Shown here one piece after another: positions 1 through 39,493 of a DNA stretch of 39,493 nucleotides. Source of the stretch: a virus. A program made the translations under genes and the position numbers. The DNA lies in IMG/VR virus record IMGVR_UViG_3300032236_000382, positions 1 through 39,493 of that record. The stretch is one strand, 5' to 3'. How positions within the stretch are numbered: the stretch's first letter is position 1; every line of letters begins with the position of its first letter. The notes below the pieces were generated by a model that was not told the origin of the DNA, did no database searches, and saw only the letters and a list, made by a program, of their open reading frames with translations.

Positions 1-118
1 AAACCTGTGAGATTTTACCCTGACGTACCATTTGGACATCACCGTTACGCATATCCCGCGAGGTGCTACGGTAGCGCAGCGCCTGAACGCGGTTAATGAT
101 TTGCGGCATTGTCAACAT
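1..118 (-). CDS. Portal protein, 5' end only (duplicate of the intact gene at the right end)
   Basis: Read on the minus strand from the ATG at 118-116 this gives the first 39 codons of the portal protein, cut by the window edge. The same start lies at 39488 in the right-hand repeat, where the gene is complete. This copy shows what lies upstream of the portal start in the circle: an AAGGA Shine-Dalgarno sequence 7 nt before the ATG, and the stop of the 129-530 gene ten bases away. Portal therefore directly follows that small gene and TerL in the late transcript. It is not a second portal gene. Confidence 0.85.
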   Translation of the reverse strand, partial: MLTMPQIINRVQALRYRSTSRDMRNGDVQMVRQGKISQV

Positions 119-123
119 TTAGT
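1..123. repeat. Terminal direct repeat, left copy (circular-assembly overlap)
   Basis: The first 123 bases are identical to 39371-39493, the last bases of the window. The repeat lies inside the portal gene (its first 39 codons) and runs a few bases upstream of its start. A repeat that falls in the middle of a coding region and is exactly shared by both ends is what a circular or circularly permuted genome gives when assembled, with the overlap left in. A true packaged terminal repeat of 123 bp is possible but less likely, because it interrupts a gene. Removing one copy gives a 39370-bp unit. Confidence 0.93.
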
Positions 124-128
124 AATCC

Positions 129-530
129 TTACTTCATTTGCATTGGGTGTCCGCCGCCGACTTCAAACTCGGCAGCTCCGACTCCACCAGCGACATCTGA
201 GTGTCCACCCATATGGGCTCCACCAAGAACGCCTTTGCCACTATGAACCTGAATTGGATTAATTGGAGCCTCGCTGTTATACGTAGGGCGACCATATGCA
301 TCAGTGCCTTCGCGTGACTTAAACGCGTTGTCGCTCCAACTATACTTGCCAGAATCTACAGAACCTTTCATAGACTTAGGTTGTGTAATTGGCTTAGCAC
401 CTGAATCAATTTTAACAACTGGCTTATTAACAGACTTAGCAATCTCTCCCATTGTTCTACCTGATGGGTTAAGACGCTTAACTGATGCTACTGCTTTTCT
501 TACTACTGGTTTTGGTCTTTCGTTAGCCAT
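129..530 (-). CDS. Small late protein between terminase and portal, unknown function
   Basis: 133 codons on the minus strand. An upstream in-frame ATG (581) lies inside the terminase gene, but the ATG at 530 is preferred: it follows the terminase stop by 7 nt and has a GGATAGGAA Shine-Dalgarno-like stretch before it. The N-terminal half is basic (MANERPKPVVRKAV...), the C-terminal part is Gly/His-rich (GGAHMGGHSDVAGG). No catalytic motif is visible. Its place between the large terminase and portal suggests a packaging or head-completion accessory, but this is only positional inference. Through the circular junction the portal gene follows directly downstream. Confidence 0.75.
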   Translation of the reverse strand: MANERPKPVVRKAVASVKRLNPSGRTMGEIAKSVNKPVVKIDSGAKPITQPKSMKGSVDSGKYSWSDNAFKSREGTDAYGRPTYNSEAPINPIQVHSGKGVLGGAHMGGHSDVAGGVGAAEFEVGGGHPMQMK

Positions 531-537
531 TTGATTC

Positions 538-2433
538 CTATCCAAATCTCTCGGACCATTGAGAAGCGAAGGCTTCATCAAGGTTGATTGCTGTTCTTCT
601 TTCCATCTGTGAGCGCGTAGCCCACCTGTTAGACATGTAGGGCGTAACGTTCGTATTCTTTTGAATCAGCTCACGGGCACGGATGACAGTGAACCACAAA
701 GCCATGACGCAGTCAGTGGCTCCCTTGCTGTCCGGTCTCCATGTCAGCAATTGCTGAATAAGAGCCTTCACACCTTCAGAGCCATCACTGGATGGCAACT
801 CTAGGAGATTGTTCTTTTCGTGTCGTCCGTCTCGGGTGGTACCAAATAGGGTAGACATGGAGGAGACTCCAAAGTTTGTATCCCATTTGTTCTTGCCTGT
901 AAATTGAGAATCAAGCCGTACGCCGTATCCAGCAAGCCACTGGCGGAAGTCATTGTCGAGTTCAAAGGCTTTTTGGAAGGCGTTGATTTCGATGCGAACT
1001 TCATTAGGCTTGTACTTGTCTACTAGCTCACGGACCATGTTAATAATCTTTTGGTAGCTGGGCTCTGACATATTGATGCAGTCGAGCACATACATGCGAC
1101 CATCGGCTCGGTTGTAGTTGAGAACTACAAACGCTGCCTTACCTGCGGTTGCTGGGTCAACACCGATGATGGTGTATCCCTCAACGTGGTTAGGATGTCC
1201 TACCGCTCCCGGACGTAGTACTCCGGTTCTTCGAGCCCCGTTTGTACTTCCGGCAACCAAAGCTGGCGGGAAGACGGAGTCTTCTTGAATGTCTTCCTGT
1301 TGATAAACAAGTGCCCACGTACTGGGGGTAACTTCGCTTCGCCGCTTGTAGAGGGCTGGGCCATCCCACTTAGGGTAAAAGCCATCCTCGTCGGGCACAT
1401 CTTCATCGCCGTCCCACGGCGCATCCGACTTAGGCCAGAGCGTCGTCCAGTCAGCTGGCTTATCCGTGTACTCCAACACCGCAGGCATACCCATGTAGGT
1501 AAACGGTGAGCGACCGGCAGACCAGTGCTTGGGGTTTCTAAGTTCTTTATATAAGTCGTTGGCAGCAATTCGCGTCCCTACGATAAGTAGCTTGCCGTTC
1601 TTACCCAGACGGGTAATAACTTCCTTCTGCAGCCAGTTGATTTGCTTTTCCCATTCATGGGCGTTGGCTGTGGTAATGCAGTCGTCAAGAATAATCAGGT
1701 CAGCACGGGCTCCATAAATCTGTCCACCCATACCCAGTGCTTGAAGGGTTGGGTCTTTCTCGCTGGAGTTACGCGCATCGCCCCCTAGATACACTGTGTC
1801 AGTTCGCCAAGTGTCGGCGTCTTTCTCCCAGCCACCCTCTGGAGCGTAGGCGTTCTGGAGTTTGAGCCAGCGCGGGTGCGATAGACGTTGCTTGATTGCG
1901 TACACGAATTCACGTGCCTTCACAAGTGTCTTAGAAACTACGATGATTCTAACGTTTGGGTCAAGGGCGATACGGTACGTGCTGTAGTTCACCGTAATCA
2001 CGGTGGACTTGGCATGCTCCGGTGGTACGTTGACCAACAGGCGGTGTCGCTCTGCGGGCTCGTATATCATATTCGGATGCAGCCAAGAAGGTTCCCGTCC
2101 CTCTAGAAGGTCGACCCAGTCTTGATGATGTGGGAAGACTTGCTGATTTAAAAATATTTTTGAAAATTCAGAAAAGTCGAGCTGGTCTTTAGCTTTGCCG
2201 AGCTCCTCAAGTCCTACGGACTCTCCTCGTTCTTTAGCCTCTGCGAGGGCTGAGGCGAACTCGGAGTCACGCAGCATCCACTGACGGATGGTGTCCGGCT
2301 TCTTGTTCACGGCCGTCATAGCTTGGTGGGTGGTTGCCCCCTTAGACACTAGGTCTAGGACCTTGTCCTTTGCCTCACGTAGTGCCTTGACCTTGAAGTG
2401 GTCATCACCCGTGCCGAATCCTTTTGACGCCAC
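538..2433 (-). CDS. terL: Terminase large subunit with N-terminal HTH (TerS-like) extension
   Basis: 631 aa, GTG start at 2433 with an AAGGGG Shine-Dalgarno sequence. It powers DNA packaging into the prohead and cuts concatemers. The ATPase part shows a Walker A-like VPPEHAKST (residues about 136-144) and Walker B LIILDD (246-251). The nuclease part begins near residue 421 with the RNase H-like IIGVDPAT motif (Asp426 likely metal-binding), followed by a conserved ATDCVMA segment near the C-terminus. Residues about 25-65 (KGATTHQAMTAVNKKPDTIR) look like a helix-turn-helix of the type found in small terminase subunits, which is unusual as part of TerL. No separate terS was recognised, so the fused HTH may do DNA recognition (inference). 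It is the first gene of the leftward late block. Confidence 0.93.
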   Translation of the reverse strand: MASKGFGTGDDHFKVKALREAKDKVLDLVSKGATTHQAMTAVNKKPDTIRQWMLRDSEFASALAEAKERGESVGLEELGKAKDQLDFSEFSKIFLNQQVFPHHQDWVDLLEGREPSWLHPNMIYEPAERHRLLVNVPPEHAKSTVITVNYSTYRIALDPNVRIIVVSKTLVKAREFVYAIKQRLSHPRWLKLQNAYAPEGGWEKDADTWRTDTVYLGGDARNSSEKDPTLQALGMGGQIYGARADLIILDDCITTANAHEWEKQINWLQKEVITRLGKNGKLLIVGTRIAANDLYKELRNPKHWSAGRSPFTYMGMPAVLEYTDKPADWTTLWPKSDAPWDGDEDVPDEDGFYPKWDGPALYKRRSEVTPSTWALVYQQEDIQEDSVFPPALVAGSTNGARRTGVLRPGAVGHPNHVEGYTIIGVDPATAGKAAFVVLNYNRADGRMYVLDCINMSEPSYQKIINMVRELVDKYKPNEVRIEINAFQKAFELDNDFRQWLAGYGVRLDSQFTGKNKWDTNFGVSSMSTLFGTTRDGRHEKNNLLELPSSDGSEGVKALIQQLLTWRPDSKGATDCVMALWFTVIRARELIQKNTNVTPYMSNRWATRSQMERRTAINLDEAFASQWSERFG

Positions 2434-2490
2434 CGTGTCCCCTTAGTTTATCCACCTCTATCCAGCTACAGGCTGTCTGTATAGTACCTG

Positions 2491-2503
2491 TACTGTAACA
2501 GTA
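2491..2503. promoter_or_regulatory. Operator-like palindrome TACTGTAACAGTA, copy 1
   Basis: A perfect 13-bp dyad (TACTGT-A-ACAGTA). The core CTGTAACAG recurs at 2539-2547, and related dyads occur after whiB at 15139-15166. A TATAAA element lies 11 bases downstream (2515-2520), so the dyad sits about where a -35 box would be for a rightward promoter. Binding protein unknown; phage candidates are the HTH-like protein (14681-14854), WhiB and the sigma-like factor, or a host regulator. Confidence 0.6.
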
Positions 2504-2506
2504 TGA

Positions 2507-2527
2507 GCAGGCTATATAAAAGCCTGC
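2507..2527. promoter_or_regulatory. Stem-loop between the two operator copies
   Basis: Perfect 7-bp stem GCAGGCT (2507-2513) / AGCCTGC (2521-2527) with an ATATAAA loop. It lies exactly between the two operator-like dyads. It could be a DNA dyad for a second protein, or a small hairpin in either transcript. There is no adjoining T-run, so it is not an obvious intrinsic terminator. Confidence 0.45.
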
Positions 2528-2530
2528 GAA

Positions 2531-2549
2531 TACTGTTTCTGTAACAGTA
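2531..2549. promoter_or_regulatory. Operator-like dyad, copy 2
   Basis: TACTGT (2531-2536) and ACAGTA (2544-2549) form an inverted repeat with a 7-base spacer, and CTGTAACAG (2539-2547) within it repeats the core of copy 1 exactly. The start is 40 bp from the start of copy 1, close to four helical turns. The dyad overlaps the position expected for the -35 box of the TATAAT element at 2563, so a bound protein could repress or activate that promoter. Confidence 0.6.
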
Positions 2550-2568
2550 CTGCTCTACTATATATAAT
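2539..2568 (+). promoter_or_regulatory. Candidate rightward early promoter
   Basis: A perfect TATAAT at 2563-2568 on the plus strand. No good TTGACA is found 16-18 bases upstream; the sequence there is the operator core CTGTAACAG. A factor-assisted or activator-dependent promoter would fit. The transcript would run through the structured leader into the first early gene at 3285. The call rests on the -10 box and position only. Confidence 0.4.
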
Positions 2569-2580
2569 CCGTTCAAACAG

Positions 2581-2598
2581 TCGAAACGAACGTTTCGA
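2581..2598. promoter_or_regulatory. 18-bp dyad TCGAAACG-AA-CGTTTCGA
   Basis: Perfect inverted repeat with 8-base arms and a 2-base centre. The short centre favours a protein-binding site in DNA over an RNA hairpin. It lies 13 bases downstream of the TATAAT box, where a repressor could block a rightward start, or upstream of a leftward promoter reading towards terminase. Confidence 0.5.
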
Positions 2599-2606
2599 AC
2601 AGAAGT

Positions 2607-2626
2607 ATTTTCCCATGCGGGAAAAT
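2607..2626. promoter_or_regulatory. 20-bp stem-loop ATTTTCCC-ATGC-GGGAAAAT
   Basis: Perfect 8-bp arms around an ATGC tetraloop. Read on either strand it is a GC-short stem with A/T ends, so it could be a weak bidirectional terminator or an operator insulating the two divergent units. Neither strand has a long T-run directly after the stem. Confidence 0.4.
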
Positions 2627-2721
2627 CCTTGCGCGGAAATCAGGACAGAATAGGACATTCTGGGCAGAGGTGTCACTATGGTCACAAAAGATTTTAGGGA
2701 GAGTTTCGTTATAAGAGCGGA

Positions 2722-2747
2722 CCTGCGGTTAATAACCGGCGGGTCAA
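2722..2747 (+). ncRNA. Stem-loop GACCTGCGGTT / AACC(G)GCGGGTC
   Basis: Eleven base pairs, with one G-U and one bulged G, around an AAT loop: GACCTGC pairs with GCGGGTC and GGTT with AACC. It is the first strong element of the structured leader and lies shortly after the AT-rich control region. Structure inferred by eye. Confidence 0.45.
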
Positions 2748-2763
2748 ACAGCTGGCCTGAGCA

Positions 2764-2838
2764 GTTCCTACTATAGCAGTGCGTTCCTGTGATGCAGCTG
2801 TCTCCACTGCGTTCCGACAGGGCGCATCAAGTAGGAAC
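2764..2838 (+). ncRNA. Closed RNA domain with possible pseudoknot
   Basis: An outer 8-bp helix GTTCCTAC (2764-2771) / GTAGGAAC (2831-2838) encloses two inner helices on one hairpin: GATGC (2791-2795) / GCATC (2824-2828) and CTGTC (2798-2802) / GACAG (2816-2820). The loop of that hairpin contains CACTGC (2805-2810), the exact complement of GCAGTG (2776-2781) outside it. All four helices could coexist only as a pseudoknot. The motif TGCGTTCC occurs twice inside (2780-2787 and 2808-2815). Helices were read by hand; folding is not computed. Confidence 0.4.
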
Positions 2839-3284
2839 TTATTTCCTCTGCTCATGTGAACAGACGCTTCGTACGGCTGGCTCGCAGCCAGCCTACGTTG
2901 CTGGTGACGAAGTCCCGTCCTGTTCTGCCCAACCCTGACCGAGACGCGAGCCGCGCCAAAGGCGCGTTCGCTCGGGCTGGTTGGCACGGCAGCAGTCTCA
3001 GGTGGACAGCGCGGAACTGTCGGTTGTTACGCCACCGCGTTGTACTCCTCGCCGCTGAGGTTGCCGTGCAGTTGCCTTTGGGCTACCTCTGCAGGAAGGT
3101 GGTTTGACTCCTCTTTCAGAGCCACCGTGTGGACGGCATACGCTGGCAGGCGGCGCAGAACCCGTCAAGGTCGCCTCGGGCGACTTCGCGCCCTCGAAGC
3201 GCTCCCTGTGACTGAACCTGCTTCGTCTGCCAAAACGCTAGCCTTGTCCACACGTTCGTGTGGCTCTAAACGAAAGAGGAAAAA

Positions 3285-3620
3285 ATGTCAAACCATATCA
3301 CCTTCCTAAACGCAGAGGTAAGCAGCCTCAAAGTTGCAACAGCAAAGAACGGCAACCGCTATCTCAGCGGCTTCATCGTAGACCACAACGCTGAAGGTGG
3401 CTACACAACCTCCAAGGCGTTCCGCACCTTCGATGTCCACCTCATCGACAGCCTGCCTGCCGAACTCGTTGAGTTCGCCGCCAAAACACCAGCCGAGCAG
3501 AAGGCCGCCAAAACAGCTGGCGGCCGCCCTCGCCTCTCGGTCTCGGGTTGGTTGCAGAACAAGGCAGATGCCAAGGGCATCTGGACGGAGACCTTAATCG
3601 TCACTAGTTACAGCAACTAG
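3285..3620 (+). CDS. First early protein, possible OB-fold ssDNA-binding protein
   Basis: 111 aa, ATG at 3285 with an AAAGAGGA Shine-Dalgarno sequence and a CCACAC/GTGTGG hairpin just upstream. The N-terminal part (MSNHITFLNAEVSSLKV) and the C-terminal VSGWLQNKADAKGIWTETL resemble strands of small OB-fold single-strand-binding proteins, but I see no diagnostic motif, so this is a weak call. Codons strongly prefer C or G in the third position, unlike the AT-rich genes that follow; the gene shares the GC-rich composition of its leader. It is separated from the rest of the early block by a set of hairpins (3620-3696), suggesting a separately tuned transcript. A highly expressed early DNA-binding protein would fit; an anti-host protein is equally possible. 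Confidence 0.75.
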   Translation: MSNHITFLNAEVSSLKVATAKNGNRYLSGFIVDHNAEGGYTTSKAFRTFDVHLIDSLPAELVEFAAKTPAEQKAAKTAGGRPRLSVSGWLQNKADAKGIWTETLIVTSYSN

Positions 3621-3696
3621 TCCGCAAGCGGACAGGCTGGCTGCTTCGGCAGTCAGCCTATCTGCTTTTGTGAGTCTGTTCACAGTGGACAGATTC
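3620..3696 (+). terminator. Three consecutive hairpins after the first early gene
   Basis: Starting on the stop codon: GTCCG-CAAG-CGGAC (3620-3633); an 11-bp stem with one G-U pair and a C(TTCG)G tetraloop, arms 3634-3644 and 3649-3659, followed by TGCTTTT; and a 10-bp stem GAGTCTGTTC / GGACAGATTC (3672-3696) with loop ACAGT. The second is terminator-like with a short T-run. Together they probably attenuate readthrough from the first gene or protect its mRNA 3' end. Confidence 0.6.
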
Positions 3697-3756
3697 GATA
3701 ACTACATATGTCCATTAGATGGAGCGCCCAGTCTCCATCGTTAATCGAAAGGAAAG

Positions 3757-4155
3757 ATGATGAAAGAGCAAGTGTATGTTCAAGACCAACTATCTATCAT
3801 GAACAACTGTATTGCCTGCCTCAAAGGTGAGGAAAGGTGTACGGATTGTCAGGAGGATTTCGATAATCGCCAGACAAATCTGGCTCACGAAATTGTAGAT
3901 GAAGGCAACCTTCAGTATCGGAAGCCTTGGATGCAGTCCCCTGATGATATCAGTGGACATGATTGGATAGCTCCGTTGACTCGTATCAATGGGCGCGAGC
4001 GCCTTGAGTTTATGGAACCAGTAGTTCATATGATTGACCGATACTTTGAACCTCAACTAGAGCTTGATAGTTTCGAGATGGTGTGTGATGGTTGCAAGTA
4101 TGTGTGTAATAAGTACGCACCTTGTCCAAACTGTGAGACGGTGCGACATGGCTAA
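3757..4155 (+). CDS. Cys-rich hypothetical protein with two CxxC pairs
   Basis: 132 aa; ATGATG start with GAAAGGAAAG just upstream, so either ATG can serve. The N-terminal part has CIAC and CTDC pairs (CIACLKGEERCTDC) and the C-terminus has CDGC followed by CPNC, suggesting two small zinc-binding units at the ends of an acidic helical middle. No enzyme motif. It is the first of a run of small early proteins with metal-binding Cys pairs. Its last codons overlap the next gene by 8 nt, implying translational coupling. Function unknown; probably a host-takeover protein by position. Confidence 0.7.
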   Translation: MMKEQVYVQDQLSIMNNCIACLKGEERCTDCQEDFDNRQTNLAHEIVDEGNLQYRKPWMQSPDDISGHDWIAPLTRINGRERLEFMEPVVHMIDRYFEPQLELDSFEMVCDGCKYVCNKYAPCPNCETVRHG

Positions 4156-4279
4156 GTGGACATGTCCATCATGTGGTGGACAGATTACTGTCAGCAGGGT
4201 AACACCTGCTGACGGTAAGACCAGAGTACCTCATCCTATCTGTGGTGATTGTATTGTCACCATGGAATTTAGTAAGTAG
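4148..4279 (+). CDS. Small zinc-ribbon protein
   Basis: 43 aa from the ATG at 4148, overlapping the previous gene. The reading frame stays open further upstream, but that part is antiparallel overlap with the preceding gene and has no start signal. Two Cys pairs, CPSCGG near the N-terminus and CGDC near the C-terminus, are typical of a zinc ribbon. Nothing else is visible. Such mini-ribbons often bind nucleic acid or a polymerase, which is family knowledge, not shown here. Confidence 0.6.
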   Translation: MAKWTCPSCGGQITVSRVTPADGKTRVPHPICGDCIVTMEFSK

Positions 4280-4292
4280 TATTAGGTTGGCA

Positions 4293-4323
4293 CCTGCCCC
4301 TGTCTCAAGCGACAGCGGGCAGG
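4293..4323 (+). promoter_or_regulatory. Intergenic hairpin CCTGCCC-CTGTC / GACAG-GGGCAGG
   Basis: Twelve base pairs with one bulged C and a TCAAGC loop, between the zinc-ribbon gene and the next start at 4347. There is no T-run after it, so it is more likely an mRNA processing or stability element than an intrinsic terminator. Confidence 0.5.
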
Positions 4324-4346
4324 TTGCCCTGTTGAAAGAAGGAGCT

Positions 4347-4574
4347 ATGACATATCTTGATGATGTAGTTGAGGAGATTAAAGCGTACAAAGTAGTAACT
4401 TATTGTGACCATTTTGCTAATAAGTTTGCACGTTACTTTGATACCTTTGACCTAGCCTTTGATTACTATAAGTCTAAGATAGGTGATGATAACAACGCTG
4501 ACTATGTAGCCGGTGTTGCATTGGTTAATGTCCAGACCGGAGCAGTAATACATAAAGAGAGTTGGAGAGTATGA
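4347..4574 (+). CDS. Small hypothetical protein
   Basis: 75 aa, beginning MTYLDDVVEEIKAY. The frame is open from 4242, but the ATG at 4347 has an ideal AGAAGGAG Shine-Dalgarno sequence 4-5 nt upstream, and the longer version would run across the intergenic hairpin. The protein is mixed alpha/beta with aromatic residues (CDHFANKFARYFDTFDLAFDYY), and a C-terminal part with beta character (YVAGVALVNVQTGAVI). No known family is recognised. Its stop overlaps the next ATG by 4 nt (ATGA), indicating coupled translation. Confidence 0.7.
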   Translation: MTYLDDVVEEIKAYKVVTYCDHFANKFARYFDTFDLAFDYYKSKIGDDNNADYVAGVALVNVQTGAVIHKESWRV

Positions 4575-4732
4575 AACCAGAAGAAGTTATTATAAAGTTA
4601 GTTGAAAATCAGACGGAGATTATGGAACGTCTGATATCTATGACACTCATAGAGAAAGAAATTACTGAAGTAACTATGAACATTTCTAAGCGTGTCCAGT
4701 TTCTTGAAGCAATGCTTATGGATAAAAAGTAA
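4571..4732 (+). CDS. Small helical, coiled-coil-like protein
   Basis: 53 aa, starting in an ATGA overlap with the previous stop. The sequence (MKPEEVIIKLVENQ, later TEIMERL and SKRVQFLEAML) has leucine/isoleucine at heptad-like spacing, as expected for a short amphipathic helix or coiled coil. It may act as a small adaptor or inhibitor. Function unknown. Confidence 0.55.
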   Translation: MKPEEVIIKLVENQTEIMERLISMTLIEKEITEVTMNISKRVQFLEAMLMDKK

Positions 4733-4804
4733 ATGAGGGTATTCATAGATATTGTTGCAGCTATAGTAATAGTATATTTTTATGCTTTTATTATGATGGA
4801 TTAA
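4733..4804 (+). CDS. Candidate 23-aa single-pass membrane micropeptide
   Basis: The ATG follows the preceding TAA directly. Residues 4-20 (FIDIVAAIVIVYFYAFI) form one hydrophobic segment flanked by Arg at the start and Asp at the end, as in a minimal transmembrane peptide. No good Shine-Dalgarno sequence is present, so translation would depend on coupling to the upstream gene. Confidence is low because of length. Confidence 0.35.
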   Translation: MRVFIDIVAAIVIVYFYAFIMMD

Positions 4805-4825
4805 CTACTAACGAAGGAGAATGAA

Positions 4826-5014
4826 ATGCCCCTACATCAAGACATCAAAGTCAGCTGGCAATACGATACCCGGCTGATGATTGCACACGTACAGAAAGCA
4901 TTAAAGAATGAAGGCTATGGTGATGAAGCAACTGAGTTTGTACATCAAGCCTTTGCTGCTGAATCACCGGAACAAGTGTATGAGATTGCAGAGAAGTGGG
5001 TGGAACTTGTATGA
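4826..5014 (+). CDS. Small acidic helical protein
   Basis: 62 aa with an excellent CGAAGGAG Shine-Dalgarno sequence. Mostly helical composition (QKALKNEGYGDEATEFVHQAF, then EIAEKWVEL). No recognised family or motif. The stop overlaps the start of the next gene (ATGA), so the two are probably translated together. Confidence 0.65.
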   Translation: MPLHQDIKVSWQYDTRLMIAHVQKALKNEGYGDEATEFVHQAFAAESPEQVYEIAEKWVELV

Positions 5015-5187
5015 TTTTCTACAATGGATTTAACCTGCTCATGGATATACTAGTCGGTACTGTTGTATGGTTTGTTACTTATCGTCATGCTTGGTGGGTT
5101 GGATATCAATCAGGCATTGCAGAAGCTACTGACCCAAAAGATTTAATGGACTGGGAAGAGTGGCTTAACCAAGACCGAAAGGATTAA
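5011..5187 (+). CDS. Small membrane protein
   Basis: 58 aa. A start further upstream (4996) is possible, but the ATG at 5011 sits in the usual ATGA overlap. Residues about 6-30 (NLLMDILVGTVVWFVTYRH) form one probable transmembrane helix, followed by an acidic cytoplasmic tail (DPKDLMDWEEWLNQDRKD). It lies immediately upstream of the secreted transglycosylase-like protein, so a role at the envelope is plausible but unproven. Confidence 0.65.
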   Translation: MIFYNGFNLLMDILVGTVVWFVTYRHAWWVGYQSGIAEATDPKDLMDWEEWLNQDRKD

Positions 5188-5188
5188 C

Positions 5189-5620
5189 ATGCGTAAGTTC
5201 ATTACTTATATCAGTGTTGTATACTTAGCTTTCTGGTCAGTGTTGTTCCCACCTAAAGCTCAAGCACTAACAGTGCATGCTATTAGGTGCGAGGAGATAC
5301 CTAACAAGTACTGGACTGCTGGCATAAGCCGTGCCTATGCACGGGTAGTAGCAATGCAGCACTATGGTTGGGGACGCAGTGAATACAAAGCATTGAATAA
5401 GTTATGGACTGCCGAGTCGCACTGGAATCCAAGCGCATACAATACTGAAGTCGGTGACCCGGTTGATGGTACACATGCCGGTGGTATTCCACAGATACTA
5501 GCACTAGACCCACGAACGCCAGCCCCTGTCCAAATTGACAGGGGGCTGGCTTACATAGCTCATCGTTATGGTAAGCCAAGCATTGCTTGGAATCACCACC
5601 GTGCCCGCGGTTGGTATTAA
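5189..5620 (+). CDS. Secreted lytic transglycosylase-like protein
   Basis: 143 aa. Residues 1-26 form a signal peptide: MRK, hydrophobic core, then PPKAQA as likely cleavage site. The mature part has LWTAESHWNPSA (Glu76 the probable catalytic acid of the lysozyme/SLT fold), AGGIPQI, and the C-terminal YGKPSIAWNHHRARGWY pattern common to actinobacterial and actinophage transglycosylase-like proteins (family knowledge). Expected to cut peptidoglycan glycan strands outside the membrane. It is in the early block, far from the lysis cassette, and just before the amidoligase/amidotransferase pair, so wall remodelling during infection rather than final lysis is a reasonable inference. Start follows the preceding TAA by one base. 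Confidence 0.8.
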   Translation: MRKFITYISVVYLAFWSVLFPPKAQALTVHAIRCEEIPNKYWTAGISRAYARVVAMQHYGWGRSEYKALNKLWTAESHWNPSAYNTEVGDPVDGTHAGGIPQILALDPRTPAPVQIDRGLAYIAHRYGKPSIAWNHHRARGWY

Positions 5621-5635
5621 TAGAAAGGGAAAGAG

Positions 5636-7264
5636 ATGACAGTTAATACAGTTGAACTGATTAGCCCAGCTAATGAATCAGTTCAACAAACGCTTGACAA
5701 TATTAAGACGTTTATTATTCGTCGTGTTATTAACGACGTTAGTGAACTTAGTAACTATTGGGATAGCTTACCAATAGAAAGCAAGAACTATCTTATCAAT
5801 GCGTGGAATACATTGGATGCTAAATATGCAGGCATTGGTACATGTCAATCACGCTTCAGTTGTTATGGTTCTAATTCCCCTAAGTATCTATACAACTATA
5901 CAATGCAATCACCAAAGTCTGATTATGAACCAAGTGTTCTTGAGAACTCTTGTCATCAATGTATTGCTTCTACCTTTACAACAATGCACAATGATGAATT
6001 GTTTATAAGGTTATGGGATGGTTTAAACAAAGACATAATGCCATCTGTTTTGTTTGTACATCCTGAACGTACACAATGTTCATGTTCATATCCTATTCCA
6101 TTAGCAGAAGATATCATGCCAAGTAATCATCGGCATGAATCATTATGGATTGCTGTTCAAGCAATACATGATGAGGATAATGAAGAAGAACAAGAGATAG
6201 TACACAGTATGTGTAGCTTTGAATGTTCATCATGTAATAAAATAATGGATAGAAATAATATCAATCGTAATCGTGCTGATGATTGTGACTATTGTGAATC
6301 ATGTTGGGAAAACATGGACACATATTATTGTGAACGCTGTGAGGAATACTCAACAGATGAAACAATATGGTCTGATGTACGTAATCGTGACTTGTGTTCG
6401 TCATGTTATGATGACACAATTGAATGTGATTATTGTGAAGATAATTACTATGAAGAAGATGGTCATGAGTGTGATGAATATACACCTATGATTCGTAACT
6501 ACTCATACAAACCTACTCCTATATTTTGGCCTCATCATGATAGTAAGTTCTACTATCTAGGCATTGAACTTGAAGTAGAATCTAAGAACGCTAAGCGCAG
6601 TGATGCTGCTGCATATGTTAGTGAGTTCTTAAGTGAGCATGCCTATCTTAAAGAAGATGGTTCACTTGAGAATGGCTTTGAGATTGTTACTCATCCTCAT
6701 ACTCTTGATGCATATCATCAACTTGACTGGTCATTCTTAGACAAGCTTAAGTCTATGGGTGTGCGTTCATGGAATACATCTACATGTGGATTGCATGTGC
6801 ATGTTGGCCGTGTTGCTTTTGATATGGCTAGCTATCCTGAATCAGAAAAACATTTGATTCGATTCACTAAGTTTATCTATGATAACGAGCAGCAAGTTAC
6901 ACGCATTGCTGGTCGTACTAGTAACTATGCTGGCTTCAATGATAAGGGAAAAGTTATTCCTAAAATCAAACACAATCGTCAGTCTAATGACCGGTACTCA
7001 GCAGTTAATATCTATCCTGAATACACAGTTGAGATTCGTGTATTCAAAGGTTCGCTACGTAAAGAGCGAGTCTTATCTGGTATCGAGTTTGTTCATGCTG
7101 CGGTTGAGTTTACCCGTGACATGAAGATTGTGCCTAAGCAAATCCCATTCTCTTGGGCACGATTCATTACGTATGTAACTAACAATCAAGAAACATATCC
7201 CAACTTGTTCATCATCTTGAACGAGACATTCGCACGAGACTATAACGGAAACGAGGAATCCTAA
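5636..7264 (+). CDS. Amidoligase (GS-like COOH-NH2 ligase) with N-terminal Cys-rich domain
   Basis: 542 aa, good AGAAAGGGAAAGAG Shine-Dalgarno region. Residues about 190-280 contain repeated CxxC units (C197/C200, C217/C220, C232/C235, C254/C257, C264/C267), indicating several zinc knuckles. Residues 305-500 match the amidoligase_2 pattern of glutamine-synthetase-like ligases: YLGIELEVE (Glu311, Glu313), DGSLENGFEIVTHP (341-354), CGLHVHVG (384-391), and Asn458 with TVEIRVFKGS (464-473). Such enzymes use ATP to join a carboxyl to an amine, forming amide or isopeptide bonds. The next gene encodes a glutamine amidotransferase that can supply ammonia. The target is unknown; peptidoglycan peptides or a host protein are candidates. 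The gene is very AT-rich compared with the leader. Confidence 0.85.
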   Translation: MTVNTVELISPANESVQQTLDNIKTFIIRRVINDVSELSNYWDSLPIESKNYLINAWNTLDAKYAGIGTCQSRFSCYGSNSPKYLYNYTMQSPKSDYEPSVLENSCHQCIASTFTTMHNDELFIRLWDGLNKDIMPSVLFVHPERTQCSCSYPIPLAEDIMPSNHRHESLWIAVQAIHDEDNEEEQEIVHSMCSFECSSCNKIMDRNNINRNRADDCDYCESCWENMDTYYCERCEEYSTDETIWSDVRNRDLCSSCYDDTIECDYCEDNYYEEDGHECDEYTPMIRNYSYKPTPIFWPHHDSKFYYLGIELEVESKNAKRSDAAAYVSEFLSEHAYLKEDGSLENGFEIVTHPHTLDAYHQLDWSFLDKLKSMGVRSWNTSTCGLHVHVGRVAFDMASYPESEKHLIRFTKFIYDNEQQVTRIAGRTSNYAGFNDKGKVIPKIKHNRQSNDRYSAVNIYPEYTVEIRVFKGSLRKERVLSGIEFVHAAVEFTRDMKIVPKQIPFSWARFITYVTNNQETYPNLFIILNETFARDYNGNEES

Positions 7265-8118
7265 TGTGTATGTTATGTGTAATACCACCCAACATTGTTC
7301 CATCTATTGACAAGCTGGAGAACTCAGCTCTCAATAATCCTCATGGCTTTGGCTTTGCCATTGCTGTGCCTAGTGAGCAGCGTATTATTTGCGAGCGCAC
7401 TATGGATGCTGATGAATCTATCAATAGATTCTTAGCATTACGTACTCAGTATCCAGAAGGCTATGCTATTTGGCATGCTCGCTATGCTACGCATGGTGCA
7501 AAGAATGTTAACAACTGCCATCCGTTTGTAGTAGGTGGTGACCAGCGTACATATCTAGCACACAATGGTATGCTTGATGTAAGCATTCCACATGCTGATG
7601 ACCGCAGTGATACTCGTATCTTTGCAGAGGAATTGTTACCAGCATTAGGTGGCGTTGCCTCATTGGATAATGACTGGGTCTTTGATATGCTTGAAGACTA
7701 TACCGCCGGTTCAAAGGTAGCTGTGCTTACTGTTGACCCTGCTGCTAAGCACCCATTATATCTACTCAATAGTAAGTCTGGTTGGGAAGATACTTCCGGT
7801 GTATGGTGGTCTAACCATACCTGCTATTTAGACTCATGGTCTACAGCATACCGTAAACCTTATGCTGATAGTTACCTTGATGATGAAGATAAATGGTGGA
7901 CACAACAAGACTCTAAATCTAAGAAACTTGACACGGATGAAGGATACATTTGTGTCAACCCAAAGTGTAATGCTATACTAGACATCTCCGAGATTGAACA
8001 AGGCGATGGTGTCTGTATATTCTGTGGTTACTGCATGGATTGTGAGCAAGGCTATGACTCATGCATGTGCTACATGCCACCAACACGTAAGACTACTGAT
8101 GCTTGGAGTCTATCATGA
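7264..8118 (+). CDS. Class II glutamine amidotransferase with C-terminal zinc ribbon
   Basis: 284 aa; the ATG shares a base with the amidoligase stop (TAATG), so the two are coupled. Cys2 directly after Met is the N-terminal nucleophile of class II amidotransferases. NPHGFGFA (25-32), HARYATHG (71-78), NNCHPF (83-88) and AHNG (99-102) are the substrate-binding and oxyanion motifs of this Ntn fold (family knowledge). It hydrolyses glutamine and should pass ammonia to the partner amidoligase. The C-terminal 60 residues carry several Cys pairs (CVNPKC, CIFCGYCMDC, CMC), a zinc-binding tail echoing the Cys-rich part of the amidoligase; the two may dock through these. Confidence 0.85.
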   Translation: MCMLCVIPPNIVPSIDKLENSALNNPHGFGFAIAVPSEQRIICERTMDADESINRFLALRTQYPEGYAIWHARYATHGAKNVNNCHPFVVGGDQRTYLAHNGMLDVSIPHADDRSDTRIFAEELLPALGGVASLDNDWVFDMLEDYTAGSKVAVLTVDPAAKHPLYLLNSKSGWEDTSGVWWSNHTCYLDSWSTAYRKPYADSYLDDEDKWWTQQDSKSKKLDTDEGYICVNPKCNAILDISEIEQGDGVCIFCGYCMDCEQGYDSCMCYMPPTRKTTDAWSLS

Positions 8119-8273
8119 ATCAATACATTATGATACTGTATAAAGAAGATGGCAACGTCAATGTATATGGACCCTTTGATACAGCTGACAGTGCTCAGTT
8201 GTGGACGCATAACTTTTCAGGAAGAAAGGTAAGCATTGACGCACTCATCAAGCCCACACATAATGCCGACTAA
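8115..8273 (+). CDS. Small hypothetical protein
   Basis: 52 aa starting in an ATGA overlap with the amidotransferase stop. The start is MNQYIMILYKEDGNVNVYGPFDT, followed by a helix and SGRKVSIDALIKP; it looks like a small beta-alpha-beta domain of the kind found in many phages next to unrelated genes. No function can be assigned. It overlaps the following mini-gene by 11 nt. Confidence 0.65.
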   Translation: MNQYIMILYKEDGNVNVYGPFDTADSAQLWTHNFSGRKVSIDALIKPTHNAD

Positions 8274-8391
8274 ATACTTAGCAACCCAGTGTGCATCCTG
8301 TTACAAGGAAATACTGGTAGCACAATCAGATGAGTCTACCAACTATTACTGCGTGTCGTGCGCGTGGAATAGACTGGGCAAGGTAGACTAA
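8263..8391 (+). CDS. Small zinc-finger protein
   Basis: 42 aa in a different frame, overlapping the previous gene by 11 nt. Two pairs, CASC and CVSC, separated by about 20 residues, form one probable zinc ribbon. It closes the amidoligase cluster before an intergenic hairpin. Function unknown. Confidence 0.6.
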   Translation: MPTKYLATQCASCYKEILVAQSDESTNYYCVSCAWNRLGKVD

Positions 8392-8402
8392 TCTAACGTG
8401 GT

Positions 8403-8442
8403 CAAGCGGGGTAGACTTTGACCTCTTTCACTATCCCGCTTG
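8403..8442 (+). promoter_or_regulatory. Long stem-loop before the nuclease gene
   Basis: CAAGCGGGGTAG (8403-8414) pairs with CTATCCCGCTTG (8431-8442), 12 bp with one G-U pair, 16-base loop. It lies between the zinc-finger gene and the strong AAAGGAGG ribosome-binding site at 8453-8460. No T-run follows. It could be a processing site that separates the amidoligase and replication parts of the early transcript. Confidence 0.5.
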
Positions 8443-8463
8443 GCTACACTACAAAGGAGGAAC

Positions 8464-9231
8464 ATGGAAATAGAACGCGATAGATACGGCAGACCATTGG
8501 TCATACCACCTGATGGTGGTAAAGCTGTACCGTATACCCGTACCACTACAGTTGCTGGCTCACTTGATGATGGGACTGCGCTGATTGCATGGAAAATGCG
8601 AATGGCATGCATAGGATTATCACAACGCCCAGACCTGCTACTTGCTGTAGCTGCTACAGATAAAGACAATACTAAAGAATTGAATGCGTTAGTTGAAGAT
8701 GCAATGGAGGCAGCCGGTGCTAACTCTGCTGCCCGTATTGGTTCAGCAGTGCATGCACTAACAGAAGTACTAGACCGAGGCGAAGAGCTCGGGGTAGTAC
8801 CAGACCTATACTTGGCAGACCTTAAGGCTTATGCTGATGCGACTGCTAAGTTTAAGAACGTATGGATGGAACAGTTCTGTGTGCTTGATGAGTACAAAAT
8901 TGCTGGTACACCAGACCGTATCGTTGAGTACAACGGTGAGTTGTACATCTCAGACTTAAAAACAGGTTCACTTCACCCTACTAGTGTGGCTATGCAACTT
9001 AGTGTGTACGCACACGCCGCCCCGTATGACCCTGCTACGGGACAGCGTAGCAATTGGGGTAAGGTTAACCAAGAGAAAGCAATAGTTGTCCACCTTCCTG
9101 CTGGTAAAGCACAATGCACATTGCACTGGGTTGATATCAAAGAAGGTTGGCAGGGAATACAAATAGCAATGCAAGCAAGAAAATGGCGAGACCAAAAGGG
9201 TCTCATCATTCCATTCGATAAGGAGGCATGA
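8464..9231 (+). CDS. PD-(D/E)XK (RecB/Cas4-like) nuclease
   Basis: 255 aa from the ATG at 8464, 3-4 nt after AAAGGAGG. The core shows an N-terminal helix with His (AARIGSAVHALTEVLDRG), then GTPDRIVEYNGELYISDLKTG: the Asp of PDR and the D-x-K of SDLKTG are the metal-binding residues of the PD-(D/E)XK fold, followed by the QLSVYAHA helix typical of RecB/AddB-type nucleases. In actinophages this family is usually annotated as Cas4/RecB-like exonuclease next to DNA replication genes (family knowledge). Probable role: end processing for recombination-dependent replication. It is the first gene of a tightly packed replication run. Confidence 0.85.
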   Translation: MEIERDRYGRPLVIPPDGGKAVPYTRTTTVAGSLDDGTALIAWKMRMACIGLSQRPDLLLAVAATDKDNTKELNALVEDAMEAAGANSAARIGSAVHALTEVLDRGEELGVVPDLYLADLKAYADATAKFKNVWMEQFCVLDEYKIAGTPDRIVEYNGELYISDLKTGSLHPTSVAMQLSVYAHAAPYDPATGQRSNWGKVNQEKAIVVHLPAGKAQCTLHWVDIKEGWQGIQIAMQARKWRDQKGLIIPFDKEA

Positions 9232-9671
9232 TGGCTAGCACAGAAGCTCCCATCAGTATCACCGTCAAGACTGCGGCTGGCTCTCTCGTAACAGTACGAG
9301 CAGAGACAGGTGCAGAGTTAGACCAGACCATCGCACTTAGTCTTGAATCCATCAAGGCTGCGACACAAGAACTAGAGACAGCCATCAAGGGTGGCTCTGG
9401 TTTCAATGCAGCAGTAACTAATGTTGCTGCACAATTCCCGGGTGCACAAGTAGTATCCGAGACACCACCTTTTAATGAAGCCCCTATTGGTGGGGGGCGC
9501 ACATGTCCACATGGAAAGATGACAGCACTTCAAGGTCCGTCTAAACAAGGCGGTATCTACAAGGGTTACTTCTGTCCATCACCACAAGGGGATGTAACTA
9601 AGTGTAAGACTGTGTATGTTAACGAGCGCAGTCCTGAATGGAATACATTTATTCCTGACCGCGTGAAGTAA
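9231..9671 (+). CDS. Hypothetical protein with C-terminal metal-binding motif
   Basis: 146 aa; two ATGs (9228, 9231) follow AAGGAGG, and the second has the better spacing. The N-terminal 90 residues look like a small alpha/beta domain (ISITVKTAAGSLVTVRAE, then a helix). The C-terminal part carries TCPHGKMTALQ, GYFCPSP and KCKTVYV, a Cys/His set able to bind one zinc ion. It is sandwiched between the nuclease and the helicase-like ATPase, so a single-strand-DNA or replisome accessory is likely by context; a precise function is not recognised. The stop shares a base with the next ATG (TAATG). Confidence 0.7.
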   Translation: MASTEAPISITVKTAAGSLVTVRAETGAELDQTIALSLESIKAATQELETAIKGGSGFNAAVTNVAAQFPGAQVVSETPPFNEAPIGGGRTCPHGKMTALQGPSKQGGIYKGYFCPSPQGDVTKCKTVYVNERSPEWNTFIPDRVK

Positions 9672-10492
9672 TGAAAACATTACGGCGTAGTATTCGCAAG
9701 AGTGAAGTAGGCGGGGAGCCATTAGCCCCGCCTTTTCAGTCGTTCGCAAGAGCGGGTATCATACTCCGTCGTGCTGAAGTAACAGTGATTGCTGGTACTC
9801 CGGGGGCTGGTAAGTCCTCGGTTGCTTTGCATATAGCGGCAAGGCTTAAGCAACCTACACTGTACTTCAGTGCAGATACCAATGCTCATACTATGGCTAT
9901 GCGATTGATAGCCATGTCAGGACGAATGACTCAACAGGCAGCAGAGGATTTAATGCGACGCTCTCCAGATAGAGCAGAGAATATTCTCTCGTCTCAGAGT
10001 CATTTGTACTGGTCGTTTGAACCTAGTCCTACACTCAAAGACTTAGACGATGAGGTAGCTGCGTTCGAAACTATGTGGGGTAGAAGCCCTACTCTTATTG
10101 TTGTAGACAACTTGATGGACATTGCAATGGATGGACATGAAGAGTTTGCTGGCATGAGAGCAGCAATGAAAGAACTGAAGTACCTAGCCCGTGATACCAA
10201 TGCATGTGTGCTAGTACTACACCATACTAAGGAAGGATACCAAGGACACCCGTGCCAACCACGCTCATCACTCCAAGGTATGGTGAATCAGATTCCTGCT
10301 ATGGTTCTTACAGTAGGACAGAAGATGTTACCGACAGGTAAAGACTTCTACTTATGTGTAGCACCAGTAAAGAATAGATACGGCAAGGCAGACCAAACAG
10401 GTGAGACTTATGTCGAGCTATCGTTTGACCCTGAGTCTATGTATCTTGAAGATGTAGTACGAGATATGTCACAGGAGATGATGCCGTTATAG
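9671..10492 (+). CDS. RecA/DnaB-like ATPase (replicative helicase-type)
   Basis: 273 aa. Walker A GTPGAGKSS (42-50), Walker B LIVVDNL (around 140), and VLVLHHTKEG further on, the layout of RecA-fold ATPases of the DnaB/RepA group. An SSLQG segment and the C-terminal KNRYGKADQTG finger also occur in phage hexameric helicases. It lacks the N-terminal primase-interacting domain of cellular DnaB and is much shorter, as is common in actinophages. Expected to unwind duplex DNA at the fork or load there. The neighbouring primase halves and nuclease support a replication role. Confidence 0.82.
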   Translation: MKTLRRSIRKSEVGGEPLAPPFQSFARAGIILRRAEVTVIAGTPGAGKSSVALHIAARLKQPTLYFSADTNAHTMAMRLIAMSGRMTQQAAEDLMRRSPDRAENILSSQSHLYWSFEPSPTLKDLDDEVAAFETMWGRSPTLIVVDNLMDIAMDGHEEFAGMRAAMKELKYLARDTNACVLVLHHTKEGYQGHPCQPRSSLQGMVNQIPAMVLTVGQKMLPTGKDFYLCVAPVKNRYGKADQTGETYVELSFDPESMYLEDVVRDMSQEMMPL

Positions 10493-10839
10493 GAAACAAT
10501 CCAGCCAAAGCAAAAGGTTCGCAAGCAGAACGTGATGTAGTCAAGTGGTTAAAGCAATGGTTCCCATATGCTGACCGCCGACTAGCAGGTGCCACCCTAG
10601 ATAAGGGTGACATCTCCGGCATACCGGGCGTAACAATAGAGATTAAGAACCACGCCAAGATGGACTTGAGCGGCTGGTTGGGTGAACTAGAAATTGAGAT
10701 GAAGAATGACAAGGCATGGACGGGCGTTGTAATACACAAGCGCAAAGGTCGAGGAGATGTAGGACAATGGTACGCATCTATGCCAGCTGATGTATGGATT
10801 CAACTACTATTGAAAGGGATGAACGGTGGACAAACATGA
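10489..10839 (+). CDS. Holliday-junction-resolvase-like protein without canonical start codon
   Basis: The frame is open from 10450 to the TGA at 10837-10839 and encodes a conserved-looking protein (KAKGSQAERDVVKWL, ADRRLAGATLDKGDISGIPG, TIEIKNHAKMDLSGWL, GVVIHKRKG), which fits the actinophage resolvase/endonuclease family: GDISGIPG and the E-x-K of IEIKN are the metal-binding core. No ATG, GTG or TTG occurs before the core. An AGGAG at 10473-10477 is 11 nt before an ATA (10489) and 8 nt before GTT (10486), so start at ATA is the best guess. Alternatives are a -1 frameshift from the helicase gene or a sequencing error. Role: cleavage of branched DNA before packaging. Confidence 0.65.
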   Translation: MGNNPAKAKGSQAERDVVKWLKQWFPYADRRLAGATLDKGDISGIPGVTIEIKNHAKMDLSGWLGELEIEMKNDKAWTGVVIHKRKGRGDVGQWYASMPADVWIQLLLKGMNGGQT

Positions 10840-11203
10840 CATTGCAGATTACCTCAACAGTATAGGAGCTAGGGTACCTAGTGCTGGACATGGGTGGCGC
10901 AAGATGCGCTGTCCATTCCATGATGATAGTACTGCTAGTGCAGCCGTGAACTTCGAAGCAAACCGCTTTAAGTGTCACGGTTGTGGTGTCTCTGGAGATA
11001 CCTATGATTTAATTAGACATGATAGAGGAGGCACATTAAGTGAGGCTGTCGAATACGCAAAGACAATTTCTACTTCGGGCGACACAACAGTACGCTTTAG
11101 CGTTGGGTCAGGCCGAGGAATATCTAGCAGGACGGGCTCTCTCGGTAGACGAAGCGGCCACGTTTCATCTGGGCTTGGTCGTCGAGCCGCTTCCGGGTCA
11201 TGA
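10826..11203 (+). CDS. DNA primase, CHC2-type zinc-binding part
   Basis: 125 aa, GTG at 10826, overlapping the end of the resolvase. Residues about 28-60 carry CPFH and FKCHGCG, the zinc site of DnaG-type primases that recognises the template, followed by SGDTYDLI, and a helix to about residue 80. The remaining 45 residues (TSGDTTVRFSVGSGRG...) are Ser/Arg/Gly-rich and encoded over the start of the next gene in another frame; they look like a by-product of the overlap or a basic tail. The catalytic TOPRIM part is in the following gene. Together they would make a two-chain primase. Confidence 0.78.
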   Translation: MDKHDIADYLNSIGARVPSAGHGWRKMRCPFHDDSTASAAVNFEANRFKCHGCGVSGDTYDLIRHDRGGTLSEAVEYAKTISTSGDTTVRFSVGSGRGISSRTGSLGRRSGHVSSGLGRRAASGS

Positions 11204-11672
11204 AGCATACCAAGGTAGGATTGCTATCCCGTACATTACACCGTCAGGTGTAGTAGACATTAGGTTTAGAAAGACTACCGAAGATGACAGGCCCAAGTAC
11301 ATGGGCATGCCCGGTGCTACTACTACTATGTTTAATACTAAGGCTTGCTTTGAAGCAAGCAAGTATATCTGTGTTACCGAAGGTGAGTTTGATTGCATCC
11401 TCATGTCGGTAAAGACTGAGCACCCTACGGTAGGAATACCGGGTGCTAATAACTGGAAGTCACACTATGCCAAGATACTAGATGACTATGATAACGTCAT
11501 TGTTTTAGCTGATGGAGACAAAGCCGGTGCTGACTTTGGTAAACAAGTAGTTCGTGAACTACCTAATGCCAATGTAATACCAATGCCAGAGGGAGAGGAT
11601 GTCAACAGTGTCATTCTCAAGTATGGAAAGGAATGGATAGATGAGCGAGTCAGAGATTGTATTGCCTCTTGA
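11040..11672 (+). CDS. DNA primase, TOPRIM catalytic part
   Basis: 210 aa from a GTG at 11040 that has a near-perfect AGAGGAGG sequence 8 nt upstream, inside the zinc-finger gene; overlap 164 nt, +1 frame. After an N-terminal helical stretch with AEEYLAGRALSVDEA, residues about 60-80 (GRIAIPYITPSG) and CVTEGEFDCI (TOPRIM Glu) and VLADGDKAG (TOPRIM DxD-like Asp pair) are the catalytic motifs of DnaG-like primases (family knowledge). PMPEGEDVNSV matches the usual C-terminal segment. It synthesises RNA primers for fork replication with the zinc protein. The strong internal ribosome-binding site argues against a simple frameshift error. Confidence 0.82.
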   Translation: MRLSNTQRQFLLRATQQYALALGQAEEYLAGRALSVDEAATFHLGLVVEPLPGHEAYQGRIAIPYITPSGVVDIRFRKTTEDDRPKYMGMPGATTTMFNTKACFEASKYICVTEGEFDCILMSVKTEHPTVGIPGANNWKSHYAKILDDYDNVIVLADGDKAGADFGKQVVRELPNANVIPMPEGEDVNSVILKYGKEWIDERVRDCIAS

Positions 11673-11949
11673 CGAAACGATATGGGATTATGTGGACAAC
11701 ATGGAGGGTTCTATTGGTATCCACATCTCAGAGACCAAGGTATTAGATTTACTGGGTGCTCTCTATGATATCTATGAAGTCAATAAAACAAATCAATCCG
11801 AAGGTCAGGAACTTATTATTGGGCTTACTGCTCTACTTGTTGCTGCGCCTTTGGACCAAGCGGACAAGGTCTGGGAAGAACTCTCAGTCCGAGAAAGCAT
11901 GAAGAACTTTGAACTGCAGGTAAAGGATGTACTAGATGGAGCAGAATAA
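11641..11949 (+). CDS. Hypothetical acidic helical protein
   Basis: 102 aa, ATG at 11641 inside the end of the primase gene (32 nt overlap). All-helical composition and strong acidity (pockets such as NMEGSIGIHISETKVLDLLGAL and LDQADKVWEEL). No motif recognised. Its end overlaps the next start by 14 nt. By position it could be a replisome modulator, but nothing in the sequence shows this. Confidence 0.65.
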   Translation: MSESEIVLPLDETIWDYVDNMEGSIGIHISETKVLDLLGALYDIYEVNKTNQSEGQELIIGLTALLVAAPLDQADKVWEELSVRESMKNFELQVKDVLDGAE

Positions 11950-12388
11950 CCTAGCCAAATTGGAGCGTAACGTAGATGAAATCCTTGCCGAACTCAAGTC
12001 AATCTTACTTAAGAAGCAGCAAGACTACGGTCCGCTTAACATCTCACTCGCACCCGGAGGGCCTTTCAATGGTCTACGAGTACGAATGTACGACAAGCTT
12101 GCACGATTCAGTAACCTTGTTGACAACAACAACGACACGCCGAACTATGAAAGTTTGGAAGATACATTCATTGACCTTGCAAACTATGCCATAATAGGCA
12201 TACTAGTCCATAACGGACAGTGGGAAGGCGTGCCTTCTCAGTACGCAAGGAGACAAATGAATGGCGCGTCAAAGAATACTAATCCTGAGCGACCTGCAAA
12301 TTCCGTACCACGACCCTACGGCAATCAAAGGAGTCCTGAAACTTATACGGGAAATACGCCCAACCCAATTGTGGTGCGTTGGCGATGA
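11936..12388 (+). CDS. MazG-like / DUF1599-type protein
   Basis: 150 aa, ATG at 11936 with AAAGGA upstream. Residues about 20-100 (KKQQDYGPLNIS, GLRVRMYDKLARF, YESLEDTFIDLANYAIIGIL) match the all-alpha DUF1599/MazG-like fold, where the E..D..D acidic residues bind magnesium and the enzyme hydrolyses nucleotides or supports nucleotide modification (family knowledge). The last 40 residues (RRQMNGASKNTNPERP...) are Pro/Asn-rich, of low complexity, and overlap the next gene by 128 nt, so the folded domain probably ends near residue 105. Likely role: nucleotide-pool control in infected cells. Confidence 0.75.
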   Translation: MEQNNLAKLERNVDEILAELKSILLKKQQDYGPLNISLAPGGPFNGLRVRMYDKLARFSNLVDNNNDTPNYESLEDTFIDLANYAIIGILVHNGQWEGVPSQYARRQMNGASKNTNPERPANSVPRPYGNQRSPETYTGNTPNPIVVRWR

Positions 12389-13010
12389 ACTAGATGCTCC
12401 TGAGCCTAGTCGATGGAACAAAGGGATGGAAGGCGAGTATGAACAGACACTCCAAGATTCCATTGACTGGACTCATGACATCATGGCTGACTTTCGTGCA
12501 GCCCTAGGAAAAAACAAACCTTTTATTATTCAAAGGTCTAATCATACAGACCGAGTGGAAACTTACATTCGTAAGTATGCCCCAGCATTCGCACCCCTTC
12601 GCAGTCTGAAGGTGGAGAATCTGCTGGGGTATTCTGATTTAGGAATCACTTACCTTCATAAGATGAAGGAGATTGTGCCGGGCTGGGTTATGGCACACGG
12701 TGATGAAGGACGCATGTCTGGTGTGCCCGGTGCCACTGCACTTAAATTAGCACAACAAGTAGGCAAGTCCGTCGTGTGTGGTCACACTCATAGACTTGGA
12801 TTGCAACACCACACCACAGGCCTTAATGGAAAGACCAGCACCTTGTACGGCCTAGAGGTAGGTCATATGATGGACATGAAGCAAGCCAGCTACCTTACAT
12901 CTGGTGTTGCTAACTGGCAACAAGGCGTAGGTATGTTGGTAGAGAACAAGCAAGGACGCTTTGTTCCTTATACTGTACCTATTATCAATGGAGAGATTCA
13001 GTTACCGTGA
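12261..13010 (+). CDS. Calcineurin-like metallophosphoesterase
   Basis: 249 aa, ATG at 12261 with AAGGAG upstream, inside the 3' part of the MazG-like gene. The motif series of the family is present: SDLQIPYHD (Asp11; Gln13 replaces the usual His), VGDELD (Gly-Asp, with Asp45), a modified GNH box (QRSNHTDR, with Ser for Gly), AHGD, and GHTHR. Two metal ions are bound between these. Phage members act on phosphodiesters or nucleotides, but the substrate is not deducible. It forms part of the replication cluster between MazG-like and sigma-like proteins. Changes in the first and third motifs are found in other phage members and need not kill activity. Confidence 0.85.
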   Translation: MARQRILILSDLQIPYHDPTAIKGVLKLIREIRPTQLWCVGDELDAPEPSRWNKGMEGEYEQTLQDSIDWTHDIMADFRAALGKNKPFIIQRSNHTDRVETYIRKYAPAFAPLRSLKVENLLGYSDLGITYLHKMKEIVPGWVMAHGDEGRMSGVPGATALKLAQQVGKSVVCGHTHRLGLQHHTTGLNGKTSTLYGLEVGHMMDMKQASYLTSGVANWQQGVGMLVENKQGRFVPYTVPIINGEIQLP

Positions 13011-13687
13011 AGTATTCCATTGATGACTGGCTCCCTTACAAAGATATGATGCAGAAGATTGCATCAGACTATCAACGTAAGTATCCAATGGTGGAGTTAG
13101 ATGACTTACACCAAGAGATGTATCTATGGTTTGTTAGCCACCCCCGCAAGTTCAAGGAGTGGATGGCGATGGATACCAAAGACTCAGACAAACTTATAGC
13201 CAAGTCGCTACGCAATCAGTGCCTTAAGTATTGCGAGCGCGAGAAGGCTCGCGTCGCAGGCTATGACATCCATGACCTGTACTACTACGACATCTCAGTG
13301 GTCGAAGCATTCTTGCCTAGCATTATTGCTGAGTCATATGAGATGCCATCCAAGATTAAAGACCTTGGCAATCAAGTTAAGTCAGGCGAGATTAGTGATG
13401 GCATGAACTGGCTAGCCCTACGTGCTGATATCGCTAAGGCTTACTACGTTTTATCAGAACAGAAGCAACACATCCTATCCATTCGCTTTGAAGATGAAGG
13501 CGCAGAATGGAGCAAGATAGCAGAGGAACTAGGCACTACACCTGATGGTGCCCGTATGAAAGTCCAACGTGCATTGGGTTCGTTGGTTCAGAACTTAGGT
13601 GGATGGAGACCATACAATGACCAAGACACACAAGAAGCAGACAATACCGCAGAGCCAGAAGCCAGTGGTGAATTCGAAGAACAATGA
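13007..13687 (+). CDS. Sigma-70-like (ECF-type) transcription factor
   Basis: 226 aa, GTG start in a GTGA overlap with the previous stop. The N-terminal part (SDYQRKYPMVELDDLHQEMYLWF, then LRNQCLKYCEREKAR) resembles sigma region 2; the C-terminal part (VLSEQKQHILSIRFEDEGAEWSKIAEEL followed by TTPDGARMKVQRALGSL) is a convincing sigma region 4 helix-turn-helix. An acidic tail follows. No region 1 or 3, so ECF-like architecture. Since no phage RNA polymerase is present, it may redirect the host polymerase to phage promoters, perhaps the late one. It overlaps the glycosyltransferase start. Confidence 0.75.
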   Translation: MKYSIDDWLPYKDMMQKIASDYQRKYPMVELDDLHQEMYLWFVSHPRKFKEWMAMDTKDSDKLIAKSLRNQCLKYCEREKARVAGYDIHDLYYYDISVVEAFLPSIIAESYEMPSKIKDLGNQVKSGEISDGMNWLALRADIAKAYYVLSEQKQHILSIRFEDEGAEWSKIAEELGTTPDGARMKVQRALGSLVQNLGGWRPYNDQDTQEADNTAEPEASGEFEEQ

Positions 13688-14348
13688 AATCGTAGTCTGC
13701 TGGTGCGACAATGGCACCACAGATGGCAAGTTCACTGAGGGTCTGGTCTATTCCATCTTCTCATCTGATGTGCCGTTGGTATCAGCCATGCGAGTACAAG
13801 GCAATCAGATTGGACGCCAACGTCAGAACGCCTTTGATTACTGGCTAGACAAAACAGACTTTCCTTGGGTGCTATGGGTTGACTCGGACATTGTCCTAAC
13901 CGCTGAGGCATTAGGCAAGGTATGGAAAGCTGCCAATGCAAAGGAGCGACCAGTGGTATGTGGTACCTACTTCATTTCCAAGCAAAACGAGCAGGCTCTT
14001 ATGGAACCATATCCTGCACTGTTTCACTTTACTGAGGACAACTTTGCTATCCAGTATGTACACCCACTGCCAGCCAATGCTCTGATAGAGGTCGGCTGTG
14101 CTGGCTTCGGCTTCGTGCTGATGCACCGCAGTGCAGGTGAGCAGATGCGTAAGCATCACGGCAAGCGTCCGTTCTTTAATGAGACTGGTGTTGGGGAGCA
14201 GTTCGTATCAGAGGATATCAACTTCTTCCGTGCTATGAAAGAAGCCGGTGTCCCACTATGGGCACACACTGGGGCTACTGTCCAGCACATGAAGCGATTC
14301 TCCTTTGACCTAGAGTTCTACAAGTTGTACTGGAACAACCGTGGATGA
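13617..14348 (+). CDS. Family 2 (GT-A) glycosyltransferase
   Basis: 243 aa with start at ATG 13617 (GGAG nine bases upstream); a GTG at 13599 and later GTGs near 13665 are alternatives, because the first 25 codons overlap the sigma-like gene. The core has VLWVDSDIVLT (the metal-binding DxD of GT-A enzymes), VVCGTYFISK, GCAGFGFVLMHR and FVSEDINFFRAMKEAG (acceptor-side acidic residues). It transfers a sugar from a nucleotide-sugar to an unknown acceptor: phage DNA bases, a virion protein or host surface glycan. No DNA base-modifying enzyme is visible beside it, so protein or surface glycosylation is the more likely guess. Confidence 0.8.
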   Translation: MTKTHKKQTIPQSQKPVVNSKNNEIVVCWCDNGTTDGKFTEGLVYSIFSSDVPLVSAMRVQGNQIGRQRQNAFDYWLDKTDFPWVLWVDSDIVLTAEALGKVWKAANAKERPVVCGTYFISKQNEQALMEPYPALFHFTEDNFAIQYVHPLPANALIEVGCAGFGFVLMHRSAGEQMRKHHGKRPFFNETGVGEQFVSEDINFFRAMKEAGVPLWAHTGATVQHMKRFSFDLEFYKLYWNNRG

Positions 14349-14526
14349 CTTAACTGGTACGCCTACCTTTGCTTGTATCTGTGGCTGCATGGTATTCAGA
14401 GTGAATGTTATGTGGGACCAAGACTTACGGGCAGTAGGTTGGTATGATTTAAAACAACAATGCATTGAGTGCGGCACATGGACTACCGCACCTACGCCTA
14501 TAGATGAAGGGATGGACTGTGCCTAA
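14341..14526 (+). CDS. Small zinc-finger protein
   Basis: 61 aa, GTG start overlapping the glycosyltransferase stop by 8 nt. CICGC near the N-terminus and CIECG further on make a four-Cys zinc ribbon, with a conserved-looking aromatic middle (NVMWDQDLRAVGWYDL). No enzyme motif. It belongs to a compact group of small regulators at the end of the early block. Confidence 0.65.
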   Translation: MDDLTGTPTFACICGCMVFRVNVMWDQDLRAVGWYDLKQQCIECGTWTTAPTPIDEGMDCA

Positions 14527-14680
14527 CTACGATTTCAAATGCGAAACCTGTGGCACCATCATTGAAGTACAGGACTCTGCCCCACCTCCATGTACCACTT
14601 GCGGTAATACAATGGTAAGAGTATGGTCAGCTGTACCTATCCACTTCAAGGGTTCAGGCTTTTACAAAACCGGAGGCTAA
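14519..14680 (+). CDS. FmdB-type zinc-ribbon protein
   Basis: 53 aa, GTG start at 14519 overlapping the previous stop by 8 nt. YDFKCETCGTIIE, CTTCG, then MVRVWSAVPIHFKGSGFYKT match the FmdB-like zinc ribbon family seen in bacteria and many actinophages; the last motif is especially typical. Family members are called putative regulatory proteins, with no proven activity. It sits upstream of the HTH and WhiB genes, so a transcription role is plausible. Confidence 0.75.
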   Translation: MPNYDFKCETCGTIIEVQDSAPPPCTTCGNTMVRVWSAVPIHFKGSGFYKTGG

Positions 14681-14854
14681 ATGAAAATGCTGAGCGATGA
14701 TGATGTGCGTACTATCCGTCGTGAGTATGCAGTTATCAACGACAAGATTGGTTATGTTGCTACCAATGTGATTGAGCTAGCCAAACGATACAACGTCAGC
14801 CAAGAAACAATCCGCAAGGTTGCCATTGGTGTTACCTATAAGGAAGTCGTATGA
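14681..14854 (+). CDS. Small helix-turn-helix protein
   Basis: 57 aa, directly after the FmdB stop, with GGAGG 5 nt upstream. LSDDDVRTIRREYAV then NVIELAKRYNVSQETIRKVAIG forms a probable helix-turn-helix of the type found in phage and transposon DNA-binding proteins (recognition helix around SQETIRKVA). It could bind the TACTGT dyads as a dimer. The stop overlaps the whiB start (ATGA), so the two regulators are made together. Confidence 0.72.
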   Translation: MKMLSDDDVRTIRREYAVINDKIGYVATNVIELAKRYNVSQETIRKVAIGVTYKEVV

Positions 14855-15126
14855 GCAAAGAAGATTACTCGGTCTGCCTTGAGCCAGCAGATAAGGCAGA
14901 TGAACTATGGAAGCTAGATGCTAGCTGCCAAGGATTAAACACTGACATGTTCTTTACCGAGGTCGGACAGAACCCCGACCCTGCCCTTATCAGAATGTGT
15001 AAGGCCTGCCCTGTCAAGCAGCAGTGCATAGAGTATGCTTTGAAGTACAGCCTCGAGGGAATATGGGGCGGTATGGGACAGAGAGGCAGAGAAAACTACA
15101 GACGCAGACAGAAAATCACCCACTGA
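14851..15126 (+). CDS. whiB: WhiB-like iron-sulfur transcription factor
   Basis: 91 aa. Four cysteines in the WhiB arrangement: Cys26 (DASCQG), then Cys50, Cys53, Cys59 (CKACPVKQQC), ligating a 4Fe-4S cluster, followed by the GIWGG turn (70-74) and a basic C-terminus (RRRQK) for DNA contact. WhiB proteins are confined to actinobacteria and their phages and work by binding the primary sigma factor region 4 (family knowledge), so this is the best evidence for the host group. Last gene of the early block; a dyad repeat follows 12 bases after its stop. Likely role: reprogramming host transcription or blocking competing phages. Confidence 0.92.
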   Translation: MSKEDYSVCLEPADKADELWKLDASCQGLNTDMFFTEVGQNPDPALIRMCKACPVKQQCIEYALKYSLEGIWGGMGQRGRENYRRRQKITH

Positions 15127-15138
15127 CATGGGTGATTT

Positions 15139-15166
15139 TACTGTAGCAGTACTGTTCTGTACAGTA
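15139..15166. promoter_or_regulatory. Tandem TACTGT-type operator dyads after whiB
   Basis: Two adjoining dyads share two bases: TACTG-TAG-CAGTA (15139-15151) and TACTGT-TCTGT-ACAGTA (15150-15166). They echo the dyads in the divergent control region 12.6 kb away (or its back side in the circle). They could be an operator for a regulator encoded just upstream, or RNA hairpins at the 3' end of the early transcript. Confidence 0.6.
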
Positions 15167-15223
15167 GACACGCCGTAGATTTCCAAACTGGTAAGGGGAA
15201 GACCAGTTCGGGAAACAAAAAAG

Positions 15224-15262
15224 AACCCCCCGACCTAGTAAAGATACTAGGAAGGGGGGTTT
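15224..15262. terminator. Strong bidirectional terminator between convergent blocks
   Basis: AACCCCCC (15224-15231) pairs with GGGGGGTT (15254-15261), inner CCTAGTA / TACTAGG around an AAGA loop, with a GA/AA internal mismatch. An A-tract (AAAAAAG) precedes and TTT follows, so each strand can terminate; the leftward late transcript reads the hairpin with a T-run of AAAAAAG complement. It separates the end of whiB from the end of the lysis cassette. Confidence 0.85.
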
Positions 15263-15271
15263 CTGGTCTTA

Positions 15272-15292
15272 AAACGGCCTTAGAAGCCGTTT
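15272..15292. terminator. Second hairpin in the convergent region
   Basis: AAACGGC (15272-15278) pairs with GCCGTTT (15286-15292), loop CTTAGAA. It lies between the main terminator and the stop of the last late gene at 15302. Symmetric A/T ends allow weak termination in either direction; for the leftward transcript it comes first. Confidence 0.6.
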
Positions 15293-15301
15293 AAAGGGGT
15301 A

Positions 15302-15571
15302 CTATGCAGCAGGTGTAGCCGGTGCTGACGGAGCAGCAGGAGCGTCTACGACCTTAGCGGCTGCTACTAGAGCAGGAGCTGGGTTCGGGAACTGGTCTGC
15401 TGGGTTAGCCCAACGTAGGATAGGTGGGATGATTGAGCCCACGCCTGCAGCGATAAGGTCATGAGGTGTGTGCTTGCCAAGGATGTACTCTGTGGCTACA
15501 GCACCCACGAATACGTGGGCATAGGTGGCCAGCACAGTCCACACCTTTGGTGAGATGTTGAGGTTACGCAT
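15302..15571 (-). CDS. Small membrane protein, holin-like
   Basis: 89 aa, ATG at 15571 with AAGGAG eight bases upstream. Two hydrophobic segments (VWTVLATYAHVFVGAVATEYI, DLIAAGVGSIIPPIL) and an Ala/Pro-rich hydrophilic tail (APALVAAAKVVDAPAAPSAP). The layout fits a class II-like holin that makes the pore for endolysin release, but holins share no signature motif. It is the last gene of the late block, following the amidase and Zn-finger mini-gene. Confidence 0.65.
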   Translation of the reverse strand: MRNLNISPKVWTVLATYAHVFVGAVATEYILGKHTPHDLIAAGVGSIIPPILRWANPADQFPNPAPALVAAAKVVDAPAAPSAPATPAA

Positions 15572-15576
15572 ATGTC

Positions 15577-15711
15577 TTACTCCTTAAGGTAGTCTTCATA
15601 GCAATCCGGACATAAGAATGTCCAGTTCTTAATGTTATATGCCCCCCACCTACGGCAGCGGAAGCAACTCGCATGAAGATAAAGTTTACGAGTGGGACTT
15701 AACGAGCCCAA
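15577..15711 (-). CDS. Small Zn-finger protein in the lysis cassette
   Basis: About 44 aa; the end (TAA at 15577) is certain. The start is uncertain: upstream codons belong to the amidase gene in another frame, and a TTG at 15711 gives SLSPTRKLYLHASCFRC...CPDC. Cys pairs CFRC and CPDC form a single zinc site. No good Shine-Dalgarno sequence precedes the TTG, so translation may depend on the amidase gene it overlaps. Function unknown. Confidence 0.5.
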   Translation of the reverse strand: MGSLSPTRKLYLHASCFRCRRWGAYNIKNWTFLCPDCYEDYLKE

Positions 15712-16225
15712 GGTAGGTATCCCAAGGGAAGTGAGTACCCGGGTCGGTGTGTCCGCCAGCAATCTTCTTGGCTGCGGTGATATCCGCATGACCACAGAAG
15801 CCTGCTTTACCTACAAGGATATCTGCTGGGGTTAACTTGATAGCAGGGATGCGATAACGCTTGGCTATCTCAGCGGCAAGCTGAGCTGAAAGCTTTAGTT
15901 CAGCTTGAGAGTATGCATCGTTCCATTGCTCAGGGCTTTGGCTAGCAGAGCCAGCATGTTCAATGGAGATAGACTGTTGGTTGAGTAGCCAGTCATCACA
16001 TGCCCATGCAGTATCAAACTCAGAGACTGATTGAACTACCTGCTTGTCATCCACCATGTAGTGGGCTGATGCTTGCGGTGCTGTCTTGCCTGCAAACCAG
16101 CCGGCTACTTGCTTGGCTCGTCCCTCTGACTCAGGTGTCTCCATAGTGTGAACCACAATAAGGTGGGGAATATGTCCGCCCCGTCCCTTGCTGAAGTTAA
16201 CTGCTTGATAAAATGGGTAGGTCAC
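15686..16225 (-). CDS. Endolysin: N-acetylmuramoyl-L-alanine amidase
   Basis: 179 aa, GTG start at 16225 within a GTGA overlap. The amidase_2/PGRP fold is shown by HLIVVHTMETP (His26 zinc ligand), SAHYMVD, ISIEHAG, and the CGHADIT and GGHTDPG motifs (His159 and Asp161 probable remaining ligands). It cuts the amide bond between N-acetylmuramic acid and L-alanine in host wall. A single catalytic domain with no clear wall-binding repeat and no signal peptide, so it needs a holin for export. The two membrane proteins upstream and one downstream are its likely partners. Confidence 0.9.
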   Translation of the reverse strand: MTYPFYQAVNFSKGRGGHIPHLIVVHTMETPESEGRAKQVAGWFAGKTAPQASAHYMVDDKQVVQSVSEFDTAWACDDWLLNQQSISIEHAGSASQSPEQWNDAYSQAELKLSAQLAAEIAKRYRIPAIKLTPADILVGKAGFCGHADITAAKKIAGGHTDPGTHFPWDTYLGLVKSHS

Positions 16226-16572
16226 TTGGCTTCCTTGTCTTCAATTAAATCTTCAATGTGCTCAAGCTCTTGCTTCTCTAGCTTGAGGATGTGGCGAATG
16301 ATTTGAGCATCGCGCTTGGTCTGGCCAATCATGGCGATACCAATGATGAGTTCAACGGTAACCGCTAGCCATGAGGCTAAGTTCATCCAGTGGATGTAGG
16401 ACTTATCGTCACCAAACCATGATGGTTTAATCCACCATACCGCAGTAGTCGCAGTCCATGCAATCACAAAGAGCCAGTTCCGAATCGCGCTCTGTATTGT
16501 CCATGATATTTGCTCGCTAAATGTAAGGATGTCACCGGTATCTGGGTGAATGTATTTCTTTTTAAACATCAT
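16222..16572 (-). CDS. Two-pass membrane protein, DUF1003-like, holin or antiholin candidate
   Basis: 116 aa with ATGATG start (16572 or 16569). Two transmembrane helices (NWLFVIAWTATTAVWWI and LASWLAVTVELIIGIAMIG) followed by a charged coiled-coil tail (LKLEKQELEHIEDLIEDK). The second helix and the GQTKRDAQ stretch resemble the DUF1003/iron-permease-like membrane family. Placed between a TM-coiled-coil protein and the amidase, it probably takes part in lysis timing. Overlaps the amidase start. Confidence 0.68.
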   Translation of the reverse strand: MMFKKKYIHPDTGDILTFSEQISWTIQSAIRNWLFVIAWTATTAVWWIKPSWFGDDKSYIHWMNLASWLAVTVELIIGIAMIGQTKRDAQIIRHILKLEKQELEHIEDLIEDKEAK

Positions 16573-16849
16573 GTCTCGCCTTCATTACTTCGACGTCGGT
16601 CTTAATTGACTGTTGGTTTTCTATCAGGGCATCAACCTTGTTGATGAGTCCTGTCTTGCCATCGTTGTATAGGGCGTACTCAATACGGCTAGTACGTTTA
16701 TCCATTTCAGACACTACATGTAGTAGTGGCGTGACTTGCTCGTTGATTACACGATTGAGGTAGTGCTTAAAGACAAAGGCTGCTCCAGCTAGTACGCCGG
16801 TAAGGACAAAGAAGTATGAGTAGACAATGGTGGCTGTATTAACGTTCAC
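16562..16849 (-). CDS. Single-pass membrane protein with coiled-coil tail
   Basis: 95 aa, GTG start at 16849 closely following the tail-gene stop. Residues about 9-30 (VYSYFFVLTGVLAGAAFVFKHY) form one membrane helix; the rest (VSEMDKRTSRIEYAL, LINKVDALIENQQSIKTDVEVM) is amphipathic and coiled-coil-like. This layout occurs in phage lysis accessory proteins and in spanin-like or holin-associated proteins, though actinobacteria with one membrane need no spanin. Part of the lysis cassette by context. Confidence 0.65.
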   Translation of the reverse strand: MNVNTATIVYSYFFVLTGVLAGAAFVFKHYLNRVINEQVTPLLHVVSEMDKRTSRIEYALYNDGKTGLINKVDALIENQQSIKTDVEVMKARHDV

Positions 16850-16852
16850 GTT

Positions 16853-18826
16853 CTATACCGTTCTGACTGTGATAACGACAACCCCGCCGAAGTTTGTCAG
16901 CTTCTTATCTGGGGACATCTTGTTGACAAAGGTTAGTTCTTCAATCAAGCACTGGTTAGTTTCTCCAGTACGGAAATCTTGTAGGGTGACCACATCACCC
17001 GCTGCTTCTAGGGATTCAAGAGCAGCCAGCTTGTCGAAGGCACGGCCTTCATAGCCAATGGTTCCATTGTACTTGTCAGTCTCTACGTCATAGCAGAGTA
17101 GCGGTATCTTGATGATACGAGTACGAGGTGTAGCAGGCACAGCCTTGAGTTGGTAGCCCTTGAAGGTAGGTCCAAGAGTAGGGTCAGTGCCATCGCGGTA
17201 CAGGGTAAAGCGCAGAGCAATAGCATCCTGTGCCCCTGATGGGGAAGTGATGGTTACTTCTGGTGTACCAATCACGTTGTTGTACGACACGATATTGTAC
17301 AAATTGTTATTGACATCTATAGTGTTGATACTCATAGAGCCCTTGCTTACACCGGTAGTAGTACCCGATGGGGCTAGACCATAGTCACCACGTGCCACAA
17401 TACGCTTGAAGTTCTTTTGCTCTAGTGTGTTGTAGCGAATAAAACCAGTCTGGACATAGCCACTAGGCATGAGCTGGGTCATAGACTGTGCCCATAGCCC
17501 TTGGCTAGATGGGGCATCAGCACTGTTAGAAGATAGGAAGGCTAACTGATTGGTGTTGCCAAAGAAAGCAATATCGTAGGTAGTACCAGTAATGGTGTCA
17601 GCCACAATGTCTTGTGCTGTAGCAAAGCGAAGCGTATCAATCTCATTAGACAAGTCAATGCGCCATGTACCTGAGTATTGGTTAGAGCCAGTAGTTACTG
17701 CGCTACCAAACCATACATAAGAATCACGGGCAGCAAAGCCACGTACTGGGGTAGCAGTGTTGACGAGCAGTGGACCGTAGGTAATGTAGCCTGTGGCTTG
17801 GTCTACCTGTGCTACACGCACACCTTTGTTGGTACCAATGATGAGGTACTCACCAAGATGAGAGTACATAGAGTAAATAATCTCACCCATAGGCAGCTGT
17901 GCTGCAATGATGCCCGATGTAAGAACAGGCATAGTACCTGTGCTGGTAAGAACAAACATGTAGATAGCAGAGTTAGCACCAGCATAGCCTGCTGCGTAGA
18001 TAGCAGGACCAGCTTCTTCAATGTCAGTCCACTGCCATGATGGGTTAGGGTGGGTATAAACAGGGGTAGGCATGCCGCCTCCCGTGCCTACTAATTCGTA
18101 AAGACTATTGTTAATGCCAGCAACAAGGCGTTGCTTAACCCAGTGCATAGCGGATGATGTAATGGTTCCTGTTCTTCCAAACAAAGAAGTTGCTGAACCA
18201 CCAGCAATTGGCTTAGACCATACGTGAGTAGCGTCTAAGTAGTACAGATTGGTGCCGTCCGTCGTGAACGAATAGATAGAACCAGAGGCAGTAACCAATG
18301 TAGTTTTGGCTCCTGTGTTATCTACTTTGTAGATGTTGGTATCTAACATGATGACATAATCACCATCACCTGCTGCATGGTATGACTCAAGGTGAGAGGC
18401 AGCAGTAGTGGATGTACATAGACTGGTGGTATTAAGCAGGCTTACTTGGCCTTGGTTAAATACATTCACACCATAGGATGAGTTAAAACGATACGAGTTA
18501 GATGCCAGTGTGGTAGAGAATGGGTTGGCAAATGGGTCGTAGAAAGTAATACCTTGACCGGCATGAAAGCTGGACTGGCTACGAAGCCACCAACCTGTGA
18601 TGGATTGCTCACCCGGGTCACGCTGTGTATCGAACTGGTTCTTACGGAACGGCGCAGTGCTGCGCTCGTATGCATGCTGGTCACTTGCATCAAGGATGAA
18701 AGGGATACCACCAATGGCTACGTCGTAGTCAATGCCAGAGTTCTGCCAGATAGTACCTGAGGTAATACCTAGGTCAACGGCAATGGCTTCTGAAGCACGA
18801 CCCTGCGTAATGTCATAACCTGACAC
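16853..18826 (-). CDS. Large tail protein, nozzle-like beta-rich
   Basis: 657 aa, GTG start at 18826 with AGGGGG just before. Residues about 150-420 consist of repeated beta units (such as YVIMLDTNIYKVD, GTNLYYLDATHVWSKP, QRLVAGINNSLYELV, GEYLIIGTNKGVRVAQVD, DSYVWFGSAV), in keeping with a propeller-like tail nozzle of short-tailed phages. The C-terminal part (LEELTF-like ECLIEELTF, GGVVVITVRTV) looks like a typical tail-protein beta domain. Separated from the fibre genes by an intrinsic terminator (18838-18864). Host attachment or tail tip is the likely place; the exact T7 gp12 comparison is inference. Confidence 0.7.
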   Translation of the reverse strand: MSGYDITQGRASEAIAVDLGITSGTIWQNSGIDYDVAIGGIPFILDASDQHAYERSTAPFRKNQFDTQRDPGEQSITGWWLRSQSSFHAGQGITFYDPFANPFSTTLASNSYRFNSSYGVNVFNQGQVSLLNTTSLCTSTTAASHLESYHAAGDGDYVIMLDTNIYKVDNTGAKTTLVTASGSIYSFTTDGTNLYYLDATHVWSKPIAGGSATSLFGRTGTITSSAMHWVKQRLVAGINNSLYELVGTGGGMPTPVYTHPNPSWQWTDIEEAGPAIYAAGYAGANSAIYMFVLTSTGTMPVLTSGIIAAQLPMGEIIYSMYSHLGEYLIIGTNKGVRVAQVDQATGYITYGPLLVNTATPVRGFAARDSYVWFGSAVTTGSNQYSGTWRIDLSNEIDTLRFATAQDIVADTITGTTYDIAFFGNTNQLAFLSSNSADAPSSQGLWAQSMTQLMPSGYVQTGFIRYNTLEQKNFKRIVARGDYGLAPSGTTTGVSKGSMSINTIDVNNNLYNIVSYNNVIGTPEVTITSPSGAQDAIALRFTLYRDGTDPTLGPTFKGYQLKAVPATPRTRIIKIPLLCYDVETDKYNGTIGYEGRAFDKLAALESLEAAGDVVTLQDFRTGETNQCLIEELTFVNKMSPDKKLTNFGGVVVITVRTV

Positions 18827-18837
18827 GGTAACCCCCT

Positions 18838-18864
18838 AAAAGAAAAGCCCCTCCGAAGAGGGGC
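18838..18864 (-). terminator. Intrinsic terminator inside the late block
   Basis: On the minus strand: stem GCCCCTC / GAGGGGC with TTCG tetraloop (18847-18864 plus strand coordinates), followed by TTTTCTTTT. This is a textbook Rho-independent terminator. It lies after the 77-aa gene and directly before the ribosome-binding site of the 657-aa tail gene, so it lowers or separates expression of tail-nozzle and lysis genes from the fibre genes. Confidence 0.9.
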
Positions 18865-18881
18865 GCACATTGTTTGTACTA

Positions 18882-19115
18882 CTACTTGGTGATTGCTGCT
18901 ACTTCGTCTCCACTGAGACCAAGTGCTGCGAGTTTAGCTTGAGCAGATAGTTTAGCGTCTGCCTCTGCTTGTGCCTTTGCATCAGCAGCAGCTTTGTCAG
19001 CGGCTGCTTGAGCAGCCATCTGGTCACGCTCTGCAATTTCAGCAGGGGTTAAGTCAATGTATTCTTGTGTGCCCTTCTCAAGGTCAACGACAAGTTTCTT
19101 AGGTGTATCAGCCAT
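18882..19115 (-). CDS. Small Ala-rich helical protein, possible tail-fibre assembly accessory
   Basis: 77 aa, ATG at 19115 with GGAAGG eight bases upstream and an 8-nt overlap with the previous gene. After a short beta start (PKKLVVDLEKGTQEYIDLTPAEI) comes an Ala-rich helix (AAADAKAQAEADAKLSAQAK) ending in LAALGLSGDEVAA. Very similar small proteins, recognised by the LTPAEIAER and LAALGL elements, occur beside tail-fibre genes in many phages (general knowledge); a chaperone or virion minor role is inferred. A terminator follows. Confidence 0.7.
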   Translation of the reverse strand: MADTPKKLVVDLEKGTQEYIDLTPAEIAERDQMAAQAAADKAAADAKAQAEADAKLSAQAKLAALGLSGDEVAAITK

Positions 19116-19440
19116 TTACGGTTGCCTTCCAATCTTTGTTTGTTTCATCCCACTCGTACATAAGTCCATCTGTTGGGTAAGCAACAGGTGCTACCCACTT
19201 AGCATTCTCATCCAGTGTCCAAGAAGGATATGGTTGAGGTGCTACAAAAGCATCAATGTCCTCACGATAGGTATAGCCAATGCCAGCAAAGTTCTTACGG
19301 ATGTTTCCATTGTAAGAAGTCTTTACCCACTTGCCACCTAATGAGTTCATAAAGGCTTCGCCTTCATCTGCTTCATTATTGTTTCCAACAAGTACACGAA
19401 GTACAATGTTGCTATCGTCTATCTCTGCCCAATGTGACAT
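19108..19440 (-). CDS. SHWAEID-type small phage protein
   Basis: 110 aa from the second ATG (19440), which has AAGGAG at the better distance than the first (19443). The sequence MSHWAEIDDSNIVLRVLVGNN...GGKWVKTSYNG...RKNFAGIGYTY...FVAPQPYPSWTLDENAKW is a widely shared pattern in marine and freshwater tailed phages, usually near tail-fibre genes. Probable function: fibre or tail decoration protein; unproven. Aromatic-rich beta structure is likely. Confidence 0.75.
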   Translation of the reverse strand: MSHWAEIDDSNIVLRVLVGNNNEADEGEAFMNSLGGKWVKTSYNGNIRKNFAGIGYTYREDIDAFVAPQPYPSWTLDENAKWVAPVAYPTDGLMYEWDETNKDWKATVNG

Positions 19441-19449
19441 CATGTCTCC

Positions 19450-20859
19450 TTATATCGCGTATCTAATAATAACAACACCTGAACCGCCGTTGCCGCCGGG
19501 ATTAGCGGTTGCGTTGGAATCATTTGTTCCAGCACCTCCGCCGCCACTTCCTGTATTTGAAGTTCCAGCAACGCCAGCATTACCAGAATGGTTAACTCCA
19601 CCGTTACCTTGAGAGTTTCCACCAGCACCGCCGCCTCCAGAACCACCTGCGCCACCTACGCGAGAGTTGCTTCCAGAACCACCAGTACCACCACCACCTC
19701 CGCCAGCAATGTATCCGCTAACGCCAAGTCCAGTTGTAGATAAAGCAGTTGAAAGCCAAGTTGCATTAGTGTATGTATTTACACCAGCACCACCAGCACC
19801 GCCAGCACTTCCTGATGGAGCATTACTTCCAGCCGCACCAGCACCGCCACCTCCACCGCCTAGGTAGTTTGCGCCAGAACTTGTACCAACTCCGCCAGCA
19901 TTACCTTGACCTGAAGTGCCGCTTCCTGCGCTTTGTGAATAGTTACCGCCACCACCAGAACCACCAGATGCTCCGGGATAAGTCCCAATATTTACTTGTG
20001 AACCAACGCCACCACCGACTGATGCGGTCAATGAAGCAAATTGTGAATTAACGCCATTTGTGCCGCTATCTGTTCCCGCAGGAGAGCCAGTTCCACCAGC
20101 ACCAACAGTTACAGTTTGTGCAGTATTAGCGGCAAGTGATTGAGATGCAAAACCAAGCACACCGCCAGCACCGCCACCACCGCCCGCAAAGTTACCACCT
20201 CCGCCTCCGCCTGCTACCTGCAAGATGTCACAAGACAGTGCCTTGTTAGGTGTGAACGAGCCAGAAGCCAAGAACGCGTGATACCAATACGTTCCATCGG
20301 TTTGAATAATATCTCCGCCAGAAGCGTAAGGAGCGATGACTGGGGTTGTTCCTACTGCGGCTAGTCCGTAGAGAGAGAAGGTGCAATATTGAACCATTGT
20401 TCCACCGCTACCTGAATACAAAGTAACAGAAGTAATTGCGGCGTTGTTAGACCAAAGCCCCGCAGTTAATTCAGAATAAGCGGCAGAGCCATTATTTTCT
20501 GTAACGCTGTCTGCGCTATAAGACTTGTAATTGCCAGAAGTGTAATTAGGAATATAAATTTCTGTATTGGAAAATGTATTTGCGGTGTAACTTGTTCCTT
20601 CGTATGTGCCAACAAACTTGGCTTGAGAATAAGAACTTGCCGCGCTACCGCTTCCTTCAAGCACCTTTGCGCTAAATCCAGTAGCAGAACCATTGAAGTT
20701 AATCCAGATGCTATTTGCGCCAAGGGCTTCGCTGGTACGCATCGATGCAACTATCTTCAAATCGGTATAACCCGTTTGTGGAATGTTGTTGAATGTAATA
20801 CTGGAAGCCCCAGCGGCACCTACGGTTACTTTTTCGAGCAAAACATAATTGGCTGCCAT
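19450..20859 (-). CDS. Receptor-binding tail-tip protein with Gly-rich C-terminal domain
   Basis: 469 aa, ATG at 20859 with AAGGAGATATAA. Residues 1-170 form a beta domain (TFNNIPQTGYTDLKIVAS ... NNAAITSVTLYSG ... FSLYGLAA) related to the two following proteins upstream in the operon. Residues about 210-469 are an extreme glycine-rich region (GGGGGGNFAGGGGGAGG, then many GGxGG units), ending in GGSGVVIIRYAI, the usual end of glycine-rich phage adhesins. Such domains fold into packed polyglycine-type helices with variable loops that contact receptors (family knowledge from other adhesins). Likely receptor-binding tip and site of host-range variation. Confidence 0.8.
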   Translation of the reverse strand: MAANYVLLEKVTVGAAGASSITFNNIPQTGYTDLKIVASMRTSEALGANSIWINFNGSATGFSAKVLEGSGSAASSYSQAKFVGTYEGTSYTANTFSNTEIYIPNYTSGNYKSYSADSVTENNGSAAYSELTAGLWSNNAAITSVTLYSGSGGTMVQYCTFSLYGLAAVGTTPVIAPYASGGDIIQTDGTYWYHAFLASGSFTPNKALSCDILQVAGGGGGGNFAGGGGGAGGVLGFASQSLAANTAQTVTVGAGGTGSPAGTDSGTNGVNSQFASLTASVGGGVGSQVNIGTYPGASGGSGGGGNYSQSAGSGTSGQGNAGGVGTSSGANYLGGGGGGAGAAGSNAPSGSAGGAGGAGVNTYTNATWLSTALSTTGLGVSGYIAGGGGGGTGGSGSNSRVGGAGGSGGGGAGGNSQGNGGVNHSGNAGVAGTSNTGSGGGGAGTNDSNATANPGGNGGSGVVIIRYAI

Positions 20860-20869
20860 TTATATCTCC

Positions 20870-21361
20870 TTAAGCCGCTGCGATGCCGTATAGGGTGAAG
20901 GTTGAGCCTACACCAAATGTTGGGCCTTGAAAAATGTCTATTGTAGTAATTGCTGCTGTATTGCGCCAAGTGCCAACAATAGCATCTGTTCCGCTACCAG
21001 CGTTACCAGCACGGGCAAGAACAGTTTTATAAGTTGTAGTGTTGGAATAGTTCATCACATTAATAAATCGAGTTGATGGGTTAGAACCAACAGAACCATA
21101 GTAATCACATAAAATATAAGTCTGGTTAGAATAACGGTTGCTACCTGCGGAACTTCCTGTTCCCCATAAAATAGTATGGCTATAGTTGGAACCGCTATCA
21201 CTATTAAATCTGATAGATAAATCTGCTCCGCCGCTGCCAGCAATAGGCACTGCAACAATAACTAAATCTGTATAGCCTTGCGGAATAGAACTAAAAGTTA
21301 CCGTTGATGCAGTGCTTGCAAGTACCTGCGTCTGCAACGCAACCATTGTATTAGTAGCCAT
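20870..21361 (-). CDS. Tail-tip paralogue, single beta domain
   Basis: 163 aa; start shares a base with the previous stop (TAATG). The protein is one beta domain: FSSIPQGYTDLVIVAVP, LSIRFNSDSGSNYSHTIL, and TWRNTAAITTIDIFQG with end FTLYGIAAA. The same landmarks occur in the genes on both sides, so this is the middle copy of a threefold tandem family. It lacks the Gly-rich extension of the 19450-20859 protein. Probably part of the same tail-tip complex. Confidence 0.75.
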   Translation of the reverse strand: MATNTMVALQTQVLASTASTVTFSSIPQGYTDLVIVAVPIAGSGGADLSIRFNSDSGSNYSHTILWGTGSSAGSNRYSNQTYILCDYYGSVGSNPSTRFINVMNYSNTTTYKTVLARAGNAGSGTDAIVGTWRNTAAITTIDIFQGPTFGVGSTFTLYGIAAA

Positions 21362-21945
21362 TATTTAACTCCGTAAAGGGCGAAGGAGGAATACTGCTGG
21401 AATGAACCGCCTTGCGGATATAAAACCAAAGAAGTAATGGCGTTAGCGTTTCGCCAAGAACCTGATGATAAAAAGATATAACCTGCTCCGTTTGTATCTT
21501 TACCAACTAAAGAACGAGCAGTTTTATATTTGTAAATATTGGCGTAATCAAGAATATCAGTTACAAACACGCCATATGTATTTGCGGTTTCAGAACTCAT
21601 TGGAATAACACCGTAAGCAATCATAATATTTGTAGTTAATTCGTTACCCGAGGTTGCTGATGAACCATCGCCAACAATGTAGTGTTCCGAATAATTGCTG
21701 GCAGTATCTCCGTTAAATTGCATACGAAGGTTTTGCTCTGCGCCCGGGCCTGATGTTGTTGTATTTCTAGCAATGCCGCGAATCTGCAAATGCGTATATC
21801 CCGTAGGAATACCAGCAAAAGTTACAGAGGCTAATCCACCGCTAGGTACAATAACAGTGCCAAGGGCATCATATGCCCCAACGATAGGTGCAGATAAATG
21901 CCCAGACTTACCCGAGGCAAATACTCCAGTAAGTAAAGGACTCAT
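21361..21945 (-). CDS. Tail-tip paralogue with extra N-terminal extension
   Basis: 194 aa; TAATG-coupled on both sides. Residues about 1-35 (SPLLTGVFASGKSGHLSAPIVGAYD) are unique; then VTFAGIPTGYTHLQIRGIAR, NLRMQFNGDTASNYSEHYIVGDGSSA, SWRNANAITSLVLYPQ and FALYGVK follow the same pattern as its two neighbours. The extension could anchor the trimer to the tail. Third member of the tandem family. Confidence 0.75.
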   Translation of the reverse strand: MSPLLTGVFASGKSGHLSAPIVGAYDALGTVIVPSGGLASVTFAGIPTGYTHLQIRGIARNTTTSGPGAEQNLRMQFNGDTASNYSEHYIVGDGSSATSGNELTTNIMIAYGVIPMSSETANTYGVFVTDILDYANIYKYKTARSLVGKDTNGAGYIFLSSGSWRNANAITSLVLYPQGGSFQQYSSFALYGVK

Positions 21946-22403
21946 TAAACAATGTCCCCCACGATGGTGAACGTGTTGCTCGCAGTGCAGATTACTTGTG
22001 CTCCTGCATTGATAACACGAATCTTAGGAGAAGATGTGGTAGCACCTGTAGATGTAATAGTTACTCCTGAGCCTTGGGTAAAGGTAACCTGACCAGCACC
22101 TGTCTGGAGAACAGTAATGATGTCACCAGCAGAGAAAACTGATGGTGGCACGGTTACGGTTACAGCAGAAGCACCAGTAGATGTGACTACGTTATCAGCA
22201 TCTGTCAGTGCTAGGGTGTAGGCAGTACCTGAAGTGGTCGCAAGTGTCGGACGTTGCTTGCCCATAGGTACTCCACCAGCGGTGGCTCCATCATGAACGA
22301 CGACAACATTCTTGGTGGTGTCAACTGTAAGTTCTCCAGCCAACCCTGTAAATGAAGTATGTGCAGCAGTTGTACCTCTGCGGCGTTGGTAAGCGAAACT
22401 CAT
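21945..22403 (-). CDS. Mtd-N-like fibre-associated protein
   Basis: 152 aa from the ATG at 22403, in an ATGA overlap with the preceding stop; the longer TTG start (22418) is less likely. Residues about 6-45 (RRRGTTAAHTSFTGLAGELTVDTTKNVVVVHDG) match the N-terminal domain of major tropism determinant-type proteins, which form trimeric bases of receptor-binding proteins. The rest is beta-rich (VTVTVPPSVFSAGDIITVLQ, GSGVTITST). No reverse transcriptase or variable repeat is present, so no diversity-generating element is claimed. Part of the tail fibre group. Confidence 0.75.
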   Translation of the reverse strand: MSFAYQRRRGTTAAHTSFTGLAGELTVDTTKNVVVVHDGATAGGVPMGKQRPTLATTSGTAYTLALTDADNVVTSTGASAVTVTVPPSVFSAGDIITVLQTGAGQVTFTQGSGVTITSTGATTSSPKIRVINAGAQVICTASNTFTIVGDIV

Positions 22404-23821
22404 GGTACGGTTCCCCAATCAGTTGAGATAGATGTTGTAGATGTCCACGAAGCAGTGGTTCCGTTCGTGGTTAGGTACTTGCCACTGTTACCCGTCTGAG
22501 ACGGGATAAAGCTGGCTGCAGTCGTGGCACTGGCAGCAGCAGAAGTTGCGGATGTAGCAGCGGAAGCGGCTGAGGTAGCCGCTGCAGTAGCAGAAGCAGC
22601 AGCTGCGGTTGCAGATGCAGCAGCACTTGTTGCACTGGTTGCTGCAGCAGTCTGGCTTGTTAGCGCAGATGAAGCCGAAGTAGAAGCTGAGGCTGCTGAT
22701 GTAGCAGCTGCTGCCTGTACCGTAGCAATGTTAATGTAGGTAGAGGTTGTGGTATCAGGGTCAGTGATAGCACCCATATCACGAACCAAGCCTGAGCCAG
22801 TCTGTCCGGTGATAGCCGTGAAAGAAGCGGCAGCAGAAGTAGCACTTGTGGCAGCGGATGTAGCACTTGTTGCGGCTGAAGCAGCACTGGTAGCAGCATT
22901 GTTTGCTGCTGTAGTGATGGTAGCCACAGAAGCAGCAGCCGTAGTAGCCGAAGCCGCTGCTGAGGTAGCAGAGGTGGCTGCACTGGCAGCTGAGGTAGAT
23001 GCTGAGTTGGCTGAGGTTAGGGCGTTAGCGGCCTGTGTAGTGGCCGTAGAGGCACTGTTAGAGGCTGTCGTAGCAGATGCAGCAGCAGATGTGGCTGAGG
23101 TTGCAGCGGCGCTCGCAGAGGCTGCAGCGGCCGAAGTGGCAGCGGCCGAACTAGCGGCTGATGTGGCAGCAGAGCTGGCTGATGTAGCGGCTGAAGATGC
23201 TGATGTGCCTGCAGCAGTAGCTGAAGCAGCAGCTGAAGTAGCTGAGGTAGCAGCAGCAGTAGCCGAAACAGATGCGCTGGTAGCAGATGTTGCAGCAGCA
23301 GCAGCGTTGGCTGCACCTGTGGAGATGTTGCCATCTACATAGTACTTAGTGGCTGCGTCCTGTGCGTTGGTAGGGTTAGCCATGCCTGTGATGGCAAAGC
23401 CACCAGCAGCCAGAGCTGAACCTAAAGTTTTGTTCGAGATAGTCTGAGCATCGGTATCACCAATGACGTTACCTGTTAGCCCATGCACACCAGCACTAGC
23501 ATTGATGTGGAGGTTGGCTTCACGGAAGTCACGACCGATAGCCATGTGGCGGATGACCGCACCGGCTGAGTGGTCTACTGCAGATGAACCATCAGAGCCA
23601 CGGGTGACTGTGATAGTGGTGGAGCTAGACGAGGTGACATCTAAGATTTCTTCAAGTGCTGTATCTGGGTCGATGACCACAGTAAATGTTTGACCAGCGG
23701 ATAGTGTGATGCCGGGCATCAAGGTAGCAGCAGAGGCAACGGGTAGCACCGTTGCTCCTGAAGTTACAGAGCCAGTGAGTGTGGTCTGTTGAGACCGGGA
23801 AGTATACTTACGAGTTGTCAT
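22400..23821 (-). CDS. Tail fibre with long Ala/Ser/Thr repeat
   Basis: 473 aa. Residues 15-92 are a beta module (SGATVLPVASAATLMPGITL ... ITVTRGSDGSSAVDHSAGAVI) also met in the connector; 95-165 holds HGLTGNVIGDTDAQTISNKTL, usual in fibre proteins. From about 169 to 445 comes a low-complexity repeat of Ala/Ser/Thr units (of the SAATSATSAA type), broken once by TGQTGSGLVRDMGAITDPDT (about 325-360). Such repeats form long coiled or beta-helical shafts in side-tail fibres. The end (GKYLTTNGTTASWTS) is a small globular cap. The Mtd-N-like protein and the tail-tip family are translated after it. Confidence 0.82.
   Translation of the reverse strand: MTTRKYTSRSQQTTLTGSVTSGATVLPVASAATLMPGITLSAGQTFTVVIDPDTALEEILDVTSSSSTTITVTRGSDGSSAVDHSAGAVIRHMAIGRDFREANLHINASAGVHGLTGNVIGDTDAQTISNKTLGSALAAGGFAITGMANPTNAQDAATKYYVDGNISTGAANAAAAATSATSASVSATAAATSATSAAASATAAGTSASSAATSASSAATSAASSAAATSAAAASASAAATSATSAAASATTASNSASTATTQAANALTSANSASTSAASAATSATSAAASATTAAASVATITTAANNAATSAASAATSATSAATSATSAAASFTAITGQTGSGLVRDMGAITDPDTTTSTYINIATVQAAAATSAASASTSASSALTSQTAAATSATSAAASATAAAASATAAATSAASAATSATSAAASATTAASFIPSQTGNSGKYLTTNGTTASWTSTTSISTDWGTVP
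22474..23317 (-). repeat. Ala/Ser/Thr-coding low-complexity region in the tail fibre gene
   Basis: A stretch of about 840 bp whose codons are almost only for Ala, Ser and Thr, in imperfect 7- to 8-codon units with GCA/GCT/AGT/ACT mixing. The opposite strand also stays open with a shadow frame rich in Ala and Val. Copy-number changes here would alter the fibre length. Confidence 0.75.
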
Positions 23822-23829
23822 CTATCGAC

Positions 23830-24753
23830 CTATCGGCTGTAGTGGACGCGGGCTGGGAATTGAAGCTTCTGCTTGAGAGACTCTTCTTCTAAACGGGTTT
23901 GGTACATTTGCATAAGGTTCTTGCTTACGTTGATACCTGTGCCGTATGGACGCTTGCTGTCGTATTCATCAGCCGCTGCTGATGTGATGGACATACGAGC
24001 TGGGTCCATGTAGGAAGTAAGACGTGCTGCCGCTCCGTAGATAAGAACGTCACGCATAGTCGAAGGCAACCCAGTGGTTGCTTCGAAGTTGTCTGACTCT
24101 GAGGTAAAGAGTGAGGGTTGCTTAGCGTAGACACAGTGCACGGTACGGCCGGGTAGGATGTTGTCGTACAAAGAAACAGTACGACTGTAGCCCGGAGTAA
24201 TTCCGTCTGGGTTTGATACTCCCCAGTAGGCTGTGTCGGCTAGTGGGTCCCAACGCCATTGGCGGATAGGGAGCCATTCCTTGGTAGGGCCAACAGTCTG
24301 CCATGCCATGTGCAGAATCTGAATTGCTTCAGATGGAATCTGGTAGGTAGTACGAGATGCAAGGAACGAGAAGTCCACTGAACCTGTAGCAAAGACTTTA
24401 GGATAGACAGCATTGATGGTGTCGTTGATAGCGCGCATGACTGAGATGCGTGGGTAGGTAGGAGTAATCGTTACCTTGGTGTTGACCGCGTGAGCAGCAG
24501 CAGTGGTGCTGTTGTAACCACGCCCATAAGGGGCGATGGTCAAAGTGTTTGACTGGCGGTCATAAGACTCGACCCACATCATCTCGTCTTCAATTTCAAT
24601 AATGCCTTTGCCAATGTTGTTGGTATCACCAACGGACAGGACTAGGTCACCAGAAGTACAAGGCTGGGTCAGGTAGGTAGAGCGGTCTTGACGGTAGGTG
24701 AAACCCTGAATGTCAAGTTGAGTGTCATTGATTAAATCACCAAGGGTTGTCAT
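23830..24753 (-). CDS. Head-tail connector / tail adaptor protein
   Basis: 307 aa; start shares a base with the upstream stop. N-terminal helix (MTTLGDLINDTQLDIQ), residues 25-98 a beta module (TSGDLVLSVGD ... ITPTYPRISV), then a helical body with YQIPSEAIQILHMAWQ, TRTVSLYDNILPGRTV and ALYDNILPGR-like segments ending in a long helix (LMQMYQTRLEEESLKQKL). The layout is that of phage tail adaptor proteins attached below the portal. It lies between the small 25-kb genes and the fibre, in line with this. The precise ring (gp11-like versus other) is inference. Confidence 0.7.
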   Translation of the reverse strand: MTTLGDLINDTQLDIQGFTYRQDRSTYLTQPCTSGDLVLSVGDTNNIGKGIIEIEDEMMWVESYDRQSNTLTIAPYGRGYNSTTAAAHAVNTKVTITPTYPRISVMRAINDTINAVYPKVFATGSVDFSFLASRTTYQIPSEAIQILHMAWQTVGPTKEWLPIRQWRWDPLADTAYWGVSNPDGITPGYSRTVSLYDNILPGRTVHCVYAKQPSLFTSESDNFEATTGLPSTMRDVLIYGAAARLTSYMDPARMSITSAAADEYDSKRPYGTGINVSKNLMQMYQTRLEEESLKQKLQFPARVHYSR

Positions 24754-25091
24754 TAGGTATGGATAGTCCTTAATGCGGTGACCGCCTCGACGTTTTCGCT
24801 ACGCTTAGTTGAGGTAGCAGCAATGGTATTGATAGCGTCAATAGATTCCTGAAAGGCAGGAGGTTGACGGGTAGAACTAATCTTGTAGTTCAGCGATGCG
24901 TTGATGGCTGTGCCGGCTGGGGCACCAGTCCACTTGTTGCATGCTGCTTGAATATCTAAATACTTATCAAGGGTTGGGTAGCTGTTGCCACCATTGGCTA
25001 GACGATTGAACTCGTCAATGATGGTAGAGCCGGGATAGCCGTAGAGTGTAAACGAAACGCCATTCAATACAACGCTGCCATAGGTAGCCAT
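24753..25091 (-). CDS. Small head-tail junction-region protein
   Basis: 112 aa from the ATG at 25091, which shares a base with the preceding stop (TAATG); the GTG further upstream is rejected because it would overlap more. Sequence: ATYGSVVLNGVSFTLYGYPG, then IIDEFNRLANGGNSYPTL and a helical part (ALNYKISSTRQPPAFQESID). No recognised family. Its size and position next to the connector suggest a head-tail completion or tail protein. Coupled to the connector gene. Confidence 0.7.
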   Translation of the reverse strand: MATYGSVVLNGVSFTLYGYPGSTIIDEFNRLANGGNSYPTLDKYLDIQAACNKWTGAPAGTAINASLNYKISSTRQPPAFQESIDAINTIAATSTKRSENVEAVTALRTIHT

Positions 25092-25354
25092 TACCACTTC
25101 ACCTTATCTGCCCAGTATGCTGCGCTCATCTTGCCCTTGGAGATGTTCGCCGCATGGCGAGCCTTGAATGATTTCTGTCGTGCTGTAGGTTGATGGTCTC
25201 CAGTCACGCCTTGCTGACCAAAGCGAATAGTCTTCACTTGGTCACCCGACTTGGCCACAACAACGTGGCTCTTGGTAGGGTGGCTAGGTGTACGCTTAGG
25301 CTTGTTATAGCCTGATACGCCTGCCCGCTTGAGGCGTGGGTCTGGAGAGGTCAT
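25091..25354 (-). CDS. Basic DUF6321-type phage protein
   Basis: 87 aa, ATG at 25354 right after the upstream gene. DPRLKRAGVSGYNKPKRTP, KSHVVVAKSGDQVKTIRFGQQGV and KARHAANISKGKMSAAYWAD form a well-marked pattern shared by proteins of cyanophages and other aquatic tailed phages, where the function is unknown. Strongly basic. It lies among other small basic proteins between capsid and connector, so a virion-associated or DNA-bound role is likely. Confidence 0.82.
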   Translation of the reverse strand: MTSPDPRLKRAGVSGYNKPKRTPSHPTKSHVVVAKSGDQVKTIRFGQQGVTGDHQPTARQKSFKARHAANISKGKMSAAYWADKVKW

Positions 25355-25355
25355 C

Positions 25356-25535
25356 TTACTTTCCGCCTTTTTTCTGTGGCATTGCCACTTTCTTTAGGTT
25401 TGGATTCTTTGCCTTAGCAGCAGGTGAAGCAGCACGTGTAGATGCTGCAAGGATTGCTCCTGCATTCTTCATAGGAATGCCCTGCTTCTTAGCGATATTC
25501 TTTTGGGCGGCCGCGAAGCCCATGCCCTTTGCCAT
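25356..25535 (-). CDS. Small Lys/Ala-rich basic protein
   Basis: 59 aa, ATG at 25535 sharing a base with the upstream stop. The sequence (MAKGMGFAAAQKNIAKKQG, then AGAILAASTRAASPAAKAK and a KK-rich end) is of a type seen in aquatic phages. Highly basic and without Cys, it might bind DNA in the head or act as an assembly tag. No established function. Confidence 0.72.
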   Translation of the reverse strand: MAKGMGFAAAQKNIAKKQGIPMKNAGAILAASTRAASPAAKAKNPNLKKVAMPQKKGGK

Positions 25536-25732
25536 TACTTGTTACGTCCAGCTTCAGGTGCAACGTATACACCTTGAATTACTTCAGAAGGACCCTTGCC
25601 TGTTACGCCTGTGCGTACAGCTTGAACGGGTGCTTGAGCTGGAGCAACGCCTCCGAAGAAATCTGCGGAGTTTACTGAAGAGTAATCCTTAGCGGCTGTA
25701 CGCTGCTTTGGATTCATCATGTCGTTTGCCAT
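25535..25732 (-). CDS. Small late protein
   Basis: 65 aa, ATG at 25732 after AAAGGAAAATA. Sequence MANDMMNPKQRTAAKDYSS, then a Gly/Ala/Val-rich middle (FFGGVAPAQAPVQAVRTG) and GPSEVIQGVYVAPEAGRN. No motif recognised. One of five mini-genes in tandem between the Zn-ribbon protein and the DUF6321-type gene. Confidence 0.65.
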   Translation of the reverse strand: MANDMMNPKQRTAAKDYSSVNSADFFGGVAPAQAPVQAVRTGVTGKGPSEVIQGVYVAPEAGRNK

Positions 25733-25734
25733 TT

Positions 25735-25878
25735 TTATTTTCCTTTACCATATGGGGTTGGAACGTCGAAGCCTTTGATGATTGAGGCATCTTGACCCGG
25801 CGCAACTCTGACTGGTGCCTTGATGGTGACAGCGGTTTCGTTGTCGCAACCGCAACCGTCTACTGCATTAACGCACAT
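25735..25878 (-). CDS. Small Cys-containing late protein ending GKGK
   Basis: 47 aa, ATG at 25878. N-terminus MCVNAVDGCGCDNE puts three Cys in the first 11 residues; the rest is a beta-type stretch (AVTIKAPVRVAPGQDASII) ending PYGKGK. Upstream AAGGAAAG acts as Shine-Dalgarno sequence. The neighbour upstream has the same plan (Cys at start, GKGK at the end). Metal binding or disulfide/thioether linkage inside a virion is possible. Confidence 0.6.
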   Translation of the reverse strand: MCVNAVDGCGCDNETAVTIKAPVRVAPGQDASIIKGFDVPTPYGKGK

Positions 25879-25879
25879 A

Positions 25880-25996
25880 TTACTTTCCTTTTCCTGTTGC
25901 CTTACCGACGCTGCCTTGGTCCTTCGAGATACGTGAATTATCTGAAGCAGTGGTGCGTGGATTAGCTCCTGCTGTACATCCGCATGATGCGCACAT
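25880..25996 (-). CDS. 38-aa Cys-containing late mini-protein ending GKGK
   Basis: ATG at 25996, stop at 25880-25882, one base before the next ATG. It begins MCASCGCTAGANP (three Cys within seven residues) and ends GKATGKGK. The close match in layout with the next gene (MC...CGC and GKGK) suggests duplication. Too short to fold without metal or partner. Translated in a tight run; function unknown. Confidence 0.55.
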   Translation of the reverse strand: MCASCGCTAGANPRTTASDNSRISKDQGSVGKATGKGK

Positions 25997-25997
25997 A

Positions 25998-26171
25998 TTA
26001 CTTACCAGCTTTCTTAATACGGCTCGCAAGAGCCTTGTCCATTTTCATGTCTGCCTTAGCACTTGGCTTCTTGGCATCCATCTTCTTATCTGCTTTCTTG
26101 AAGGCAGCCTTCTGTGCAGGCTTCATACCCTTCATTACTGCCTTGTCCTGCTTAGCATCGTTATATGCCAT
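25998..26171 (-). CDS. Small Lys/Ala-rich basic protein
   Basis: 57 aa, ATG at 26171 sharing a base with the preceding stop. Nearly all Lys, Ala, Met and Asp: MAYNDAKQDKAVMKGMKPAQ and KKADKKMDAKKPSAKADMKM, ending IKKAGK. Likely a helical or disordered nucleic-acid-binding peptide. It has the same late setting as the basic 59-aa protein, but not obviously the same sequence. Confidence 0.68.
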   Translation of the reverse strand: MAYNDAKQDKAVMKGMKPAQKAAFKKADKKMDAKKPSAKADMKMDKALASRIKKAGK

Positions 26172-26659
26172 TAGACTGCTCCTACTTCCTTCATAACTTC
26201 TGCTGTTGCTTTATTGATTACTCCAGCCTTTGGCATAGTGCCACCGTCATAAGGTTTGTTGAGAACTTCTGAGGCTTGGTATGCCTTTTCTATAGCAGCT
26301 CGATTAGTTCCCTCCGGTTGGATACCATCCGCACGGGCTTGCTTATAGAAATCTAATTCAGCATTCCACTTCTTCTGAGTGGTACCTGATGCCACCACAT
26401 CACTGCGGGCATCTCCTGCATTCAGCTCAAGAGTTTTAATCTTGCAACCAAAGCAGATGCAGTCATCCATACCGGTGTGGTCTGGATTGCTGGCTACTTC
26501 ACCGAAGTCTGGCCAGCGTGTATCTGAGCGAGCATCGCATCGGGTACACCCGTAATACTCAGGCTCATAGGTAAAGAGATTGACATTCACTAACTTAGTG
26601 ATGTGACCCTCAAGGTCACACTTACTCTGAGAAGATGTAGTTTCCGTATCCTGCTGCAA
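26171..26659 (-). CDS. Zinc-ribbon late protein
   Basis: 162 aa, with TTG start at 26659 after GGACGGAA; the start overlaps the end of the upstream gene. SKCDLEGHITKLV, YYGCTRCDARSDTRW and DDCICFGCKIKTLEL make two Cys pairs for zinc. The C-terminal half is helical (KKWNAELDFYKQARADG, NRAAIEKAYQASEVL). Proteins with the CDLEGH...GCTRC pattern occur in the capsid region of actinophages; function unknown, perhaps head-tail joining. Confidence 0.7.
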   Translation of the reverse strand: MQQDTETTSSQSKCDLEGHITKLVNVNLFTYEPEYYGCTRCDARSDTRWPDFGEVASNPDHTGMDDCICFGCKIKTLELNAGDARSDVVASGTTQKKWNAELDFYKQARADGIQPEGTNRAAIEKAYQASEVLNKPYDGGTMPKAGVINKATAEVMKEVGAV

Positions 26660-26888
26660 TTAGTTCCGTCCTTTGCTGAGGTGTAATGTAGTTCTTGTAG
26701 CCACCATAGAAGACATAGCCCGGGTCAGCTGCGGCTGTCTGGTCTTCGGTTGGGTAGCGAATCTCGTACCACTTACCTGCCTGCCGGTAGACTGTGATGC
26801 CACGGTTAAGGCGGAAGCGGATGAAGAGACGTCCACCACCTGCTGGTCCTTCAGAGGTAGTAGGAGTTGTGAAGTAATACTTAGTCAT
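26622..26888 (-). CDS. Small head-region protein
   Basis: 88 aa from the ATG at 26888, with AAGGAG seven bases upstream; the longer frame from 26915 has no signal. Sequence MTKYYFTTPTTSEGPAGGGRLFIRFRLNRG then VYRQAGKWYEIRYPTEDQTAAADPGYVFYGG and an AGYGNYI end. This pattern recurs behind capsid genes in actinophages. Possible head completion or decoration protein; no direct proof. Confidence 0.72.
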   Translation of the reverse strand: MTKYYFTTPTTSEGPAGGGRLFIRFRLNRGITVYRQAGKWYEIRYPTEDQTAAADPGYVFYGGYKNYITPQQRTELIAAGYGNYIFSE

Positions 26889-26917
26889 GTCACTCCTTAA
26901 TAGTGGACTTACCATAA

Positions 26918-26939
26918 GGCAGGGGGATTTACCCCTGCC
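26918..26939 (-). terminator. Hairpin just after the major capsid gene
   Basis: On the minus strand GGCAGGGG / CCCCTGCC with a six-base loop, 18 bases past the capsid stop. It is a strong 8-bp GC stem but followed by TTATGG, without a proper T-run. It more likely slows decay of the abundant capsid mRNA or gives partial termination, setting a higher capsid level than the downstream genes. Confidence 0.6.
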
Positions 26940-26956
26940 CTACAGTCAATTAACTA

Positions 26957-28126
26957 TTATTGAAAGTCGATTGAAGATGTAGACTCAATGCGATAGAGAG
27001 CCTCATCACGGTAGATTGACCAGCCTGCAACGCCGTACCAACCCAATGGGCGGTGACGCATGAGCTTGTCAACTACTGGTCCAATAACAACGTGGAACTC
27101 TTCAGCCACTGCTTCAGCAAGTGCCTGTTGTCCAGCGAAGTAGGTGTTGAACACCTTGACTACTGGGGTAACTGTTACTGCAACACCAGAGGTGATAGCA
27201 GCAGCAAGAGGTGTTGTCAAAGTTGCAACTGAACCGGAGATTGCAGTGATGACGTTTCCGGTAGCAGCACCTGTGATAGCGACAGAGTCACCAGCAGCAA
27301 TACCAGAGGTAGATGCAAGAGTAATTGTGGTATCTCCTGAAGCCTGTGATGTTGTTGTGGTTGTGCTTACTGTTGAGAGTGAAGCACCTGACTTGTTAGC
27401 AAACATACGAGGAGACTCGACGTAGAAAGCACCTTCATAGGTACCGATTTCTCCCGCCCAAATCTCATCATTTGCTTGGTATTCGTGTGGCTGGCGCCAT
27501 GAACCCACGCCTGTTTCGGCGCGGAGGTCGTGTGCAACTTCTGGGTGGATACCTGCCCAGTAAAGGTTACCCTTACGTGGGATAGCCTTGTTTGAGCGTA
27601 GCTTTGCAACAGCCTTACGAGCTGCAGCAGAGTTGAATGTATCTGAAGAAGTAACAGTTGCAGAAGAAGTACGTGCGTTTGGACGCAATACGTTTGCACC
27701 TGTAGCAAGAACGTTCTGTGCAAGAATATCGACAGAGTCTGCCATATTGTATGCAATAATGTTAGCAACGGCTGGGTCTACGTCTGCGAGAGAGAAGAGT
27801 TCCAATGCGCGTGTAACTAGAACGGCGTTACCGTACTCTTGAAGAGTAATGGTTGTGTAGGTTGGGGTAGCCAGTGCTACTGCATCTGGGTCGACTGTCT
27901 CAGTAAGAGAAGATGTCTTCTGAGTTAGGTCAACATAGCGTTGCAATACAACTGAGGAACCCGGGATGCTCTGACGAGCAGGGGTCTTGTCTGCGACTGC
28001 GCGGACAAGTGGCTGTGCACGGAGCGCGAACTCGATGAGGCGGTCATAAGCCTTTTGTACGAGACCTGCTGCACCTACTGTACCTCCGAGAGAGGTAGAG
28101 CCAGTGTTTGTATATGCGTTTGCCAT
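26957..28126 (-). CDS. Major capsid protein, N4-gp56-like, with inserted beta module
   Basis: 389 aa, ATG at 28126 with AAGGAGG. The opening (VQKAYDRLIEFALRAQPLVRAVADK), SVVLQRYVDLTQKTSSLTETVDPDA, TITLQEYGNAVLVTRALEL and the end (DKLMRHRPLGWYGVAGWSIYRDEALYRIE) follow the N4-gp56 family of HK97-fold capsid proteins. Residues about 255-321 (SGDTTITLASTSGIAAGDSV ... SGVAVTVTP) are an inserted small beta barrel between PRMFANK and VFNTYFAG, probably exposed on the shell. The upstream gene is the scaffold. Most abundant virion protein expected. A hairpin follows the gene. Confidence 0.88.
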   Translation of the reverse strand: MANAYTNTGSTSLGGTVGAAGLVQKAYDRLIEFALRAQPLVRAVADKTPARQSIPGSSVVLQRYVDLTQKTSSLTETVDPDAVALATPTYTTITLQEYGNAVLVTRALELFSLADVDPAVANIIAYNMADSVDILAQNVLATGANVLRPNARTSSATVTSSDTFNSAAARKAVAKLRSNKAIPRKGNLYWAGIHPEVAHDLRAETGVGSWRQPHEYQANDEIWAGEIGTYEGAFYVESPRMFANKSGASLSTVSTTTTTSQASGDTTITLASTSGIAAGDSVAITGAATGNVITAISGSVATLTTPLAAAITSGVAVTVTPVVKVFNTYFAGQQALAEAVAEEFHVVIGPVVDKLMRHRPLGWYGVAGWSIYRDEALYRIESTSSIDFQ

Positions 28127-28163
28127 TGTTGCACCTCCTTATGAGGATGTTAGATTCGGTTGA

Positions 28164-28646
28164 TTAAAAGTTGCCCGACTGAATCATTGCGATAATCTCT
28201 TCTGCAGAACCTGCATCATTGATACGCTGAATCGCATCGAGCGATTTGTCCGGTGACAATGCACCTTGGGTGACAAGGTCTTGCTGCCGTAGGGCAGCCC
28301 GGTCAAGTTGTTGCTGAGGGTCTACCTCAACTGGTTTGCTTAACCCGAACAGTTCGCCGTTATCATCGAGCCAGTGCGAGACTGTCTCCTCGTTAACGTC
28401 TTCCAAGTCCTTCATGATTAAGCGGGCAGCCTTTTGGTTGACGCCCTTAGCTTCCAAGACTTCTTTAACGACTCGTTCTTTCTGAGCCTTTGAGAGCGAC
28501 TCAAACTTCTCAGAGATGTCCTTGTTGACTTTTTGCTGCTCACGCAATTGCTTGCGTAGCTGCTTGACCAGATTACTGTTGTCCTCTGGTGCTACTGTTT
28601 CATCGAGGTCATCGAAGTCGTCCTCGTAGTCATTGTTTGTTGCCAT
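28164..28646 (-). CDS. Scaffolding protein
   Basis: 160 aa, directly before the capsid gene. Acidic N-terminus (DYEDDFDDLDETVAPED), then a coiled coil (NLVKQLRKQLREQQKVNKDI, FESLSKAQKERVVKEVLEAK), and a C-terminal helix ending IAMIQSGNF. Composition, size and place are those of phage scaffolds that direct shell assembly and are removed afterwards, maybe by the HslV-like protease (inference). Confidence 0.78.
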   Translation of the reverse strand: MATNNDYEDDFDDLDETVAPEDNSNLVKQLRKQLREQQKVNKDISEKFESLSKAQKERVVKEVLEAKGVNQKAARLIMKDLEDVNEETVSHWLDDNGELFGLSKPVEVDPQQQLDRAALRQQDLVTQGALSPDKSLDAIQRINDAGSAEEIIAMIQSGNF

Positions 28647-28738
28647 AGCAACCGTTCTCCCATTCTGTTTGTTGTATCGCAGGCCTCAGTTCACCCTCGG
28701 GGAAAGGTGGCTGGCTCCTACTACCGGTTTCTTATACG

Positions 28739-28765
28739 CCGTACGGGGCCGGTCGGTCCGCACGG
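28739..28765 (-). promoter_or_regulatory. Intergenic hairpin between internal-protein and scaffold genes
   Basis: CCGTACGG (28739-28746) pairs with CCGCACGG (28758-28765), 8 bp with one G-U, loop of 11. It falls in the 127-bp gap (28647-28773), the largest inside the late block outside the lysis end. No T-run. A processing site or weak terminator; a capsid-operon promoter could also hide here, but no clear -10/-35 pair is visible. Confidence 0.45.
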
Positions 28766-28773
28766 GAATCTAT

Positions 28774-29976
28774 TTAGAACTTACCTTGGATTGATTTACC
28801 AAGTGAGCCGGTGTATCCAGCTGCTGCGCTTGCTCCAGCAATACCAGAGCGGCCAGCGAACTGTGCCTTCTCAAGTTCTTGTAGCTGTTGCTTAGCACGG
28901 GCTGCACTAGCAGCACCTGTCAAACCAAACTGCTCTGCCTCAGCTGCGGTCTGGTCATAGTTAATACCAGATGCACCGTAGATAGTCGCAAGCTTGCTAG
29001 CGATAGGTAGTTCTTGACCAATTGCTGTATAGCCAGCTTTGGCTTGTGCTTCGGTAACGCCAGCTTGTGCTAGTTGCATAGCATGTGCTTGGCTAATCTC
29101 AGGTGTGGTTGCTCCCGGTGTAAGTTGCTCGGTAGCATAGGTACCAATCTTGGCGGCTGTAGTCTGTTGCTGTAGTTGAGGCAACGTTTCATTTGGAGCC
29201 AAGAAGTAACTGACCAAGTCTCCATTACTTACTGATGGGTAATAAGACTTAAGGGTAGCAAGCACTTGTGGGTCAGCGTTCTGGACTTGGTTAACTGCCA
29301 AGTCAAGACGTGAGTTAAGTTCTGTTGCTGATACATCGTTACCAACCAAGGTAGCAAACTGTGCTTTATTAGCGATACCCTTAGTGCCGTACTGTGTCAT
29401 AAGGTTTGAGTACTGGTCTTCAAGGGCAAGGTATTGAGCCTCGGATAAGGCATTCAGACCATTGGCTACACGGGTAACATTGCCAGCAAAGCGGGCTACG
29501 TATGGAGCATTGTATGCCTGCTTAGTTACAGGGTTAATGCTGGTGTCTGTCTTAAGGCGAAGGGCTGCCTCGTTAGCACCAACGTTCTCTTGCATGAACT
29601 GTTGAATAGTAGACGCTAGGTCTTGTAGTCCATAAGAGTTAAAGGTATCGGTAAGAAGTTGGAAAGCATCTTTTCTATTGGCAGCATCAATGGCAGCTTG
29701 TTGCGCTGCTTGTTGTTCTGCTGCTAATGCAGCTCTGTTGCTTGCTGCTGTTGATGCAGCAGCAGCATCTAATGCTGCTTGCTCTGCTGCAGTAATGCCA
29801 GTACTTGTAGTGTTACCGCCTGTAGTAACAGGCTTATTAACAGTAGTTGTTCCATAGTTAATACTAGCTGCTAATTCAGCAGCAGTTGGTGTATAAGGAA
29901 TAGGCGTTGCTTTAGTGGCTGTATTCTTTTTAACAGCAGAAGTTATTGCTCTATCAGTGTTCTTATTAACGGCCAT
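28774..29976 (-). CDS. Internal virion / ejection protein candidate
   Basis: 400 aa; start shares a base with the upstream stop (TAATG). Residues 1-100 are of low complexity with Thr/Ala/Gln (PTAAELAASINYG, QQAAQQAAIDAAN); then a helical body (FQLLTDTFNSYGLQDLAST and many Ala/Gln helices) and a C-terminal Ala/Gly part (AGASAAAGYTGSLGK). No enzyme motif. The TAATG-linked set of three genes (1779, 462 and 400 aa) after portal resembles internal core proteins of podoviruses, released with DNA. Assignment by context. Confidence 0.6.
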   Translation of the reverse strand: MAVNKNTDRAITSAVKKNTATKATPIPYTPTAAELAASINYGTTTVNKPVTTGGNTTSTGITAAEQAALDAAAASTAASNRAALAAEQQAAQQAAIDAANRKDAFQLLTDTFNSYGLQDLASTIQQFMQENVGANEAALRLKTDTSINPVTKQAYNAPYVARFAGNVTRVANGLNALSEAQYLALEDQYSNLMTQYGTKGIANKAQFATLVGNDVSATELNSRLDLAVNQVQNADPQVLATLKSYYPSVSNGDLVSYFLAPNETLPQLQQQTTAAKIGTYATEQLTPGATTPEISQAHAMQLAQAGVTEAQAKAGYTAIGQELPIASKLATIYGASGINYDQTAAEAEQFGLTGAASAARAKQQLQELEKAQFAGRSGIAGASAAAGYTGSLGKSIQGKF

Positions 29977-31364
29977 TATCCCATGAATCCAAACTGCTTG
30001 AGGATGGTGGTTGCATAATTAGCTGCCTCATCACGGGCATTGTTAGTCTTTGACCAACCTAATGTAGGGTCTGATTTAATGTACTTAATAAAAGAGTTGT
30101 CATCCATCTGACCACCGTTGTCGCCACCGGTCAGATACTTCTGCATGATGGGGTCATTCACCATCAAAGGCGTAGACTTTTCTAGCAGTTTGTTTGCTGT
30201 ATCCATACCCGGCTTTGCGATATCACGCAAAGTAAAGCCAGCATCAAACATAGGAGCATAGGCTTTGTACTTAGGAGTAGCCTTTGCTAATGCGGTAATC
30301 TTTGTGAGCTCACCATCAATCGTTCCACCGGGAAGCAATGAATCAAGAGCACCAGTAAAAGCTTTAGTCTCATCGTATACATTAGATACGCCATAATCTG
30401 CAGCCTGCTGGTTCAGCTTTTGCATAGCAACGCCTACGTTTCCGCCTATCTTTGAGATAGCGGCTGGGTCCTTACCTGCATTAACAAGGCTGTTGTATGC
30501 AGCAGATACAAGGATTGCTGTCTTGTCATCTTGGCTAGGGCCTTCAGTCTGCACACGGCTGGTCTCAGTACCTAGGGCATCACGGGTAACTTTAGCCTTA
30601 ATAGGGTGCTTTAACTCATAAGCATGTAGCTTATTATAGTAGTCCTCGAACTCAGCATAGGTTGCGCCACGACCTGTGGTCTTGCGCATGAAAGCATCAA
30701 TGTCTGTGTAGGCTGAGTCCTTGCTGGTCTCAGATACTGTAGCAGTATTCTTTGTGCCAGCATAGTTAGGGCGACCATAAACAACTGAGGCTACATCTTG
30801 AACACTTTGTCCACCATTAAGTAAGTTAGTACGAGATATGCTACCGATGCTAGCGTCAAGGACCTTATCAAAGGCATCGTCTTCTGTGTTAGAAGCAACA
30901 GAAGCTTGAGCTGTTTTAACATTAACACCAGCAAGTTGGTACAGACCCTGCTCTGCCATAGCGGTCTTGGCCTTAGCCAAGGTGCCATATTGCTTAATAA
31001 GACTTTGCATTGTCTGCAAACGAGTAGCCGTTTGGTCAGTTGAAATGCTGTATCCAGTAGGAGAGTTAGGGTCGGCCAGCATAGCTGCCCAGTGCTCACC
31101 CGTAGCATCTACATAAGCAGTAGTCCAACGCTTAGCAGTAGCATCATATACAGGCACCAAGTCCTTATATGTCAAGCCTGATGCATTAGCAGGGCCAGAA
31201 GGATTGATTTGAACCTTCCCAGCAGGGTTACTTCCTGTGCCACTAGGGGTAGAATTCTGTGGAGCAGGGGGCAAATTAGGTGAAGGATTAGGTGTTAAAG
31301 TCTTACCTGAACTTGCAGACACCGGTGGAATACTGGGTGTTGGTACTGGTGTGTTATCAGCCAT
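29976..31364 (-). CDS. Internal virion / ejection protein candidate
   Basis: 462 aa, TAATG-linked on both sides. Pro/Ser-rich N-terminal 65 residues (SIPPVSASSGKTLTPNPSPN), then a mixed alpha/beta region with Lys/Asp helices (FDKVLDASIGSISRTNLLNGG, DAFMRKTTGRGATYAEFEDYY). Shares the Pro/Thr-rich N-terminal style with the giant protein before it, hinting at common targeting into the prohead. No enzymatic motif recognised. Confidence 0.6.
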   Translation of the reverse strand: MADNTPVPTPSIPPVSASSGKTLTPNPSPNLPPAPQNSTPSGTGSNPAGKVQINPSGPANASGLTYKDLVPVYDATAKRWTTAYVDATGEHWAAMLADPNSPTGYSISTDQTATRLQTMQSLIKQYGTLAKAKTAMAEQGLYQLAGVNVKTAQASVASNTEDDAFDKVLDASIGSISRTNLLNGGQSVQDVASVVYGRPNYAGTKNTATVSETSKDSAYTDIDAFMRKTTGRGATYAEFEDYYNKLHAYELKHPIKAKVTRDALGTETSRVQTEGPSQDDKTAILVSAAYNSLVNAGKDPAAISKIGGNVGVAMQKLNQQAADYGVSNVYDETKAFTGALDSLLPGGTIDGELTKITALAKATPKYKAYAPMFDAGFTLRDIAKPGMDTANKLLEKSTPLMVNDPIMQKYLTGGDNGGQMDDNSFIKYIKSDPTLGWSKTNNARDEAANYATTILKQFGFMG

Positions 31365-34300
31365 TACTTAGTTAACCCCACAGTCACGGTAGTTCTGGAT
31401 AGAGAATTCAATAGTGGCTCGAAGATAGACTTCATAGCCTCTGCAATCTGTGCATCTACTGGTGCAGCTCCTTCATTAGGAGCTCCGCCTAGTGCAGCAA
31501 CTGCATTAAGAATTTGCTGCTTATCATGAGCCTTAGTTGCTGTTGCATTAAGGTACCCATTAGCAGCGGTATTGTTCTTCATAGCCTGTACGCCAGCATT
31601 GACAAGTATCCATGCTGATTGCATCTTCTCACGCTCAAGCTTTGTGATAGGGAAACCGTTGTTTGGATTATTAACGATGTCACCTAATGCGTTGAATAGA
31701 CCCATGTACTTGGTAGATGATGTCTTGGCATCTCCCATTACCTGCACAAGCAGAGGGTTGCTAGCAAGGATTGCTTGTTGTTCTAGCTGTGCACTCTTAA
31801 TCTTGTCAGGTCGGTCTGTGCTTTGAGTCTGTGCTGCTAGGTTCTCACGATATCTAGCGTTATCATAGGCCGCATAATCCTGTGCAGTCAGGACATCTTG
31901 TAGGTAATTCCACAAAGGCTTCTGTTTGATAAGACCTTTAGACTGTAAATAGCTGTAGGTATTAACATCAAACTGTCCGATATGAGGAGCAAAGATAAGG
32001 GAAGCAGCAGCTGTATCTGCATTAACTCTAAGGCCAACCCACTTCTGGTTGTTCATCATCCAGTTATCCATGTCAGATGTATAGGATTGGAGAAGCTTTG
32101 TAGACTTCTCTTCCTTACTAACGCCATAGATAGTACGACCCGGGAAGTCACGGGTAAAGATACCCAGTGCTATCTCGTATGGGTCAGAGATACCTTCATC
32201 ATTACGCAGTACACCCTGAAGAATATCGTTGTATTCTTGGCTAAGATTGCTAAAGCCTACGTCCTTAAGGTACTTAGGAATAGTTCCCTTTTCTACCATA
32301 GTAGGAGACATAGGGGAGATTAGGCCTAGGATAGCGCGTAGTGCCAGTACGTTATTGGCAGTAACCTGAACGTTGTTAAGGTATTCACGTGCTGCTGTGA
32401 CGTACTCATCACCAGACATTTGCTTAATAGACTTAGGGGTTACGTTGCCGTAACCATGTGCTGCATTGTACAAAACAGCCATAGCCATAGCAGAAGCTGT
32501 CTGCTGGTCTGCTTCATCCTTTGGTAGGAAGTCAAGCATACGCTGTAAAGACACAGGCAATAGTTTGCTAGCACTCATGTTAGCTCTACCAAGTAGATAC
32601 TTGTCTAGCTCGCTGGCTATTCCCTTGCTCCAGCCCCAAGGTCCAAGGTTAAATAGACCCTTAAGAGCGACAACAGGTACAGATATGAACGGTCCAGAGA
32701 AAGCTGGCATACCAGCTTCAGGTCCAAGAGATGGGCTTGACTGTAGCAAGTTCATGTTAAAGTCAGCAAACATAGGGGTAGTTAGTTGGCTACCATCACG
32801 TCCGGCAATAAAGTTTAATCCACCATTAAGTGCATGGAAGATGATGTTATCTCCGGGCATTGTAAAGATAGGAGCATTGGTATTGTTGTCTTTATGCAAC
32901 ATTCCCATGTTGTCAATACCCATATGCAACAGGCGCATACGGAATACTGCACGTGGCAAGTAGTCTTTAAAGCGGTAAATACGGCGCTGGAATTGCTCCT
33001 GAGCACGGAAGAATCGACCTGCTGTACGCAGGGTATAGGACAATACAGACTGCTTAGCAGCGTTATCCATGAACTTAATAACCTGTTGAGAAGCGTTCTT
33101 CTCTGCTAAGTTAATGAAGTGTGTCTCTGCTGCATGCCGAGCCACTTCTTTACTCCACCCATTCTCAATGAGGTGGTCGTATAGTTCTCTCTCCAAAGGT
33201 TGATACTTCTTATAGAGGTTAACCTTGGCAATATCAAAGATAGGTTGGTTAGATAGCCAGTTAATCTGGGCATCCATGTAGTGCAGAATCTTGTTCTGTA
33301 CTCCACCTTCGCCCCAGTTTTGTACAATTTTAATAAGGGCAGCAGCCTTGTCATCTGGTGTCTTATCCCAGAATCCCTTTTCTGCCTTAGCCAAATCAGA
33401 CTTGAACTCCTCCATAGGAGGGAAGTGACGGGTAAGTTCAGTAAAGTTATCGTACTGAATCATGTCTAGTGCCTTACGAATGGCACCACCTGTACCATAA
33501 GCAGCGTTCTCTAGGCCTTCAACTGGCTTACCAGCTAGGCTCTTAGCCGTATCTGTAATGGCATTAAACAGCTCATCATTAAACTTAATAGGCGAGCCGT
33601 GGAAGGTAGAGTACATGTCCTCAAGACCGATTTGAATACGGTGGATAGCACTCTGTACTTTAGTCCAGCCCTTCTCTGCAACATCGCGTGATGTTTGCAT
33701 AGAGAAGTTGAGGTACTTATCTAGGGCAGCTTCGCCGTTCTTCCTAATCTGAAGAGTCTTAGAATCTACACCAAACTTTTCAAGGATAGCAGCACGGGCA
33801 TTAGCAAAGTCTGCCGCTGTGCGTAGGGCATTGTGGCGGATAAAGTTCTCACCAAAGTGGAAGCCATCTAAAGTATTGAAACGCTGGAACATAGGAGCCC
33901 ATGCACGGTAATGAGCGTGGGATAGTTCCACTCCGTTAATAGCAGAAGCTAGTTCCTTGGGGTTAACGTACTTCCAGTCACCTGTTGCTACGTAATCCAT
34001 CTCTTTAAGTAGGCGAGCAACGCCTTGGTCAGTGAGAAGCTGTTGTTCTAGCTCTCCACCCTTCATGCCTTGGAACATAGCACTACGTGCCATGACTGAA
34101 TTGGTAGCAGCGGCATAGGAAGCCGTAGGGTGACGCAAGAACTTCTCAAAGATAGCAGCAGTTTCTGGGTCATGCCCAGCTAGCTTGTCAATACGGTTCG
34201 CAATAGCATGGATAATGTCATCATTCTGTGCAACGGTCCAGACTTCTTGTCCATTAACAAGGCCTTTATCCATACGACCTTGAAGGACTTTCATTTCCTT

Positions 34301-36703
34301 GCCACTTATCTGTTGATAAATGCTCTTCTCTGGAATCCAGCTAGCAAGGTCAATGCCAAACTTCTTTTGAATACCGGGAAGCTTGCCAAGAGCCTTACGA
34401 CCCACGCGAGACATGAACGGAATGTTTTCAGTTCTGCCGGTGTAAGCAATAGCCGCCTTGTTAAGGGCGCGGCCTTTCATATATCCAGTAAGGTTTGCTG
34501 CAGGAGCAGTCAAAGCATGCATGATATTCTGCTCGATAGTACCGCGAACACCCATACGTGGTGCAATGGCACCAGTTGCCCATACGTTTGTTATCTTACG
34601 GATAAAACTAGAGCGAGCGAAGCCACCAATAAGATTGTTAATAACATACATTGGGCTTTTCTTAGAAGCAAAGTTAAATCCATAAGGTGCAAGTTCTGCT
34701 CCTTGGAAGTTAAGTCCAGCAATTGCTGGCTTTCCTTGGAAAGAGTGGATTGGTCCGTTGGTTCCAATCTTAAATAGAGCATCATTGCCTTCAATAGGGC
34801 TGTGCTCTAGTGGGTCTGTCTGAATCCAGCCATCTAAATGCTGTGGTGCTACACGCAAATCTTTAGGATTTGCAAAAGCTGTAAGGTCAGCAAACTTTCT
34901 TTCAAGAATTCCGTTACGGATGTTCTCATCTACACCCATCTGGTTCATAATTCGTGCATAAAGACCACGAACAAACACAGTTCTTTCTGTTGGTGTAGCA
35001 AAACGGTACGCTTCTGCAGTTTTATTTGCAGCATAGCGTGGCAATCCTGATAAACGTAGGTATTGCTTAACGGTTTCTACTGACTTTTGAGCGTGACTGT
35101 CTTCAAGACCAATCTCATTAAAGCCCGGATGTGTCTGAGCAAGACGTGCAATACGCTGACGAAGGTTCAAGTGACCCGTCAAGTCATCTAGCACAGGGCT
35201 AGGAACGTAAGTTGGCTTGCCAGTTACTGGGTCAAGTGCACGACCAATGTTAGCAAAGGCATCAAAGACTTTATTGCCGCCACCAAGGGCATCAATTTCT
35301 GCATTAGTAGCTGTGCCGTTAAAGAAATCTCCGACAACTTTTCTAAATCCAGCTGTCATCATGCGTTCACGACGAGCGATAGGGATACCCATACGTAGTG
35401 CAGTAGGTCCGTCTACCTCACCCATGTGTAGTTCTTGTGCACCCTGCATGGTCTTAGCAAAGTTCTTTGCGCCTTCAGCATCAAATACTTTGGCTTCACC
35501 TAAAAGGTCAAGAAGTCCACGGTTGTTAATCTCTGGAGCCTTAAGGCGAATGTTCTCCATTGCGCTCGCAACCCCATCGGCATTACGTGCAATGTTAGCT
35601 TCATGATATTGCTTAACGGCTGGACCAAAAACAGTGTCCCAAGACTGTGCAGCACGGCTGCCCGGCTTAAAAATTTCTTCTGCGTTCTGAGCGCGAAGTG
35701 CTGGCTCAGTAAGCAAAGACTCAGCAAGGTGAGAGCCAAGGGTAGCTGCTTCAGCTCCACGCTCTGCAAGCTTAACACCACGTACACCTAAACCAATACC
35801 ACCCAAGTAAGTCAGTGGGTCATGAGCAATTTCATAGAAAGCATCGATAGCTCCGGTAGACATCTTCCACTTATTGGTTGTGTAGAAGGTGCTGTCTTTA
35901 GGATTGACATGGTCGATAACGCGAATAGCATCACGGCCAACAGATACTTGAGCTCCACGGAACTCATCCATCATGTCGTTAAACTTCTTGCTATTGCTGT
36001 ACATATCAGCAAGAGCATTGTAGATGTCTCCATCTACCTTGCCGTAGCCATCAAGAATTTGTCCGGGCTTCTTGCCTTCAATAAGACTTTGTGCTACATA
36101 AGAAGCAGCATTGCCATACTTTGCTTTAAGGTTCTTAACGGTACCTTCGTCGTAGATACCCTTACCGTTCCATGCCTTTGAGTATGTGCTTAAGTGAAAT
36201 GCACTCTCGCCCTGAGTAAGTTCACGGGCAAACATATAAGGTGCATTAATGAGCTGTTGCTCTGCACCAGCAGCACGGTATAAAGCTACAATAGGTGACT
36301 TAAGAGAATCGAAAAGAAGACCCGCTGTACCCTTAAGGACTTTGGTAATCATGTTATCGGTGTTGGTAAACTCTACCTTGCCGTACATGTCCTTAATCAT
36401 GGACTGAGACTCAGGAGAAAGTTGCTTGTACTTGGTCTTTGCCTCTTGCAAAGGCAAAGTACTGAGAGCCTTGTAGGTCTGTACAGTTCCGTAAATCTGA
36501 TTAACCATGTTTGTCTGCTGGGTATTTAGACCAGAGGACAAAGCTGAGGCATACAAAGATGGAGAGCCAGCAGCAATGTTAGGGTTAAGCTGCGTAGTGT
36601 TTAGCCCAGCAGAAACTGGAGCAATTGGTTGTGCCGCAGGAAAAGCGCCGGGTGCACTAGGCATTGGCGTAGGTGTAGGCGTAGCACTTGGTGTTACAGC
36701 CAT
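31364..36703 (-). CDS. Giant 1779-aa internal virion protein
   Basis: Largest gene, about one seventh of the genome; ATG at 36703 in a TAATG overlap with GAGG before it. N-terminal 45 residues rich in Pro/Thr/Ala (TPTPTPMPSAPGAFPAAQPI). The remainder is mainly long helices with a few hydrophobic segments (LGGIGLGVRGVKLAE, FINLAEKN and FISVPVVALKGLFNLG). I recognise no transglycosylase, polymerase or protease motif. Its size, place after portal and protease, and partners of 462 and 400 aa suit an internal head or DNA-ejection protein; large polyvalent-type proteins of other phages are an alternative. It precedes, not follows, the capsid genes, unlike T7 order. Confidence 0.65.
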   Translation of the reverse strand: MAVTPSATPTPTPMPSAPGAFPAAQPIAPVSAGLNTTQLNPNIAAGSPSLYASALSSGLNTQQTNMVNQIYGTVQTYKALSTLPLQEAKTKYKQLSPESQSMIKDMYGKVEFTNTDNMITKVLKGTAGLLFDSLKSPIVALYRAAGAEQQLINAPYMFARELTQGESAFHLSTYSKAWNGKGIYDEGTVKNLKAKYGNAASYVAQSLIEGKKPGQILDGYGKVDGDIYNALADMYSNSKKFNDMMDEFRGAQVSVGRDAIRVIDHVNPKDSTFYTTNKWKMSTGAIDAFYEIAHDPLTYLGGIGLGVRGVKLAERGAEAATLGSHLAESLLTEPALRAQNAEEIFKPGSRAAQSWDTVFGPAVKQYHEANIARNADGVASAMENIRLKAPEINNRGLLDLLGEAKVFDAEGAKNFAKTMQGAQELHMGEVDGPTALRMGIPIARRERMMTAGFRKVVGDFFNGTATNAEIDALGGGNKVFDAFANIGRALDPVTGKPTYVPSPVLDDLTGHLNLRQRIARLAQTHPGFNEIGLEDSHAQKSVETVKQYLRLSGLPRYAANKTAEAYRFATPTERTVFVRGLYARIMNQMGVDENIRNGILERKFADLTAFANPKDLRVAPQHLDGWIQTDPLEHSPIEGNDALFKIGTNGPIHSFQGKPAIAGLNFQGAELAPYGFNFASKKSPMYVINNLIGGFARSSFIRKITNVWATGAIAPRMGVRGTIEQNIMHALTAPAANLTGYMKGRALNKAAIAYTGRTENIPFMSRVGRKALGKLPGIQKKFGIDLASWIPEKSIYQQISGKEMKVLQGRMDKGLVNGQEVWTVAQNDDIIHAIANRIDKLAGHDPETAAIFEKFLRHPTASYAAATNSVMARSAMFQGMKGGELEQQLLTDQGVARLLKEMDYVATGDWKYVNPKELASAINGVELSHAHYRAWAPMFQRFNTLDGFHFGENFIRHNALRTAADFANARAAILEKFGVDSKTLQIRKNGEAALDKYLNFSMQTSRDVAEKGWTKVQSAIHRIQIGLEDMYSTFHGSPIKFNDELFNAITDTAKSLAGKPVEGLENAAYGTGGAIRKALDMIQYDNFTELTRHFPPMEEFKSDLAKAEKGFWDKTPDDKAAALIKIVQNWGEGGVQNKILHYMDAQINWLSNQPIFDIAKVNLYKKYQPLERELYDHLIENGWSKEVARHAAETHFINLAEKNASQQVIKFMDNAAKQSVLSYTLRTAGRFFRAQEQFQRRIYRFKDYLPRAVFRMRLLHMGIDNMGMLHKDNNTNAPIFTMPGDNIIFHALNGGLNFIAGRDGSQLTTPMFADFNMNLLQSSPSLGPEAGMPAFSGPFISVPVVALKGLFNLGPWGWSKGIASELDKYLLGRANMSASKLLPVSLQRMLDFLPKDEADQQTASAMAMAVLYNAAHGYGNVTPKSIKQMSGDEYVTAAREYLNNVQVTANNVLALRAILGLISPMSPTMVEKGTIPKYLKDVGFSNLSQEYNDILQGVLRNDEGISDPYEIALGIFTRDFPGRTIYGVSKEEKSTKLLQSYTSDMDNWMMNNQKWVGLRVNADTAAASLIFAPHIGQFDVNTYSYLQSKGLIKQKPLWNYLQDVLTAQDYAAYDNARYRENLAAQTQSTDRPDKIKSAQLEQQAILASNPLLVQVMGDAKTSSTKYMGLFNALGDIVNNPNNGFPITKLEREKMQSAWILVNAGVQAMKNNTAANGYLNATATKAHDKQQILNAVAALGGAPNEGAAPVDAQIAEAMKSIFEPLLNSLSRTTVTVGLTK

Positions 36704-37131
36704 TACAAGCCTCTAGCTAATAACGCTTTGTACAAAAGTTCTGAGTCGCCCGTAGGGTCGTTCTGGGCAAGCTGACGAATAACGTGAGATGGCGAAACGG
36801 CCATATTAGGCACTGTAAGAGCCTCTGAGCCGGGTCCGGGGCCAACATCCACACCAGCAGTTACTGGCTCGTTAGGACGCATTGTAGGGGCTGCTAAAGG
36901 TACAACAGGCATAGGAGGTACCTCGGGGGTACCTGCAAGAGGAGCAGCTTGTTGTTGCTGCATATTTCCACCTTGACCATAGCCAAGACCTGCCATGTAC
37001 TTAGGAGCCTGAGTTGGGGTAGGTGGCGTCATGCCATCAACCGCTCCGCCATCAGTACGTTGAGATAATGCACCCGGTCCTGATACAGGAGCTGGATTAC
37101 TTGGCTGACGATATCCGCCTTGCTGTGCCAT
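36703..37131 (-). CDS. Pro/Gly/Gln-rich small protein
   Basis: 142 aa, ATG at 37131 after a perfect AGGAGG. Mostly low complexity: NPAPVSGPGALSQ, QQQQAAPLAG, TPEVPPMPVVPLAAP. The last 35 residues (SPSHVIRQLAQNDPTGDSELLYKALL) look folded and helical. Between the HslV-like hydrolase and the giant protein. Could be a flexible head linker or a substrate of the hydrolase. Function unknown. Confidence 0.68.
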   Translation of the reverse strand: MAQQGGYRQPSNPAPVSGPGALSQRTDGGAVDGMTPPTPTQAPKYMAGLGYGQGGNMQQQQAAPLAGTPEVPPMPVVPLAAPTMRPNEPVTAGVDVGPGPGSEALTVPNMAVSPSHVIRQLAQNDPTGDSELLYKALLARGL

Positions 37132-37139
37132 GTATCCTC

Positions 37140-37670
37140 CTACTTAGATTGAAATGCCGTTGTGTATGGTGGGGCAGTAAAGGCTGTGAGCTTTGCTGCT
37201 ACTTCCATTGCTTCAAAAATTCCTACTCCTACAGTTAATGCGCCTAGCGCATAAGGAGCTCCAGACCCAATGGCATAATGCTTGCTATCGGATTTGGTTA
37301 TTCCCAAGTCTTCATCTAGTTCAAACAACTCTCCGCCTACTGCGACGAGGAATTGGAACCGCTCACTACCTTGTTCATCAAAGTTGTAACCGTTTTCCTT
37401 CAAGCACTTACGCATTGAAGGGATTACCTTGACTACCATGAAGTGATAAAGGTCTTGTCTATCTTTTGCTAGTAGCCGTGGTGGTTCCCAGATGTGCTGG
37501 ATAACATCACAAGGCAAGATTTCTCCTGCACCGGCGATGATAAATGCACCGCGGTGGTTAATCTTTGTCATGCTTGAATGGCTAAAGACCTTACCGCTAT
37601 CGTCTGTAACTTGACTATCCGCGAGAATCCAAGCGCCTTCGTCTTCTTCTACTCCGATAATCGTTGTCAT
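37140..37670 (-). CDS. HslV/proteasome-beta-like Ntn hydrolase, possible maturation protease
   Basis: 176 aa; ATG at 37670, AAAGGG upstream. Met removal would leave TTIIGVEE... with Thr1 as nucleophile, as in HslV (TTIV-type start). ILADSQVTDDSGKV supplies the Asp17 position, MTKINHRGAFIIAGAG the Lys near residue 35, and HYAIGSGAPYALGAL the conserved GSG-PYA element; the C-terminal AAKLTAFTAPPYTTAF also matches HslV/beta subunits. Length is that of a single catalytic subunit. No ATPase partner (HslU or Mpa-like) is encoded, though actinobacterial hosts have a proteasome ATPase. Position between portal and internal proteins, and the lack of another prohead protease, suggest head maturation. 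Strength of the match is high; the role is inferred. Confidence 0.8.
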   Translation of the reverse strand: MTTIIGVEEDEGAWILADSQVTDDSGKVFSHSSMTKINHRGAFIIAGAGEILPCDVIQHIWEPPRLLAKDRQDLYHFMVVKVIPSMRKCLKENGYNFDEQGSERFQFLVAVGGELFELDEDLGITKSDSKHYAIGSGAPYALGALTVGVGIFEAMEVAAKLTAFTAPPYTTAFQSK

Positions 37671-37676
37671 GTCCCT

Positions 37677-39488
37677 TTATCCCACTACGCGACGGTTAAT
37701 TGTCCTTACACTTGCATTGCCTTTACCAGCTACGTTGAGGCTGGAAAGCAAACTTTCTAATTCTGGTCGAGGCGTAATAATTCCTGCGCCTTGCTCTGGG
37801 CGAGTAGCCTCACCTTCAGGCGTACCTTGAGGTGTAGGGCCTCCTACTGGAGCGCCGGGAGCAGAAGGGACGGACGGCTGCTCAACCGATTGTTGCGTTC
37901 CAGCAGGAGGATTCTCTGGTTGGAACACATCGAGCATGATGTCTTCAAGGGCTAGACCCTTTTGACGTTGCTGGATAACGGTAGAGATTTTCTTGATGAT
38001 GTCCGTAGGGTCTTGACCCTGTGAGGCCATCTGCGGAATCGCTTGTGTGTATGCCTGAATAGCACCCATCAGCGATGTGCGTAGGTCTTCGGTCTCAATC
38101 TTCTCTTGTTCCAAGGTCACGTTGACATTGAATGGTAACTCACGCATAGCCAAGTCTTTGGAGATTAACTTACCGCCAAGTGCTTGGAGCATGAAGATTA
38201 GGCCTTGAGCTGGGTTTAGACCAGCAAGCATGCCGTAGCGTACATCTGCGGAGTAGTCTCCCTTGATGTCCTTGCCCGGCTTGTAGGTAATAGCATAGGG
38301 GGAACCAGCATCGACACCACGAATTGTCTTCTCTTCGTCAAAGAGAGCCTCATCTACCTCAAAGCAAAGAGAGATAACATCACGTAGCGCGGTGGTGAAT
38401 ATTGTTTGTGCCGCTTTGATTTGAGAATCAAATGAACCCATCAGGGCTTCGACACCGGCACCAGTAACAATGGATGCCTTCATGTTGCCCGAACGGGCTT
38501 CAGGATAACGAGCTCCTGTACGTAGTTCATCATTGAGCAAAGCCTGCTCATTGAACGCGCCTTGTGGAAGCGTCAGTTCTACACGGCGTACACCAGCAGG
38601 GTTAGCGGTACGAATAACCGCATCTCCACCAAGTTGTAGTTCTTGTACATCGTTAGGCAAAACGATTGGTGACTGAACGGATTTCTCAGCTGCTTCCATA
38701 GCGAGCAGAGCGAATCGGTTACGGAGCAACTGAATGCCCAACACATCGTCGAATTGTCCATGAAGTTCGCCATCAACGCTTGGTCGCTTGGCGATAACTA
38801 CCATCATCTTGCCCATTGGGTTGGCTGCTTGAGACAACACAAAGTGGTTACGAGATGGAAGGAAGAGAACAGACTGGTCCTTATCGTAATAACGAACCAT
38901 TTCAATCATGCCGTTCATGTCTTGCTTGTATCCGGCAGGACCGAGAATCTGCTTCTCGTAATCAGGGAACTGTGCCACCAGTTCTCCTAGCGTCATTGAG
39001 TAACGCTTGACAAAGCAAATGCATCGTCCGTAGCGGTCGAATTCAGGATAAGCCCCTATCGGGTTTTCTAGTCTGATGCGTGGCAGCTTTGCTTCCTCAT
39101 CCAATTCAATAATGAACGGGAGGAATCCATAGGTCAGGTACATATCGGCACCTGAGTACATTGCAACTTCCATATCCGAGTGACGGAAGTAGTTAGCGGC
39201 AATGCGTGTGCGCTTGTCAGCGAACTGACGGGCACGGTCTGACGTTTGATTTACGGCAGAGCAATTGATGGCAGGGAGCGGAGCAATCATCTCGGCAAGG
39301 TCGCGGGCGACGATGTCAATGAAGTTTGCTACTACGTTCTGGTCGATACCATCTGGGAAGAAGTTAGGGTAAACCTGTGAGATTTTACCCTGACGTACCA
39401 TTTGGACATCACCGTTACGCATATCCCGCGAGGTGCTACGGTAGCGCAGCGCCTGAACGCGGTTAATGATTTGCGGCATTGTCAACAT
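37677..39488 (-). CDS. Portal protein
   Basis: 603 aa, ATG at 39488 with AAGGA upstream (visible at 118-128 of the left copy). Typical portal traits: N-terminal helices, a long central wing with SGADMYLTYGFLPFIIELDEE and NPIGAYPEFDRYGR, SAVNQTSDRARQF, the FDSQIKAAQTIFTTALRDVI clip region, and a long helical C-terminal barrel with Gln/Pro-rich tail (PAGTQQSVEQPSVPSAPGAP). Forms the twelve-part ring for DNA entry and tail attachment. It directly follows terminase and the small 129-530 gene through the circle junction, and precedes the HslV-like hydrolase. Start confirmed by the duplicate end. Confidence 0.9.
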   Translation of the reverse strand: MLTMPQIINRVQALRYRSTSRDMRNGDVQMVRQGKISQVYPNFFPDGIDQNVVANFIDIVARDLAEMIAPLPAINCSAVNQTSDRARQFADKRTRIAANYFRHSDMEVAMYSGADMYLTYGFLPFIIELDEEAKLPRIRLENPIGAYPEFDRYGRCICFVKRYSMTLGELVAQFPDYEKQILGPAGYKQDMNGMIEMVRYYDKDQSVLFLPSRNHFVLSQAANPMGKMMVVIAKRPSVDGELHGQFDDVLGIQLLRNRFALLAMEAAEKSVQSPIVLPNDVQELQLGGDAVIRTANPAGVRRVELTLPQGAFNEQALLNDELRTGARYPEARSGNMKASIVTGAGVEALMGSFDSQIKAAQTIFTTALRDVISLCFEVDEALFDEEKTIRGVDAGSPYAITYKPGKDIKGDYSADVRYGMLAGLNPAQGLIFMLQALGGKLISKDLAMRELPFNVNVTLEQEKIETEDLRTSLMGAIQAYTQAIPQMASQGQDPTDIIKKISTVIQQRQKGLALEDIMLDVFQPENPPAGTQQSVEQPSVPSAPGAPVGGPTPQGTPEGEATRPEQGAGIITPRPELESLLSSLNVAGKGNASVRTINRRVVG

Positions 39489-39493
39489 TTAGT
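39371..39493. repeat. Terminal direct repeat, right copy
   Basis: Identical to bases 1-123 of the window. Here the portal gene is complete. The two copies mark one point on a circular map, or the redundancy of a circularly permuted linear genome. See the left copy. Confidence 0.93.

Follow-up and report, generated by a model that had tools for sequence, protein, structure and literature searches.

We analysed a window of 39,493 nucleotides (IMG/VR virus record IMGVR_UViG_3300032236_000382, positions 1 to 39,493) and found that a predicted GS-like amidoligase and a predicted class II glutamine amidotransferase (GATase) encoded in it form an obligate pair. Modules of this kind are already known from phages, and the pair is an accessory cassette of actinobacterial phages, carried by some family members only. 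An earlier note had proposed a system made of these two enzymes and a secreted transglycosylase encoded immediately upstream, and all three ORFs were found where that note placed them. The features of the region are:

5189..5620, + strand: secreted SLT-like lytic transglycosylase, slot border, outside the cassette (present in 24/24 genomes)
5636..7264, + strand: amidoligase, predicted GS-like carboxylate-amine/ammonia ligase, 542 aa (PF12224, Foldseek, invariant catalytic residues)
6203..6472, + strand: multi-Cys segment of the amidoligase, probably zinc-binding, residues about 190-279 (Cys conservation, profile matches)
6554..7240, + strand: predicted GS-like catalytic core of the amidoligase, residues about 307-535 (alignment, AF2 model)
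7264..8118, + strand: predicted class II (Ntn, Cys2) glutamine amidotransferase, 284 aa (PF13230, Foldseek, invariant residues)
7951..8070, + strand: eight-Cys C-terminal part of the GATase (Cys conservation in 36 relatives)
8263..8391, + strand: small Zn-ribbon-like ORF, 42 aa, CxxC...CxxC, membership uncertain (recurs 3' of the GATase)
8464..9231, + strand: Cas4-like exonuclease, conserved gene bordering the accessory slot on the right (phrog_466, E 1e-68)

Direct reading of the sequence places the amidoligase stop codon at 7262-7264 and the GATase ATG from 7264, a TAATG overlap. The amidoligase gene has the lowest GC content of the 23 genes measured (37%, compared with 47.5% for the genome).

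From its sequence and modelled fold, the amidoligase ORF is predicted to encode a GS-like enzyme with a complete ATP/Mg ligase site. The protein matched PF12224 (Amidoligase_2) with an E-value of 5.6e-8 and 33.4 bits, against a curated Pfam cut-off of 22. Alignment of 40 relatives revealed that E311, E313, D341, S343, E349, H387, H389, R427, N458, E466 and R468 are invariant, and the motifs of the catalytic core read ExE, DGS...GFE, CGLHVHV, R..N and ExR. When an AF2 model (pLDDT 81.9) was compared with solved structures using Foldseek, the top folds were YbdK, glutamine synthetases, GmaS and Dop. Matches to the first three were at E <= 1e-3 with a probability of 1.00 (YbdK 1r8g, E 1.2e-5), while TM-scores against the best solved structures were modest, at 0.28-0.47 over the query. 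The multi-Cys part is probably a zinc-binding module, judging from its conserved cysteines: C193, C200, C232, C254, C264 and C267 are invariant among the 40 relatives, and C220, C223, C235, C257 and C279 are at least 90% conserved. This part was modelled with pLDDT >90 across most of the segment and gave weak profile matches to LIM/PHD/RING chains in the PDB (best E 0.005).

The GATase ORF is similarly predicted to encode a class II enzyme with a complete glutaminase site. It matched PF13230 above the curated Pfam cut-off (E 1.3e-6), and C2, R73, T76, N101, G102 and D116 are invariant in an alignment of 36 relatives. Foldseek comparison of the AF2 model (pLDDT 84.0) returned the GlmS glutaminase, PurF and EgtC as top folds, with an E-value of 5e-8 to the Ntn alpha-beta-beta-alpha fold of GlmS 1xff. 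Eight cysteines in the C-terminal part (C230, C235, C251, C254, C257, C260, C267 and C269; pLDDT 65-90) are invariant or at least 90% conserved among the same relatives, and the C-terminal Trp is conserved. Family matches, predicted folds and invariant catalytic residues therefore agree with the earlier identification of a GS-like amidoligase coupled through TAATG to a Cys2 GATase: the predicted folds are GS-like and Ntn-like, and the Glu and His residues of the ligase are kept in relatives. The same note had regarded the multi-Cys parts on both partners as unusual. They are instead conserved across the family and present in mycobacteriophage Marvin, and on this evidence are a family trait, not a peculiarity of the window phage.

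To assess how strictly the two genes are associated, loci were collected starting from either gene. The amidoligase lies directly 5' of the GATase at every informative locus (about 120 viral contigs). In the GATase-led set, each of the 71 loci that had room upstream carried the amidoligase immediately before the GATase; in the amidoligase-led set, 74 of 75 loci had a GATase no more than 100 nt downstream, the exception being at a contig edge, and 47 of these 75 loci are on contigs outside the GATase-led set. ORF calling passed over five GATases that were intact by tblastn, probably because the longest start lies within the preceding gene. The same gene order was found in Marvin, in ctgrD200, in marine phage MEP401 and on two bacterial MAG contigs. 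Pairing is thus obligate, and the co-occurrence in related phages expected by the earlier note is borne out for the ligase and GATase. No further enzyme gene was conserved next to the pair at the pair-bearing loci compared. The amidoligase family is large in viral contigs, with at least 599 stretches found in a search and 579 of the matches listed confirmed as relatives. A scan of one genome per GTDB species, which works by short peptide patterns that distant cellular homologues may escape, detected the amidoligase on two MAG contigs, each with the pair, and no GATase relatives.

The transglycosylase, on the other hand, is independent of the pair. Its ORF has a hydrophobic N-terminus and an SLT-like domain, matching phrog_12661 transglycosylase (E 1.8e-11) and the NCBIfam aggregation-promoting-factor C-terminal domain (E 8.8e-14), with a Pfam SLT match under the cut-off (E 0.12); its catalytic Glu is probably E76. 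An SLT-like gene was present in all 24 related genomes tested, with the pair mostly not nearby or absent altogether; 14 of these genomes were chosen by terminase, and only one of the 14 carries the pair. The gene also occurs in cultured phages E7 and F5, both of which lack the pair. Of 47 loci in the other large pair-bearing clade, 38 have the gene on the opposite strand at a distance of about 5.4 kb from the pair. Presence/absence and this remote, opposite-strand position rule out a three-gene module and correct the idea that the adjoining muralytic gene belongs to it: the transglycosylase belongs to the core genes of this phage family and stands outside the cassette. In the window phage the pair adjoins replication genes, in keeping with the early placement proposed in the earlier note. 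Such placement is not general, because a second pair-bearing clade has the pair on the strand opposite the replication genes.

Comparison of relatives selected by terminase (TerL) revealed what occupies the locus when the pair is missing. The pair was absent from 13 of 14 near-complete relatives, and in the seven pair-less relatives inspected a DUF932 cassette filled the slot bounded by the transglycosylase and Cas4-like exonuclease genes, the latter lying at the same place in all seven. DUF932 was present in 13/13 pair-less near-complete relatives and in 0/28 pair-bearing genomes, and two changes between the pair and DUF932 states are needed on the terminase tree. These data suggest swapping of the pair and DUF932 cassettes at the slot, with few phylogenetic events behind it. 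The span considered earlier, which ends at 8391, also covers the small Zn-ribbon ORF, which begins with an ATG at 8263, stops at 8391 and had gone unnamed. Of 68 loci with sequence beyond the GATase, 61 have a short CxxC...CxxC ORF 3' of that gene. A fixed third partner is not upheld, however, as similar Zn-ribbon ORFs are present in three pair-less relatives, where they lie upstream of the SLT gene.

The source is a freshwater actinobacterial phage. The host assignment follows from a WhiB gene in the window phage (PF02467, E 2.6e-14) and from its nearest isolates, which infect 'Ca. Planktophila'. Phages E7 and F5 (OX376640, OX376641; PMC10202952) are the closest cultured phages; they share with the window the terminase (61%), capsid (66%), sigma factor, WhiB and SLT-like protein, but are without amidoligase, GATase or DUF932.

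Known systems resemble the pair to different degrees. Marvin gp105-gp106, annotated as glutamine amidotransferase domain proteins, likewise comprise a PF12224-type ligase followed by a class II GATase in a phage of an actinobacterial host, with CxxC motifs ahead of the ligase core and eight Cys in the GATase C-terminal part (27% identity for the ligase, 37% for the GATase). In contrast to the overlapping window genes, the Marvin genes are separated by 79 nt and placed at the right-hand end of a Mycobacterium phage genome of 65 kb, and a GGW-type tail is absent. OM43 phages MEP401 and MEP402, whose pair has been reported as amidoligase and GATase (PMC10580990), have the same order, overlapping genes and a position 5' of primase, helicase and polymerase; their host, however, is a marine Betaproteobacterium, and their Cys motifs are fewer (2 CxxC in the N-part, 3 Cys in the GATase C-half). 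A 'peptidoglycan modification' cassette has been described in phiEco32/LUZ24/RIO-1-like podoviruses (Iyer 2009; Hardies 2013, via PMC5498523, PMC11945000). An amidoligase and a class II GATase again sit among its early-region genes, but they are accompanied by an ATP-grasp ligase, a gamma-glutamylcyclotransferase and a further COOH-NH2 ligase. A search for the cyclotransferase (PF06094) gave no match in the window, with positive controls in 9 genomes, and no ATP-grasp gene had a Pfam match among 30 window ORFs scanned, a subset of all ORFs. A PF14395 search gave no match in the window and none in the controls.

We consider it rather probable, on the basis of the conserved residues and predicted folds, that the two proteins are subunits of a glutamine-dependent carboxylate-amidating ligase. 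The GATase would free ammonia from glutamine and hand it to the amidoligase, which would activate a carboxylate as an acyl phosphate with ATP and yield a primary amide. A probable role for the Cys-rich parts and the GATase C-terminal Trp is in assembly or in recognising a macromolecular target, either a protein or a peptide of the cytosol, for instance a wall precursor. No N-terminal signal sequence was seen by eye in either enzyme, and cytosolic action is therefore expected. Most likely, the pair alters some host component in the phage's favour; it gave no PADLOC match to a known defence system.

Opinions on the target must be tentative. One possibility is protein modification, in which a Cys-rich reader would dock the ligase on a protein of the host or the phage and an Asp/Glu or C-terminal carboxylate would be amidated, for example inactivating a defence or transcription protein. 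Retention of the Cys-rich module, with its LIM/PHD-like matches, in 40/40 aligned family members is consistent with this, as is the presence of Dop, a GS-fold enzyme acting on protein tags, among the fold matches; yet the LIM-like matches are weak and Dop ranks below small-molecule ligases. Alternation of the slot with a second accessory cassette is the pattern expected of host-interaction genes, but DUF932 is a domain of unknown function and the role of the slot is guesswork. A bolder version, which we regard as improbable, makes the pair an enzyme of counter-defence or host takeover that works by amidating proteins: both subunits would use their zinc-type modules to pick a host protein, glutamine-derived ammonia would amidate a key carboxylate, and the slot would be a swap site for such functions, filled by the DUF932 cassette in sister phages. 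Wall amidation or superinfection exclusion seems rather doubtful, though less so than that version. Here, stem-peptide carboxyls (D-Glu, meso-DAP) of cytosolic precursors would be amidated, and incoming phages or lysins would then fail to fit. This has been proposed for related phage cassettes (PMC10580990 citing Iyer 2009; PMC5498523; PMC11945000), and MurT-GatD is another ligase/GATase pair, one that amidates wall peptides of Gram-positive bacteria (PMC3267633, PMC5871853). The likeness, a two-subunit glutamine-dependent amidating ligase in principle, is one of logic only. The MurT-GatD folds, a Mur ligase and a class I GATase, are unrelated to those of the window pair. Furthermore, the pair has no linked wall gene, the additional cyclotransferase and ATP-grasp genes of the larger cassettes went unmatched as described above, and Cys-rich zinc-type modules are unexpected on a ligase for small precursors.

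It is also conceivable, but unlikely, that the Ntn enzyme is an EgtC-like hydrolase, taking off a gamma-glutamyl or comparable group that the ligase attaches. Because the Ntn site is common to both, an ammonia donor and such an amidohydrolase are inseparable on that ground; the fold matches include EgtC (4zfl, E 1.9e-4), whose nucleophile and glutamyl pocket are the same. Ergothioneine synthesis likewise combines a GS-like ligase with an Ntn hydrolase in one pathway. However, the top fold and sequence matches are the true glutaminases GlmS and PurF, R73, T76 and H86 lie at the GlmS positions, and overlapping or near-abutting genes with 1:1 pairing suggest a complex. No better supported, and if anything a little less likely, is a role in small-molecule or nitrogen metabolism, in which the pair would act as an auxiliary metabolic gene that makes a small amide or peptide or scavenges nitrogen. 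The presence of YbdK and gamma-glutamylmethylamide synthetase among the fold matches agrees with it, and one paper takes such genes as nitrogen metabolism (PMC10945688), but the lack of another conserved enzyme gene beside the pair and the Cys-rich modules, which point toward a macromolecular partner, argue against it.

Whichever target the predicted amidating ligase may have, the obligate pair, its clean presence/absence, the slot shared with DUF932 and the pair-less phages E7 and F5 on cultivable 'Ca. Planktophila' make the guess of wall amidation or superinfection exclusion directly testable.

The features considered are:

5189-5620 (+): transglycosylase, a secreted SLT-like protein whose N-terminus is hydrophobic and which has an SLT-like domain
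5636-7264 (+): amidoligase, 542 aa (Amidoligase_2, PF12224, 5.6e-8)
7264-8118 (+): class II glutamine amidotransferase (GATase), 284 aa (PF13230, 1.3e-6)
14851-15126: WhiB-like gene (PF02467, 2.6e-14)

The earlier note's reading of the 542-aa protein as a GS-like amidoligase was borne out. Besides the Pfam match, GS-type residues E311, E313, D341, S343, E349, H387, H389, R427, N458, E466 and R468 are invariant in 40 relatives, and an AlphaFold2 model (pLDDT 81.9) matches YbdK and glutamine synthetases (best E 1.2e-5). GC content of the gene is 37%, versus 47.5% for the genome, in keeping with acquisition. Its partner, described as a TAATG-coupled Cys2 class II amidotransferase, likewise held up: TAATG joins the amidoligase stop to the GATase start, C2, R73, T76, N101, G102 and D116 are invariant in 36 relatives, and the model (pLDDT 84.0) matches the GlmS glutaminase domain, PurF and EgtC (best E 5e-8). 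TM-scores of both models were modest, as expected because both chains are two-part.

The expected co-occurrence of the pair in other phages was also found. In the GATase-led set, an amidoligase lies directly upstream in 71/71 loci having upstream sequence; the five exceptions start at a contig end. In the amidoligase-led set, a GATase follows within 100 nt in 74 of 75 loci among the matches listed; the remaining locus ends there, and by our count 47 of the 75 contigs lie outside the GATase-led set. The same order occurs in mycobacteriophage Marvin, ctgrD200 and the marine OM43 phage MEP401, and in two MAG contigs, one labelled Patescibacteria and the other Eubacteriaceae.

Both partners carry extra multi-Cys parts, as the earlier note stated, but these are not unusual to this phage. 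The main cysteines of the amidoligase stretch (about residues 190-279) are invariant or nearly so in 40 relatives, eight cysteines near the GATase C-terminus are conserved in 36, and Marvin has both parts; they are family traits. By profile comparison the amidoligase stretch resembles LIM, PHD and RING chains only weakly (best E 0.005), and both parts presumably bind zinc. The one unpaired amidoligase examined, from Clostridioides phage AR1086-1, has no neighbouring GATase and no CxxC before its core, a single case that proves nothing.

The active sites are intact and pairing is obligate, and the best-supported reading is a two-subunit glutamine-dependent ligase, in which ammonia from glutamine would pass to the amidoligase, which would amidate a carboxylate of a target. 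It is also conceivable, though unlikely, that the GATase-type subunit is an EgtC-like hydrolase instead of an ammonia donor; this alternative stands because the pocket residues are common to both kinds of enzyme. The GATase usually has a conserved Trp in its C-terminal tail (63/68 loci, e.g. viral loci L018, L031 and L040; GGW in 41), which may dock it to the ligase. Just after the GATase, a conserved ORF of 60-85 aa with a PPTPYYYG motif occurs in 48/68 loci (L015-L055); it was not found in the window.

The proposal that transglycosylase and pair form one system was not sustained. The transglycosylase, whose Pfam SLT match is below cut-off, adjoins the pair in the window's clade; in the other large pair-bearing clade, 38 of 47 loci have it some 5.4 kb from the pair and on the opposite strand. 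It is present in all 24 genomes tested, while the pair occurs in only 1 of 14 near-complete relatives (a sample chosen by terminase alone), and the cultured 'Ca. Planktophila' phages E7 and F5 have the transglycosylase without the pair. The transglycosylase is thus separate from the pair. This SLT-like wall enzyme is a core gene of the phage family; the window encodes a second wall enzyme, an Amidase_2 endolysin (15686-16225, -; 1e-21).

The slot between the transglycosylase and Cas4-like exonuclease (8464-9231, +) genes holds, in seven pair-less relatives (L239-L245), a 317-342 aa protein and small ORFs. Both slot proteins scanned, from two of the seven, are DUF932 (PF06067, 8e-35 and 3e-33; phrog_1221). 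DUF932 was found in 13/13 pair-less near-complete relatives and two further fragments, and in 0/28 pair-bearing genomes; E7 and F5 have neither. The exclusion is clean, yet few events lie behind it, because the terminase tree, with the pair in two separate clades, forces at least two changes of state.

An exact 123-base direct repeat (1-123 and 39371-39493) ends the 39,493-base window, which is therefore probably a whole genome, unless the repeat is an assembly overlap of the ends. The nearest sequenced isolates, OX376640 and OX376641 (LanE43-AprE7 and LanE43-AprF5; 61% by terminase, 66% by capsid), correspond to E7 and F5, whose isolation host was 'Ca. Planktophila' LanE-43 (PMC10202952). Given these isolates and the WhiB-like gene, the window very probably represents a freshwater actinophage, of the 'Ca. 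Nanopelagicales' type, with a presumptive host genus. Elsewhere, a DUF1599 'nucleotide modification associated domain 1' (11936-12388, +; 6.9e-6) is kept in E7 and F5, and the tail-fibre region has a Major tropism determinant N-terminal domain (21945-22418, -; Mtd_N, 2.2e-13). In the late gene block, a 176-aa protein (37140-37670, -) resembles a proteasome subunit below the threshold (PF00227, 6.3e-4) and, weakly, the bacterial proteasome homologue BPH in the PDB (E 0.0099); it is possibly an Ntn-type maturation protease.

Published work already describes amidoligase-GATase pairs in phages and proposes that they change the wall to ward off superinfection (PMC10580990, PMC5498523, PMC11945000). 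The window-type pair adds a new branch to them, one that is both divergent and abundant; new to our knowledge are its obligate pairing over many contigs, the DUF932 exchange slot and the finding that the transglycosylase stands apart from it.

Follow-up and report, generated by a model that had tools for sequence, protein, structure and literature searches.

A proteasome/HslV-type threonine hydrolase in a variable late-operon slot behind the portal gene of a WhiB-bearing phage: probably an accessory peptidase rather than a head maturation protease

The window analyzed here, a 39,493-nucleotide IMG/VR virus record of a WhiB-bearing actinophage related to the Streptomyces Beephvirinae, encodes a threonine hydrolase, Ntn176 (Table 1), that is probably an accessory peptidase of ring type, active inside the infected cell, mobile between phages and encoded at a variable position of the late operon. 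The best supported reading of the sequence comparisons is that Ntn is not needed for building the virion, since relatives with near-identical virions fill the slot with a different small gene. The data support the family assignment, the catalytic residues, selection on the gene, its dispensability for near-identical virions and its occurrence in several unrelated gene neighborhoods. The case also corrects a tempting annotation: adjoining the portal gene does not make a protein a maturation protease.

Table 1. Positions of the Ntn176 gene, its catalytic codons, the slot that holds it and other genes of the window
Feature	Position	Strand	Basis
Ntn176, proteasome/HslV/BPH-type N-terminal-threonine hydrolase, 176 aa	37140..37670	-	PHROG profile, PDB profile, alignment
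Catalytic Thr1 codon (ORF residue 2)	37665..37667	-	Thr in 82/82 aligned sequences
Asp17-equivalent codon (residue 18)	37617..37619	-	Asp in 82/82
Lys33-equivalent codon (residue 36, mature Lys35)	37563..37565	-	Lys in 82/82
GSG motif (residues 135-137), Ser129 equivalent	37260..37268	-	Gly 82/82, Ser 81/82, Thr 1/82
Slot of variable content between portal and p142: Ntn in the window; in relatives s79, c9, Ntn+c9 or other small ORFs	37132..37676	-	
Portal, 603 aa, upstream flank of slot	37677..39488	-	phrog_104 E 8.6e-26; 42% identity to the portal of Streptomyces phage WRightOn
p142, small proline-rich protein flanking the slot downstream	36703..37131	-	phrog_8200; profile match to WRightOn gp8 E 1e-14
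1779-aa internal virion-type (ejection) protein, IVP	31364..36703	-	size and gene order; corresponds in place to the 1644-aa WRightOn protein
160-aa scaffold-like protein, upstream of capsid	28164..28646	-	phrog_7813 E 2.3e-28; weak phrog_648 scaffold 1.5e-4
N4-gp56 family major capsid protein	26957..28126	-	TIGR04387 100 bits, cut-off 60
Large terminase, start of same late operon in circular permutation	538..2433	-	phrog_38 E 4.2e-70
WhiB-like regulator, host clue (Actinobacteria)	14908..15093	+	PF02467 E 1.1e-15, above cut-off

Profile searches bear out the proteasome/HslV-type family proposed for this ORF in an earlier, sequence-only reading. Ntn176 matches phrog_1040 ('peptidase HslV family') with E 1.5e-24 over residues 1-170, and among PDB structures a 17-sequence Ntn profile matches BPH (9.7e-9), HslV (5e-7) and proteasome beta subunits. 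At 19.9 bits the protein lies just under the gathering cut-off of 22.4 for Pfam PF00227 (Proteasome), which is matched by 14 of the 17 family members at E <= 0.01 (best 1.2e-5), and it scores far below the equivalog cut-offs for HslV (TIGR03692, 16.0 bits against 157.75) and archaeal proteasome beta (TIGR03634, 18.4 bits against 224). The N-terminus reads MTTIIG, with a Thr at position 2 that becomes Thr1 after removal of the Met, and there is no propeptide beyond this Met. In the sequence alignment, from which all residue equivalences (Thr1, Asp17, Lys33, Gly47, Ser129) were taken, the Thr1-Asp17-Lys33 triad is invariant in all 82 Ntn sequences, the oxyanion-hole Gly47 is kept in 80, and the Ser of the GSG motif, which in Ntn176 forms part of GSGAPYALG (residues 135-143), is kept in 81; the Thr1, Asp17, Lys35-like and GSG-PYA features pointed out earlier are thus all present in Ntn176. 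Comparison of the window gene with its relatives gives dN/dS values of about 0.08-0.13, which mark the ORF as a selected protein and not a chance reading frame; it is under purifying selection.

Judging from these features Ntn176 looks like a group I proteasome homologue. Phage members of this group, PPH and AAH, were described by Fuchs, Alva and Lupas in 2021 (PMC8665760). Like PPH, Ntn176 is phage-encoded, carries the Thr1-Asp17-Lys33 triad without a propeptide or an AAA+ partner and is mobile between contexts; PPH, however, is shorter, at about 140 residues, and has no helix H2, whereas Ntn176 has 176 residues and what appears to be a helix-like stretch at this place. AAH is likewise group I, compact and found in phages, none having been found in an Actinobacteria-specific phage (PMC8665760). 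The best PDB profile match, BPH (5ovu, 5ovs), forms a tetradecameric double ring for which no partner unfoldase is known (PMC5777263) and shares the Thr1 nucleophile, but it is a chromosomal bacterial gene whose sequence similarity to Ntn176 is only remote. HslV and the 20S proteasome beta subunits have the superfamily and the catalytic residues in common with Ntn176, as HslV does the GSG-PYA motif; in contrast to these systems, no HslU/ClpX-type ATPase is encoded in the window. The AAA_2 unfoldase (the HslU partner) is absent from the window record and from 11 compared records, while control genomes were all matched, in agreement with the earlier remark that the phage supplies no ATPase partner.

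Two readings of the protein itself differ from a peptidase acting on its own. Connectase, a ligase of the same superfamily that was reported to lack the first helix pair (PMC8665760), is a precedent for Ntn being some other amidohydrolase or ligase, and, as judged by eye from an alignment, the subfamily of the window does not retain the proteasome's Asp166/Ser169 region. We nevertheless consider such an activity unlikely, given that the triad and the GSG motif are kept as in BPH and HslV and that the first helix pair appears, from the sequence, to be present. The second is a decoy or poison subunit that would co-assemble with, or cap, the host 20S proteasome or HslV and alter its activity. The hosts indicated by WhiB belong to a phylum whose members commonly have proteasomes (PMC8665760), and the phage has no ATPase of its own. 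A fully kept catalytic triad would, however, be needless in a decoy, the similarity to proteasome beta is only remote and the family also occurs in phages of Proteobacteria, all of which makes this a very improbable role.

The Ntn176 gene starts 6 bases after the portal gene and is followed by p142 and the 1779-aa IVP, so its location between portal and internal virion protein had been described correctly. Portal relatives were drawn from IMG/VR; all are metagenome contigs, some of which may be fragments. In some of them the slot is occupied by s79, an acidic ORF of 72-81 aa that is unrelated to Ntn. The first portal-sampled set, drawn with the window portal and with slot content playing no part in the choice, held 32 records with s79, 14 with Ntn, none with both, none with an empty slot and 3 that were unreadable, and two further sets, which overlap in part and like the first contain near-duplicates, held 119 with Ntn (10 of these together with c9), 28 with s79, 3 with c9 alone, again none with both Ntn and s79 and none empty, and 6 unreadable. 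A portal tree with 108 sequences, obtained by a quick search with SH-aLRT as the only branch support, requires at least 7 changes between Ntn and s79, each of them forced by well-supported branches. Searches for Ntn elsewhere in the s79 records and for s79 elsewhere in the Ntn records found none, with positive controls matched. This alternation appears to be new, phage proteasome homologues as such having been known since 2021.

The third occupant, c9, is an acidic-tailed ORF of 79-86 aa that stands after Ntn in the slot or alone (L142:1257-1496, L395), and its matches in annotated phages are confined to ct2KA10 records. No match to s79 was found in annotated phage records. Another phage type (L201-L213) has s79 relatives of 75 aa, and the one in L201 immediately precedes a metallophosphoesterase gene; s79 is therefore not confined to the slot between portal and p142.

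Cultured relatives extend the comparison. The Streptomyces phages WRightOn, FlowerPower and Abafar (Beephvirinae) share the head module of the window, with TerL 46%, portal 42%, p400 33% and N4-gp56 capsid 51% identical and a p142 homologue at E 1e-14, p142 being conserved in Beephvirinae. Unlike the window, they carry two or three unrelated ORFs of 51-78 aa in the slot. Ntn is absent from their whole records, where positive controls match, and no protease is annotated between portal and p142 in the cultured Streptomyces podoviruses that share this head module. Because other small ORFs are found here, the position is best described as a variable small-gene slot in the wider phage group. The sequence-only reading had started from the premise that Ntn176 lies where a phage keeps its protease and had proposed a comparison of gene order in relatives; that comparison shows a position which is variable, with s79, c9 or other small ORFs in place of Ntn, and does not support the premise.

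The strict Ntn-or-s79 pattern in the freshwater lineage may nonetheless reflect functional interchangeability. Ntn, s79 and also c9 would then do the same late-infection job by different means in a slot that must be filled, for example with one destroying and the other blocking the same host factor, or with both assisting a late assembly step. A slot that in this lineage is never empty and never holds Ntn and s79 together, as well as the one-for-one nature of the exchanges on the portal tree (at least 7), would fit such a scheme. It is weakened by c9, which stands with Ntn or alone, by the Beephvirinae ORFs, which are more like the content of a variable small-gene slot, and by the fact that Ntn and s79 are each found alone in other phages; operon spacing may, in addition, simply disfavor an empty slot. 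On balance we regard interchangeability as rather unlikely, and we are just as doubtful of its more specific form, in which one freshwater actinophage would carry its own proteolytic ring and its sister a small binder or inhibitor.

Natural swap pairs bear on the relation of Ntn to the virion. Contigs L055 (Ntn) and L056 (s79) are 97.5% identical in portal, 98.3% in p142, 99.6% in the 1792-aa IVP and 98.8% in the protein that follows it, and the 7.9 kb downstream are 97.5% identical at the DNA level, the exchange of Ntn for s79 ending at the gene borders. L054, whose Ntn is the same as that of L055, has a scaffold-like protein 99.4% and a capsid 97.2% identical to those of L056. The Ntn version is found on four separate contigs and the s79 version on one, and mis-assembly behind the L055/L056 swap is not fully excluded; the slot pattern recurs across the tree. 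Conversely, Ntn is 90% identical between the window and L002, against 31% for the IVPs. Taken together, the swap pair and this contrast indicate that Ntn is not visibly tied to particular virion substrates.

These results bear directly on the role that had been suggested for Ntn176, namely head maturation or scaffold removal. The gene is indeed placed after the portal in a virion operon, its Thr peptidase motif is complete, and the scanned window proteins include no other protease family, Peptidase_S78 also not being found. Neither a second maturation protease in the window phage nor a loss of Thr1 or Asp17 among relatives, two of the observations that the earlier reading had named as speaking against it, turned up. 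A prohead protease would, however, be expected to accompany its head proteins, and Ntn does not: in sister phages with 97-99.6% identity in portal, p142, IVP, scaffold-like protein and capsid, an unrelated 80-aa ORF stands in its place. Since the whole Ntn gene is lost with no change in its supposed substrates, and in view of the repeated slot switches and of the cultured Beephvirinae that do without Ntn, we think a maturation role quite unlikely. A search of a limited literature collection found no relevant paper on HslV-type proteases in capsid maturation.

The distribution of the family outside the slot also argues against maturation. In other actinophages, Ntn relatives up to 71% identical, on the opposite strand, adjoin RecT, exonuclease and methylase genes, others lie directly downstream of an endolysin gene, and the family is found as well in large phages, outside the head genes. 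Of 80 loci with the RecT neighborhood 25 hold Ntn and none s79. The window protein in fact shares 71% identity with copies in RecT context and only 50% with the one in the slot of L022, a phage with a portal 86% identical to that of the window. The Ntn tree requires 13 context changes in all, 10 by parsimony for the portal context; just 2 of these 10 are forced by well-supported branches, so that the number of moves is uncertain. Among phages with phrog_1040 proteins, phAPEC8, the Actinomycetia phage DSL-LC01 and LeeroyJenkins resemble the window in tblastn similarity to Ntn and differ from it in having the gene outside the head module. No annotated head gene adjoins Ntn in D'Alembert, DSL-LC01, phAPEC8 or Vibrio phage 166E36-1, and Microbacterium phage LeeroyJenkins has Ntn in its left arm together with a separate annotated capsid maturation protease.

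How an accessory peptidase of this kind might operate can be sketched from its sequence and its nearest relatives. Removal of the Met would expose Thr1, no propeptide being needed, and the protein, group I and close to BPH/HslV and PPH/AAH, would most likely self-assemble as a double ring. It would work without a dedicated phage ATPase and could trim or degrade host or phage proteins late in infection. Two points count against the accessory reading: dozens of diverged phages keep the gene in the late operon directly after the portal, for which a purely in-cell role gives no reason, and no empty slot was seen in the freshwater lineage. For phage homologues of group I, neither AAA+ partners nor contexts hinting at function had been reported (PMC8665760); in this lineage the fixed operon slot with its natural swap pairs makes the role of Ntn testable through sister phages whose main difference is the slot content.

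The phages very likely infect Actinobacteria, as indicated by a WhiB gene in all 16 records tested; in a search for hosts through prophages or misbinned contigs, Ntn and portal had no match in genome contigs. TerL and p150, at the left end of the window, and the portal, at its right end, are contiguous in L002, so that the record (ends 1 and 39493) looks like a circularly permuted, near-complete genome. An Amidoligase_2 domain protein (5636-7264) adjoins a class-II glutamine amidotransferase (7264-8118) that begins MCMLC and is a second Ntn-fold enzyme. The idea that this pair forms a Pup-like tagging and proteasome system with Ntn was rejected because the amidoligase occurs with s79 as well as with Ntn, and some long Ntn records have none. 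PADLOC gave no match for Ntn, s79, the amidoligase or the amidotransferase. The 1779-aa IVP has no family match. Between the window and L002, identity is 96-99% in TerL, portal, scaffold-like protein and capsid, and p462, like the IVP, falls far lower (33%); ejection-type proteins (31364-36703, 29976-31364) that diverge so much more than their neighbors suggest an exchange of the ejection module. Elsewhere, positions 21945-22418 encode a protein with the N-terminal domain of the major tropism determinant (Mtd_N, 2.2e-13), and a glycosyltransferase-like protein (13599-14348, phrog_34859 E 1.7e-90) overlaps a sigma-like gene.
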